Source: Polytrichum commune
Taxonomy: Eukaryota > Streptophyta > Polytrichopsida > Polytrichales > Polytrichaceae
Direction: 5' to 3'
Assembly: GCA_950295325.1 (NCBI GenBank)
Contig: OX485804.1
Span: forward strand, 186,001-250,000
Length of the DNA stretch: 64,000 nucleotides
A model generated the notes under the pieces. The model did no database searches. It was not told the DNA's origin and saw only the letters and a program-made list of their open reading frames with translations. A program made the position numbers and the translations under genes. Below are positions 1 through 64,000 of the stretch, one piece after another. The stretch's first letter is position 1. Each line of letters begins with the position of its first letter.

Positions 1-177
1 AGTGTAGGTTGGGTCCTTGGAGGAGAGATCCAAGGTCGCTAACGGACCACCTAGGAACGACACCTTTGGGACTATGCCAAATTTGAAGATGCATTGTGGG
101 GGTCGCGCCCTAAGGTAAACACAATGCCGCACCATAGAGGATGGCAACTTGAGAATTGGTGTGCCGACTACGAGTAT

Positions 178-1190
178 AGTCGATGAGGGCATCGACTCCG
201 TTTGGTGGGGGTGAGTGTCGCGCACCTCTCCATGAGGAGTGCCCGAAACACCATGGGCACAAGGGGGACCCCGGAGTGACACCCGGGACTTGTGGCGCCG
301 TTGGTGAGAGGGCCCAAGTGATCCTAGTGTGGGTGAGGGCCCCGGGCGTTGAGAACGCCTCCCACCCACAGAGACTAGGAGGCACAAGGGTAAGGCCATG
401 AGCTATGCGTAGCTCATGGCGTGGTGATTCTAGAATGCTCAAGAACACCTCAATCGGAGGTGTGAGCTAGGAGTTATGGCCATTTGAGTGGGGCGCTGTC
501 CCGGGACAGCGCCCTGGTGCAGCAGTGCCTGGGAGTGACTCCCGGGACTGCCAAGGTTCAAAGAGGCATAACGTCCTCGTAACTTGCCCAAATGGGGCAA
601 GTGAGGAGTCCATCGGCATCTACGTAAAACGTAGATGAAGATGGAGTGGTTGGTTGCTAGCCTCGGACATCATACAAGGAAGTTATGATGGTCTGAAGCT
701 GCGAGAGGCTTCTTAGCCCAGCGGCTAAGGGAGAATGTCCACTTGGCCCCAACTCTTGGTGGAGAGACAAGAGGTTGGTTGACGGTGGGGTAGGGGCCCC
801 GCGTAGAGTCCTAGAGGCTTATATGGGTGAGGTGGTGTGGCCTCACCCACCCGAGGCCGAACGGCAAGGCCTCCATGGGCAATGGCCCATTGTGAGGCTA
901 TAGTTGCCTAGTATGGTTCGGGTTGTTGTAGTGTTGCTCCGGCAACGCGATGATCAACATGGGATTGGACTTCCATGGATGGAAGTCCACATCTAGGAAT
1001 GGGTTACCGATTAAGGGGTGAGTCCCGAAAGCAAAGTAGGAGGGTTGGTTCCCTCCTATGAACTATAAGGTCCGGGGTAGGAGGAGCTAATCATTAGCAT
1101 GGCGGAATGCGAATGGTTAGCACTCGTAACCTTTGCTAGAATTGAAAATTGGCAAGATTGTCAAGGGGGGCTAGCAAGGGTTGCGACATG
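178..1190. repeat. Hairpin-dense GC-rich repeat, copy 1
   Basis: About twenty short inverted repeats lie almost end to end here. Clear examples are stems at 178-185/190-197, 395-405/410-420 (11 bp), 445-451/457-463, a 24-bp perfect palindrome at 491-514, a 13-bp stem with one bulge at 522-551, 582-589/595-602, 617-625/629-637 (9 bp), 712-718/723-729, 825-832/841-848, 966-976/979-989 (11 bp) and 1037-1044/1051-1058. No convincing reading frame is present. A diverged copy in the same orientation lies at 53897-54802, and both end at the same short motif (TTGCGACATG). Bases 1-177 upstream are similar in composition and hold no gene I can support. The element type is unknown; a structured RNA, an LTR or leader, or a transferred organellar segment are all possible. 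Confidence 0.75.
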
Positions 1191-1220
1191 ACGTGCCTTT
1201 TCACTGTCTGTAATGTTTAG

Positions 1221-3005
1221 AGTCTTCTCATTCGGAACACGTTGGACGTCATGCACTGCGAGCTGAACCTAGCCAAGAACTTCCTGAAGACCATCGCAGG
1301 GAAGAAGGACACCGTGAAAGTTAGAAGAGACTTACAAAGGAGGAACATTAGACCACACCTGTGGCTAACTCCAAACCCACGAAAGGCAGGGAAGATGGTG
1401 AAACCACGCGCTTCTTATGTCTTGTCCGATGCAGAATTTGAGAAGTTTGTGAAGTGCATTGAGTCCTTAAAGACGCCTAGTGGTTACTCTTCTGACCTTG
1501 GCAAATGTCTCCGCAAGAAGAACTTTGGGGGGTTAAAGTCCCACGATTACCACATTCTGATGCAACAAGTGATGCCACTAGCTCTGCGTGGACTGATGGA
1601 ACCCGGACCTCGCACGGCTATCATGAGAATGTGTCGGGTATTTCGCCGGTTGTGCACGAAAGTGTACAATCCCGCAGATTTTCCCTCACTTGAAGCGGAT
1701 GTGGCAGAGAGCATGGCGTTATTGGAGATACAATTTCCACCCTCATTTTTTGACATCATGACGCACCTCCCATATCACTTGGCAAAGGAGTTGGACTTGT
1801 GTGGTCCAGTTAGCGCCCGTTGGATGTATCCCGTCGAACGATTTATGAAAGTGTTGAAGAACCATGTCAGGAACATGGCGCGTCCAGAGGCTTGCATGGC
1901 GGAGGGCTACTTGAAAGATGAATGCATAGGCTTCATTACCGAGTACCTCCACCGATTTGAAGGAACTCAAAGACGTGTATGGGATGAAGATGAAGAATAT
2001 GGAGATGCTGAAGAGGTCCTGCAAGGGGCAGGGAAACCGTACGTTATGAGTCTAGAGATGGGAGCTGTAGCCCACCAGTACGTGCTATCAAATGCCTCGG
2101 CTATGCAGGATCTGTACAGGTAACCTGGAACTGACCATTGTATGTGTTGCGCATGCTTGAAGTGAAGTTGGAATCAGTGTTGTGCAAGTACTCTTTGGGG
2201 ATGCCATGCTTATTGAACCATTCTCTGACCCAATTTCGATCATATCCCGGGACACTCATTCCCTTGTTTTTGCAGAGCGTGGAGCCGAGAAGCAGATGAG
2301 AATCAGGGAACACCTGATCTAGCAGACTGGATTGAACGCACAGTGCAGGCATGCAATTTAGATTTGCGGAAGCCGGAGGACATGGACCGGTTTCTACTGA
2401 GTAAGAGGCCATCACACCGAGCGACTAGGTATGGCAGAGTACTGGCGTTTGGTAACCGCTTTCGAGTGGACGATGACAGCACCAGACACTTGCTCAGCTA
2501 CAACTCCGGGGTGGCGTCAGTGTTTCAGGAGGTGTCCGAGAATTCCCAAGAATCTTCTGTGAACTACGTGGGAGTATTGAAGGACATACTAGAGTTGGAT
2601 TATGGTGCACTGACTATGAAGATCATTCTTATGCGATGTGAGTGGATTAAAACCCAAGACAATCGAGGCAACCCCACGTACATCCGCGACGATGCAGGAT
2701 TCCTTACAGTGAACTTCCGCCACAAACTCCCTCGCCTGGCAGACCCTTTCATCTTTCCGAGCCAAGCGACACAAGTCTTCTTCTCAGATGTTAGTGAAAG
2801 ACCTGGGTGGAAAGTTGTTTTACGGAAAGAGGCACGAGCCAGACGGGAAGTGGTGGAGGTTGCAGACGCATTTATTTGCACATCAACGGAGAGTACCGGT
2901 TTAAGAGCTCCAGACAGATTGCCCGTTCCTGCAAGTACGGTAAATCTAGTTGGTGCCATCGAATTGTCTGAGGAAGACAATTTGCTAGCAAATGCAGGGT
3001 ATTAG
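1221..3005 (+). CDS. CACTA (En/Spm, TNP2-type) transposase, C-terminal part, two exons
   Basis: This is the C-terminal part of a plant CACTA transposase. Exon 1 (about 1221-2119) carries the LDVMHxExN-type motif that opens this part of TNP2 proteins, then a DUF4218-like region with K-S-H-D-Y-H and PPSFFDIMTHL. A GT-AG intron at 2120-2275 ends in a pyrimidine-rich tract before CAG and joins the frames exactly. Exon 2 (2276-3005) carries a DUF4216-like domain (GVLKDILELDY, then VNFRHKLPR and a Q-V-F-F motif). The acceptor before exon 1 (AG at 1219-1220) is inferred, because an in-frame stop lies just upstream. The catalytic DDE region should lie further 5' and is not visible; the hairpin repeat ends only 30 bp upstream. 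It is therefore probably a truncated or interrupted transposase, though these exons have no internal stop. No CACTA/TAGTG termini were found. Confidence 0.8.
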
Positions 3006-3640
3006 GTATGAATGCAATTTACTAGCTACGACACGGGCATTCAAGTTGATGCCAAATTATGTTAAGGATTTAGGGTTTTCATGTAGATTCAATTTAGATG
3101 TAGGGTCAAGTATTTGTGGCGTGTACATTCTTTTGTGCACTGTGATCCAATTTTTGTGCAATTATTGAACATATTCAGCAACGAATATATCCTCACTGAG
3201 CCCTATGAGCTATATGCGAGTACTAATTGACTCGACTACTGTTGATTCTGGACTGATAATGAGTCACTTAGAAATGACTGCAACCACGTCAGCATAGCGA
3301 ACTGCCCGTGAAACATTTCTGAGATGACCTAATTGTCCATGTGAAACCATAAAGTCATTCTGTAGTCAGGTGACAGTGGAATACACACGCCTTGTAATTC
3401 ACTGTAGTGGACTTATATGACTGCGCGACTTCGTGAGACATCCATCCTCTCCATCCAGCCTCATCCCAGTTCTATCAATGAAAAATTGCGGATGAACGTG
3501 GCACGTTGCAGCAGGTTCATCAATAGTCATACTCCATGACTATGTTGTGACTGGAAGACCGTGGATAGATCTTGAGTCGTGCCAAACGGGAATGTGGAGT
3601 CATTCATAAGTAACTTCGGACATGAAGTCATTTCTTGCAG
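3006..3640. other. Gene-free stretch with short repeated motifs, possible CACTA subterminal region
   Basis: No gene is visible. Short motifs of the type AGTCA/TGACT, including AAATGACTGCA and TTGCAGTCA, recur in both orientations, as expected of the subterminal repeats of CACTA elements. A palindromic CACTGTAGTG occurs near 3402-3412, but no matching outer terminus was found, so the link to the upstream transposase is only positional. Confidence 0.3.
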
Positions 3641-5296
3641 TCACCTTACCCCCGATTTTTTGTAGTGAGGGGACTGGCCTCGTCCGGATCTAACAGACCC
3701 GGTACTCTTTCTCCTCACCTGGGGCGAGCGGACCCTTTCCGGAGCTCTTCCGGAACTAGCCGGCCGAGAGCCGCCTCCCTGCTGGTTGGGTCCTGCAGAC
3801 GTTGGCGGGTTCTGAACCAGAGCGACCTCGCCAACTACCTCGTAGAGGATTCCGGTTGGTGACCCAGGCGGACCCGGATAGAGTACCCGCCGGGGTGTTC
3901 CGCTTGGCGGAACCACCTTCTGGATTTCCGCCAGGAGATCCTTCATCGTCCGTGAGTATTTCACGAGGATGGGAAGGGTCTGTCTGGCGGAAGCGGGTTC
4001 TCCGGACTCCATCATCCGGTCGTAGAGATGCGCCTTGTTGACGATCTCTGCCGGATGCCCCACCAGCTCCCGGATCCGGCTGAAGAGCACTGCCTGCTCC
4101 GCGTGGTACTTCCGGATCTCCTCGCTCTTCTGACTCAGCTCCTGAGTCATGGCTGCCACCTGCGGGGTGAGGTGAGCATTCTCCGTCTTGGCCTGCTCGA
4201 GCTCCTTCCAGTCCGCTCTCTTGGCCAACTCCCGGAGAATATTTCCGGGTCCGCAGTCGTCCAAGGCCTGGTTTGCTCCTCGGACGATGTGTTCCAACCG
4301 GTAGTACTGGTTTTGAAGATCCTCCATCCCCTCCTGGACCCGCTTGAAGGGATTTTCCGGAAAGTCCCAAGCGGCAAGGTCCACATTCCGCCAAGTGGTC
4401 TCCCGGCTGGGCCCGGGTCCGGATGATGATGAGGAAGAGGAGGAGGAGAGAGTGGCCTCGAGATGGTTGGCGGCGGGCTTCCGGGTGATGAGGGAGGTGC
4501 TTCCGGAATGATGGGGTCACTGGAAGTCTCCAACTTCCGGATGGAGCTTGTAGGTGACCTCGTCCGCCGCTATCATCAGCAGGTCCTCCTCCTCGGCCGT
4601 GAAACAGTCGAAGTGCTGATAGAGGTGCAGAATGAAGGGGGAGAGGAAGGGGGGTTTCCGGCCTATGTGGGGGAGGGCCCGCCCTACTATCTCCTGGATT
4701 ATCAGACCCCAATTCACCGGCCGGACTCCGGACATGGCACCAAACAGGGTGTTAGCCATGGTGAGGCTAATCCGTTTCGGCTTGTCCGGATTGAGGATGG
4801 GCAAGAGGAATTCTAACACCCTCCGCTCCCTAAGGTTCCGGCAGTTCCCGGGGTGGAAGCCGTCCTTCGGATCCGCGTCCCCTCTAAACTTTCCGGCGAA
4901 CAGGCCGTCGCGCCGGCCGGCCCACCCCTCTGTATTTCCCCTCGGGAATCCGTAGACCCTATTCCACACATCCGGAGTCCAATGATCCAAATCCCTCCTC
5001 TTGGTCCCTAACCACTGATTACCTCTCTCGAACTTGAATTCTCAGAGGGTATTTTCCGCTTGGAGGTTCCAGGGTTTGGCTAGCAACCCCGCACAGCCCA
5101 TAACCCGGAGATCCTCCGCTAGCTCCTGCAACTCCCTATCATCTCTTGGAATTGCAGGGACTAGGGTTTTGAGCGGAATTGGGATGGGTTCCCTCTGATC
5201 CTCTTCCCGTGTTTCCGGCATCTTCCTCTCTTCTCTCAACTTCCGTCTCAATTTACGGAAACTCTCTCCTCTCCGGGTACCCTCTCTTCCGCTCAA
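3641..5296 (-). pseudogene. GC-island protein, paralogue A, interrupted by two TGA codons
   Basis: Three open segments (5296-5042, 4990-4517 and 4384-3641) lie in one frame and are separated by in-frame TGA codons at 5042-5044 and 4517-4519. Read through, the frame spans about 552 codons. The N-terminal half matches the protein at 33238-35083: both have MGCxGL with a nearby tryptophan, WxRVYGF, RERRxLxFLxPI, a V-x-W-G-x-I-I motif and a FxLHLY-like motif, in the same order. The C-terminal half is predicted helical, shares RELVG(H/N)P with the paralogue, and ends in a basic, serine- and proline-rich tail. I do not recognise the family or know its function. A gag-like or other mobile-element protein is my best guess, because two diverged copies lie in GC-rich islands amid AT-rich DNA. 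Both breaks are C-to-T type (CGA to TGA), as in an ageing, methylated copy. Confidence 0.65.
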
Positions 5297-5950
5297 CCGC
5301 TATGGAGTCCCGGCAAGCCAACTGCCGGTGACTAGAAAGGACGGAGTCCCAGCAATCCAACTGCTGGCGGCTCGAAAGAAAAACAAAGTCTCACCACTCT
5401 TTCACTCAACAATTCTTCTCCTTGCAACAAGTGGGGAGGAGAAGGAAGAGACCCTTAAATATCATCCCCCTCTTCCTCTCACGATTACCGTTAGGGTTTA
5501 ACGGAAAACGGTTACCAACCGTTATAAACCCGTTGTAACCGCCACTTTCGGTCCGTTGGTTAATCTTGGCGCGGCCATTACTTGGTCCGGACCATGATTA
5601 AACGGTCCGCTAATCCAATTTGACGGACCGGTCATAATACTCATTTTTATTCGTTTTATCGCACAAGGCGGATTTAGAATGCCCTATTTCCTAGTACAAG
5701 TTAATTTATCCTAAGAGGCCCTATTATCCTCATACGAGCAAGGAAAAATACGGAAATTGAATCCGTATTTCCGTATTTCCGTATTTCCGTATTTCCGTCG
5801 AATTTGGACTCCCACAGTGGCTGCAAGTTTCAACCCATTTGGTTTCACCTCTACGATCCAAGATGGTTTTTGGTGAAATCCTCCGGTTTTGGGCGTGTGT
5901 GACCTCCACTTGAGTCCTTAAAGTAACACCTTCCTTTGGCAACACCTATT
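5297..5950 (-). other. Upstream leader or promoter region of paralogue A
   Basis: This GC-richer stretch lies 5' of the minus-strand frame at 3641-5296. On the minus strand it has a TATA-like ATATTTAAGG near 5455-5465 and several runs of AACGGTTACC/CCGTTA type. The composition changes to AT-rich DNA at about 5950, which probably marks the island edge. No terminal repeat is evident. Confidence 0.3.
5763..5798. repeat. Tandem 8-bp repeat (CCGTATTT), about 4.5 units
   Basis: The unit CCGTATTT is repeated perfectly about four and a half times at the upstream edge of the paralogue A island. The core TTCCG is also frequent throughout both related islands. Confidence 0.9.
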
Positions 5951-7741
5951 ATTCATCCTTATGCCGTCAACAAGTGAGTGCATTGGTGCCATCAAATAAG
6001 TCATTGTTAAAAATAGTTAATCATATGCGGCATTAAGTACAAAATAACACAATTTTGGCCATTCATAGTAGCGTGTGAGAAGGATGCAAAAACATTTTGG
6101 TAGGTTGTCCTTGGTTGGGATCTTAATTCATGCTACTTTTTACATGGCGACACAATGCGCTCGAGGGCCCCCCACCTCCCCTTGAAGGGCCGGGGCGAAC
6201 TAGCTCGTACACTGGTTCCTTGGAGGCAAGGGTTTAGGCATCCAACAAGAAACGAGTGTATGGGTTGGTTTGCCCAAATCCCCTCGAAGTGGGCACTTTT
6301 TCCTAGTTCTTAATTTACTTTCAACGTTGGCTCCTTGGCCTTCTAGCATTTTTGAAATAAATAAAAATAAATTCATATAAATGTTTTTAGAAGAACATCA
6401 ACTTTGGCTAGCCATAATGGCTAACTAGGAATCTATCCGCTCAATGAGGCAGTGTAAGAAGTGATCCACAAAAGGGAGACAACACCTTCATTTAATAAAG
6501 GACCCTCACCCGCAATAAGGCTAATTTGTGGTGATTATTAGCTAACAGTTCAACATCAATAGACCTCTCTAGTGGAAAGTAAATGCTCTTTCCTTAAGAC
6601 AGCTTTGCAAATTTATATAAGTTGCAAATAATGTTATTACTTTTTCTTTTTTTGGTAGACTCTGTATAGATTTATCTAGCCTACATGAAATACAAAAAGA
6701 AAATCTTAAAAGTGTCGCTTTAAGGCCTCAATACCTTAGTGGACAATCCACTAGTGCAATGTGGACAAGGAATATCAATGACACAAACTCATCAATGGGA
6801 TTGGTTGCCACAATTTTGTAGTCAAAGCATGCGACCAAGAAAAATCAATGTGCAAAGAAGAAATACCAATCAGAGTTTGAAGGTTGGACTTGCAGGAGCG
6901 ATTGCATCTGTTGATGAATACCGTAGCCCTCTAGTAGCTTGGGCACCTTTCTGCTTAATAATTATTTAAAGTGCGAAAGTAAGTTAGGCAACCCAAAAAA
7001 AAAATCTAGAATTGGGCAGTATAAAAAATAATTAAAACCTTCATCCAAGTTTTTTAATAATTCATGGATTTTTTTTCCTAATTTCATCTTTGGCAATTTT
7101 GTGATGTTAGGCACTCTTTGAATGCTATTTCTTTTTTTGGACACTCAACAAAATTAATTTTCCAAATATCTAGGCACCCTTAAAATCTATCTATCCAAGT
7201 TGCTAGAGAGCTATGGTATGACCCGCAAGTATAAATTTTGTCATCCCCATTAGCAAATTCTAATGTCACCTTTCGGAAAAAAATATTATTGCTTACATAA
7301 CTAGATGCCTACATTTGAGTGGGGCATCGTTAAGTGTGGATCTAAAAGATATCACAACTAAAAGAGATTGGATTACGAGTTTAAAGTTTTGATAATGATT
7401 TGAGGCACAATAGTCAACATAGTTCTTCCAGGGGCTTATATGATTACTTAAAATAAAATAATATTTACTTTGATGATGAATACGATATTTATATGAACTC
7501 CAAAAATTGTGAGGCAAAATTGGGATTTGCTAATCATCTTGCACTAATTATGTGTTACATATCCTACAAAAAGTGGGTGGAGAACTAAAAATGTTTGTTT
7601 AAGACTCACTTATTTACCTTGTGTAACTGGACTCAAATGTGATGAATACGCAGTATGAATATTCTTGAAAGTAGCCAGAATTATCTAAAATATCATAAAA
7701 TATACATACCACATCAGCACACTAAATTTAAGTGTCATTTA
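5951..7741. other. Gene-free AT-rich stretch
   Basis: No supported gene. Near 6160-6290 there is a short GC-rich patch that I could not assign. The remainder is AT-rich with homopolymer runs and only short chance frames. Confidence 0.6.
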
Positions 7742-8117
7742 AGAATGACGAAGACAATTTCAAATGGCAAGTCATAAAAATTATAACCTCAATGTTGATG
7801 AGGATTTTCTAATTTTTTGACTTCCAAGTTAATTACATTCTTGGTTGATGGTTTCACTCCCGGAATGAAATCCCATTTAATGCCTTATTTACTAGGTGGA
7901 AGTGCACATATATATTGGATTTGAGACCTTGAAGGTGAAGTGCACTCAATATGGGATTTGTAGTCAAGCGGCCTTCAAGAATGGAAAAGCAATGTTTTTT
8001 TCGTTTTCGGGCGGGCTTGGAAAAAATCCGGGCGGGGCCAGAAATTTCGTGGGAGGGCTGCCCCCGCCCGAATATGGAATCCCTAGAAGTTCGTGGGGGG
8101 GTGTTTAGCGTCCTCCC
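7742..8117. repeat. Dispersed repeat family R2, copy 1
   Basis: This segment matches 30607-30986 in inverted orientation over nearly its full length, and 46357-46612 (also inverted) over about two thirds of it. Shared landmarks are GTGCACTTCACCTTCAA, GAATGCAAGGGCAAT and CATTCTTGAAGGCC in one orientation or its complement. One end is GC-rich (GTTCGTGGGGG, GCGTCCTCCC). There is no coding potential. It is probably a small non-autonomous transposon; clean terminal repeats and target duplications were not resolved. Confidence 0.75.
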
Positions 8118-10235
8118 TAAGCTACCACTTGAGTGTGATCAGCCTTGCTCTATGCAGGATCATGGGCAATGATGGAACCTTCCATTGTTTGGAGATGCAT
8201 AAGGTAGAAGGGTCATAAATGGTACCTCTTTCCCCCCTCGTCAGCTCACTTCTCTTGCGAGATGAAACATGCGATTAGTACACAATGATCAGCATATCCA
8301 AATCGTGGCCGCAACCACTTTCTCCAAAATTCTTACGGCCTCATTTGAATATCTTTTTCATTATCAAATCGACAATTTGTGTGCTCATTTAATAGTCATA
8401 TCACTCTAATATAGTGTCCGGCTGAGATAAGTAATTGAAATGGGACTATCCACCTTAAACCTTCACGGAAGCTTTGTGTTCAAGAAAAGTGGTGTGTTTT
8501 TTTCCAAGTATCGAACAACTTTGAAAGTAGCAGGTGTAACGGAATATGATGACACCGTTGATCGTTTTGAAAATGTGGATTACTTTGTTCGCTCTATCTT
8601 GTCAAGGGCAAATACTATGCATGTGATCATTTTTGGCCCATGACAATGGTGCTTGAGGATGAACGTAGTGGGTGGATGAGAAAAAAATATTGAATGAAAC
8701 CACTAATTTCATCCTCCATGCGCTCCTTTCCGATTGGTTGGATATTTCTAGAAAATCCTCAAAGTATAGTTTCTAGAACTTGGTGTAAGCACATTAAAGT
8801 GGGTAGTTCCTTATCCTTGCCTAGTGTTAAGTGAAAGTGATTCAATTTTATGTACTAACTTTGAATTTTGTGAAGAAAAAAAGTATCATAGACATTTTAA
8901 AAACAAACTGGTCTACAAAGACAAGCAACTTATGATGACCAAAAAAATACAAGAAACATTGTCTTCATATAATGAATGAAGGGCATGCTGGTCAAAACCT
9001 GAAAGAGAAATGTATTAATTTTTTTTTTGAAAGTCTACAGAAGACGGTGTACGTAGGTGATATTGAACAAATGATTGTCTAAAATTTGTTGGAAATATGA
9101 TAAAATTATTTTAAATTGATGGTTTTCTACAAAGTAATCTTAACTCCTGTATAGGACAATTTCAATCACATAATGGCAAACAGACGCTCTTCATGTCGCT
9201 GCTATAAATTACACCGAGGTGGGCTACTGGGGGCAAAATAATGCTGCCATATTTGAGAGTCAGTTGATGATATATTATTACTAACCATATCAAATATTGA
9301 GTGGTTTAAATTCAACCATGGTCTCTACACAGCGATCACTCCATATTGTAATTGATGAGTGGATGGATGGGAGTTTTGCTTGTGCAGATTGTTTGTGGAC
9401 AAGGATGATGTGAGGAGGCTGGCTATAAGCTTAAGGGATTCAGATGGCTACAGTACTTCATCTACAGTGGCATTGTCACAATATTAAACACTGCAATCAT
9501 TCCTGATGCAACCATAATTCAAAAAGAGTCCCCTCAACCAATCCAAGCCTTCCACTCATCTGCCTAGGCTACAGGGCTGTTTACATCACGGACCATGAAC
9601 TTGTCCCATGTCAAAGGCCATTTTCCCATGCTCACACTTTCATGATCCAATTTTTAAAGTCTTTGGGCCCCTAACTAGGTGTAAATCGAACACATACCCA
9701 AAAATGAATGTGGTGATTTTTTTTAATATAAGTCCAAAACATGTAGATTTGGGATTTTTTGTTTTTTTTGTTTTTTAAAAAAAATCCCATGTTTGACCTT
9801 CTCCCCTTCTTCTTCCCTTCTTCACTCTTAACTATAGAAATGTTTGGCCAACCAAATATATACATATAAAATTGTCATTTCTCTGCCATGGTCCCCTGAC
9901 ATTTGTAGCAACAAAACCTCTTTTGCCTCTCCCACTACAAAACTTGTTGGACCATGATAGTGGATGATGTAGGCATGAAAATAAACCTTTTGGGAACCTC
10001 AAATTCCATGGTCACTCTTACATTTTTCTTTTCCTTGATGTAAATTGAAGTGGTTCCGGGACGAGTTCAATGGCCAATCACATATTTTAATGGAGCAAGG
10101 GACGACTCCAGGGTCCATGATGTACACAACTTCTAAGTGCGATTTCCTCCCTACAGCCATGTTTGCATGAAACTTTAGGCCCTTCAATCAATGTGATTTA
10201 CTTAAGGCTAAAAATGGCCAGTTGTGAGTCAGCAT
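8118..10235. other. Gene-free stretch
   Basis: No supported gene. A 67-residue frame at 8440-8643 has reasonable composition but no recognisable domain, and I treat it as chance. Poly-A/T runs are common near 9710-9785. Confidence 0.5.
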
Positions 10236-10423
10236 ATTGTCATGCCAATCGTATGTCAAACTTGGGTATAGGGGCGAAAGACTAATCGAACCATCTCGTA
10301 GCTGGTTCCCTCCAAACTCTCCCTTAGGATAGCTGAAGCTCATCAAGTTTTATCAGTAAAGCGAATGAATAGAGGCTTGGGTGTGTAACACCCTCAACCT
10401 ATTCTCAAACTTTAAATAGGTGA
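10236..10423 (+). pseudogene. 25S rRNA fragment (nuclear rDNA-derived pseudogene)
   Basis: The sequence matches, from memory of the conserved plant 25S rRNA, the segment containing ACTTGGGTATAGGGGCGAAA, then a CTGGTTCCCTCC block, AGGATAGCTG, TTTTATCAG, AAAGCGAATGA and CCTATTCTCAAACTTTAAAT. It is in sense orientation, with scattered substitutions and small indels. Both ends drop abruptly into AT-rich DNA. It is far too short to be functional and is best read as a dispersed rDNA fragment. Confidence 0.9.
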
Positions 10424-10959
10424 ATCACCATGCTCTAATTAAGATTTCTCAAATTAAGATATTTCATCTATGATATACATGTGCAAGATAACTTTACTTG
10501 ACCCAAACATCATTCATAGCAGGGTTTCAAACGTCTATGTTTATTGAAGCTCTTTGCAAGGGTACAATTCTTTTTTTAGCCTTCCCTTATTAGTAGTCAA
10601 ATAGATGCAAGACAATTGACAAGAAGACTTGATGCAAGTAGGCCAAGATGTGATGCAACTGGGAACTACATGCATTGCATTACTGAATATGTGATATAGA
10701 GCAAACAGAAGTTGTGAGATGATGGTAGTAGCTCTCAATCAATTGGTAGTAATGTGAAGAAATAGGTTTGGTTTACTAGTATTAAAGAGCAAAAACAAAG
10801 ATTGATATACAAGTCTAATAGATTTTTTTTCAACACGCTTGTGAAGGATGTAGATGCAGGTTCATATATATTTTGAATCAACTTTTTTTTTAAAGTATTT
10901 TATTTATGATGAGAATTTTGTCATATTTGCAGCTTTTCAACTGTGTTATACGTTTGTAT
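10424..10959. other. Gene-free AT-rich stretch
   Basis: Nothing recognisable. The DNA is AT-rich with poly-T runs and lies between the rRNA fragment and the repeat block that begins near 10960. Confidence 0.5.
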
Positions 10960-11610
10960 TAAGTTATCAATGATTCAAGGTTATCAGTTACCAAGTATTC
11001 AAGTCTATCAGTTCTCTGGTTTTCAAATATTGAAGTGTTCAAAGCTGCCAATTCTTTGGTTTTCAAATGAAGAAGTGTTCAAGTCTAATAATTCTATGGT
11101 TATCAAGTTATGAAGTGCTATTACCATACAAAGTCCTTCTAAGGTCCATATGAAGTCCCCTCAAGTTCATAAACATTTAGTCAATTTCAATATTTCATCA
11201 CAAAACAAAACCCTATGAAGTCCTTTTAAAGTCCAAATATAAATTTTCTGAGGTATATATAAGTTTTCAAAAACTTTTTGATTGTGATACACATATGAAA
11301 TCATTAGGTTATCAAGTATACAAGTTTATCAATTATGTGATTACCAAGTTATCAAATAATCAAGTATATTAATTCTTTGTTTATCAAGTATTCAAGTCTA
11401 TTAATTCATTGGTTATCAAGTTATCAATTTTCTAGATCTATCGATTCTCTAATTATCAAGTATTCAAGTCTTTCTATGGTCCATATAAAGTCCCCCCCCC
11501 CCCAAGTTCATATACACTTGTTCTAATTCAATATTTCATCACAAAACAACATCATGTAAAGTGTTCTTAAAATACATATATAGTTCTTCTAAGGTCTACA
11601 TGAACCCCAC
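10960..11610. repeat. Diverged tandem duplication, unit about 345 bp, built of short subrepeats
   Basis: Two related units, about 10965-11300 and 11305-11610, share an order of motifs. Each starts with repeated TATCAAGTATTCAAGTCTAT-like subunits of 35-50 bp. A block GGTCCATATxAAGTCC, then AAGTTCATAxACA and AATATTTCATCACAAAACAA, follows. A run of 12 C lies at 11492-11503 in the second unit. The sequence has no coding potential. Confidence 0.7.
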
Positions 11611-12223
11611 AGTCCCTACATTTTGAAGGATTTTATACGTCCACAAGCCCTTGAAATCCTAATAAAGGTATACAATGGTTCAAATTTTATAGCTACAACT
11701 TTCACCTCTAATACAAGAAAAGAAATACATGTCATATCTATATATCATTCACATTCTACTCTTATTAAAGAAATTGAACATTATAAATAGACTAGTATTG
11801 AAAACTCTATAATTTTGTCCAACAATTGTTGTGGAGTTTATAGAGTCTAAAGGAATAATAAGAAATTTTCAATCCAAATATCTTCCAAAATTCATGAAGC
11901 ATAATAACTTTAAATTAAAAAATCATATTAATACCACCAAAACGTAATCACTACATAATCATATTTGGACTATTGTGTTTCAAATAATCAATTGCGAGCA
12001 AGATGTACATATGCTTATTGGCACGACTATCACAAACCAACTTATTGTGCATTCAAACTACCTAATCATGTTCCAATTTTAGTTATGATTTTTGTCAAAA
12101 CAGATTCTCTACCATGTGATAAGTTACATTATTAAATAATTATATGCCCTCTATTTTAATAGTTAAAATTGAACAATAATTATTTATCATTTTTAATGAC
12201 ACATTGACTCTGGCTAATTTATG

Positions 12224-12264
<41 letters not shown>

Positions 12265-13369
12265 CAAGGCCTACAATAACTACTATCAATCTCATTCCAA
12301 ATTAATTTTTATAGTGCTATACTAGAAAAGATCTTGTTTCATTTTTGTACATCAAGTATTAACACTAATAATACGATAACTTGATAATTTTCTATATCTA
12401 GAACTATTTTTCATTATCCACTATTACCTCATTTGAAAAATATGGTGTGTGATAGGGACAAAGCCTTTGATGGTGACGCCATCTTATTGTTAACTTGACC
12501 CAAAACAAATCTCGCGTTGGTCCTCAATTGGAAACACAACTTGCTTTCTTAGGTGATATCAGTCCACCTTCTGCAAATAAGCTTATGAAACGGACACATA
12601 TGGTCGAGTGGTATTGCTAAGGTAGAATTTAGCATTGTGTTTTAAGAACATGAATGTCCATAGTAAACCAACCCGTCAAAAACCAATTAGTTGGTCACAA
12701 ATTGTCGAAATCGCAAAAAATGCCAATTTACTAGTTGACGTCAAATTTGTTCGTAATGCAATTAGTTGTTAGAATGTCCACCAATTGGTTTTTTTTTACT
12801 GCTATACTACAAAACAATCTATTCAGTAGCAATATTTATTTGGTGTTAATAACTTAGTTGGTCAGAAAATGACTTTTGGACCTACAAGTCATCAAAATGG
12901 CATTGCAAGTCCTTTACTAGTTGGCCGGTATTTTTTTATGACCTCAGTGTGCCAGCTAGTCATGAATTGGACAAAGGGCAAAAACGCGTCAAGACAACTA
13001 GTTGCAGTGTTTTGATAGGCTGGCAACCTACCAAATTGACCCACCTAGTAGGTAGTATGCTACATATGTGTGCTTGTGAGATTAGATTTGGACATGTAGC
13101 AACCTGGAAATGTGTGGTAGTCCAGACGGACAACAACCTGGGAAAACAAGCTGTAAAGGGCTGAAAGTAGGATTTAAAGAGTAGACTCATTGTTGGTTTT
13201 CTCATTTATTGCTCCTCTTTGTGAGCTAAAAATAGTCCTTAGTATTGACAAGGCGAAGGTGTTGAATGTGCTACTGAAAGTGTGCATTGGTCAACTCGTG
13301 TTGGATTACCTAGGAATGCATTACGAAGTAAAGAGGATGTGTATGCACAAACATGACACACATGGGAGG
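11611..13369. other. Gene-free AT-rich stretch
   Basis: No gene is supported. From about 12640 to 13370 the phrase TTAGTTGGTCA and close variants recur irregularly, suggesting an older, decayed relative of the tandem array that follows. Overlapping small frames at 12949-13205 on both strands look like chance. Confidence 0.5.
12223..12262. repeat. (TA)n/(TG)n microsatellite
   Basis: A short TA tract runs directly into an uninterrupted TG tract that ends at 12262. Confidence 0.95.
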
Positions 13370-13925
13370 ACATCCGGAGCAAGTGGTCAGAATATCCTGA
13401 AAATTGTATTATAGGTTGGTAGAAGGTAGAGAGGTCAGATCCGGACTCGGTTTCCAAAAACCACCTCCAGAAGTTCACCGGTCGAACAAAAAATGCTAGC
13501 TGGTCAACAATATAAAAGGGATCAAAATGACCCATAAACTCTACCATAGGTTGGTAGAATGTTGGTGAGGTTAGATCCGGACTTGGTTTACAAAAACTAC
13601 CTCCGAAAGTTGGCCGAATTAATTGAAAATGCTAATTGGTCGCCAATACAAAAATGGTCAGAATGTCCCAAAAGTCTACCATAGGTTGATAGAATGTTAG
13701 AGAGGTTAGATCCAAACTCGATTTACAAAAACCACCTCGGAAATTTGGCCGATCTAACTATTAATGCTAGTTGCTCGGTAATATGAAAGTGGTTAGAACG
13801 ACGTGAAAACTCTACCATAGGTTGGTAAAAGTTTAGAGATGCCAAATGCAAGCTTAGTTTGTGAAAACGACCTCCAAAAGTTGGCCGACCGGGCCAGAAA
13901 CGTGAGCTGGTAGGTAGTGTTCAGA
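13370..13925. repeat. Tandem array, 135-bp unit, about four copies
   Basis: The anchor ATAGGTTG(G/A)TAGAA recurs at 13411, 13546, 13681 and 13817, giving a regular period of 135-136 bp. Each unit then has GAGGT(T/C)AGATCC, ACTCGGTTT-like, AACCACCTCC, a TTGGCCGA-like block and a TGGTCAGAATG-like block before the next CTCTACC. Units have diverged by substitutions, mainly transitions. No long frame crosses the array. It resembles a short satellite or an internal tandem of a mobile element. Confidence 0.85.
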
Positions 13926-14082
13926 GCATATGAACAAGCCTTAAACAAAAGTTTTAGGGTATTATACGTTGAACGAGCATTCTATGGATGAAGAACTAGC
14001 TTGGGATGTGTTTTTGCAAGGCTTCGACGTGACTGGCGTCAAACTAGTGTAACATGGGCCATTATTGGTACATGTTGGACTA

Positions 14083-14276
14083 GAACTAAGATAACGGTAG
14101 TCTAGAATGAGTTTAAAGTAAAAGCATAGAGTTCATTAGAGTTGAACTTCCCTTTACTTCAGTTAAACTTAAGACAACCGAACTAAGATAACGGTAGTCT
14201 AGAATGAGTTTAAAGTAAAAGCATAGAGTTCATTATAGTTGAACTTGCTTTTACTTCAATTAAACTCAAGACAACC
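14083..14276. repeat. Perfectly phased 97-bp tandem duplication
   Basis: Two adjacent 97-bp units, 14083-14179 and 14180-14276, differ at only a few positions. Each begins GAACTAAGATAACGGTAG and ends AAGACAACC. The high identity says the duplication is recent. It sits immediately upstream of a TATA-like box. Confidence 0.9.
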
Positions 14277-14292
14277 GGGCATGGTGGTGAGG

Positions 14293-14300
14293 TATATAAA
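14293..14300 (+). promoter_or_regulatory. TATA-like box downstream of a tandem duplication
   Basis: TATATAAA followed by GGGGCTCTTG lies 17 bp downstream of the 97-bp tandem units. The layout (duplicated upstream block, TATA box, short leader) resembles a U3/R region of a plant LTR or a gene promoter. A TGTTGG motif at about 14074 could be an LTR start, but no matching end or second LTR was found. Confidence 0.35.
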
Positions 14301-14794
14301 GGGGCTCTTGCGCAAGAGTAATTATCCTTCATCTTACCTCGTGGTTGGGTGGTTCATGCCAAAGAAACTTCCAACAAGGAATTAGAGTTTTGTTACAACT
14401 AGTTAATGAAGCAAGGAAGGAGTGCGAAAAACCATTAACATGTATGTGTCAAGACAATTGTCAAAAAAAAAATAACACATGATGGAGGAGATTGGACTAT
14501 GTGTTTAGAATACATGAACACTAGGTTCAATAGTAAGCACAATTGCAAGGGGCTACAATCCATCCTTGATATGTGTTACCTCAATAAGTGTTAAAATTCT
14601 CTCTGTATTAAGAAAAAGTGCACTCCTCAAAAAACAATCCAAAAAATGCATTAGTGGTATTTTATTGTTAACAATTAATAATATGTATGTTAATTATGCT
14701 CCCCTTTTCAATGAATTTGCCTCGATAAGTGTTAATTTGGATGTAGATTAAGCTATGGAATTTATAATTTGGATGAAATTGAATTAGGTCTATC

Positions 14795-15031
14795 ATGTAT
14801 TTTAATTTTGTAGAGAGTGAAATTGGAACCTCTATGAATGCACATGAGTCCATCAATTATGAATTGGAATTTGATCTAAACAATCCATGTATACCTATTC
14901 CGGAGGAAATTACATGTATGCTTGATGAGGGAGATGATGCAACTGATAACGATCATGTTGAAGAAGTTGGCAATGTGAAAATTGATGACGTGCTGGTAGA
15001 CCAAGACTCAAGGATGCCAAAAGTGCAATAG
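14795..15031 (+). CDS. Short acidic open frame, function unknown
   Basis: A 78-codon frame begins with ATG and encodes an acidic peptide rich in Asp and Glu, ending in DVLVDQDSRMPKVQ. It has no recognised domain, signal peptide or membrane segment. It lies about 500 bp downstream of the TATA-like box at 14293. It could be an exon or a decayed mobile-element fragment. The amino-acid composition is more protein-like than neighbouring AT-rich frames, but support is weak. Confidence 0.2.
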   Translation: MYFNFVESEIGTSMNAHESINYELEFDLNNPCIPIPEEITCMLDEGDDATDNDHVEEVGNVKIDDVLVDQDSRMPKVQ

Positions 15032-15628
15032 TGACCTTGTAAACAAAATTAGAACAAAAACCTTATGATGTTGCACCTCTCATCTAGACTAAACAAACAT
15101 TTCACAAGGAAATAAGATCTTGGCCTCCACAAGAATCTCATCAAACTACTTAAGAATCGTTCTCTCCATTACTTAGATGTATGATGACATTCATATCTTG
15201 TGGATTTCATCCTTTAGTTATATCAACGTTAATGTTCTTATTTTCAAAATCACATAAGTGGTATTCATGTAAGTGTTAACATCACATAATTGTTATAAGT
15301 TTGTTTGCCATAAAGTGTTCACAAATATTAAGGGTAGATTGTATGCAATCACTCAAGGGGTGAAAGAGAATCTTCACTTTGACTTCTTATAACCATATGA
15401 GGCAATGCCTAATCTGATTTGATCCAATCCAATTAGATACGATTGACAACAAGTTAAATGTATAGATAGTTGAAAGATATGGTTTTGTGTTAGCAACAAA
15501 TAGTTCAAATAAGAAGAGTGCCAAATTCTTTGGAATGAATTTACTCTTCACAACACCATATGATTCATAATCATGATTAGTGTACATGGTAGATTAATGT
15601 TTCCATTTTAATCTCTACAAGGTTTCAA
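15032..15628. other. Gene-free AT-rich stretch
   Basis: Nothing recognisable apart from short chance frames. Confidence 0.5.
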
Positions 15629-15714
15629 TGATAATGAACAAGGTGGGAATGGATTTTGATGTTCCCCTATCGGGAACATCAAAATCCATTCCCATCTTGC
15701 TCTTTATTATCATA
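15629..15714. repeat. Near-perfect long hairpin (possible foldback or small-RNA precursor)
   Basis: Arms at 15640-15666 and 15672-15698 are 27 bp each and complementary at every position if one G-U pair is allowed, with a 5-nt loop. Weaker pairing extends outward on both sides to about 15629 and 15714. The size and near-perfect stem resemble a young miRNA-like or siRNA hairpin, or a tiny foldback element. No promoter or transcript evidence can be read from the sequence. Confidence 0.85.
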
Positions 15715-18700
15715 TAAATATGTGAGTTTTCCATCATCTCCCTTAAGAATATGTGGATAGCATAGTCAAAATCAATTATGGGAGGGAAAAGATGCGGGTT
15801 TGATTCCTGCCACCCACACTTGCATTTATGTAACATTGAAATATCATTTTCACACAAATATTCTATTTATAAGCATCTCAAATTTTAGAAAGCAAACAAG
15901 TCCCTTGACTTTCTGCTAACCTTTGAAACACTAAAACATCATAACAATAAAACAATAAATGTGTGTAATTATTGGGTAGAATGTCATTTAGATGTATGTG
16001 GTCCCCAAGGTGATCTGCTTTACTATTTCTCATGTGGCCATAATTAGCTTGTGCATTAAGATAGTGATTGAAACTATGTTGGGGCTTGTTGTCCTACAAT
16101 GCATCCAGGGAGTGTGCATGCAAAAAGAAAGGTGAAGGGGACCACAAAGTGGCTCCTCCACTTCAATTCAAAAAAATCCATTCAAAGGTGAAAGTAATAC
16201 AAATTTATGGTGTTGAAAGTAATGAAAGAAAGCATTTAGAAACAATAATACATATAGTCTATGGTAAATATAATATTGAAATGCAACTTCTATATTATAT
16301 TATTATATTGAGGGGCACAATTGTGCTAATTTTTTTGCAAAAAATAGAAAATAAAATATCACTTTCAAGCCAATTTACAACTACTTCCAAAATGTAAATG
16401 TCACTTTTATCATTTAAGAAAATCATTTTCATTTTTTGTGTGTGAATTTCCCCCCCTTCAAACATTCTTTGTTCAACTTATAATTCATCATGAAATGTAG
16501 CATCTCTTATGTCTTGGTGAGATATTTTTATTAAAAAAAACCATGCATTTCTTCATCATTTTCCATTCATCATTTTCCATTCAAACATGACAAGGATCAA
16601 AATTGGTTCACTTTAAGTATTTACCTTGCTTGGACCCAAAACTACCTAACACATGGATGGTAGAGTAGAATCCTTAAAATACATTGTGGTATCCCCATAG
16701 TTAGCTAAGTTTGAATTCAACAATCCACTGCATTTGACACAAAATGGTAATGTCACATACACATATTCATTCCACACAACAATGTTTTTTTAATGGGTAT
16801 TCATTACACTAACACTACACTAAATATGATATTTAGTGTCACATACTATTCAGAGTTACATGTTACTATATTTTTTTGACAAATTATGTGATTTTCTACA
16901 AAGTAAAGTTTTTAATGTTCTATAATGTCCAAACAACTTATTTGACATTTGTTAATAAATTCTGAAATATCCAATGAATAGATATAGCATTGCATTATTT
17001 CAAATAGTAAGTGATACTAAATATTTCAAATTGTGTAGTGACTCTCTATATCTGAAGAATAACTTAGGAATTGGTTGGATATATAACATGAATGAAATGC
17101 TCATTTACAGACGAAGACTTCATGCACAATGTGAATGAAACCTACAGTTTCGAGGCCTTTGAGCTTGTAAAAAAACTCATCTGAATGAGGCAACATGCTT
17201 TTAAAATTCTTGTATCCGCCATTGAAGAGGAAGAAGGAATGCAACAATAACAAATTCTCAATGGTTGACTTGGGTGTCATGCCCAATTGAGCAATTGTTA
17301 CAAAGTTGGTCATGGATACTTACGACATCATGTTTCGAAGATGATCATGAATGAAGGAGGATCATAGCCTTGAAAGTCATTGTCTTTGACACAAATACCT
17401 TTAGAAATAGTGTCTTTGGCGTAACATTGTGAAAGATTGAGGATAGTGGTTTACATCACAACCATATATTCATGTGTAGACCAACAATGTCATAGATTTA
17501 TTTCTTCAAATTTTCAAAAGCGAGGTCCATTTTTTTCAACTATGCTAGCAATCGAATATGAGCACTTGTGGCAACTAAGGCAATGCATCAAGCGCAACTT
17601 CAAGGAGCTCAAACAAGCCAAATTTACACCCATAATGGTTTTTGTGACCATACATATTGGTGCCAAACAACCCACATTTTACAACCCCCTAAGTAACTCC
17701 TTCAACAACTGAGTAAAAATGCAACTTAATGGTCACCATGATGCCCAGAACCTATACCCCATCAAAATAGCTATCCGACAGTTATTGGAGTGATGACGGC
17801 AACCATCTTGGGTTACCATTGGTGACATGATACACATCCTCAATTTCAATAAATTAATTAATCCATTTTTCACCCATTGTGTAGTTAAAATGATAATACT
17901 AGTCATAATGGTAGTGAACTAAGAGGCAATTACGTATTGCATTGTCAAGATAAAATACTTGCAAAAAGGTGCCCTCATATCGCTAAAGCATGTGAAAAGA
18001 TTCAAACTCGTGTGGATACAACAAAGGGTGTTTGAAAAGATTCCAACAACCATTGTGCTTATTGTCCACCATGTCATGTTTCCAATTATCTTCGTACATG
18101 AATTATGTATTTGGGGAACACCAATTGAGAACAAAGGTTCTTCTTTAAAGCCCGTAAGAACCTTAAGTTTGTCATACCTTAATCAACCAAATATAGTAAG
18201 TGGATGATTAATTCACAACAAATCTTTCTCATGAAGGTTGCTCACTCCCCACAAGGGGCCAACCTAAAACCAAAAGCCCATATGGACTTGGCATGAGATC
18301 ACAAGCCTATAGGGAATATGCAAAAGTGATATATGGAGCTTATCATTTTAATTCAAAGTCAAATTCCATTAGTTAAAATGTTTAAGGCAATCATTATTCT
18401 TAAGAAGGGATAATTCTTGAGTTTGCTTTCGTGCAAACCTAGTGACCCCAACAAAAAAGCATAAAATTTCATTAACAACTTGTTTTGATGCCATGATTGA
18501 GTTTGTTTGCCATGCTTCTTTTCTAATGATTCAACACATTCAATACAACAATTTGTGGGTGATGTTCACTTCTTCAACTACAAAATACATAGAGAAATGG
18601 GCGGGGAAAAAAAAAACAAAAAAAACCTAACAATTTCTTTAAGATTGAAAGAACATCTTTCATGTGGAAGGTTGGACCTCATCAAATATAGAACATATCA

Positions 18701-18740
18701 TGTACAATTAATGCATCATTTACAACTTCAAATATGATAT
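15715..18740. other. Gene-free AT-rich stretch
   Basis: No supported gene. Frames of up to 109 codons (for example 16068-16397) have the composition of AT-rich noise and no recognised motif. Confidence 0.5.
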
Positions 18741-18748
18741 TGATAAAC

Positions 18749-19158
18749 CACGGGGAGGTCACTCCATTGTCAAGTTGAAAACCACGTGCGAACAAAGTTT
18801 GCTACCCCTATATTATATGCCATAGATAAATTTAAAAATTATGATATTTTTTTCTATATATACATATCCATTGATAATATCTTTTGTATATTTTTTGAAA
18901 TTTTTAGTCCTCTCCATTTTTTCTAGTAATGTTTTTTGTTCAATTCTGCATCATTCTAGTTAGAAACGGTATGTTTTCTAGAAAAAACAAATGATCAAAT
19001 TTGGTTATCAATTTTTACTATGTAATAGATACCATGTATATGTACTCATAAATTTTTTTGATAAAAGTTTGACCCATTTTGTTGATGCAACTTAGAAAAA
19101 GTAGATTTTTTTTGTTCGCACGTGATTTTCAACTTGACAATGGAGTGACCTCCCCATG
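18749..19158. mobile_element. 410-bp MITE, hAT-like, with 8-bp target duplication
   Basis: Terminal inverted repeats of about 45 bp begin CA(C/T)GGGGAGGTCACTCC and continue through ATTGTCAAGTTGAAAA and CACGTGCGAACAAA. The flanks carry a perfect 8-bp direct repeat, TGATAAAC, at 18741-18748 and 19159-19166. The interior is AT-rich and non-coding. Eight-bp duplications with a CA-starting, G-rich terminus fit a hAT-type non-autonomous element. The element at 45811-46224 looks related in length and terminal pattern. Confidence 0.9.
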
Positions 19159-19166
19159 TGATAAAC

Positions 19167-22100
19167 ACATTTGCATGGAACACTTTTTTTAGGTTTTCAT
19201 GTGGTTTGACCACACTTTGATAGTGGAACCATTGGTCGGATCATTTGCACTCACGTCCACTCACAATTTTCTAAGAGTCATCACCTTATAATACCGAAAA
19301 GTCGCGACCTTCTTTGTATCTCCCATGTACATGAAGGAGAACAACAAAAGCAATTGCACTCAAAATGTTTGATACATATGAAAACAATCGTGTGTGTTTC
19401 TATGATAACAAATAACAAAGAGATTATGTGAATTTTAGTCATATACACATGGTTTTATGTCATGATTGGGGATGAAAATGGAGTAGAAGTGGAAATTTTG
19501 ATTGGGTTCGACATGTTCACAAAATATAATGAGCAAGCTATAGATGGCCTTGAGGTTCGTGAGGATGCATACTTCTTTGATCTAACATAATAATAGAAAT
19601 TATGTTATCCACATGGTCATGGAAAAACAACTTATCCTTGTCATAACTGAAGGAAGTGATTTGCCCACACACAAAGTACTCAAGAACAAACATCATCAAT
19701 GTACCAATGATCTTGAGCAAGTTCAACTTTTTAAATAAAAAGGTCTATAAGTATATATAGATTTGTGTAGTGTAAATTGAATAAAACTTAGTTGAAAACA
19801 TAAGAACTACAAATATGTCCAAGAGATTGCTATAAAGAACTTAAGCTATAATTTGTTAGTTTGTTATCCATATCCACGTCTACAAACTAGAAGGTTATTT
19901 GAATGGATTCAATGGACATCATCGACGTACGAATGATCTTAACTTCAATTATTTTTTGTGCCAAATCTATGAGTATATATAGAATAGTATAGTATAAATT
20001 GAACAAACATATGGTGAACACATAAGAATTATAAATATGTCCAAAGAAATTCGCATGAATAGCTTGAATAATGACTCATGTGTACATTATTTATATCCAT
20101 GACTTATATTATAATATTATCTACATGGATTTAACATGATTGTAATTTAATTCATAACTCCCATCCCATAATGAGCTTCCATTGTCAAAGAGCTTGTTGG
20201 TTGAGAGAGGGTTGAGGAAAGACAAGAACGCCAAACTACCATTGTGACACAAACTTGAATGTGTATTGTCTACACCCAATTGAAAATAAACTAACAAACC
20301 CAATATACATCAATACTCATTTAGTTGGTGGAGTTATTTAAACATTTCTCAAATCGAAGATTTTTTAGGTGTAGCAAAATGTCCAAAAACAAATTACATG
20401 ACATTTTTATGGAAAACCTTTGAGCATGGAGGAGCGCAAGAGTGAAAGAGAGAGAATTGTAGGTTGGTGAGAGAGGTGCTTCACCCTTCGTCATAACCGC
20501 AAATTATTATATACATTTGAGACAAGTTTACATGGCGTGGCTATGACATATTTAAGGATAAAGTTCCGACATGAGATGATTTCAAGGTTGATGCTTGTAA
20601 CAAGTCAATCTTGTAACAAAGAGTGGCCTTTAGGTGCATGGGTGGGTGGGTAGGTGGCAACACATCCATTACAAGGTTCCCCTCATGTCAAACACCAACC
20701 ATGGTTACATGCTTTGCTCTTTGAATTGGCTCCCTGCCAATCTTAATGTAGGTTATAAAATCCAATTTTAAAAATCTATATCAACATGTAAATATTCTTT
20801 TTAAGAGTCGATTTGACTTTGGAATTAACATTAAGAATTTGAACGATTCTAGTGGGACATGCGTGGATCGAATTAACTAAAATCTATCGGGGGCTTTTTT
20901 TGCTAAACCATTTAACCTCAATAAGATAGGATGGGGTCTAGTGCAAGGAGGAAAACACCTAGCCCTTGCCCCAAACTACAACTTTGTTGCACACCAATTT
21001 GTACTAAGGATCCTACTTTTAAAGCTTGTCTCCTCATGACAATCCTACATGTCAATGAGTAAGCCATACTAAGTCAAAGGCATTTGTGTATCTAGACTAG
21101 CATTTGGGAGAATGCAATGACACCTTCCATTGATATTGCATGTTTTAAAGTATAGTGCAACTCCTCATCTCCCCCCCCTAGCGGGGTTGAAAAATGAATA
21201 CAACAGAAGCTCAAGGGGAGATAATTTTATAAGCAACACAAGAAAATAGCAATAAAAATCAACGTTTTACATGAATGTAGTAAGTTCAATGCAAGTAAGT
21301 ATGACTATTTATACTTTTGCGGACATTCTAATATTGTTAATTGTGTTGTTCTTGTTAGTAACTAAACCACAAAACATAAGAGTGTTGGTTCCCATCATAT
21401 AAACTATCATAAAATTGTCAAATGGCCTTCTTCCAACTTTGTCAAGAAATGGAAGCATAATCCTCACTTGTGCCCTTGATTCAACAAACATCATAATGAA
21501 TGGTAACTTTGTAAGCGTAGATTATGTGTCTTCAATTGCATTTACATGCTACACATGCCACAAAGACTTCCAAAGGCTAAGAAGATACACAAAAAACTAT
21601 TCAAGTTTGCGTAAATAAAAAAATTCTACATAAAGTTATCATGACTGCAAGCATGAATTTGTCTTGTACTCAAATTTGTCTTGTATCCAACACTAGCTAT
21701 ACCAAGTATAATATTATGGGCATGGTGCGAGTTTTACTTTTCTTTTTCTTTTGGGGGGGGGAGGAGAATAAATTGTTCTAGCTTTGATGAAACCTTCTCT
21801 CTTGAATATCAACCCATAAGTTTAGGTTTAGGAGTACAATGTATATAGGTTGCATGAACCACCAACGTTGCATAAAATGTCATCATAAATGTACTACACC
21901 AAATACCATGCATGTAGAATCATGGCGGTGGATTTGTTTTTGCCCTTTGATTATATGCTTATGAGGATCATGTTCTACAATTGGTATAAAGAGGGCATAG
22001 TTTATATTACATTAACACCATTACTTGCTGAGAGAGAGATCACCAACGTTAATTATGTTATATTATTGCTTCATCTTTCAATTCAACGCGTTTTCAAAAC

Positions 22101-22526
22101 TAATGACTCTGTATCCCAATATTATAGTTTGGCGTACAACACATGGATACCAAGCCAATTTGCACATGATACTTTCAACATAATAGCCATTTATTCAATT
22201 CATAAAAGTAAGTGAAACAAGAAACACCCAAAAATAATTGGAATCCAGAAATCCATCGTCAAAGAGGCAATAACTTGTGGGGCATAGCTTCAGTAGTAGA
22301 TGCTCAAGAAGTCAAATACTTTGATAATCATAACAAAATTTGCGCAATTCAACAACACAAATTATCAATCAACAAGATATGTAAGAATGACATGGTTGAA
22401 AATTCCCTTTTGTTATAGTAATATTTGTAGATTTAAAATTGCATGACCAGTAAATGCATTTATATTCAATCGTGCAAATGTGAATGATTCTTTGACGGTT
22501 CTTTTGGTTTAATTGTCAAATTAAAC
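19167..22526. other. Gene-free AT-rich stretch upstream of the AP2/kelch gene
   Basis: No supported gene. Two related segments near 19740-19810 and 19970-20040 share TCTA(T)AGTATATATAGA, AGTATAAATTGAA and ACATAAGAA(C/T)TA(C/T)AAATATGTCC in order, about 235 bp apart, so they are a diverged duplication. The stretch just before 22527 presumably holds the promoter of the next gene, but no clear TATA box was fixed. Confidence 0.5.
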
Positions 22527-25500
22527 ATGTCGGGAGTTCAACCTTACAATGATAAAGAGTTGACGAATACACAAAGTTTGACCAATGCAACTCCAATAGT
22601 GTGGAATACACAATTTGCACCTTTTGAGGATACATATGAATATAACCTCTTTAAAGATGACATAACACTGATACAAGAAAGTTCTTACAATGAATTCTTC
22701 AATTCCGTGAATGATGTTGAAGACCAACAAAATTACCAAAATTATGTAAAATCTTTTGAGGTTAGTTGAATAACATATGCGGTCACAATATCATTTAACT
22801 TCTATATTGGAGATTTAAAAATGGCCAATATCCTCAATAACCACTAAATATTTGGGACATTGTAATGGAAACATACACTAATCATTTTGTATTCATCAAT
22901 AATACTGAAATTGTGCTTAAAATTTTCACAATTCAACAAGTGTTCATATCCAACATGAAGTTAAGATTTGGTAACAAATATCTAGACATATACATTCATC
23001 TAGCCAACTTTATAAGTTTCTTGTACAATCATAAATGAGTGTCATTATGTCCACGCTTACTCATGACTAGGATATTGATTACATGCTAACTAAGTAAGAA
23101 ATGACAACAGATGGCAAACAAAACATTGTTGGACCTTGTTGAACAAAACACACAATGGTCAAGCATTAGCAATGTAGATGATGGACCACCACTTGGAACA
23201 ATGGAATCACAATTCTCCTTATCAATATCTGAAAACACACATCATAACTTACCGACTAACTTTTATCAACAACTTTTGCTATCACCAACAAACAATGTCA
23301 AGAATGATGTGGCCATAGACCAACAAACACTCGTGGAGTTACCAGAATTTTCATTGGATGATAATGAGGACATTCCGTATTCAAATGATATCACCATTGA
23401 TGAATTCCTCATGTTAATGTCAAATGATTCACAACTTTATAATGGTTTAAGTACAACCCCACAAGAATTTAATATTACCAAGAAAAGAGCTAATAGTCCA
23501 AACCCAAAGTATATCACAATCAACACCAAATATGGTTCATTATTCCATGATAATCCAATAACAAAGAGAGCCAAAACTCCTCTCTTTACATCCCCTTCAT
23601 CTTCACAAGCAAACTCCACTCCCCAATCTAACCTCACATCACCTCCTACGAATGAAACTCCACCATTGCAATATCCGATACCCCGCCAACTCCCATCTAT
23701 GATGCCAAACAATACTGACACCATGGAAACAATGTTCAATATGCTTGACGACCAAAGTCAAGTTGATGAAATTGAGCTTGGTGTAATCACACCACCAACA
23801 ATAGAACTTCCTTCGACACCTTTATTGTCAGTTGACCACATCAATGATGGTTTGGAAGGAGGAGGAGATCGTTGCAATAACTTGTTGGACTTTGTAGAAA
23901 GAGAAATAAATTTGACTTGTACGGAGACACTTGGCAATGAAAGAGAACTAGATGGTGTCACAAGCAACTTGCAACTCCCTAATCCTTTGGGTTGTCATGA
24001 TCCAAATAATGATGGCCATCACTATAATTTGGACCCACACGGATTGCGTCTAATGCCCACCATGACATCTAATATTGTTGGTCCCATCCCTCCAAACACT
24101 AATAGTGTTGAGAATCTTGCAACACTTACGTATAAAAAAGAAGGGAAGAACACTCCCAAGGCTACAAAGGTGCATAAAGTCAATGATGATGGTAAAAGAC
24201 ATGATAAAAACATAGAAGGAGTGTATTATAATACGCGATGGAAACTTTGGGAAGCAAGACTTACTGATTCAAATAAAAAACAAATTAGCTTTGGGTTGTT
24301 TAATACTATGGAAGAAGCATCTAGAATTCGTGATTTGGGAATGCTAAAAATGAAGGGTTCATCAAGTAAGCTTAATAACCCACGACATGATTATGTTCAA
24401 GATATAATAGAGATGCAAAAATGGAACACAAGAGATTATTTTTGGTCATTGAAAAGACATTCCGTGAGATTTAACAGTAGATCGGCAAGCTATAAAGGAA
24501 TTCGAATAGCACATAAATCCCCTAAATGGGTTGTAAAAGTAGGATGCTCAAAGGTCATAAATAGTAAAAAATATGCACATTTGGGTACTTACGAGGATCC
24601 AGCAGTTGCTGCCATTGTGTATGATATTGGTACTCTATATTTTAATACTTGGGATCATGCTATTACAAATTATCGCCCTGGACTTTATAGTCTCGAAGAT
24701 GTGCAGAAATTTGAAAAGCTTGTCAAAGAACGCAAAATTGATGACATATTGAAGTGGGATTTGATACCAAGAATACTCGCTGAATCATTGCCACCACCAA
24801 GGCAAATTACCCAATCGTTAAATAATTCAAAAATTGGAGCCACTAATGAATCACAAACAACATACGAGGAAAATACATCTAGCATCTTCGATGTATTTGA
24901 TTTAGGAGACCAAACTATAATGAAAAGGTCTAATCACAATGACACCAAGATAAGTCCTAATCATGTGGTCACGCAACAATCAATCCAACTTGAAGACACC
25001 ATAGATATGCAAAGCATGAACACACAACAAGTTACAAAAGGTGAATCCATAAACTTTGAACATGTGCCACATAACATAGATGAATTTGATCCTTATTATT
25101 CAATTGAAATGTCGATGAAGTTGTCATGGGACCGTGTGTATAGAAGCAACGGGCCTACAAAAGACTGGATGGAACGATTGCATCCTAGGGCAATTGGTAA
25201 GTATTTCATGTTATTTTCCTTGGAGCACATTGAGGCTGCATGGAATTATTATAATTATAATCATGACAAATTACATGCCAAACTATGGCTTGACACTTGT
25301 GGAGTTCCAACTTGGACACCCAAACATATCATAGGTCAAATTGTAGAAAAAAGAGAATATGATCGATACTTTCCATGCATAGTGGGGATTAGATCAAGAT
25401 ATTTATTTGCATTGGATGCACGGCTATATCGTGAATCCCAACCTACACACATACAACATTGTCAAAAGCAATGGTTGAGCATGCCCAATTTGAGATTCAT

Positions 25501-26677
25501 GCCTGATGGAGTGACAACTATAATAGCTGGTAATGCGGGTTTGCTTGTTGTTGTTGGCGGTAACCAACCCCAACCTCTTTCAACAAATCGATTAAAAAAT
25601 GAATGGGCAAAATTGCAAGAACCTTATTGTCATGTATGGCAAGAATTTGATTATCAAGAAGCAAAAGGCCAATCAATGATATTTGTTGTCAATCCATTGA
25701 CACGAGAGCATCGACTATTGCCACCCATACCTTTCAAAGTTTTACGAGATATGGCTGCAGATTTCAAATTCTATGAAGTTGATAGAATTGATTATCAGTT
25801 GGTTGTTGTGGGAACATGTGAATCAGAGGCAATGTCGGAAGATGTGATAGTTGTCCAAAATAAATCAAAATCTAGGTCTAAACAATCTAACGTTGCTTTG
25901 GCAATATATTGCTCAAGACAAAATAAATGGGTTCATTTTGACCTCATTTCGAATGCTAGTAGTAGTTTGCCACCTAAGGACTTGAGTTATTATGGACGCT
26001 CGGGCATTGCTCTCCTTGACCACTCTGTTTTTTATGGGGGTTTAATGTTTACATCGGATATATACAAACATTTTGGGGTGCAAGTTCCGGCCCTCTTTTA
26101 TTTTAACTTCAAAAACGGGGAAGAACAACACCTCGCGTTGGATTTTAGCACTGTGGCCATGCAATATGTGGTTGAAGTTGTTGAGCCCCCTCGACTTCTC
26201 AGAATAGGGCTAGATACAATTTTTGCAGTCACACTTGGAGTAAGTCCAATGGATAATAAAGACCAAAAGTTTATAATTACTCAAGTTTTGTTAAACGAGG
26301 ATGGCAGCCCTTCAGGCTCTTTTAATCTGGTTCGGAATGGTGTTATGCCATATCATCTTTTTCAATTGTTGTTTAGGACACGCTTTATTGACAACGATGT
26401 TCTAGAACAATATATGGAAGGTAGTCTTTTGCAATCAAATGTGACAGAAAAAGGAAGGCCTCCTCCTGTCTGGGAGGTTGTTGGTAATGAAAACTATGTG
26501 GCAGTGAAAATCGCATCTCAAGATCCATTGATTGCTATCTATGATGTCAAATCTATGGAATGGGGCTATACTGCATTCCCGTATGTGACCGTAAGAGAAA
26601 CTTTTGCTGATAGTAGACACCACAATTGGACGTTTGCTAGTGGAGTCTACGAGCCTGTTTGGCTTGCAATCCCTTGA
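22527..26677 (+). CDS. AP2-like double-domain protein fused to an F-box/kelch-type C-terminal domain
   Basis: The main exon (23111-26677) is an uninterrupted 1188-codon frame. Residues 1-350 are Ser/Thr/Asn/Pro-rich with KKRANSP and TKRAKTP basic/SP-TP motifs (about 121 and 152). Residues about 367-425 form a degenerate AP2-like domain (G-V-Y-Y, WEARL, FGLFNTMEEASRI). Residues about 460-528 form a clearer one (YKGIR, WVVKV, HLGTYEDPAVAAIVYD, TNYRPGLY). Residues about 684-730 may be a decayed F-box. About 745-1188 resemble the propeller of plant F-box/kelch proteins (GLLVVVGG, VVNPLTREHRLLPP, a late PPPVWEVVG). An upstream exon at 22527-22760 is likely: GAG|GTTAGT donor, 350-bp intron and CAG acceptor at 23110 join it in phase 0, giving about 1266 residues. 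AP2 domains bind DNA and kelch F-box proteins recruit ubiquitination targets; a combined role is inference. The first domain may not bind DNA. Confidence 0.8.
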
Positions 26678-29368
26678 TATTCAAATGACACTGAAACATG
26701 ATATTCGAATGATTCACAGATTGATATCACCAAACTTCATGATGGTTTGGTGGTTGCATGTTCTGAGATATGTGTTTCTAAAGCCATACTATAATTGTGA
26801 TATTTCTTAAATTTACAAGAAAACTGGAGAAAAGGAGAAACATACACGCAGTTACATGAGGAAAGACAAATTTTGTTTTAATTTAGGAGCATGACTACAC
26901 CAAATATTGTGTTCAGTCTCACCAATTCTACCTGTCTTGCTCATTACTAATTGTAAATCCCAGTGAAGTGTCACCAACACTAAATGTAAAGCTAACATTA
27001 TTTGTCACTTACTAAGTGGATTTTCATCCAAATTTCAAACATCAATGACAATGTTTTATTTTCTATTGCAATGAAACTCGTGAACTCGCCATACTTGTTG
27101 ACATTGAGGCCACGAAAGAAACATGCGGAAAAAAACATCGAAAGGAAATTTCAGAATGATAATGATCTACATGAAATTTGGAATATCGATGATCTACATG
27201 AAAATCCTGAACTTCAAACCCCTTGACGGATCCTTGAGGAGCTCTCTATAACATGCTCAAATTGATTTTTTTCGTTCACTTCCAACGCCTGCAAATGGTC
27301 TAGAATCCTTACACCCTATCCTTCCAAGTCGCATTAAATCCCTACATCCTATCCTTTAAAGTCGCAACGATACGAACATTGTTACAAAAAAATCAAACCC
27401 TACCAAACATGTGATCACATTTTGAAAATGCCTTACACCCTAGTTGCCAGCAAATTGAATGTCAAGGCATGAGAAAGAAAGTTTTTCCACACTGGAATTA
27501 TTTGTGTACCATGCTACAAAATCATTGCATCGAGCACACCCTCGAGCACATGAGTCATTAGGGTGGAGGTGCAACCTAGAGAAGAGTGGATGACAAGACC
27601 AAGTAAGGTTTTGGCCAATGGATGAACTTAAAGTTTTTCATCCATCATCCATGAGAATATTTGTACACTATTTCATAAGAAGTATTATAAAAAAAGTTAT
27701 TGCAATGACTTAAAAATCATATATTACGGTCTCAACTATAAATGGATTACCTTCTATTTATAGATTGTCTCCTTAATTTATGATGTTCTAGCTATAAATA
27801 GCCACGTTTTGCAATCATTATATCTCGTCTTCAATTATAAATATATTACATCCTATGTTTAGTGAATATCTTAATTCTGTGAAAGTTCAAGTGTAATAGC
27901 CACCTTCTATTTTTACAACATAAATAATTCAAGAACAACTTTGCCAATATAATCATATACTCAGTCTCATCATAATAAAAATTATGTCAAAACACCTTTT
28001 ATATTAATAACACTTGTTGTATTTAATTTCCTTAGGCAATCGATCACAAGTTTGAATCTTAAATAACGTAGGTTCAAGGTTTATTATAGAATGAAGAATA
28101 ATAGAGGAATGAAATAAATACACAAAGAATTAATTATGATTTGGTACATGTTGAACAATTGATAACTCTTGCACGCAACCTCATACATTCTCATTCCGTT
28201 ACTAAATAAATTTTCTCTTCCTCCCATTAATTTCCTTAATGCCTCTAAACTTTTCTTTCTCTCTCGATCGGTGATCTCTCTCTCTCAAATAATTCTAGGT
28301 ATCATCAAAAAAATTGGAAAGAAGTTTTTTAATTTTTTTTTAAATAATTTAAAAAAGAAATCTTGTTAGTTGTTAGCTCAAACTTCCTTTCAACACTTGG
28401 ATTTAGTATTGAGATGTTGAAATTGGTGATTTCTAAATGAAACGACATGTTAGTAAGCTTAGGAGTCTAAAGTTATGACTATCGTCACAAAGATAGTTAA
28501 GGGCTATAGACATGTGCAGAAATTAAAAAATATCTTTTGAGAGCCTGGCTATGATAAGTACAACTTTTGAGAGTTGAGTCTCTTGTCAATATAGTTGATT
28601 CGGCTATTGTCAGAGGAGATAGGACAAAAGTTTTAGTGTGTGCTAATATAGAAAAAAAAAGTCATCTTAGGAAGAGTGACTTTGTGTGTATTCAAGGCTT
28701 TAATCTCAAATCTTTGTGATTATCATAATTGTCAACGGGCTACAATCGGATTCGATATATGGGTGTAAAATCTTGATATATCGTAGCTGGATAGCATTGT
28801 CTTGAATCATAAGTGTTTACTTAATTTGAGACTTTGATTGAGTGATCTGAGGTTATTTTTGTAGTTTTTGAAATATTGTGATTTGAAGTGTGGCACTAAT
28901 GCGTTGTTTCTAAATTGCCGAATTTGACTTATAAGTGATTTCAGGGGTGATAGATGGCTTAGTATAGCTATGTGCACAATGGTCTGAATGTGTGGGTGAA
29001 TGGAGTGAAGAACACATTGTCAGCACAATCATCTATGAAAGCTACTAAATGTTATCGTCTTCAATTCCTTGATAAACAATCAGTTAGTATATAGGAAGGG
29101 TTTATGAGTTGCACCAAAAAGATTGGTAAAATGTGGGTAGAATACATAGAACCTATTGAGATAGAGTTACGTTGGTATCAAAAGTGAAATTGGTCAAAAT
29201 GGACTTATGACTTAACTACCACCTTGATGCTATTATAACCCTAGCTTCAATGACATGTTCTAGGGTTAGATTATTATGATCTTATGGATGAAAAAATCTT
29301 CAATTTTTTTCTTCATTGGAAAGTGGAAGTGGATTGTACGTGTAGCAAATGCCCATTTGTTTTAAGGA

Positions 29369-29406
<38 letters not shown>

Positions 29407-30606
29407 GCATCTATGAGCATAAATTGAAAACCTTAGTATGTATATACATGAGTCTATTATCTAGCATAGCATTAGTGAGTATAATATTCTTTTTCTCCCA
29501 TAAAATCCTCGTATAGATTTCAAAGTCACCCATGCACATCATTTAAAATTCCACTGAAGAATCCACCCCGTTTCCCCGTCCATGGAATCAGAGACTTTCA
29601 CCTCTAAGTGGGACATGAGATACAATGTAAAGCAACCCTAAGGCACAACTTACATGTTCTAAAGAAATTGCATGCTCAAGCACGGGTTATGGGGGGATGA
29701 TGTAGCTTGGGTGTTTTCTTGTTTTCTTGAATTTGTCCAAGTTGAGTGTAGACATCTGTGCTAGATTACATTAGTATGTAATTTTGGCGAACTCTTGGCA
29801 AATTATGGTTTTGGTAGCTTTAAAAGTGCCATGATTCTAAAAATTGTTGGAAACTCATCAAGGAGTTGGGTTGTGGTGAGTTGATTTCGGAATGTGATAA
29901 TCAAACGTGAGAATTTAAAACAATTTTATTACATCAAACAAAGATATTTTTAGAGGTTGTTTCCCCATCCACTTTCGAACCTTGTTATATTGTAATATTA
30001 ATATCTTGTATGATATGAAAACCAAGTGTGGTCCACATTCTATCCATAATCACTCATTTTTTTGCATATCTTTTATTAGTATGTCAACAATTCCCTTACA
30101 AACGTGCTATATTGTGGCAATTTTGGTCTACTAGATGTAGAAAGGCTTTCTTCAACATTGAAAAAGAGCATTGACGAATTTTGTAATAATAATTGTAGTT
30201 GGAGTGATAACTTTTCATGTGGAAATTTTTGCTCATAAGATTCAAATTCTCAAGCATAAATATTGTAAAAGTGCATAAATATGAAGCACAATTGTAGTTG
30301 TCGTTGGTAGGAGATAATGTGTTGGGGCCGGGGATTCGTGGCACTCGTGTATTCTCATTAGTGAGAGTTCATTCATCTTTGCGAATGAGATGAACCACTT
30401 TAGATACTTCCATACGTCGTCGGTTCCTTGTCTCAAGGGTTTCAAAAATACCAAGTTTTAGTAGTTTTAAAAATCCTAGTCTAATCTAATACTTAAGGCA
30501 CCAATATAAAGGGGTATAGACATAAAAAAAAAACAATGCCTCATATAGAAGCAAGTGGGGGCATCTTGTGTTGCCTAATCCGGTTATTTTAAAGAAAAAT
30601 TAACAT
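26678..30606. other. Gene-free AT-rich stretch
   Basis: No supported gene. Short frames such as 27002-27226 are not recognisable. Several motif pairs (for example two CCCTACATCC-type lines near 27310-27350) are local duplications. Confidence 0.5.
29371..29404. repeat. (TA)n microsatellite
   Basis: An uninterrupted TA tract of 34 bp. Confidence 0.95.
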
Positions 30607-30986
30607 GGGCGGACGTTAAATACCCCCTCACGAACTTTCGGAGGTATCAAATCCGGGTTGGGGCAACCTTCTACATAAATTTTCTAAACCCGACCGAAAA
30701 TTGTTGTCCGCCTTGCCCAACTTCAAAAAAACCATTGCCCTTGCATTCTTGAAGGCCACTTGACTACAAATCCCATTTTGAGTGCACTTCACCTTCAAGA
30801 TCTAAATTTCAATATATATGTGCACTTCTAATTAGTAAATAAGCAATTGATTGGGATTTCATTCCGGAAGTGAAACCATCAATGAAGCACGTAATTAACT
30901 TGGAGGTCAAAAACATTACAAACTCCTCATTAACATTGAGGTTATAATTTTGTGACTTACCGTTTAAAATTATCTTTGTCATTCTA
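30607..30986. repeat. Dispersed repeat family R2, copy 2 (inverted relative to copy 1)
   Basis: This is the reverse-complement match of 7742-8117 over its whole length, including the GC-rich end (ACGTTAAATACCCCC, CACGAACTTTCGGAGG). The two copies define the family's limits at about 375-380 bp. Confidence 0.8.
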
Positions 30987-31560
30987 ATGATAGTTAGTGC
31001 AAGTGTTCATAAGATGACCAAAATGAAACAATGAAAATAGAATATAAAACATCTAACAAAAAATTATATAAATATCAATTTTATTTTCTAGATAATATAA
31101 TATAAGGTATAAATAAATGACATGTTATTTGGAATTAGACTTGTGGGACAACGTTACGGATGAGGTATACTTAGAAAATCATAAGTTTCTGACTATAGCC
31201 TATCTGAATTATTGTAATAATTTATCCTCATCACATATTGTATTATCTTTAAAATCACATAGTGTATATTATTTATTTTTAAATAATAATAATAATATTG
31301 AATTGATTTTTTTAGATCACCAATTTATCATAAGGTGATATATATTATTTTGACATATTACAAATGTTTGAGCAATCACACCCGTGCAAAATAAATGAAT
31401 TATGAACAAAAAAAATGGTCTATGACAACACGTCATAATTATATATTGCACACGTTGATATCTTGCGATATTTATCAAAATAATCATGTGGAATTCAAAG
31501 CCACATTATGGCCTTGGAAACAACTCATGGGAGGTTAGAAAATAGGTGTCGTAGCACGGT
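30987..31560. other. Gene-free AT-rich stretch
   Basis: Very AT-rich; nothing recognisable. The composition shifts to GC-richer at about 31560, where the island of paralogue B begins. Confidence 0.5.
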
Positions 31561-33237
31561 GGTAACGTATTCGGTTAATTAACCTAATTAACGCGTAAAA
31601 CGTCAAAACCGCGCCGAGTTCGTTCCCACGAAGAATCTGCGGTTATTTACAATACAAGAGAGAGGAAATATTTGACTAACACACACACACACAAGAAACA
31701 CCAGAAACTAAGCTAGCACAAAGCGGATTAAGAAATCCGGGATATTACGGAAATTATAGCACGGAAATTTCCGCCTTCCCGGTAGTGGACCGAGGTAGGG
31801 AACACAACACAAAGGATGGACAAGCTCCCACCCTAGAGTAGTAACAACAATAGACTCAGCGTCCCGAATCCATAGTATAACAACTATATACACCCCATTC
31901 TAAGATTCCTTATTACGGGTCATGACTTCCGGGATAAGGTTTCCGCGATGGAGGTAGCGGATCCTACCTGTATTTCCACTATCCGCTATATTTTCGACCG
32001 TGTCACAAGGACCATAATTTTAGGGATTTAGGCTAGAATGCTCAGAGAGACTTGGTAGTTGTTCATCAAGATTTCACCCTCTGGGTTGATTTCTTAGGGT
32101 TGTCTCCATTTCTCCACTTCCTCCTTCTAGCTACTACTCCCTTAGACTAGTGTTATGATGGGGGCAACCCTCCCTCGGGAAGGTGTCCCACTCAAGTATC
32201 CGACGCGTGCCACCCCCTTTTGACGGGAGAAAAGGTGGAGGAAGTTTTGGGTCTACAAAACCAGCCTGATCCGCTTTCCGTGATGGCACAATTTCCACTA
32301 TACCACACGCGGAAACCGAATCCTCCCTCGAGAAAGGTGGAAACACAACATCTTCGTTCCTATCCTCACGATGGGTAGCAAGTGCTGTTCCACAGGTCAC
32401 ACAAGATAGGATCTAAGGTTTGTTGATTTCCGTGACGGCGGGGCTAACATAGGGATGGGGCTACCACGCCTACCATCCGCGGTGGGAACTAAGCGCCAGT
32501 CGCGGCAAGTGCATGAGTGTTCTAGACCATTCCGTTACTGCTGATCGGTGTGATCCACTTCCATGTCACGGCAAGCGGAAGGCGTAAACCAGAACTCTCC
32601 CCCTACTATTGGACAAGTCTATCCACTGCTGCTCATTGTCGGTCCCTAGTTGGACGGAGTAAGTGGGGAAGAACCTACCGTGTGTGTGGAACTTCCCTTG
32701 CCCAACAACCCCACGGTGGGGTTCTTTCCCCTTGCTCGGCCAATCCTTTCCTCCTTTCCGCGCTTAAGATTCCTCCGCCCATCACCTGCTCACACAGGGG
32801 CGTTTTAACCACACGCACCTCGGGGTATTACTGACCCCCTGTCCTATCACGGAATACTAACCTAACTAACCTACACAATGATAGGGAATGGCGGAAAACT
32901 CGGAAACCTCAAGTACGGAAAAGAGGGACCACTTGCATTACACATGTCCTCAAGACTCAACTCAAACCGAAGGTGGAGTAAAGCATAAGGTATGAATTGA
33001 ACAAAAGAACACTTGCATTGCAATATGATGAGGGAAACACCGAAGTGTTCTCCCTTAAAACCAAACTAACACCCACATGCCATGGTTTCCATACCGGAAA
33101 TCGCGGGCCCCGTGGCAGTCCTGACAATCCACCTCATGGAGAGGTAAAAACCCAAACAAAGAAAATGACGAGGCGCACAATCCGGGGCCACCTAACTACT
33201 TGCCCAAAACAATCCAAAATAGAATCATAACTAAAAT
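31561..33237. other. GC-richer island downstream of paralogue B, function unresolved
   Basis: Composition is like the coding island next to it, with frequent TTCCG/CGGAA. Several short frames occur (32134-32400 minus, 32550-32834 plus, 31708-31893 minus), none recognisable. It is probably the 3' part of the same element as the gene at 33238-35083, decayed or intron-rich. A short (AC)n tract lies at 31679-31693. Confidence 0.35.
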
Positions 33238-35083
33238 CTACTCCTTATCCTTCCGCTTCTTCAACTTGGCTTCCTTCTTATTCTGCTTCCGCTCCTCGCG
33301 GCGGTCCGCGCTGTCCGCGCTGTCCGGTGCCAAAAATGAAGCACGTGGTGGCGCCACTTGTACATCGTGAGCATTCGGCGCGGATATCACTCCCACGCGG
33401 TCCATCGTTTCCGCAACGACCGGTGCCAGTGGGGCGGAAAGTTGTTTGGCCGGCGGGAATTCCGGAGCAAGAATGGCAAGTGGCGGCGGATCCCGGACAA
33501 CCACTTGGAAGTCCGTGGCAAGGGTTGGAGTTGAGACATCGGCCACGTGACAATCGCCCAAGGTTTCCTCTCCAACCGCGGCGGAAACTGGGATGGCATT
33601 GGGAACTAACACCTCCGTGGTGGAAACCGGGAAAGTCGTGATCGCCGTGATGTCCTCCACCTGGTCCACCTTCCACCGCGGTACCTTGAATTTCCACCAT
33701 GTCATGAGGGGTCAAGTCGGAGTAGCCGGATGAAGACTCCCTCTCCTCCGATGACTCAACTACCACGGGAAACAACTCCTTGCAACTAGCAATGAGGGCC
33801 TTCATTGCTCTCAAGGATGCATCCATCTTACTCCTTTGATCCATGATGAAGGTAACCATCTTCGACCCGGAAATGTGGCCCGCGTTCTTCAATTCCGCGT
33901 CGAACATCTTGGCTTTCCACCACACGTTCTCCGGGATTTCTACCATATCACCCAATTTTTGTACCGTGAGAGTGGTATCCTTTACCTGCTTAAGGAGCTC
34001 CTCTCGCTCCGCCTCCAACTTCCATTTTTCCGCAGTAAGGTGGTCCACCTTACTCTCCAGTTTCCGCAACCGGCGCGGATCTTGGATGGCCTCCTTTATT
34101 GCGGCAACCAAACTCTCCCGCGGCGGGTTGCCCACCAACTCCCTTACTTGGTGCATTTGTAGCTCATAGTCCACAATCCGGGACCGTACTCCCTCCAAGT
34201 CGCGGATAATGGAGTCCACCGGATTGTCCTCCAAGGGAAAGGTGGAGGTTCCACCTCCTACCGGCTTGGTGGCGGACCGGGTCCGCGTCGCACGACTTCC
34301 CAACATTAGTTTCCGCTTCTTGGTCATGGGCCGCTTTTCGTCGCTCATCTCCACCACTTCTTTCTCCTTCGAGTCTTCTTGGCCCATCTCCGGCTCCGAG
34401 TCGGTAGTCTGGAGTTCCCGCATGAACTGATGCGATGTCCATAGGGTATCTTCTTCGTCCGTGAGCAAGTTTTCGTGTGCGTAAAGGTGGAAAAGGTAAG
34501 GCCCAATGTATGAAGGTTGGCCGCGCTTAGTGTTGGTTGCCAACTTGTGCACCAACTCCCCAATGATGCTCCCCCAATCCACCACCTTCTTCTCGGAGTA
34601 TGCAAGGAGTAAGGTGGTGACAAGGGTAAGAGTGATGTTATAAGGTTTTTCCGGGCTAAAGATAGGCACTAGAAAAGCCAACATCCTCCTTTCCCTCTCA
34701 TCTTTGCAATTCTTCACAAAATATCCATACTTGGGGTCTAGCCTCTGGGAGAATTTGTCCCTCGTACAATCCTCTCTCTTAGTGGCCATTCCATCCCCTC
34801 CTTGCTTGAACCCGTAAACCCGACTCCACAATTCCGCATTCCACCTATCCGGTCGGCCCCGGATGGTGGAAGCGTAAACTTGGTCCACCTCCCCGGTGAC
34901 CAACTCCCTCACCATCTCCTCATAACGTACTCTCCACGACTTTTCCCATAACCCGAGGCAGCCCATGCGCCTCAAGTCTGCCTCCAACTCTTCGTTCTCC
35001 TCTCTACCAGTGGGGGTGACCACGTGCACCTTGCGGAGGGCTAGCGGCTTGTCCGCGATCCGCTTCCGTGTTTGGGTGGCCAT
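33238..35083 (-). CDS. GC-island protein, paralogue B, with an apparent C-terminal frameshift
   Basis: The frame opens with ATG at 35083 (MATQTRKRIADK). Residues about 30-215 match paralogue A at 3641-5296 in motif order (LRRMGCLGL, WSRVYGF, RERRMLAFLVPIF, VVDWGSIIGELV, YLFHLY). A basic cluster (MTKKRKLM) lies near 252-260, a probable coiled coil at about 335-375, and RELVGNP near 314. After about residue 460 the first frame becomes Gly/His/Cys-rich and unlike the rest. The overlapping frame 33705-33238 continues with protein-like sequence and ends in a Lys-rich tail (KKEAKLKKRKDKE). A 1-nt shift between about 33705 and 33640 is therefore likely, by mutation or by an unseen intron. I do not recognise the family. 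A nuclear, DNA- or RNA-associated or gag-like mobile-element role is only a guess. Confidence 0.6.
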
Positions 35084-36345
35084 AGTGGTTGCGGCCCGCC
35101 GTCGCCGGTGCGGTCCGCGCCTTTCTAAGGTTTCCGAGTCGAAACGGAATCCCTAACACTAACTCAATTCGGTATTTTTAACTACTTTAATGATTTTAGT
35201 TTTTCTCCTCAATTCTAACTAGCCTACCTAACAATCTACCAATAAAGTACTCTACTTATTATGTTTTCCTCGCTCAAACCTATTCCTTAATCTTAAGACA
35301 CGGTTTCTTAAGGTTTTAAGAAAAGGCGGGCCGCGACAATAGGCTTAGAGCATCCAAGGCCACATCATTGCCCCTTGCCAACTAATTAATATTTATAAAA
35401 TAACTATGATGGAGAAAATAGGTCTTACATGCCAACTCGGAGGTGTTTTATTAAAGTAAGCTCCATCCGAGCTTCTTGATGGACTCATCCGATTTTCGTT
35501 ACCGGATGACTTTACTTGAGTGCCACGAATCCCCGGCCATGTGTTGGCAAGTTCTTCGTTAGGCAACTTATGTCACCTTCATTAGTTGATGTCATGTTTT
35601 GAGGTTAATTGTTCTAATGCATGAGAACAAAACTGCGTTGATGGCTATCGTCTTGGGTTTTTTTTTATGTCTAAGAGTTTTTAATGATAATTTCATTTAG
35701 TACTTTTCATGGGTTCAAAAGATCTACCCATAAATGCTTTGCTTAAGTCTTAAATGCCCATGTAGAGCATGTGATAAGTGAATCTATGTTACTATATAGC
35801 AAAAGAAAACATTTAGTTAAACATTTGGAATTGTGCCATGTGGTATTGAGCAAGTTATACATTATAAGCCTCTATTTACCCAATGATATATGAGCATAAT
35901 TTTTGTCATCACCAAATTCTTTAAGAAAACGTCATGCTCTCTTGTAATTCCTTTCGCTCTTGTACCCATAGACCTCAAATGTTGTTTTTACAATATGTCA
36001 TACCTTCTTATCTCTCTACAAATTTTGTAGAAACTTTCATGTGGTTCCAAGTAATTTATGATATAAAAATGGTTGATTTCAACTTTGTTTAGCCAAATCA
36101 TTCAATCAAAGAAGACATCCCCATGTTGGCATGCATGGGTGGTCACGAAAGCCTTTGAAATGAAAGAACCATACCCCAATCCAACCACTATCCAATCACT
36201 TAGCAAGTCTAATAGCACAAGGTTGGTTCATATTACATTTCTTGACCTCAAACTAGCCCAAGACGATGTACTTTAACAATGCAACAAGGTTCACACGTGG
36301 ATGGAGATGCAAACCGTAATATATATATATATGTATATGTATATA
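35084..36345. other. Upstream flank of paralogue B and gene-free DNA
   Basis: The first 250 bp keep the island's composition and may hold the leader or promoter of the minus-strand gene. From about 35340 the DNA becomes AT-rich and I see no gene. A 20-bp sequence at 35519-35538 is the exact reverse complement of 30326-30345. Confidence 0.4.
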
Positions 36346-37105
36346 GGGGCCATTCACAGTTGGGGTACTACTTTTGGGACAAAGGACTTAAGGACTTTGT
36401 CGCATTGATCTTGGTTTTTATCATGATTTACTATTATTTGATCAATAAATTTTACATAAATAAGTAGATAGTTCATAAGCTTTATCAAGAAATATTTTTA
36501 TTATTATTTAATAATCACCCTAAACCCTAAACCCTAAACCCTAGGCCACATCAGTGGCATTTTTTTGCTATTTAGGTGTGCATTGGTGGTCAATTATTTC
36601 CTGTTATGTATCTTGGTACCTTGGTAAAAGTGTCATGTGTCCATTCATATAAATTTTTTTGTCCAATTCTAATACTAGACGTTCCTTTTACGTGTGGCCG
36701 TGAGTATATGTATATTTGGACATGTTTGGTGCCACATGTAAAGTTGGGCAATTGCTATTCAATACATATTTGGTTCTATTGGTACACACTTGAACGATGA
36801 GTGTGAGGAAAAAATTTGGGATCGTTTCGATTGATTCTTGTTGTCCTTTTCATTCCTTGATCCTAAGGTGAACAATTAAGACAACACTCCTGAATGTCCT
36901 TTAAGGAATCAAAAGTATATCTTAGATGACCCTATTCCTTCTAAATTAACTTTGTCAGTGTACTCGATATGGAGTATGAAATGTAGGTATGATCCAAAAT
37001 ATGCTTCACAATACAAATCTAAGCATACCAAGCATGTGAAGTTATCCAAAAAAGTCCGTTTTCCGTTAGACGGCCAAAAGTAGTACCCCGACCGTGAATG
37101 GCCCC
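36346..37105. mobile_element. 760-bp terminal-inverted-repeat element
   Basis: Termini 36346-36377 and 37074-37105 are inverted repeats of 32 bp that match at 30 positions, starting GGGGCCATTCAC and including GGGGTACTACTTTTGG. Both flanks show the same 18-bp AT-rich sequence (TATATGTATATGTATATA), which is either a target duplication or pre-existing microsatellite. The interior has no transposase; a 74-codon frame at 36576-36800 is not recognisable. It is a non-autonomous DNA transposon of unassigned superfamily. Confidence 0.85.
36528..36545. repeat. Interstitial telomere-type repeat (CCCTAAA)n
   Basis: About three units of CCCTAAA lie inside the 760-bp TIR element. This is the Arabidopsis-type telomere sequence found in most land plants. 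The run is too short to be a former chromosome end. Confidence 0.85.
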
Positions 37106-37170
37106 TATATGTATATGTATATATATAATTTAATATTCTCTCATTTGACTATCACATTCCGAAACCAATT

Positions 37171-37740
37171 CACCCCGGGGGGGGGGGGGTGACCGGCTGA
37201 AAAGTAAAAACCAATAAGAATAATTATAGGGTGCTTTTAATTCATTGGCAAGAAAATTTATAGAAACTTTGGATCTACCATAGCCTACTAATATTGCGAA
37301 ACATGCCATTATATATAATTTAATATGAGGAAACTCCCACTTTAGGTTTGAGGCAGAAAGAAGTTAGTATGACAAAAATAATAGATGGATTTATATATAT
37401 ATATATGATACATGCAAAATGGATGAAAATTGAACAAGTGGGTTATGATGCGTACACTCTTCTTTCACCAATATATAGCAATGTGGATATACGCCATGCC
37501 ATATTGAAGTCTTAAGTCTTCCTTCGTACGGAACGAGTAAATCAAAAATTTATAAGCAATTTAGCATCTTTTGAAATAATCTAGGTTTTCTTTTATACTT
37601 ACCTATAAGGTGTTGAATATTTGGTGAAGTTTCTTTTTTCTACTAAAGTTCCCTAAAATCCAAATGAGAAGGTCAATAGCCCCCATAAAAATACCCTTTG
37701 TATGCACATGGTTACATAACACAAGAAGGAGTGACCCCCT
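37171..37740. repeat. Dispersed repeat family R3, copy 1
   Basis: This matches 47453-48037 in inverted orientation along its full length. Shared landmarks include the G/C homopolymer end, CTACCATAGCCTAC, ATGGATGAAAATTGAA, TATACGCCATGCCATATT, AATCAAAAATTTATAAG, TTGAATATTTxGTGAA and the end AACACAAGAxGGAGTxACCCC. A run of 13 G lies at 37177-37189. It is non-coding. One end resembles a hAT-like CAGGGGG terminus, but no target duplication was resolved. Confidence 0.8.
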
Positions 37741-40700
37741 GAGAATGCACCACAACCATTATCTTTGATGGTTTTTCAACACTATCATAAGCAACCTTAT
37801 AGTCCTTAATATAGTTATCAATATAGGTTTTTAACTCCTAACCTATAGGAAGAAAAATTGGCCTACATTGTATATTGTCCATTTAGTGTACAAAGGAAAC
37901 TTTGGATGGTAATTAGTGTTTTTCAAAATATATAAACATCCAATATTATTTCTATTAGTAGTAGCTTGCCATGTACTATTGAGTGCCATCTATGCCTCCC
38001 AAACTCCTTGTGATTCATTTTGTTGTAACACTGGGGGAGGTGACTATCGGAATTTTAGAAAACCAAACGTGAAATAATAAAAAATAGGGTCAAATTAATT
38101 AGTTTAGGGTTAATTTAATAATTTCATTAGATCTACAATAGCATTGGGAATTTCCCCCCTACATGAATATATGTAAAATAGGGGTGGTGGATAATGCCTT
38201 CATTTCTGTAATGAGTAGAAAATAAAATAGGGTCATAGACAAAGGATCCCCTTAAAAATATGTAATTGGATCAGTAGAATAATTATAGGTTTGACTACTT
38301 GGATGAAGAATTGTGTAGTTTTTGTTCAAAGCATGTTAGTATGAAGGGAAATGTCAAGGGATTTTTTTGGGGAAAATAATGTATCGGTGCTCCTCAACGG
38401 CTGTTGGGTTTTGCAACGGTGCTGAACATGTGGGACCTCGCTAGATGCTTAGAACCTGACAGCCTCCGCCGTCACCCTAGATTGCTACCTGTGATCAGTT
38501 TTGGTTTTGTCACAACCTCAGTCCTCGATCGTCAAGCTCATGTTTTTTTAAGCATCTTCTAGGGTTTCTTTCATGCAAATTGATGGTGTGGAGTGGCCAC
38601 TTCCTTTGTAATGTTTTCCGCATGTACTTGGTTTAGAGTTTAGGTTGTAAATGTTTGTTACAAGGTTTGAATGGGATTAGAGTTGAATGTGCTTGTGAAC
38701 ATAATTAAAGTAATTGTTTAAAAAATATGTATTTAAATTTGTTATCTTTGAATGCAATCTTGTATTTTTGGAGTAGGTAGTTGTGCAAAATTTCATGTCT
38801 TGTCAAGACTGATTGTATTTCTTGTTTGTTCTCTTTGTGTTTACAACTTGTCTATTTCAACTTGTATATATTGTTATCTCCATGTTTATTGGTAACCCTT
38901 TAACTAATATCCAAGTGCTATTGGTTGTGTTTTGAATGGTTTAGGATTGGTATTATTAACTGAAACCAAATGAATGACAATTTGAACGATATGGAATGTT
39001 TGTTGCTCACATAGTCGGTTTCGTAATGATATAGTATTTTGTCCACTATTTGGTACTTGTATGATTTATAAAAAATATAATGTGCCAAAAATTAGCCTCT
39101 CGAAAAAATTACAAATAAATATAGGGTGCTAAAAAAAACCTCAAAATAGTTATTTAGCTACAAGTAGGGAGATAAAAAAAATATTGAGATGTGCATAATT
39201 ATCCCCCCATTATCGCACGTGGTTACAAAATGTAAGAGGGTGTGATCGCCCCAAATTGTGACAACAACCACTTTGCCAAGTAACCACATACACATAATGC
39301 CCATTCAAAGTATATTGAAAATGTCACAAGAGCTAAACACACACATACATTCTTAAGCTATTTAACCTTCCCGGATGATGTTATTCTTCCTCCATACACT
39401 GCAATACGAATGATATTCTTTCTCAATGTCATTACAACATTGCTTCACAGAATAACCATGTAGGCCCATAATGCTTATTTCAAATCCTACTCTCATATTC
39501 AAAAACTTGTGTAAGCTGGATATACCCATATGTGGTTAACCTTTTTCATCCTTCCCAACCTGTTACAATTCTCAATGTTGTTGCAAGGGTCTCTTTGCAT
39601 AATAAACACGTGGGCCCATTAGTATTGTATCATCGAGCATGCCCTAGTCAAGTTTATAAGTAGGTCCCTTCTCTTTCAAATTTTACAAGACGATGGTATT
39701 CTTCCTCCACACACCCCAACATGGGCATCTCCCATTTCACTAATCGAGGTTCTTCAATAAGTCCTCTACTTTGTAAGCTTGTGCATAAACAATTTAAGAG
39801 TCTCATATTGTGTCCAACGTAAAAAAAAAAAGGTGTACACCACCCATTTCTAAACAATGTGCCTCCATGTGAAGCAATCCATTCACCCATTCTTCACACC
39901 TTTACCTCTTTACCTTTATCACACCCATACTTTACATTGATTATTTACCTTTATCACATTCCACGTACACTCTAAACTCCGTTATATGAACCCCCTTAAT
40001 GTTTTCTTATATCTTGAATTCCTATAGAATGGATGTTTTAAACCGAAATATCACTCTTTATTTTCATGTTTCTCTCCCATATATCATGGGTTGACTCTAT
40101 GTCTTCCGTAATGTCACATGCTACACTAATCCATTCTTATCATGCACCCATGTTAACACTACATAACTCCTTAATATCATGTGCACTTTGGTTATCACAT
40201 GCATGATATTACAGAGTTTAGAATGTATTTGAGACGAGTGCATAAGTATCTACAAACACCACATGGAAGGAGGCTATTCTGCCCTTGGGACCATAGCATG
40301 GGTAGTTAACATTGAGGACACCCATCCAAGCTTACCCATTCTTAGGTTCCTACAATTAATATGAGATGGGCCGGTATCAAGGAGGTTCCACATGTCCATT
40401 TGTTGGATGGGTACAAGATGGACTGGTCCATGTGACTTGAACTTTAGTATTAAAGTCAAGTTCCATGGAGCAAACCAAATGTCATGGTCCAAAATACTCT
40501 TTTGGCTTCATGGAATGAGCTTCATTTTGGCTTCCCAGACTTGAAAGTCTAATTTCATTTTGCCCCCCACATACGATTTCTTGTGGTAACTTATCCCTGG
40601 CCAGGCCACGTTGGATGGGAAAGGTTACCCTTACTAACTGAAGGAATTCACAAAGTGATCCTGAATACGACTGTAGTAAGTTCCTCCGGCTCCCCGCACA

Positions 40701-41180
40701 CGTACAGACTTAAAGGAGACGACGTTGCCTATTTGTGATGCATGATCCACGTTCTCTGCCACTCTCCCTGCCATTCCTTCCAGCTTGTACGATTACGATG
40801 CTTTGCTTCTCCGTCTTCTTGGACAAAGACCTTGACTTTGCCTCCAACTTACCGTGACTTGTTATCCTCGTGCTTCTTCTTAAGTTATGACTCCTTGGCA
40901 CCTGCAGCGCCCTGTACGAACAATGGATCAGGACAGCACTTGGCAGCAGCAATTCATGTTTCATGGACCTTGTCACACTGAAGCTAACTTGCTCCAATTT
41001 GTAATTCTCATCACCATTCTCTCCAGGTCTTTCTTTGGACTGCCTTGGTCAACCCAAAAAGGGCAAGCAAATGCAAAGGGAAACTTTCCGCCAGTCATTT
41101 CCTTGGGTTGCTGTCTCTTGCTACCTTAAAGTTTACCTCCTTACCTTCCTATTTGCTCACCTTCAGGCATCAGGCTACTT
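37741..41180. other. Gene-free stretch
   Basis: No supported gene. From about 40690 to 41180 composition is more balanced; overlapping frames occur on both strands (40742-40981 plus, 40710-40997 minus) without recognisable domains, so this may be an upstream regulatory region or a decayed sequence rather than a gene. Confidence 0.45.
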
Positions 41181-41188
41181 ATTCATTT

Positions 41189-41202
41189 ATATATATATAA
41201 AT
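41189..41202 (+). promoter_or_regulatory. TATA-like element upstream of the lectin receptor kinase
   Basis: A TATATATATAAA run lies about 440 bp before the ATG at 41645. It would imply a long 5' leader. It is a candidate only; a simple AT repeat is the alternative. Confidence 0.25.
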
Positions 41203-41644
41203 CCTATATACGTGGGGTCAACCCTTAAGATTCCTTTGCGAGAACCTTAAAACAGAACAACATTCATAGGAAACTTTACTAAGTTGGGTCCAAATTCCCT
41301 CTGCAGCACTCTACCCAAGGAAATCACCTTGCGAGGGCTGCTATTTGAATAGGACAGTACGAGAACTACTGGTCATGTAAGTTATATTTTCAGTAAGGAG
41401 TTACTCTGATCGATGTGTAGACTGAGTTTGGCTTACTCACAGCATCTCTTGCTTTTGGGCACACTGTCGAGCTCCAGAACTGCAATGCATTCACACAGAT
41501 GCAGAGCACATGACATTCGATCGGCTCATGCTAGAATACTAAATCCATGCAGATCAAGTGCGTCACTTTCAAGCTGGATTGTGACCTTAATTGAGTTGCA
41601 TGCATGCTTCCGGTGATACGATGCTCTAGTCGTGAGCTGATCCG

Positions 41645-43948
41645 ATGTCGAGCTTGCACCTGTGGGTGGGCTGCGGCGTCCCCATAGCCGCGGCTTGCAA
41701 TTTGTTGGTGCTCATGTACTCTAGCATATGTCACTTAGTTGCAAGTCAGAACACTAATTTCAGTTTTCCATCGTTCACTTCGGCAGACCAATTCATTCTC
41801 CTGGGAAATGTGAACTACTCTGCAGACGACAGCTCTTTCCTCATCGACTCTGCACAATTACTAGGCTCCGGTGGCAAGCTGCTTTACAAGGAGAAGGTGA
41901 GGGTAACAACTCTAAATTCAACTGGCACAACACTCACCACAGCTTCCTTCAACACCTACTTCACGTTCGAGATCACCACTGCAAATCCAGGGCAGCAGGC
42001 GGGAGATGGATTAGCGTTTGCATTCGCGGCCGACAACCATACTCTAGGAGACGAAGGATCCAACATGTGCCTTCTCAAACAAGCGAATGACGGGTTGGCC
42101 ACGAACAAACTCTTGGCCGTGGAGTTTGACACTTTTCGGAATGTCTATCTCAATGATCCGAGTGACAGCCACATCGGGGTGGATGTGAACAGCATGAATT
42201 CCACAGCACTCTACAATCTGTGTGGAGCAGGAGGACCTACGTCGCAGCAAACAAACTGCTCCTATCTTGCTAACGGCGGGCCGTTCACAACTTGGGTTGA
42301 CTACAATGGGACAGGCCAGACACTCGAAGTGCGGTTCGTGAATGGGACCTATTCCAGCGGAAAGAGACCGGCAAACTTCACGATTCAGGTTCAGAATCTT
42401 GACCTAGGCAACGTGTTCAATGCAGACTACATGTACGTAGGATTCAGCGCAAGCACGGGGTCAGTGAGCGAGGTTCACAAAATAAGGTCCTGGAGCTTCG
42501 TGAGTAGTGGCATGCCGGAGGTTAATCTTCTTGGTGCACCGTCTGGAGCCTTGCCTGCACCTGATCATGCAAGCACTAGAGTTAATGTTGCTGCTCTCAT
42601 TTCTGGCGTTGTGGGAGGGTTGGTAGCATTTGGTATGCTCCTTGTGGTCATCTTCCTCCTGTGTAGACGGAGAGAAATTAACTCCAACTTTAAGAAACAG
42701 CAGCAACCTGAAAATAATCCAACAATGAATTATGTCCTCGGACCTCGAAGGTTTACCTACGCGGAACTCAGCGCGGCGACCAAAAACTTCAGCGAAAGTG
42801 AGCGTTTGGGCAGCGGTGGATATGGAGTGGTCTACAAGGGCATTTTGGAGGCCTCGGGCACCTTGGTAGCCGTGAAGCGCATGAGCCGCGAGTCGCAGGA
42901 AGGCGAAGAGGGCTTCTTAGCGGAGGCATGTAGCATCAGCCAGATTCGCCATCGAAATTTGGTGCAACTGCAGGGATGGTGCCACGAGGATGGACGATTT
43001 CTGCTTGTTTATGACTACATGCCCAACGGAAGTCTGGATCGATGGCTCTTCGAAAATACCCGAGAAGAAAGAAAGGAGGATCAGTTTAAGCACCATAATT
43101 TTGTTCCAGATGTGCTTGCCTGGGATTTGCGGTACCAAATTCTAAGTGGAGTGGCGGCAGCGCTGTCCTACTTGCACGAGGAGTGGAAGCAATGCGTGTT
43201 GCACAGGGACATCAAGTCCAGCAATGTGATGCTGGACGCCGATTTCGAGGCACATCTCGGGGACTTTGGGCTGGCTCGGTTGATGGATCACAAGAAAGTA
43301 GAGTTTACTACTTTGATGGCAGGCACACTAGGGTACATGGCACCAGAGTTGGCCATCACCAACAAAGCCACAAAGGAAACGGACGTCTACAGCTTCGGAG
43401 TGCTGGTCATTGAAGTGGTCTGCGGAAAGAGACCACTGGATTTAGTCACTACGGAGCCTGAGGATATGGTGCTCGTGGATACCGTTTGGCGAGCTCATGA
43501 AGCGGGAAATCTGTTGAGCGTCGCAGACGCAAGGCTAGCAATTACTACTAAAACTCCACTCTCAGCTACGGTCTTCGAGGTTGATCAGGAGGACATGTTT
43601 ATGCAATCTCATGTTTCGCAACTGCGTGACAATGCCATAGACTCCACAAACAGTAGCTGCTATCACTCTTTTTCAGAATTTGTACTACCACTAGAACCCG
43701 ATTCTGTTGCTGAAGAGGACGAGAAGATCGTCACATACCTGCTCCAATTAGGGCTGTTGTGTTGCCATCCAATTCCCGAGGCAAGACCATCAATGCGACT
43801 TGTGAATCAGTCGTTTCACACAAGAGATCTTGGCGTGTTGCCGCCACTTCCCTCCTCCCAGCCTCCAGCGAAGCACTACAAGTGGTTCAGTGATACTCCG
43901 CCATCCGTTCCATCATCGGTAGACTTGCTTTCGACGATGTCCGTGTGA
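41645..43948 (+). CDS. L-type lectin receptor-like kinase (LecRK), intronless
   Basis: A 767-residue single-exon receptor kinase of the plasma membrane. A hydrophobic N-terminus (about 1-35) acts as signal peptide. Residues about 38-285 form a legume-type lectin domain (GDGLAFAFA, VEFDTFRN, SHIGVDVNS). A transmembrane segment lies at about 314-338, followed by RRR. The Ser/Thr kinase domain starts near 369 (RRFTYAELSAATKNFS). It has the Gly loop GSGGYGVV, catalytic Lys411, HRDIKSSN with Asp522, DFG Asp540 and GYMAPELA, so all key residues are intact (RD type). Between subdomains X and XI, about residues 632-693, there is an insertion of some 45-50 residues before LLQLGLLCCHP. Members of the family sense extracellular signals in defence and stress; the ligand is unknown. 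No introns, stops or shifts are seen. Composition is GC-richer than the surrounding DNA. Confidence 0.95.
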   Translation: MSSLHLWVGCGVPIAAACNLLVLMYSSICHLVASQNTNFSFPSFTSADQFILLGNVNYSADDSSFLIDSAQLLGSGGKLLYKEKVRVTTLNSTGTTLTTASFNTYFTFEITTANPGQQAGDGLAFAFAADNHTLGDEGSNMCLLKQANDGLATNKLLAVEFDTFRNVYLNDPSDSHIGVDVNSMNSTALYNLCGAGGPTSQQTNCSYLANGGPFTTWVDYNGTGQTLEVRFVNGTYSSGKRPANFTIQVQNLDLGNVFNADYMYVGFSASTGSVSEVHKIRSWSFVSSGMPEVNLLGAPSGALPAPDHASTRVNVAALISGVVGGLVAFGMLLVVIFLLCRRREINSNFKKQQQPENNPTMNYVLGPRRFTYAELSAATKNFSESERLGSGGYGVVYKGILEASGTLVAVKRMSRESQEGEEGFLAEACSISQIRHRNLVQLQGWCHEDGRFLLVYDYMPNGSLDRWLFENTREERKEDQFKHHNFVPDVLAWDLRYQILSGVAAALSYLHEEWKQCVLHRDIKSSNVMLDADFEAHLGDFGLARLMDHKKVEFTTLMAGTLGYMAPELAITNKATKETDVYSFGVLVIEVVCGKRPLDLVTTEPEDMVLVDTVWRAHEAGNLLSVADARLAITTKTPLSATVFEVDQEDMFMQSHVSQLRDNAIDSTNSSCYHSFSEFVLPLEPDSVAEEDEKIVTYLLQLGLLCCHPIPEARPSMRLVNQSFHTRDLGVLPPLPSSQPPAKHYKWFSDTPPSVPSSVDLLSTMSV

Positions 43949-45810
43949 ATACTGTACAAGCGATTGGTTCGAACAAGAACATACATTGGTAGCACCATAT
44001 TCTCGACATAAACTTTTACCCTGAGACATCAACAATTTCGAAATTTTCCCTGATTGGTCTATTTCACCTTCAATCTCATTCGATCCCAGTGAGTGAAGAT
44101 TATAGCTATTACTTTTGATGATTTTGGCCAGAGCTAACGATCAGCAGCAGGTGCTATGGTGGATCGTGGGCCAACAAAGGGATTCAGTTCATTCACCGGG
44201 GAGCTTCAGTCGAGGTACATGGCCGATTGCTCTTCAGGAGCAGATTAACGTAGTGACAGCAGCGATTATCAGCTCGGCGAATCTCGATGCTGGATGATTG
44301 CAATTGTGAGACCTCTCAATCTGCTCAATCTCGAACAGCACCCTCTTGAGGATCATGGTAAGTAATTTAAAGTGCCGCAGAAGGGACACCATCTTCCCTC
44401 TGGTCGTCTTAAGTTAAGGTTTTCATAAGGAATCGTAAAGGTGGACTCCACCTGCAGCAACAAATTATTGCAATAACAGAAGCGATTATCAGTTTGGAGA
44501 AGCTTGATAATGGTCGTTGCAACTGCGAGACCTCTCAAGATGCTTAATCTCGAACAACATCTTCTCGAGGATTAGGGGAGATTGTTGCACAAGGGACATC
44601 ATTTTTGAGTCTATGTCCTCAGTTTCTTGGGGTGCGTTGTTATTACCATGCAAATCCTAGGTAGGGGAGTAGGTAAGGTTTGGAAAGACCTTGGTGGTCG
44701 TCTTGTTTCAAGGTTTTCACTGGGAATCCCAAGTGTTTGAGGTGTTTATACTTCAGAATGAGCATGGAGAAGATGATAAGTAAGGAGATACTGAGATTAG
44801 TAGGTTGCAGGCGACGCTGAGCCCCCCAAAACGGCGGGGTCCCTCTCAACATTTACCTAAGATAATTTTTAGTTGTTTGAGATTAAGAATGGATAATTTG
44901 GGGAACTGCTTGGTTCTCAAACTCAAACTCAGTCTTAGAGTTGCTCTTTGAATCCTTAATCTAGACTAGAGAAATCCAATATCATATTACACAAGTAATA
45001 TTTAACCTCTCAGTCATATCTTGAATTGAATTGAAAATCTTTATATAAATTTATCAAAAGTGGTTCTTCATTTTGAATGTTGTGCAGATGATAGATTTAT
45101 CAAGCTATGCATATAAAGCTTTGGCCGATGGATTGATTGATTATAGGTTGGAATTTTTTTTGTGTTGCAATCGAGGGCAACAGAAATGAGTGGTATGTCA
45201 GTATGATGGTTTGTAGGTGATAGATTTGTGGTGTACAGTTTGGGGTAGGATCATTGATTACTCTGGAAGAGGTTGAAAGCCTCCATTAGAGGTTTGCCCA
45301 CCAAGCCCAACTGTTCAAACTTGAAACTCATTAGGCATGCACAATCGTGTATAGAGGCAGGTATGAAGGTTGATGGACGCTCTGGTGTCTTGTCAAGTGT
45401 CAAAACAATTTGCACTTCACCGAGTTAGTTACTTTGATAAAGGACAATGAATAACAAATCTCCATAGTGTACAACTATCCACTTGAGCATTCATTCAGGC
45501 ACAAAAATTTCAGCTCAGAGTCCTGATCCTAACGTGGTGCCAATAATATTCTTGCCAAGAAGATTAGTATAGGGAGGGGAAACCAAGCCAAGTAGGGATC
45601 TCCCATTCTCCACCACCACACGTGCTAAAGTGGAGATGATTGGGTGAGGTAATAACAATGTCATTATTTTGTGGAGGTAATCTGAACTAAGTCAATCCCA
45701 CCAACTCCTTTTTTGTACAAATTTTGGAATGTCGTAGGGTAGCCATCACCAAGCTTCCAGCCTGGTCACATACATTTGCACCAAGGTTGGACAAGAATAT
45801 AGGTACAATC
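43949..45810. other. 3' flank of the lectin receptor kinase and gene-free DNA
   Basis: No gene beyond short frames. It holds a direct duplication (44258-44735), listed separately. The 3' untranslated region of the kinase gene lies in the first few hundred bases. Confidence 0.4.
44258..44735. repeat. Diverged direct duplication, offset about 220 bp
   Basis: Segments starting at about 44258 and 44477 share GAAGCGATTATCAG-like, GCGAGACCTCTCAA, TTAATCTCGAACA, CTCGAGGAT, an AGGGACA-C/T-CAT block and then GGTCGTCTT and AAGGTTTTCA in order. The copies differ by many substitutions and one insertion. They lie just 3' of the receptor kinase. Confidence 0.75.
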
Positions 45811-46224
45811 CTCGGGGAGTGCACTTAAAGTTAAGACTAGGAATCACGTGAGTGCGTACTTTTGACCCCCCTATGTATGTACTAAAAAATCATCTAAAAA
45901 TTGTAAAAAAAAAAATGAAGTTTTTAAACACAATCTAAATTTCTTGTTGTATAAATTTCAAAAAAAATCAATTGTAAATATTTTTAAATTGATTTTTGAA
46001 GCAAAAAACAACGCATTTTAGTTCAAACTTCTATCATTTTTTTTAATAATTTTTAAAAACTTTTCGTCCTGAAATTTATACCAAGTGATAGATATATACA
46101 TAATGATTTGGCACTTAAAATTTCTTAATTTAAAAACTATTTTAAGGCCAAGTATTGTAGGGGGTATGCCATTAAAACGCACTCACGTGTATTCCTAATC
46201 TTAACTTTAAGTGCACTCCCCGGG
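45811..46224. mobile_element. 414-bp MITE, hAT-like, with 8-bp target duplication
   Basis: Inverted termini of about 50 bp begin C(T/C)CGGGGAGTGCACTTAAAG, continue TTAAGA(C/T)TAGGAAT and end near CACGTGAGTGCGT. The flanks carry the perfect 8-bp duplication GTACAATC at 45803-45810 and 46225-46232. The interior is AT-rich without coding. Length and layout are close to the MITE at 18749-19158 (410 bp), so the two may be one superfamily. Confidence 0.9.
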
Positions 46225-46356
46225 GTACAATCATCATATTAAAAATCATCATTAAATAAGTCATGGGTTAGATCACATCTGCCCTGGGCACGCCTCCTTC
46301 ACTACTCGAGTGAAGCCCATGCTCCCTGTCTGCTCCATTCGATTTCGAAAAATAAA

Positions 46357-46612
46357 ATTGCCCTTGCATTCTTGAAGGCCGCTTGTCCATACAACCCATA
46401 TGGAGTGCACATCAACTTCAAGGTCCAAAATCCAATTTATGTGTTCACTACCATTGAGTAATTAAGTAATTGATTGGGTTTTCATTTTCAAAGTGAAACT
46501 GTCAATAAAACATATGATTAATTTGGAAGTCAAAAATATTACCCAACGCTCATTAATACAAAGGTTATAATTTTTTGTGACTTACCATCGAAAAGGTCTT
46601 TGTCATTCTAAT
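46357..46612. repeat. Dispersed repeat family R2, copy 3 (partial)
   Basis: It matches copies at 30607-30986 and 7742-8117 from GCCCTTGCATTCTTGAAGG to TTTGTCATTCTAAT. The GC-rich end of the family is missing or replaced. Confidence 0.75.
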
Positions 46613-47452
46613 TAAATTTGATTATGTTTCTTATTTTATGTATAGATTTGGAAGCGTAGTTTTTTATGTTTCACTGAACAACAATTGTATGTAAACCCAA
46701 ATTATCACGTTCCGAGTTGATAAAGTTTTGGAGTATTCATGGGATAAAATCAAGTGAAGATATTTCTAAAGAGAATTGGCACATTTTAGTGGATTTCATA
46801 TTATTGAATTCATCTTCTGATATTGTTGTGTTACTCATTGCAATGCAACACCTCAACAAGTATTTATTATATTTATTATATTTAGTTTTGGGTTTATTAT
46901 ATTTATTTGTCTTCTTTGTTATATATATATATATATTCAATATTTATTAAGTGTACATTGGTTGTTTTAGTCATGTTGAACATTCATTCCTGAAAACCAA
47001 TTTTGTTCATCAATTGTATCGGATGCAAGTTCTTACAAGCTTATTCATTGAAAGCTTCAAAAATTTGTTGACTCTCGATCTGTACAAAGAATGTGTCTCA
47101 AAAAAGATTGCAACATTGTACACGCTTACTCGGGACCGCTAATGGATTACTTGTATAATACAAGTTTCATACCTTACTTCTATTTTTTTAAGTTTCATAT
47201 GTTATATCATATCATTATACTTCATTAAAAAATCATTTTTTCAACACGAGATTGCTGAGGCCAAAGATTTGGCCCAAAAATAATTACCTTGAGCTCACTC
47301 TAGAGCACAACCGGTCTTCTGAAGGTATCATTGAGTTTATGATTGCAATAATACACACTAAACGTGTCAAATTAGACTTATAGCCTTGCATAGTATTTGT
47401 CCATTGCATATGTTTATTTAGGTCCCGATTTTTGGCTCAAGTTAGACGGGTT
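46613..47452. other. Gene-free AT-rich stretch
   Basis: Frames at 46717-46950 and 46951-47142 are low-complexity or unrecognised. I see no gene. Confidence 0.45.
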
Positions 47453-48037
47453 CAGGGGGGTAACTCCCTCTTGTGTTATGTAATCACATGCGTACAAAGG
47501 GTATTTTAATGGGGCTATTTACCTCCTCATTTGGATTTTGGGGAACCCTTTAAGTAGAAAAAGAACAATTTCACTAAATATTCAACATGTAATTATAAAA
47601 GCAAACCTGGACTATTTCAAATCATGCTAAAATACTTATAAATTTTTGATTTACTTGTTCCGCACGAAGACAAACTTAAGATTCCAATATGGTATGGCGT
47701 ATATTTATGTTATTATATATTGATGAAAGAAGGGTGTACACATCAAAATCCAATCATTCAATTTTCATCCATTTTGCATTTATATGTGAATATATTCTCT
47801 ATAAAAAGTTTAATCCCTGTATTATTTTTCTCACATCCATTTCTTTCTATCTCAAACCTAGAGTGAGGGTTTTTTCCTTATGTTAATTTATATGTAATCA
47901 CATGTTTCGCAATTCAAGTAGGCTATGGTAGATCCAAAGCATTTATAATTTTTCTTGTCAATGAATGAAAAACACCCTATGATTGTTTTCACACGGTTTC
48001 TACTTTTCGGCCAATCCCCCCACCCCCACCCCCCCGA
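47453..48037. repeat. Dispersed repeat family R3, copy 2 (inverted relative to copy 1)
   Basis: Reverse-complement match of 37171-37740 over its full length. It starts CAGGGGGGTAACTCCC and ends in a C-rich tract (CCCCCCACCCCCACCCCCCC). Confidence 0.8.
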
Positions 48038-51000
48038 GGAAACGGCGAGATGATTTATGTTCTTATGAACCTCAAATAAATAATGAAAAAAAAGAAAAAG
48101 TCTTTTGACGTCAAAAGTAGATCTTTAACAAAATGTTGAATGGTTGGAGCTCTGAAATTCTACTCATCCATTTTGTATGGATTTGAAGTTTCCAAAGAAG
48201 TCTTTGTTTGATAAAATTTTAAATTGTTGGTTACACGAAGCAACATATTGGAATCTTAAAATTGCACAAATGTTTATTATTCTTATTCTAAATGTTATTT
48301 TGTATTTTTTTAATATTATCATTCTTATTTCACATGTTTTTGTACATTTTTTGGCTAAAAAAACTCGTGAACTTTATGATCCTAATGTTCATGAAATGAA
48401 TATTACGATCAAGTTGATCCCGAATGCATCTATACGTTTGTCAAATTTTTTTCATTATATTAAATTTTGAAGAATGATTTACTAAAAAATGCCGTTTTTT
48501 CAACATGTTAAGGTTGAAAAATGACATCACGAATGTCAGCCCTAAACCTTCATCCTTTATGCGTCCTAGTCCGGGTGGGAACTAAGGCTAACATGCACCT
48601 AAGTACTATGTCTAACTGGAATCATTGAGCCACACTCATTCCACTGACCACCATTATAAAACCCACAACTTTATTCAGATAGCACAAGGTAATCAGTGTT
48701 CACAAACACTCTAGCACCTTGTGATCACCTAACACACATAGTCTCTTTCCAAAACTAACATAGCCCTAATTCTATAATCACACTTACCACACACTCATCA
48801 ACTACTTTGCTCACATAACCGTGAGCCGCTAATCTAATTCAATGCAGCCACTTAAGTTGGTCCTACCCTAATCCTACACTACTAATGAACCTAGGTAAAT
48901 GCTTGAAGTCTTGGCTCGGACCAGCTGCCCATTAACCAATTGTCGGTCCTTGTTGGAATCCAGTCTCCACCCGTCAACGCAACTTTTCTGCCCGTAGACA
49001 GTTCGAAAATGCTTCTTCCTCAGCTGGCCTCGTCGATCCAAACCACTTCAGTCTGACAACTATGGCGCTGCTGGCTTCACCTCATGAAGGGGTTCGCCGA
49101 ATCCCAGTGATCACCCACCTTGGCTCACATCCCTCACCCTTGTGAGCCAGGGAACCAACTGATGGTTGTGAGATGTGCTTGCTGGCCGAAGTTGACTGTC
49201 CTCACTTCGGTGGCGCAATGTACAAGCCTACCTCCAGGACTCAGATGGCCCAGCCGCCTTCGTGGATTCACACCACAAGGCTCTGCCCCTGAGGCTCCAA
49301 CCTCTGCTTCCCCGTAACATAATACAGCACCAAACGAGAGAGAGAGGCTGGCCAGCAGCCTCCCAACCGAAAACAATATGTTGTCCCGGAAATCTCTAGG
49401 GCGAATAGTGCCCATACCCTTGAATGGACACCTTCCTGTCCCAATTCGGTGCCCTTAAACCCAGCCTACAAGGTCCGACCAACAACCTACAAGCCTAACA
49501 CTTAACTCATGATTGATCTCCATCAATATTACCAATGCTAAAAACTCTAGTGCCTAATCCTAAGCCTAAAGCCTAATATTGCAAACAAACCCAAAGCCCA
49601 CTCTGATTATGTTTTTTTCACAATAAATACAATTCAAGATCTAAGTTCTAATGATTTCTAAGGTTAACACACATGTGGGCACACGACTTTGGGCTCACAA
49701 CGAAAAAAAAAATGTTTTGATAAAACAACATGGTGGATTTTAAGTTTTGAGGCGGGTTATTTATAATTTTCCATTATATATTGTATTTTTATGTTTAATA
49801 TCCATATTTTTAATCTTTTTAATTTTGGTCTTTATTTTTTCTAACATACACTTTAAGTGTGTGTTACTTCTTTTTAATGTATTGGACAAGCTACCACTAT
49901 TCTTTGATAATATAAAGGATGTTAAACAAGAGAATTTACTATTCACTCCTCAAATATCCAAACATTGGAATGAAATCCATGTGTGTGAATGTGGATGGTA
50001 TTCAAATTATTGCAAGAATAAAACTCCGCATTTCAAATTAAAATTGGATAATCATCTTGAACCCACATTTATTCCACCCACAATGGAAAAATAATTACCA
50101 TGTACAAAGCCCTCAAAAAGAAAGGAGACAAAGAATGCTCAAATTCCTGAAAGACAATGACATCATAAGTGATGAACCTTTGGCAAGAATCATAAGGTCA
50201 TTCAATTTATAACTTCATTATATACCAATCATGTTTTTGCTTCCGTGTTGAATTTTTTTCCTCTTTGAGAATCAAGATCAAAACTTCTGATATTACACAA
50301 TGTAATTATGAGAAGGATTCATTTGAGTTCATTTTAAATGATATTTTTTTATTATTATTTTGAATGTAAAAAAAACAAACATTAGCCTCAATTTTTTATG
50401 ACATCAATGTATTTTAACAAAGGAATTTTTCTTACCGATTCATTCAAATCATATATTGAATTATCAATGGAATTTTATTTTTAGTTCTCTTGTTCAACAA
50501 AATATTGACTTTACATCAGTAGTGTTTTTTGTTGCCTAGGTTGGTTCAAATCGCACATTCTACTTTCAAAAAGTTTAGCAACAACAACAACAACAATTGA
50601 TTTGGTTATTATAGATATGCCATAAGGGCTTCATATGCCTAGAATTTTAATTATCATTCTTTAATACCTTTTTGAAACGCAAAGTCCGATAAAAATATTA
50701 TGATTTTACTTTTATTGTGCATGCAATATCTTAATGACGATGATACTTTATTGGTATTTTATCTTAAAGATGCAAAGTGGATTTTTTTTTAAAAAAAAAC
50801 TACAATTTCAAGGTTGGTCATGAACTTTAGACTTGTGTAAACCCACTTTGCCTGGACAATCCTCGCAATGCAAACAAAACAATTAGTTTTCCACAAAATA
50901 CCTTTACGTTTTTTCATTTTCATTATTATTTTTGATTGTTTACATTATATTTTGATTGGTTTGTCATTTTATTTTATTTTCTTTGTTTTGCAAATTGGAT

Positions 51001-51773
51001 AACTCACCGCTTTTGCTTGTTCAGTCTTTTAGCAATACTTTTAAATTTAAATGCATGCCTTCACCTTTTCAAATGAATTTTGACAAAACTCTTGTGAAGA
51101 ATTATATGGATGCGAATGATGATGTTTAATACAACTTCACATATTCTACTTGTCAACTTATGACACATAATGATGTCACACTTAGGTGGAGCCCATAGGA
51201 AAACATTCATCGTTTCTCCAAATTTTGATTGATGCTTTGTCAAAACTAGAATATATTGTTTGAGGCCTCACTACAACTACATTTGTAAATCCTTTTGTTT
51301 TTAATATGATATCAATACCAATTATCAATTCTACCAAAGACACCAATCCTGAAGACTCGAATAATTATGCAATTCTTAATTGCGAGGCCATCAATTTATT
51401 TTGTAAATAACTTTTGCTTGGTTTTCTTCATCAAATATTTCATATGGTCGGTTTTATAAAAAAAAATTCAAGCATATTTTATGGAGTGCTCAACAAGCAT
51501 CGTCAAGACATTTATATTGTAACGTGCCAACAATGTGATACCACAATATTGCCGTCGTTAACGTCATTTTTTTGTAGGTCCATCATGCCCGTAAGGCCTC
51601 CCTATCTATGCTAAGACTATGGCTTCCGTTCTTGTTGTTCAACTTTTTCCTTCAACACATTGAAAAACTAGACATTATGATCAATATGATTTAGATTTAA
51701 AAAATTTAGAGGCCGAAACATGTTCAACATTCATCACAACAATTTATAATGATGGTTAGTTTATGTTGTCACG

Positions 51774-51802
<29 letters not shown>
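51774..51802. repeat. (AT)n microsatellite
   Basis: Uninterrupted AT tract. Confidence 0.95.
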
Positions 51803-51805
<3 letters not shown>

Positions 51806-52289
51806 CATAGCCATGTACATATTGTTCTTTTCTGTTGTTCATTATTCAGTGTTCGTTGCTCATTATACACAATCTAGCATTCATGTTGTTTATCCTTCCC
51901 ACCCTTATTTTTAATGAATCCTAAAATTATTATTCTTCATGCCAAAATATCATGGTTATATCATACCAATGAGCTTATTACGAAATATTTTGTCTTCTTC
52001 ACTGCTCACAAGATAGTATTCCCCATATATACAATGACAATCATAAGCATTTTGAACCTTCCATATCAGACAAATATTCTATCACAAACCTAAAACTTTC
52101 TAGCCAATTGGGATAGATATGAGCCACCCAAACCGCTCGCACTTTGAGCTAAAGCTCATAGTCTAGAAAAATAAATTAAGTTAGTTGCTAGAAATTTGAT
52201 TAATCCTAGTTAGTTAGCATTGTTAAAGAAAATTAGACCATATATGAAGACCGGCACAACATCGAGTGGAGGAAGGTGTAAGCAGAGGA

Positions 52290-52345
52290 CGGCATCAAAC
52301 GGATGAGGCGTCAAATGGATAAGGCGTCAGGTGGATGAAGGCCGT
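52290..52345. repeat. Short tandem repeat, about 17-bp unit, three copies
   Basis: The unit GGC(A/G)TCAA(A)(C/T)GGAT(G/A)A is repeated three times in the direct orientation, with single-base differences. Confidence 0.7.
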
Positions 52346-53896
52346 TTGATTGAGAGAGCAGCGAACAAAGACTGTTGGATTTAGGAGTTTTAGAAAATGA
52401 TAATCAAGGCGAACTCAATCGTAGATGCTAACCATTAGAAATAGGTACGGCTTTGTGGTTAGAATGAGTAGTTTGCGAAGATTAGCGCGACTCTCATTCT
52501 CTCTCTTTTTTGCGGTCAATATATTTTCCCCCTCTTCCCTCTCTATGTAGGTAGATGCGCAAGGTTTCTAGAACGATAAGAATATGGATGTTGAACAAAA
52601 GAATTTATAAGCCCTATTACTGATCGAATAAAAAAGTTTTGTTAACCATGTTAGGAAATGATTTATATGAACATGTGTTGTTAACGTAAACTATGTGTAT
52701 ACGTATGGTTGTCGGATTAAAAGCTTCAGCCGGTTGCTTTTCTAGGTTGTATTGTTTTTTAGTTGCATTAGTTTTTTATTTTCATAAGTTTATGCTTGCA
52801 TTAGGTTTTATTGCATCATGATTTGATTACATTAGCGTGTGTTGTATTAGCTTCTTCTACCTCAACTTTTGGTTACATTAGTTTATGTTGCCTCACATAC
52901 TGGTTACATTAGTTTCTGTTTCCTTAGTTTTTATACATTAGTTTAAGCTACATTAGGTTTTGCTATCTTATTTTTTGCATTAGTTGTTGGTTGTTGAGGA
53001 TTTTGTGGCATTTGAAACTAAGAGGTCGATATAGTAGTTAGTAGTTAGTGATCAGTGACAAAGTTAGAGATTAAGTTAAAAATTAAGTTTGACATTAACC
53101 TAACTTAATCTCAACACTCATATTACTCGGCCAACCCAACCAAAGGAAACTGGTGTGGAATTTCATGGAATATGTACCTTAAGAATACCCCCCCCCCAAT
53201 CGTGATAGCAATGGATCAATTATAAATGAAACTATGATGTTTTAGGTTGGACGAAGACCAGTTCCGTACATGATGAAATAAAGGGCTTAGGATGAATTTA
53301 GATGGTTTGTCCGAATGAATGTAATGCATGGATGAACATGATGTATGGATGAATGTCATGTATAGATGAACGGAATGCAATTAAAATTTTATTAAAAATT
53401 AGAAGGTCATTGTTTGGAGATACTAAAGTAGTTCACCCATCCGTCCAATGTTGTGGGTTATTACTTCAATTAGAGTAGCAATTGTCACAACAATGGACAC
53501 TACAAAGTTTGCATAGAATAAATGTTACAAAAATATTTTTTCTTCTAATGTCAAAAACAATCAAACATTTGCTATAAGAACCAAAAAATTGACCAAATAA
53601 TAAATAATAAATAATAACATATTAATATAGACTCCACTATTATACCCACATGCATTCAATCAATCCATAATTTTGTTTTGAATATTGGCATAACATAACT
53701 CAATATCTATGAGAATCGAGCGTGCCAAAATCATGACGATTGGCTTATGGATATTAAAAGGCCATGCATTTTTTTTCAAAGTGCAAACATTAATCTTATA
53801 AATGAACCATGCTAGCATTTGAGCCATGAGGGAAGTGAACTAATTTTTCAGTTTCATGCAAAGGTTCCAAGGTGTTCTAAATTACAGTAAGGGCAT

Positions 53897-54802
53897 GCCA
53901 CGCACCTCTCCATGAAGAGTGCCTACAACACCATGGGCACAAAGGGGACCCCGTAGTGACGCCCGGGCTTGTGGCACCATAGGTGTGAGGGCCCAAATGA
54001 TTGTGTGTGGGTGAGGGCCCTGGGCGTCGAGAACGCCTCCCACCCACAAAGACTAGAAGTCACGAGGGTATGGCCATGAGCATTGGGTAGTTTATGGCGT
54101 CAGGATTCTAGAATGCTCAAGAACTCCCCAATCGGAGGTGTGAGCTAGGAGATATGACAATTTGAGTGGGGCGTTGCTTAGGGACAACACTGACATGGAA
54201 GTGGTGCTCGGGACTACTGCCATTAGAACATCCAGAGTTTCCTCTATACTTGCTAGAATGAGGCAAGTGAGGAGCCCATCAGAATCTACGCAAAAAGTAG
54301 ATGTCGATGGAGTGGTTATTCAAAAGAATCCAATGTTTGATAACAAAGTTATTGAGGTCTGAGCCCCAATGGCTAAGGGAAGATGCCTACATGGCCCCAA
54401 TTCTTAGGAGCGAGACAAAAGGTTACTTGACCTTAGTAGGGGCCTTGCCCAAAGTCCTAGAGACTTATATGGGTTAGGCAACATTGCCAACCGACATCAC
54501 TTGAAGCATACTTGGCAATTATGCTTCGGGTTGTTGTAGTGTTGCTCCGGTAAGGCGATGATCAACACAAGATTGTACTTCCATGAATGAAAGTCCACAT
54601 CTAATCAATTGTTACCTACTAAGGGGAGAGTCCCAAATGCATGTGTAGAAGGGTTGGTTACCAAGCCATGAGCTTGGAGGTCTGCGGTATGGGGAGCTAA
54701 CCATGCACGTGTGTGGGATGATCAGGTTAGCGCTCGTAACACTTGCTTGAGTTGGAAAACGGTCAAGATAAGTTAAGAGATGCTAGCAAGGGTTGCGACA
54801 TG
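53897..54802. repeat. Hairpin-dense repeat, copy 2 (decayed)
   Basis: It is collinear with 217-1190 from CGCACCTCTCCATGA to TTGCGACATG, with substitutions and deletions. Several stems survive: ATCTAC/GTAGAT near 54285-54303, CTTGC/GCAAG near 54250-54268, and GGCGT/ACGCC near 54025-54040. The stem at 395-420 of copy 1 is represented at about 54073-54098 with C-to-T changes that become G-U pairs. Other stems are lost, for example the 24-bp palindrome. No coding frame is credible. Confidence 0.75.
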
Positions 54803-55324
54803 GACCAACAACAACAATAAATTCTTATGTATTGTATCGAAGTGGTGCCAAATTTCTTGCAGTTTGATGTTATCTCCCCCCACTTAACATCTTGTTCCTT
54901 TCACTAGAAATATTTGTTAGCGCGATATGATTGCCACATCAACCTCACTTTTGGGTAGTTGTCTTCTTTGCAATTGCGCTTCCAAGTGGGTTCACCATCA
55001 TCTTTGGACCACTTCATTCTTCGAAAACCAAATGTTGGGAAGGAGCCAAAAGGCTTGGTGGAAATCACCACATGGCATATCCTCCCCTTGTGATGTGAAT
55101 TATCTTCACTAATGTTTGCATTTTTGGTTCTTGACAATCTTGAGATATTCATGGATGAAAACATGAATCCTTGAAATGGGTTACAAATGATCTATGTGAG
55201 CAAATCATAAAGTTAATATATTTAGTGGCTAGTGAAGGTTTCTTAGCCTCGTCCACTACCACCATTATTTATATGATTTCTATATTTGACAAAATAATCT
55301 CTTTAGAAAATTGTACGACCATGA
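54803..55324. other. Gene-free stretch before the LTR
   Basis: Short overlapping frames on both strands (54904-55164, 54927-55112) are not recognisable. This is the flank 3' of the minus-strand retroelement. Confidence 0.4.
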
Positions 55325-55857
55325 TGTCGTGTATCACTGCAGCTCGAGTACCAACCACCACTAACAAACAACACTAAAACATAGCAAAGTCACACATAAA
55401 CAACACACCTCGACAGAGAAAGAAGAGAGTCAAACCTTTATAAGAGCTCTAAATCTTTCTTCAAATGCACACAATAAGTCAAGCTATCTCTCACTCCACC
55501 ACGGGAGAATCCAAGAGTATAAGTAGGGGGAGAAGAACTCAAGATTTATTGCAAAAACATGCAATCTTTACCTCACACAAGCTTTCTCTACACACTCACT
55601 CACAAGACTTGATTTGGCAAGAATGCCAAGCCAAGGAGGAGGCTCCTCACTTAGGAGCCTTCCTCTCCACATCTAGATTCATCCATCCAAATCTAGATGG
55701 ATGAAACCCAACGAATAAGGTGCGGCCGTCGACGCCGTATACCGTGACAGCTGTCGTGTAAATAACGATCGTGTGTCACTGCAGCTCGAGTACCAATCAC
55801 CACTAACAAACAACACTAAAACATAGCAAAGTCACACATAAACAATACACCTCGACA
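55325..55857 (-). repeat. Candidate 3' LTR of the gypsy element
   Basis: The segment begins TGTCG and ends CGACA, so it has the TG...CA termini of an LTR. It lies directly after a polypurine tract on the minus strand. An approximately 90-bp block is present at both ends, 55325-55415 and about 55770-55857, in direct orientation and nearly identical. The middle part is unique. The partner LTR would lie beyond the window, so the assignment rests on position and termini. Alternative: an LTR of about 440 bp with a partial tandem copy. Confidence 0.65.
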
Positions 55858-55870
55858 TGCCCCCCTCAGC
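55858..55870 (-). promoter_or_regulatory. Polypurine tract of the gypsy element
   Basis: On the minus strand, GAGGGGGGCA lies immediately before the TGTCGAGG start of the LTR. This is the expected primer site for plus-strand DNA synthesis. Confidence 0.6.
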
Positions 55871-56293
55871 TGACTATGGAGTCCCGCCAAGCAGCTAGGA
55901 CCAATGCCAATCTAAAGGGCATGGATAATAAAATATTGCTCCGCAACTAACTAGTGTGGTAAACGTTATTCCAAGGAACTGTAGGCTGGGTGCAAGGTGA
56001 GCTCCATCCTTAATCGCCTCTGATGTTTGGCCATCAGATTCCAAAGAATTAAATCCACCGCCTCATGTTGATTGCGTCTCTAAGCCATAACTCCTCATTT
56101 TCCATTTGGGCAAGCACAAGATGATGAAAACCACACATGATCATTGAGTACGATTGGTAGAAGCACCAAGTACTGAAGATCCTCGACAGCGATGACAACT
56201 CCACTGTCTAGATGGTAGAGAAGTCAAGGGTGGCTTCAAGCATGCAATGTACCAACCACGTTGACACTGATGACACAAGAGCATAGTAGCCGC
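55871..56293 (-). other. 3' untranslated region between integrase and polypurine tract
   Basis: No frame of interest. It joins the end of the integrase frame to the polypurine tract. Confidence 0.4.
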
Positions 56294-57484
56294 TCATTTC
56301 TTCTCTCCACACACAAAACATGGAAGACCCTCTGGCACGACGGCCAGTTCAGGATGAACTGTACCCTCAATGGGTAGATGACATGGGGCACAGTTTTTGG
56401 AATGCTCGCGACATTCCCTGCCATCCTTGCCTTCCAACAACAACAAACCACTCGGCAACACCTCCTTCACCCGAAGAATAGTGCGCCCCGCCCTGACATC
56501 CAATGTCGTAGGCGCCTCACGTTGAAGATAGACATAATCCCCCTGCCGGAATCTCCGCAACTGAGGTCGGTAAGCACCACTGCGAATGCGTGCATAACGC
56601 AATGTGTCACGGTGCTGAGCAATGGACAAATTCTCCATGGCCATAGGCATGGCTATCTGGAAGAATTGAGCCCGTTCTTGCAAGCACTCTGCCCAAATAT
56701 TTGGGTCATCCAAGTCCACAATAGGAGCTAGCTTTTCCCGAATAGATCTTGGGAGTATGGGCTCACGTCCATACAACAACTGATACAGGTTGTAGGACGC
56801 CAAATAGGCATGCCTACTAAATCGATAGCCCATAGCAATCCAAGGCAACATAAGGTTCCAATCCCGGTGGCTCCCTCGAAGTAATCCATACTTCCTCAAG
56901 CCACGCTTGGTTGTCTGAACAACCTGTTCAGCCAAGCCATCCGCCTCTGGATGATCCCGAGAGGTGGTGCGGTGATCTATGAGCGCCTTAGTGCACAACT
57001 CCTCGAAAGCACCGAGGAACTCCCTCCCTTCGTCCGTCAATACCTCAGCCGGTGCTCCAAAACGTGCCAACACACGATCCAAAAAGGCAGCCGCGGCCAA
57101 CTCCGCAGAGTTTTGGGGTAAAGCAACAAGCTCAATCCACTTGCTAAAATGCTCCACCATCACCAACACGTACTTTGCTCCACGTGGCGTGACAACCAGC
57201 GGTCCCGCAAAATCTAACGACCAACGGTAGTCCAATCTCATGATAGGTAAGGGTTGTAACTGAGGTGACAAGGTGTTAAAGCTAGACCTGACCCGGTCAC
57301 AAACTTTACATCTCCCGACATAAGCAGCCACCTGCTGATATATGTCAATCCACCAATATTGGCCACGCAACATCGAATGTGTCCTGTGTATGCCAAAATG
57401 GCCAAGTTCCTCGTGCACTTGTCGCACCAAGGAGGCCCTCTGATCCGGCCTAGGGACAATACGTCTTGTCCCATCCGACCACAA
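56294..57484 (-). CDS. Gypsy integrase
   Basis: Inserts the element's cDNA into the host chromosome. A 396-codon open frame starts at 57484 in this copy, but is really the 3' part of a longer polyprotein. The zinc-binding head is VHEELGHFGIHRT followed by RCKVC (His24/29/33 and Cys59/62). The catalytic core has Asp91 (SLDFAGPL), Asp151 (VLTDEGREF) and Glu186 (ADGLAEQVVQ), with 34 residues between the last two. A C-terminal GPY-like or chromodomain motif is not obvious; the tail (about 300-396) resembles the DNA-binding end of gypsy integrases. All catalytic residues are present, making this the best-preserved part of the element. Confidence 0.9.
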   Translation of the reverse strand: MWSDGTRRIVPRPDQRASLVRQVHEELGHFGIHRTHSMLRGQYWWIDIYQQVAAYVGRCKVCDRVRSSFNTLSPQLQPLPIMRLDYRWSLDFAGPLVVTPRGAKYVLVMVEHFSKWIELVALPQNSAELAAAAFLDRVLARFGAPAEVLTDEGREFLGAFEELCTKALIDHRTTSRDHPEADGLAEQVVQTTKRGLRKYGLLRGSHRDWNLMLPWIAMGYRFSRHAYLASYNLYQLLYGREPILPRSIREKLAPIVDLDDPNIWAECLQERAQFFQIAMPMAMENLSIAQHRDTLRYARIRSGAYRPQLRRFRQGDYVYLQREAPTTLDVRAGRTILRVKEVLPSGLLLLEGKDGRECREHSKNCAPCHLPIEGTVHPELAVVPEGLPCFVCGEKK

Positions 57485-58036
57485 TCGAAATAATAAACCG
57501 TTCTCCCAACGGAACCTTATTATTCAATGTCCAATCCTATCCCTTTCCATTGCCGAAATAGACGAAGGAAAGGTACCCTGTTGAAGCTTATGCAATACGG
57601 GAAGGTCCTCCCATATATCTGCAATAGCTTGAGGTTGATCAGTCTCATCATCCAAGCCCTGTATCGGAACCTCAACAGATGCACCAGAAAATAAATTGAG
57701 GTAAGCAGTCGCGTGCCAACCTGGAACCGCCTCTCGATCACAATCTCCATGCCACCTAGCCCCGGTCAAAGCCTCATCCGAAGGACTTGGATTGCGTGAG
57801 AGTCCATCAGCATCCAGGTTGGTAATCCTAGCACGGTGCACCACCTCAAAGTCATACTCCTGGAGCAACAAAACCCACCTGGCAAGCTTGCCAGTAAGCT
57901 TATCCGACTCCATGAGCCACCGTAATGGCTGATGGTCAGTCACCAACGTAAAGCGCTAACCATAAAGGTACGGCCGAAAATGGGCAATAGCCCATACCGC
58001 CGCCAATGCTTCTCCCTCGTAGGATGAATAATTAGT
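57485..58036 (-). pseudogene. Gypsy RNase H, C-terminal part plus spacer, broken
   Basis: Degrades the RNA strand in RNA-DNA hybrids during reverse transcription. The minus strand reads NYSSYEGEALAAVWAI, then TLVTDHQPLRWLM and DADGLSRNPSP, the usual C-terminal half of gypsy RNase H. An in-frame TAG at 57956-57958 replaces a glutamine codon (CAG). A frame change separates this part from the integrase at about 57485-57530. The N-terminal half continues at 59574 across the nested insertion. Confidence 0.85.
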
Positions 58037-59573
58037 CACTCAGTAGGATTTTTGTGTACCACGTGCGGCGGAGGGGTATTTGTTTAGGGGTTATTTACCT
58101 CCAAGGCACGAATTAAAAGCTCCCTATAATTACATAATATTTTAAATGGCCTATTTTATTGTACCCTACCATTTCTTATAATGCCTATGTCATTGAAATT
58201 TTTGTATTCTATATTATTTTTAATTAAAAAAACTGAATTTAAGAATGTATGCAATGCAAAAGTGATGGGAAAAGTATAGCAACAAAAAAATATAAAAATT
58301 ACGTACCATTGCAAAAACCAAGTACAAAAACTTAAAGTGAAAATACAAAAAGAAGACTTAGGATGGAACACAACATGATTGAGTGTGTGTTTACAAACAC
58401 AACAAGATTGTGTGTGTGTTCACAAACACAACACCCACTCCATAAAAATTCTTTATTCAAAATCACTTTACATGCTAGTGAAGACCAAAACCATATAGTG
58501 TGAAACACTTTAAGCTTGGTCATGAATCTTATATAGTTCCTTCTGTCACAAACTTGGACAGTTGCTCTGAATCATTCCTATCAAGACTGTACACCTCATT
58601 TGTAAAATTGTAGCTCATGGTTACCGTAGATATAATGCAATCTACATCAATCCATTTGCTATCCGTGTGATCATACTTAAATTTGTTACGGCCTGGATAT
58701 TTTCTATAATATTGCAACATTACTTCGATGTGGGGATTATTAGGATTTTTCCTCCCTGATTCCTCCGTTCGAGCAAGGAGGTCAACCGCTTGCCTAAATA
58801 CTCCAAATTGTTTCCCATTACGCCGCCGCATAGCCTGCACCCTACCCACCCACCATGAACTGGAATCTACTCCGTTCAATATGTTAGTAGCATTTCCAGC
58901 TTTAACATCAGTCATTGAACGTCCCATTTTTCGTATTCTCTGCCTGCGCTATGCTTAGTTCTTGCAAAGTTCGGGAGCAGAAACTGACTAACAATCAGAA
59001 TAACCACGACACTCAATGATCACTAATCTCTGTGGATCATTCCAGACCTGCTCTTCAAGGTTTCCGCATCAGATCACGGAGCATGGCTAAAAAACTCTAC
59101 ACAAGATTGGAGAAGAGGATGACGACAAGCAATCCTAAACCCTAAACACAACGGTGAGGCTCAAATGTTGTGCACAAGCGGGCGCCCTACAATCGGGTTG
59201 AAGAGTTTCAAAAGAGAAGGGGAGAAAAACCACCAAGAGAAGTCGGGCATAGAGTTAGGCTTCCAATTTCATCCATTTTTGGGTGAATGATGAGTAATTT
59301 TTCATCCATCCCTCGTGAGGCATGCGTACGAAATTGATTCTACTAAACATACATCCTAATATCCTTATTTTCAGCCCCTATATTATTTTTACTAAAAGAT
59401 AATGGCCCATATTTTATACCTATCTATTTTACTTGTAATGGGCTTATGTACTTTTAATGGACCCTTCATTATTTGGAATTATTTTATAATTTTTATGTCA
59501 AATGATTTTAATCCTCCCTATATTATGCCGCACGTCGTTTTTAAAATGGACTAAATGACCTCCCTGTGCCGTG
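58037..59573. mobile_element. Nested insertion (about 1.54 kb) inside the gypsy RNase H
   Basis: The RNase H reading stops at VVAYASRSNN on the right (about 59573) and resumes at NYSSYEGE on the left (about 58036), so 1.5 kb has been inserted. The right end is CACGGCACAGGGAGGTCATT (minus strand). The left end has ACGTGCGGCGGAGGGG. They share CGGC..AGGG and TTTAG, which suggests weak inverted termini like those of the small hAT-like MITEs nearby. The target duplication is not clear (TTAGTCACT versus TTATTACTT). Confidence 0.75.
58529..58927 (-). CDS. Unrecognised frame in the nested insertion
   Basis: A 132-codon open frame begins MGRSMTDVKAG and has a clear globular look, with SSWWVGRVQAMRRR, FRQAVDLLART, HIEVMLQYYRKYPG and KFKYDHTDSKWIDVDCI. 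I do not know the family. It lies on the same strand as the host element but in DNA unrelated to it. It may be the C-terminal exon of a transposase-associated protein or of a captured host gene. It is short for an intact product, so is probably a fragment or last exon. Confidence 0.45.
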   Translation of the reverse strand: MGRSMTDVKAGNATNILNGVDSSSWWVGRVQAMRRRNGKQFGVFRQAVDLLARTEESGRKNPNNPHIEVMLQYYRKYPGRNKFKYDHTDSKWIDVDCIISTVTMSYNFTNEVYSLDRNDSEQLSKFVTEGTI

Positions 59574-60744
59574 TTATTACTTCGCGAAGCGTAAGCAACA
59601 ACATACTCCCGGCCAACATCATCCTTCTGAGTGAGAATTGCTCCTAAACCCAATGAACTCCAATCCGTATGCAACTGGAAGGATTTGGAGACATCCGGAC
59701 GTCAAAGCACTGGAGCCGCACCCAGTTTCTGCTTCAATGTCTCAAATGCCTGCTGTTGCTCACGACCCCAAGTCCAAGGTTGGTCCTTGCTCATGAGAAT
59801 GGTGAGAGGCTTGGCGATCAAGCTAAAATTCTTGACGAATCGACGATAGTAATTCGCCAAGCCCAAGAAAGCACGAAGTCTCGGCACATCAACCGGTGCC
59901 GGGATCTTCTGCAAAACATCCACCTTAGCTTGCTGCACCCCAAGACCTCCTAGAATAATCATATGACCAAAATATGCCAGCCGGTCATGGAAAACTTGCA
60001 CTTGCCGTGGTACAAGCGCAATTCCCACCGCTGCAAGTGTTCAAAAACGGCTTGCAGATGCCTCACATGCTCCTGTGGTGTCCTGATGAAGATGATCACA
60101 TCGTCTATGTAACACCGAGCAAAGGGCAAGCCAGAGTGGACCTGGTCCATCACCCTCTGAAACTGAACATGTGTATTCTTCAGGCCAAATGGAAGAAACT
60201 TCCAATGGTAAAGTTGATCCTTCCCATTTTGATCAACTCCCCAAAATGCGGTCTTTACCCGGTCTCCCAGAAGTAATGGGAGCTGGTGATAGCCGGATCT
60301 CAAGTCCAATGTGCTAAAGACTCGAGCAAATCCGAGGGCATCAAACAACTCCTCCGAGATTGGCATGGGATACCGATCCGACTTGGTCTTCCGGTCAACT
60401 GGACGGTAATCCCCGCACATCCGCTTCTCCGTCCAATTGCCAAAGATATACTTCTTCGATGACCTAACCGTAGTACAAGCATACTCCCCGTTGGACAGTT
60501 TGATTAGCCTTACTGCCAAAAGCTCTCGGCAACGAGTCTGAACGCCAATCCGTTCGGAAACACTGAGCCTATAAGGTCTCCGAAAAATAGGATGGTCTTC
60601 CTCTAACTGAATGTGGATGGGTTTTCCTTTATAACTTTTAAGATCTTGCAGGCTAAAAGAAAAACACCTACGGTACGAGCGAATAAATGCTCGTACTTTC
60701 CGTGCCTCAGCACCAGTGAGAAGAGGGCTAATTCCAATGGCCAA
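59574..60744 (-). pseudogene. Gypsy reverse transcriptase and RNase H N-terminal part, frameshifted
   Basis: Copies the element RNA into DNA. The frame from 60744 carries the RT fingers and palm: KRMCGDYRPV, then STLDLRSGYHQLPL with catalytic Asp147, FLPFGLKN, and CYIDDVIIF with the YIDD box (Asp214-Asp215, near 60100-60111). At about 59960-60030 the reading changes frame and continues as AYFGHMI, then LRAFLGLANYYRRFVKNF and WTWGREQQQAFETLK to TGA at 59702-59704. The RNase H start (LHTDWSSLGLGAIL, then GREYVVAYASRS) follows down to 59574. The palm residues remain, but the shift and stop prevent a full product. Confidence 0.9.
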
Positions 60745-61087
60745 TCATCAAATTTTGTGGTCTCCGTCTCCACTAAAAGGGAGCCACCTGGTGCTGGCAC
60801 GGACTCTAACTGCTACAAAGAGGAAGGGACATTAACCATGCCCCCAACCTTCGTGCTAGCAATAGAGTCCATCCCCTCTTCATCACCACTAATATGTGAT
60901 GATGAAGCCACCACTGGAGGTGAAAAAACCAAAGCAGTATAAACCCGTTGAGCTCGGAGCTCCTCCATCACTTGCTGCGCAAATCGAAATATTCGTTCGG
61001 CTTTCCAACCATGACCTCAATTTCCTCCTCCATGAATGTGGACCAGTGTGCCCCCTGACCAGAATCCTCTGCCCCCAGAGACAATAA
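60745..61087 (-). other. Linker between methyltransferase and RT
   Basis: Frames change in this stretch and no domain is recognised. It would be the polyprotein spacer in an intact copy. Confidence 0.4.
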
Positions 61088-62040
61088 CTAGTCACCATGA
61101 TGTCGTTGCAATGCAAGGCATAAACTAACCGTCCACACCATGGTATGAAGATCTATGGCTTGGCCCAACATGAAGCGTCGTTGGCCCTCAGAAAGGCCAG
61201 GAGCTGTAGTGGTACCAGTGCGAAATCCCATGGCACGCTCCCGTTTGTCAGCCAAGGGTTCGGTGTGGATTTTGGTGGTAGCATCCCACACCATACCCGG
61301 CCCCCGATCGCGGAAGGCGAATGACTGTGGAAATGTCATAAAGGTGGGAAACGCCCACCGTGGTGCCCCCAATTTGTTGACCAATGCCAACATGGATAAA
61401 TCATCTCGAACAAAAGGCGGAGGTACTGCAGAAAATGTTGCAGCCAAAATAGATAATGGTGCGAGGTTGGTCCAAATCCACCGAGGCCGGTGGGCATAAG
61501 AACCAATGCTCGCGGCATCCACAAAAATGGGATCTTCAAGGTGTTGACGAACATAATGATCGCCTTCCAACACCTTGTCCCGAGAGTCTCCCAACAAATG
61601 TACATTCTCGAAGATATACCCTGGAAGGGAAGGTTGGTGGGTAAACCACCACTGCATAAGCCGGATGAGGTCCCAAAAAAGGCTAGACCTGGGATCCTCT
61701 AAACCTCGGCCTGCTCCAGCACGTGAGTGACCTTGGCATGGCCATCCCGCAATCACAATATCCACCAGACCCAAGTGTCGTAAGTCGGCCTCACTAATGA
61801 GTGTGACATCACGAGGAAGACGTAACATCATTGATGAGTGTGACACCCACGAATGACAGCCGAGTGTAACTGCTAGGGTACAATACCATCAACTAGTGAA
61901 GATGGTAGCGAGCCACACGGGTGGACACTGGAGAGTTGTCCACATAGACATACCGTCTGACCGTGAGGCCAGCCTCCAATACGGCTGCTAAGCCCGTGCC
62001 AATGCCCCCAAACACTTCCACCAAAGTGATCCCCGCGTCT
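61088..62040 (-). pseudogene. Cytosine-5 DNA methyltransferase domain of the gypsy element
   Basis: Would add methyl groups to cytosine C5 using S-adenosylmethionine. Motif I (FGGIGTGLAAVLEAGL) and the motif II-like YVYVDN end the upstream frame near 62012-61930. Motif IV (VIAGWPCQGHSRAG) has the catalytic Cys (residue 37 of the 61846-61088 frame). Motif VI is FENV (79-82), motif VIII-like RPRWIWTN (120-127), and the late AMGFRTGTT and LGQAIDLHTMVW (about 205-238) close the fold. Motif order is canonical and the RPRWxWTN box is nearest to DNMT3/DRM-like rather than bacterial enzymes, which is a tentative reading. A TAG at 61893-61895 (from CAG) and a frameshift near 61810-61890 separate motif I from the rest, so this copy cannot make the full domain. 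Confidence 0.88.
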
Positions 62041-63302
62041 GACGGACGCCACATAATGGGGTGTGCCAACGCCGATGGGCTATCAAATATGAGCGGTGTC
62101 GTAGAGGCGAAAGAGAGGACAATGCCCTCACATCGCCGGACTAGATTGGCGGAATCACGCCAGGGAGAAAGGGGATCCTTGGGATCGCGCCCCATTGCAT
62201 TCCTAGGTGCCATATCCCGTTGATCGTCTGTACTCCCCATGAATGCCAATGATTCCTCCAACAATGCGGAACCATAAGGCAATGTGTCCACAATAGCAAC
62301 ACATCCAAAAACCATGGATAATGGTGCTATGGTCGCGGACGCCGCGAAAGCCATATGAATAAGTTCCCTGCGGCCATCCCCAGCCGACCAACCTGGTCGG
62401 ATCCACGCCTCTTCAATCCAGTTGTCCAAACCAAAGCCAAGAGGATAAAGTGCTTGCTGACCTACTAAAATGTCATAGTCAATCGCATCCGTCATCGCAC
62501 ACCTAAGAAGAAGAGGTATTGGTGGATCTCCATGTTTTACTTGGAAGCTAAGCTGTAATGGCTCCCGAGTATAACCCATGGCCCGCTCCACGTGACCAAC
62601 GGATGTGATAATGGTGAATGGACAGGGAGCCAAGTCCTCGGCCGCCAATCCCAACTCATGGGCAAGCTTCTTGCCGATCATAATGGGTTGTGTCCTTGAA
62701 TCCATCATCACACAACGGGGTGCAACCCGAGTGGCATTGCCCCCAGTCCGACTGACCATCAAAATGTCGGTATCATTCACCATACGCACAACACTGTGTC
62801 GAATGGCGCGGCCCTCGCGAACAAATCTAGCAGCTACATCAGACAGATAAGCTGCTCCCGCGGATTGTGGTGAATCATAAGACGTGGTCGGCCCCCTGTG
62901 ATCTGAGGTGTATGCGTCAAAAGACGCAATGGTCTCTGCAGCAAGCCTTGCTCGCCGTTTGGCCACTTCATCGGGGTCTTCAGAAGTAGGGATGTCCGTG
63001 GTGGCTTGGGCCACGGTCAAAGAAGGTGAGGATGCCGTCCCTTCCAAAATCCTACCCGCTAAGTGAAAAACCTTAGCAGGTTGGAATTCTGGCGATGACC
63101 ACTCCATCGCCGTGAACAAAGGGGTGTGCAACAATTTGGATGCCAAAGTGTGCACCATGCCAATCGCCGGATTTGAAGCCTCCAAACTCGAATGACGACC
63201 ACTTACAGATTGGACCGCATCCGCCAATCCAAAATATAATGGCAAACGGGCCTGGCCAATCTGATCCACTGGACCATTGCCCCGAGCTCGTAAGCTCTCC
63301 AC
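62041..63302 (-). pseudogene. Gypsy protease-like domain and linker, in frame with methyltransferase motif I
   Basis: One continuous 469-codon frame (63302-61893) has a gag-proximal linker (about 1-150), an aspartic-protease-like region (about 165-320) and the start of the methyltransferase (about 425 onward). The protease motif is CVMMDSRTQP (Asp201), where DS(G/T)A is usual, then IGKKLAHELGL and YDILVGQQALYPLGF. The Gly of the active triad is Arg203 here, so catalysis is probably lost or the copy is mutated. The frame shows directly that protease and methyltransferase belong to one polyprotein. Confidence 0.8.
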
Positions 63303-64000
63303 AGACTCCTATGTGGTTGAGGGCGTGGCTCGTGACACGGATTGAGCCCGTGTCACCGCTGCGGAACTCACCATTTCTCCCGAGGCTCCGAACATACAAT
63401 AATCCGGAGTGGAAGAACTAGCCTTAGTGGCGGACAAAAACGGTGAGTCCAAGATTTGGCCGGATGACGCCAAACTTTTGAACCTCTTCTCCAATGCTCC
63501 AATCTTTCCCTCCAACGCCTTCTTCCGATCGGAAGAAGGACGTTTCTCTGGATGGAAAGCGAAGCAGTTCTCCACCGTGTGATTGTTCCGCCCACAATGG
63601 GAACACGTCAACTGCTTGGGTAAATGCTTACCCGTCCCCTTCCTCGAATACTTCGAGGGAACAAATGGTTTCCGCTTCAGATTACCTACGGTCTGGGTTG
63701 TCATTGCTTCGAAGGACAATCCTTCTTAGCGTGGCCCGCCTGCCGACAAGACCAACAATGCAACGTCTTGTCCGCCTCCACCTCTGCCAATTCTGCAGTC
63801 GCGACCGGCACCTTCCGGATTTGCTAGACTCCACTAGCAAGGACACCAAATCAGTGGCATTGTGATGATACAATGCACGATCACACTGCTCCACAATGGC
63901 GAATGCCTCTACAAGTGTCGTCCGACCATCATAATCCATGATGATCCTGGGTAGCGCCAAGTCAAGGAGGCGTTTGTCAATCTTGGACAAAAACACCTTC
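63303..64000 (-). pseudogene. Gypsy gag, C-terminal part with two CCHC knuckles, frameshifted, cut by window edge
   Basis: Gag forms the particle and binds the element RNA. One knuckle, CSHCGRNNHTVENC, lies in the frame 63719-63309. A second, CWSCRQAGHAKKDC, lies near 63725-63770 in another frame, so a frameshift separates it from the sequence before. Upstream, from 63996, helical gag sequence is seen (LLDLALPRIIMDYDGRTTLV), and the N-terminus lies beyond the window. Both knuckles fit C-x2-C-x4-H-x4-C. Confidence 0.8.

What the first reader, a model, noticed from the sequence alone, without database searches (positions are those of the whole stretch)
61088..63302. Ty3/gypsy retrotransposon carrying its own cytosine DNA methyltransferase between protease and RT
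The sequence shows C5-methyltransferase motifs I, II-like, IV (PCQ), VI (ENV), VIII-like and a C-terminal block in canonical order. Motif I is in the same open frame as the protease-like region, and the RT follows 3'. DNMT-bearing retroelements have been reported in Klebsormidium and Symbiodinium, so this would extend the system, probably to a land plant. Such an enzyme could let the element methylate its own copies or interfere with host silencing. That role is inference, and this copy is broken.
Basis: partly seen in the sequence, partly recalled or inferred. Interest (0 to 1): 0.9.

Follow-up and report, generated by a model that had tools for sequence, protein, structure and literature searches.

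The report
Bryophyte retrotransposon with DNA methyltransferase
The stretch is a broken copy of a mobile element, present in many copies in a moss-like plant, that carries its own enzyme for chemically tagging DNA, so the parasite may set the silencing marks on its own new copies.

Summary
Confirmed and extended. The window holds a decayed Ty3/gypsy copy (from about 55.3 kb to beyond the window end, minus strand). Between protease and RT it carries a C5-cytosine DNA methyltransferase (Pfam DNA_methylase E=1.1e-11), closest by sequence and fold to DNMT3A/B. It is not a one-off: at least 130 copies lie on seven large contigs. The catalytic Cys is kept in 32 of 33 distinct copies read, and the domain is under purifying selection.

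The integrase ends in a PHD finger. Reverse transcription looks self-primed. Repeats are split (A-ORF-B-A-B) yet flanked by 4-bp duplications, implying a DDE integrase acting on circular or concatemeric DNA. Relatives occur in Marchantia, Klebsormidium and metagenomes. DNMT-gypsy elements are known from Klebsormidium (PMC5890265), so this is a new variant of a known kind. The function, methylating its own cDNA, is inferred.

The parts
63309..63999 (-). gag C-terminal part and CCHC zinc knuckle (CSHCGRNNHTVENC at 63564-63605), in two broken frames; gag start lies beyond the window
   Evidence: ORFs, position, tblastn with ORF1 of L035; no Pfam match in this copy
62418..62708 (-). retropepsin-like protease; active-site DSG reads DSR in this copy
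   Evidence: Asp_protease_2 / gag-asp_proteas in relative L030 (below curated cut-off)
61893..63308 (-). open frame with protease-like region and DNMT motif I (61968-62024)
61088..61888 (-). open frame with DNMT motifs IV (61715-61747), VI (61601-61618), VIII-like (61463-61501), X (61133-61165); 17 residues missing relative to the first aligned relative, after motif VIII
   Evidence: Pfam DNA_methylase E=1.1e-11; positions; gap in alignment
60807..60815 (-). UAG CAG UUA: stop codon in type I readthrough context CARYYA between DNMT ORF and RT frame
   Evidence: 20 of 20 fetched copies, this one included, keep TAG CAR YYA
59959..60744 (-). reverse transcriptase (YIDD at 60088-60123)
   Evidence: Pfam RVT_1 E=1.6e-22
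59568..60040 (-). RT end and first half of RNase H
58034..59567 (.). foreign insertion of about 1.5 kb that splits RNase H (not part of the element)
   Evidence: gap between blastn blocks against L035 and tblastn blocks
57524..57955 (-). second half of RNase H
   Evidence: Pfam RT_RNaseH E=4.9e-08
56294..57523 (-). integrase: H2C2 zinc domain and DDE core
   Evidence: Pfam Integrase_H2C2 E=2.9e-15, rve E=8e-14
56144..56330 (-). remains of the C-terminal PHD finger, broken by a stop
   Evidence: translation, tblastn; PHD in relatives L035 E=1.8e-10 and L030 E=2e-10
55858..55870 (-). polypurine tract GCTGAGGGGGGCA directly before repeat B
   Evidence: compare
55750..55857 (-). repeat B, first copy; the B|A junction carries the palindrome GACAGCTGTC
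55416..55749 (-). repeat A, 3' copy (5' copy lies beyond the window end; 338 bp aligned, 94.97% identical)
55325..55415 (-). repeat B, second copy, 3' end of the element (ACACGACA)

Best explanation
A decayed member of a high-copy Ty3/gypsy family, with many young copies, in a bryophyte. SHOWN from sequence: 5'A - gag-PR-DNMT3-like - UAG(CARYYA) - RT-RNaseH-INT-PHD - polypurine tract - B - A - B, with TG..CA ends and 4-bp duplications. INFERRED: most ribosomes stop at the UAG and make Gag-PR-DNMT; a few read through to make RT-IN-PHD. The methyltransferase is then in large excess over RT and, being fused to Gag, is carried in the particle. The RNA's own 5' segment folds onto the site just after A and primes reverse transcription. 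The DNA ends join, and the integrase cuts at the GACAGCTGTC palindrome inside the joined repeat, which gives the split-repeat provirus. The DNMT methylates the new double-stranded DNA before or at integration, and the PHD finger guides the integrase to chromatin with a given H3 tail. The likely benefit to the element is that the new copy arrives already bearing host-like methylation: tolerated, shielded from sensing of unmethylated DNA, and inherited quietly.
Against: No methylation, RNA or protein data were available. The one gypsy-DNMT3 enzyme tested in PMC5890265 (Klebsormidium, yeast) showed no activity, called inconclusive. CpG loss in this window copy was weak and mixed. Motif IV is PCQ, not the PCN usual in DNMT3 (recalled; PCN in the DNMT3A chain). 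The DNMT model is of modest quality (mean pLDDT 60.1), and two DNMT3 rows lie at or below the best M.HhaI row. Within subfamily A, DNMT dN/dS is 0.20-0.30, weaker constraint than between subfamilies, where pS is near saturation. 9 of 20 fetched copies, chosen mainly for long frames, have ORF1 broken before the UAG.
Confidence: 0.62

Rival explanations
1. The DNMT acts against the host rather than on the element's own DNA: the abundant Gag-PR-DNMT competes with or misdirects host DNMT3/MET1, so silencing is diluted and the element escapes.
For: The ORF layout predicts much more DNMT than RT. In Physcomitrium a DNMT3 does de novo CHH methylation (passages in PMC9516144 and PMC10952607), so a DNMT3-like protein could interfere.
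Against: Catalytic residues are conserved; a pure decoy would not need them. The domain is fused to Gag and, by readthrough, to RT and INT, which ties it to the particle.
Confidence: 0.15
2. The methyltransferase protects cDNA from a host defence that attacks unmethylated DNA or deaminates cytosine (restriction-modification logic), with no role in silencing.
For: Proposed for SymbioDIRS in PMC5890265. A Gag-fused, particle-borne enzyme would act at the right time.
Against: No such nuclease or deaminase is known to me in bryophytes (recalled, not searched); retrotransposons without a DNMT also move in such genomes (same paper).
Confidence: 0.2
3. The domain is an RNA-binding or structural Gag extension that no longer methylates DNA.
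For: It lies in the Gag ORF; the Klebsormidium DNMT showed no activity in yeast.
Against: AdoMet and catalytic motifs are kept in many distant relatives and in 31-33 of 33 copies.
Confidence: 0.08
4. A one-off: a host DNMT gene captured by or lying beside this single insertion, or a chance match.
For: None beyond the broken state of this copy.
Against: At least 130 places; relatives at 48-81% identity among the 8 hits that cover 90% or more of the query; ORF1 open over 1361-1386 codons up to the UAG in 11 of 20 fetched copies.
Confidence: 0.01

Closest known systems
KnitGypsy-Dnmt3 of Klebsormidium nitens (de Mendoza et al. 2018, PMC5890265; abstract and sections 6, 9, 10, 11 read, other passages searched)
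   Same: Gypsy domain set, DNMT3-type domain, DIRS-like repeat arrangement, purifying selection. A Klebsormidium protein (P0075, KFL_005250035) is a sequence relative (34% identity over 74% of the query) and falls on the PR|RT side of the DNMT tree.
   Different: There the DNMT is described within the Pol ORF; here it is in the gag-PR ORF before a readthrough-type stop. 'PHD' and 'readthrough' occur 0 times in that paper's main text; self-priming was not looked up there. Host is a bryophyte. P0075 lacks motif IV, reads EMV for ENV and is a long branch; whether it is one of the paper's copies was not checked.
SymbioDIRS-Dnmt3 and SymbioLINE-Dnmt of Symbiodinium (same paper)
   Same: Retrotransposon-encoded DNMT at high copy number; A-ORF-B-A-B repeats in the DIRS form.
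   Different: Tyrosine recombinase or LINE endonuclease there; DDE integrase with 4-bp duplications here.
Chromoviruses and the Tf1/sushi/Tcn1 group (PMC6317226, passages)
   Same: Chromatin-reader domain at the integrase C-terminus; self-priming in Tf1/sushi/Tcn1; 4- or 5-bp duplications.
   Different: PHD finger instead of chromodomain; DNMT; split repeats.
Type I stop-codon readthrough of tobamoviruses (PMC5382211, passages)
   Same: UAG followed by CARYYA between an upstream product and the polymerase.
   Different: Here in an LTR retrotransposon and not assayed.

Membership tests
Ty3/gypsy LTR retrotransposon | PR-RT-RNaseH-INT order with Ty3-like RT | tested here: met
   best PDB match of the Pol stretch is Ty3 Gag-Pol, 4.7e-100
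Ty3/gypsy LTR retrotransposon | DDE integrase, TG..CA ends and short target duplication | tested here: met
   rve domain; ends TGTC...GACA; 4-bp duplication exact in 7 of 8 copies, 3 of 4 bases in the eighth (L042)
Ty3/gypsy LTR retrotransposon | identical LTRs at both ends | tested here: not met
   5' A only, 3' B-A-B in 8 of 8 copies with both ends read: permuted repeats
C5-cytosine methyltransferase | Pfam DNA_methylase and motifs I, IV, VI, VIII, X in canonical order | tested here: met
DNMT3 subfamily | closer to DNMT3 than to other C5-MTases of known structure | tested here: met
   PDB sequence searches; Foldseek and VIA-align
DNMT3 subfamily | PCN at motif IV (recalled as usual for DNMT3) | tested here: not met
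   PCQ in this element
DNMT3 subfamily | groups with host DNMT3 in a tree with DNMT1, CMT, DRM | not tested
   no host DNMT set was fetched; the genome search unreachable
KnitGypsy-Dnmt3 | DNMT in the Pol polyprotein ORF | tested here: not met
   DNMT in ORF1 with gag and PR, before an in-frame UAG
KnitGypsy-Dnmt3 | DIRS-like A-ORF-B-A-B repeats | tested here: met
DIRS retrotransposon | tyrosine recombinase, no target duplication (the latter recalled) | tested here: not met
   DDE integrase and 4-bp duplications
Chromovirus | chromodomain at integrase C-terminus | tested here: not met
   PHD finger there, no chromodomain family listed at E<=0.05 for two representatives
Type I readthrough | UAG CARYYA with open frame on both sides | tested here: met
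   motif in 20 of 20 copies; fully open on both sides in 7 of 20; also L082
Type I readthrough | measured readthrough | not testable with these tools
   needs a reporter or ribosome profiling
Tf1-type self-priming | complementarity between the RNA 5' region and the primer site | tested here: met
   that the segment lies near the RNA 5' end is assumed
Tf1-type self-priming | RNA 5' end at the primer and cleavage by RNase H | not testable with these tools
   needs 5' RACE

The most novel reading that the evidence does not exclude
A retrotransposon lineage, old in green plants, that installs its own epigenetic state. A DNMT3-type writer is made at Gag level because RT needs stop-codon readthrough, and it methylates the circular cDNA. 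A DDE integrase with a histone-reading PHD finger then inserts that circle through an internal palindrome. Writer and reader have been co-inherited since before the split of the two architectures (DNMT before RT, or between RNase H and INT).
Probability: 0.3. Interest if true: 0.9.

Novelty: new variant of a known kind. Interest (0 to 1): 0.74.

Why it matters
It takes DNMT-bearing retrotransposons from an alga and dinoflagellates into bryophytes, including sequenced Marchantia, where the proteins sit in databases as hypothetical. Marchantia is a tractable laboratory plant, so the question of why a transposon would carry a silencing enzyme becomes testable. The pairing with a PHD finger in both architectures points to chromatin choice as part of the life cycle. 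The stop-codon layout predicts the enzyme at Gag stoichiometry, which ribosome profiling can check. The split repeats with 4-bp duplications suggest a DDE integrase that uses circular or concatemeric DNA. PMC5890265 reports the Klebsormidium acquisition as independent of the dinoflagellate one, which nothing here disputes; within green plants, though, the Klebsormidium, Marchantia and present elements look like one old lineage rather than a Klebsormidium oddity.

Tried and rejected
CpG loss as a trace of past methylation: the window copy against L035 gave 15 lost and 12 gained CpG in one stretch and 22 lost and 6 gained in another; against L038, 15 and 15; a control pair of other copies gave 6 and 1. 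Inconclusive, not used.

Viral contigs: 29 loci encode relatives of the DNMT profile at 26-58% identity (best segment); I took them for ordinary phage methylases and did not annotate them. Four of five genome-contig loci are Streptomyces records at 32-55% identity; only L082 is the element. VIA-align rows list DNMT3, M.HhaI, M.HaeIII, a prophage methylase and DNMT2; a class not listed there is not excluded.

Conventional LTRs were expected and rejected: self-comparison shows A at the 5' end and B-A-B at the 3' end. A tRNA primer was considered and dropped by eye: subfamily B has no TGG at the primer site, while both subfamilies match their own A repeat. No tRNA set was compared.

Host name: not settled. 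Plastid accD says bryophyte; seven large contigs made me think of Polytrichaceae (n=7, recalled), which no call confirmed (a literature search with Polytrichum found nothing). A matK search never got an answer.

The census of RT relatives without DNMT, the search for host DNMT genes and matK could not be done: the genome search answered twice and was unreachable. No search for host DNMT genes was sent.

The literature library is open-access PMC only. Searches for earlier reports. No listing or passage that I saw reports such an element in a bryophyte, but most subscription papers and all preprints are outside the library, and one search listed 20 of 37 papers, 12 of 17.

In the DNMT tree the joining of P0113 with the Klebsormidium protein is flagged by the program as a possible long-branch artefact; I lean only on the split of that side from the other clade. 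That run also held duplicate rows P0090, P0091 and P0092 (the same copies as the two moss rows).

Full report
OBSERVATION. The window is C2:186001-250000 of an assembly of 407.8 Mb in 64 contigs. Pfam gives DNA_methylase (PF00145) at E=1.1e-11 for the frame 61091-61888, RVT_1 at 1.6e-22, RT_RNaseH at 4.9e-8, Integrase_H2C2 at 2.9e-15 and rve at 8e-14 for the frames that follow; the frames with gag, protease and motif I matched no family. tblastn with ORF1 and Pol of relative L035 places gag, PR, DNMT, RT, RH, INT and PHD colinearly. The copy is dead: several frame breaks, DSG to DSR in the protease, a 1.5-kb insertion in RNase H, a stop in the PHD finger. Its two A repeats differ at 17 of 338 positions.

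NOT A ONE-OFF. A protein search of the own genome with the 266-residue frame gave 259 matches at E<=0.001, with 144 of 556 candidate stretches scored. The full and first-half matches among the listed rows fall in 130 distinct places on C1-C7, a lower bound. Two subfamilies stand out: A (mostly 74-90% identical to the window frame) and B (62-63%). I fetched 19 further loci of about 10 kb, chosen mainly for long open frames, plus the window's own, so intactness among these 20 is a biased sample. In 11 of 20, ORF1 is open over 1361-1386 codons up to the UAG; in 7 of 20 it is followed in the same frame by 1045-1048 open codons. For 8 of the 20 I also fetched the 3' end. There the two A repeats differ by 0 or 1 substitution in 7 of 8, and by 6 of 333 in L025.

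ANATOMY. Element strand: repeat A (333 bp in A, about 440 in most of B) beginning TGTCACG; primer site; leader; ORF1 gag-CCHC-protease-DNMT; in-frame UAG; RT-RNaseH-INT-PHD; polypurine tract (GAGGGGGGGCA or GTGGGGGCA); B (about 106 bp); A; B ending ACACGACA. Pfam on two representatives: DNA_methylase 9.7e-11 (A) and 8.8e-12 (B); PHD 1.8e-10 and 2e-10; protease only in B (0.0012) and zf-CCHC only in A (0.0034), both below their curated cut-offs. Four-base target duplications are exact in L025, L029, L030, L031, L032, L040 and L035, and match at 3 of 4 bases in L042. In the window copy the flanks share CATC if two bases were lost at the 3' end (my reading).

STOP CODON. Between DNMT and RT there is a UAG. 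All 20 fetched copies read TAG CAR YYA: CAA TTA or CAG TTA in A, CAA TCA in B. An independent 9,285-bp contig, L082, filed under a cyanobacterial metagenome bin, holds a third element with TAG CAA TCA between a frame ending in DNMT and a 1047-aa Pol frame. UAG followed by CARYYA is the type I readthrough signal of plant RNA viruses (PMC5382211, passages). The coding tail just before the stop is among the most diverged parts (pN 0.44 between subfamilies), so the signal is not simply carried along by general conservation. Relatives such as P0093 and P0097 end at a similar place, whereas P0113 runs on without a stop, so the layout belongs to part of the family. Readthrough itself was not measured.

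SELF-PRIMING AND SPLIT REPEATS. Directly after A lies a segment complementary to a stretch inside A: 13-15 bases in A and 12 in B, in 8 of 8 copies (the longest match in 200 shuffles was 10-11 for seven copies, and 14 against 15 observed for L025). L082 has a single complementarity of 11 or more bases (partners more than 60 bases apart) in its 1,968-bp repeat/leader stretch, 13 bases at the corresponding place. Across the three families 39 of 39 cells pair and 3 of 13 pairs change on both sides; shuffles reached the observed values in 4, 10, 4, 97 and 4 of 500 for the five measures, and sliding the partner by 1-3 columns leaves 28-46% paired (three sequences only, each picked for its own complementarity, which favours pairing). 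Because B follows the polypurine tract and A abuts the primer site, ordinary reverse transcription should give B-A-body-B-A. The genomic form A-body-B-A-B is what joining those ends and cutting at the B|A palindrome GACAGCTGTC would give. That palindrome occurs once, at the internal junction, in 8 of 8 copies, while the termini end GACA and begin TGTC without the GC between. I infer integration from circular or concatemeric DNA. The Klebsormidium element is reported to have the DIRS repeat structure too (PMC5890265, Fig. 4 legend).

RELATIVES. Search 1: 87 proteins, mostly metagenomic; one bears a eukaryote's name, Klebsormidium nitens. One search (only the 7,992 best candidates scored): 33 long proteins, 7 of them Marchantia polymorpha 'hypothetical proteins' (for instance Mp_4g09160, 49% identity). 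In P0110 (Marchantia), P0111, P0113 and the elements of this genome DNMT precedes RT; in P0116, P0117, P0119, P0120, P0121, P0124 and P0125 it lies between RT and INT; P0123 (no RT found) has DNMT before INT and P0118 (no INT found) has DNMT after RT. A PHD finger follows INT in 9 of 10 proteins with an INT match; the tenth, P0111, ends inside INT. The DNMT tree separates the two positions with 100/99 support. The RT+INT tree (11 rows, 4 of 8 inner branches unresolved) supports P0117+P0121, P0120+P0125, and P0111, P0113 with both subfamilies. Both trees are rooted at the midpoint for drawing. Co-inheritance therefore looks old, though horizontal transfer is not excluded. The PDB chains closest to the PHD finger include CHD4, PHF12, KMT2D, KAT6A, DPF3 and ATXR5; which H3 state it reads is open.

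HOST. Contig C8 carries rbcL, trnR-CCG, accD and, by eye, the start of atpB. In one search (best 120 of 2,887 shown; names cut short by the tool) accD is 93% identical to a cluster named Sphagn..., 92% to Flatbe... and Pallavicinia lyellii, 90-91% to Aneura pinguis, 89% to Anthoceros agrestis and to several mosses, 88% to Takakia, and 86% to the nearest ferns. So the host is a bryophyte; moss is likely but unproved.

MECHANISM AND LIMITS. I hold the element's identity, copy number, conserved catalytic domain, stop context and repeat structure as shown. Readthrough, self-priming, circle integration, DNA methylation and PHD targeting are inferred, in that order of confidence. PMC5890265 showed CG methylation in yeast for SymbioDIRS enzymes but not, inconclusively, for the Klebsormidium gypsy enzyme (section read). 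In the passages I saw, a 2025 paper (PMC12344493) cites that report for DNMT3 inside retrotransposons of streptophytes and dinoflagellates, naming LTR Copia and DIRS.

VERDICT. Real, with the design of a working element in intact copies, and part of a lineage spread over green plants. A new variant of a known kind, with three features that I saw in no report among the searches listed: the readthrough layout, the PHD finger beside a DNMT, and the bryophyte host.

Noticed in passing
window 58034-59567: A foreign insertion of about 1.5 kb splits RNase H; it holds an open frame of 139 codons (58529-58948, minus) with no Pfam match, and self-comparison found no long inverted ends.
   Followed up: partly
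L082 (CADCWO010000201.1), P0006, P0116: Elements of this retrotransposon family are filed under bacterial metagenome bins (a cyanobacterium, Obscuribacterales, Minisyncoccia); a trap for claims of bacterial DNMT3-like enzymes.
   Followed up: partly
L082 1-127 and 9159-9285: The two contig ends overlap by 127 identical bases, so the element closes to a circle with a single repeat in that assembly: assembly collapse or real circles.
   Followed up: no
P0064 (281 aa, metagenome): DNMT motifs I and IV run straight into integrase: an internal-deletion derivative or misassembly.
   Followed up: no
L035 against L038, and L036 against L034: dS varies along the element (gag 0.36-0.38, PR and DNMT 0.10-0.13), which suggests recombination between subfamily A lineages.
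   Followed up: no
L032 461-726; L029-L033 and L042 about 1511-1969: Subfamily B has a duplicated stretch of about 138 bp inside an A repeat of L032 and an imperfect tandem of about 141 bp in the leader.
   Followed up: no
G000:C3:14137891-14138196 (L022): A 102-residue rbcL piece in an open frame of 181 codons on a chromosome-sized contig, probably organelle DNA in the nucleus.
   Followed up: no
window 56001-64000 against 8001-24000: The element is GC-rich (about 0.50) beside DNA of 0.32-0.39 GC; other GC-rich blocks at 1-6000, 32001-36000 and 40001-44000 gave no tblastn match to this element.
   Followed up: partly
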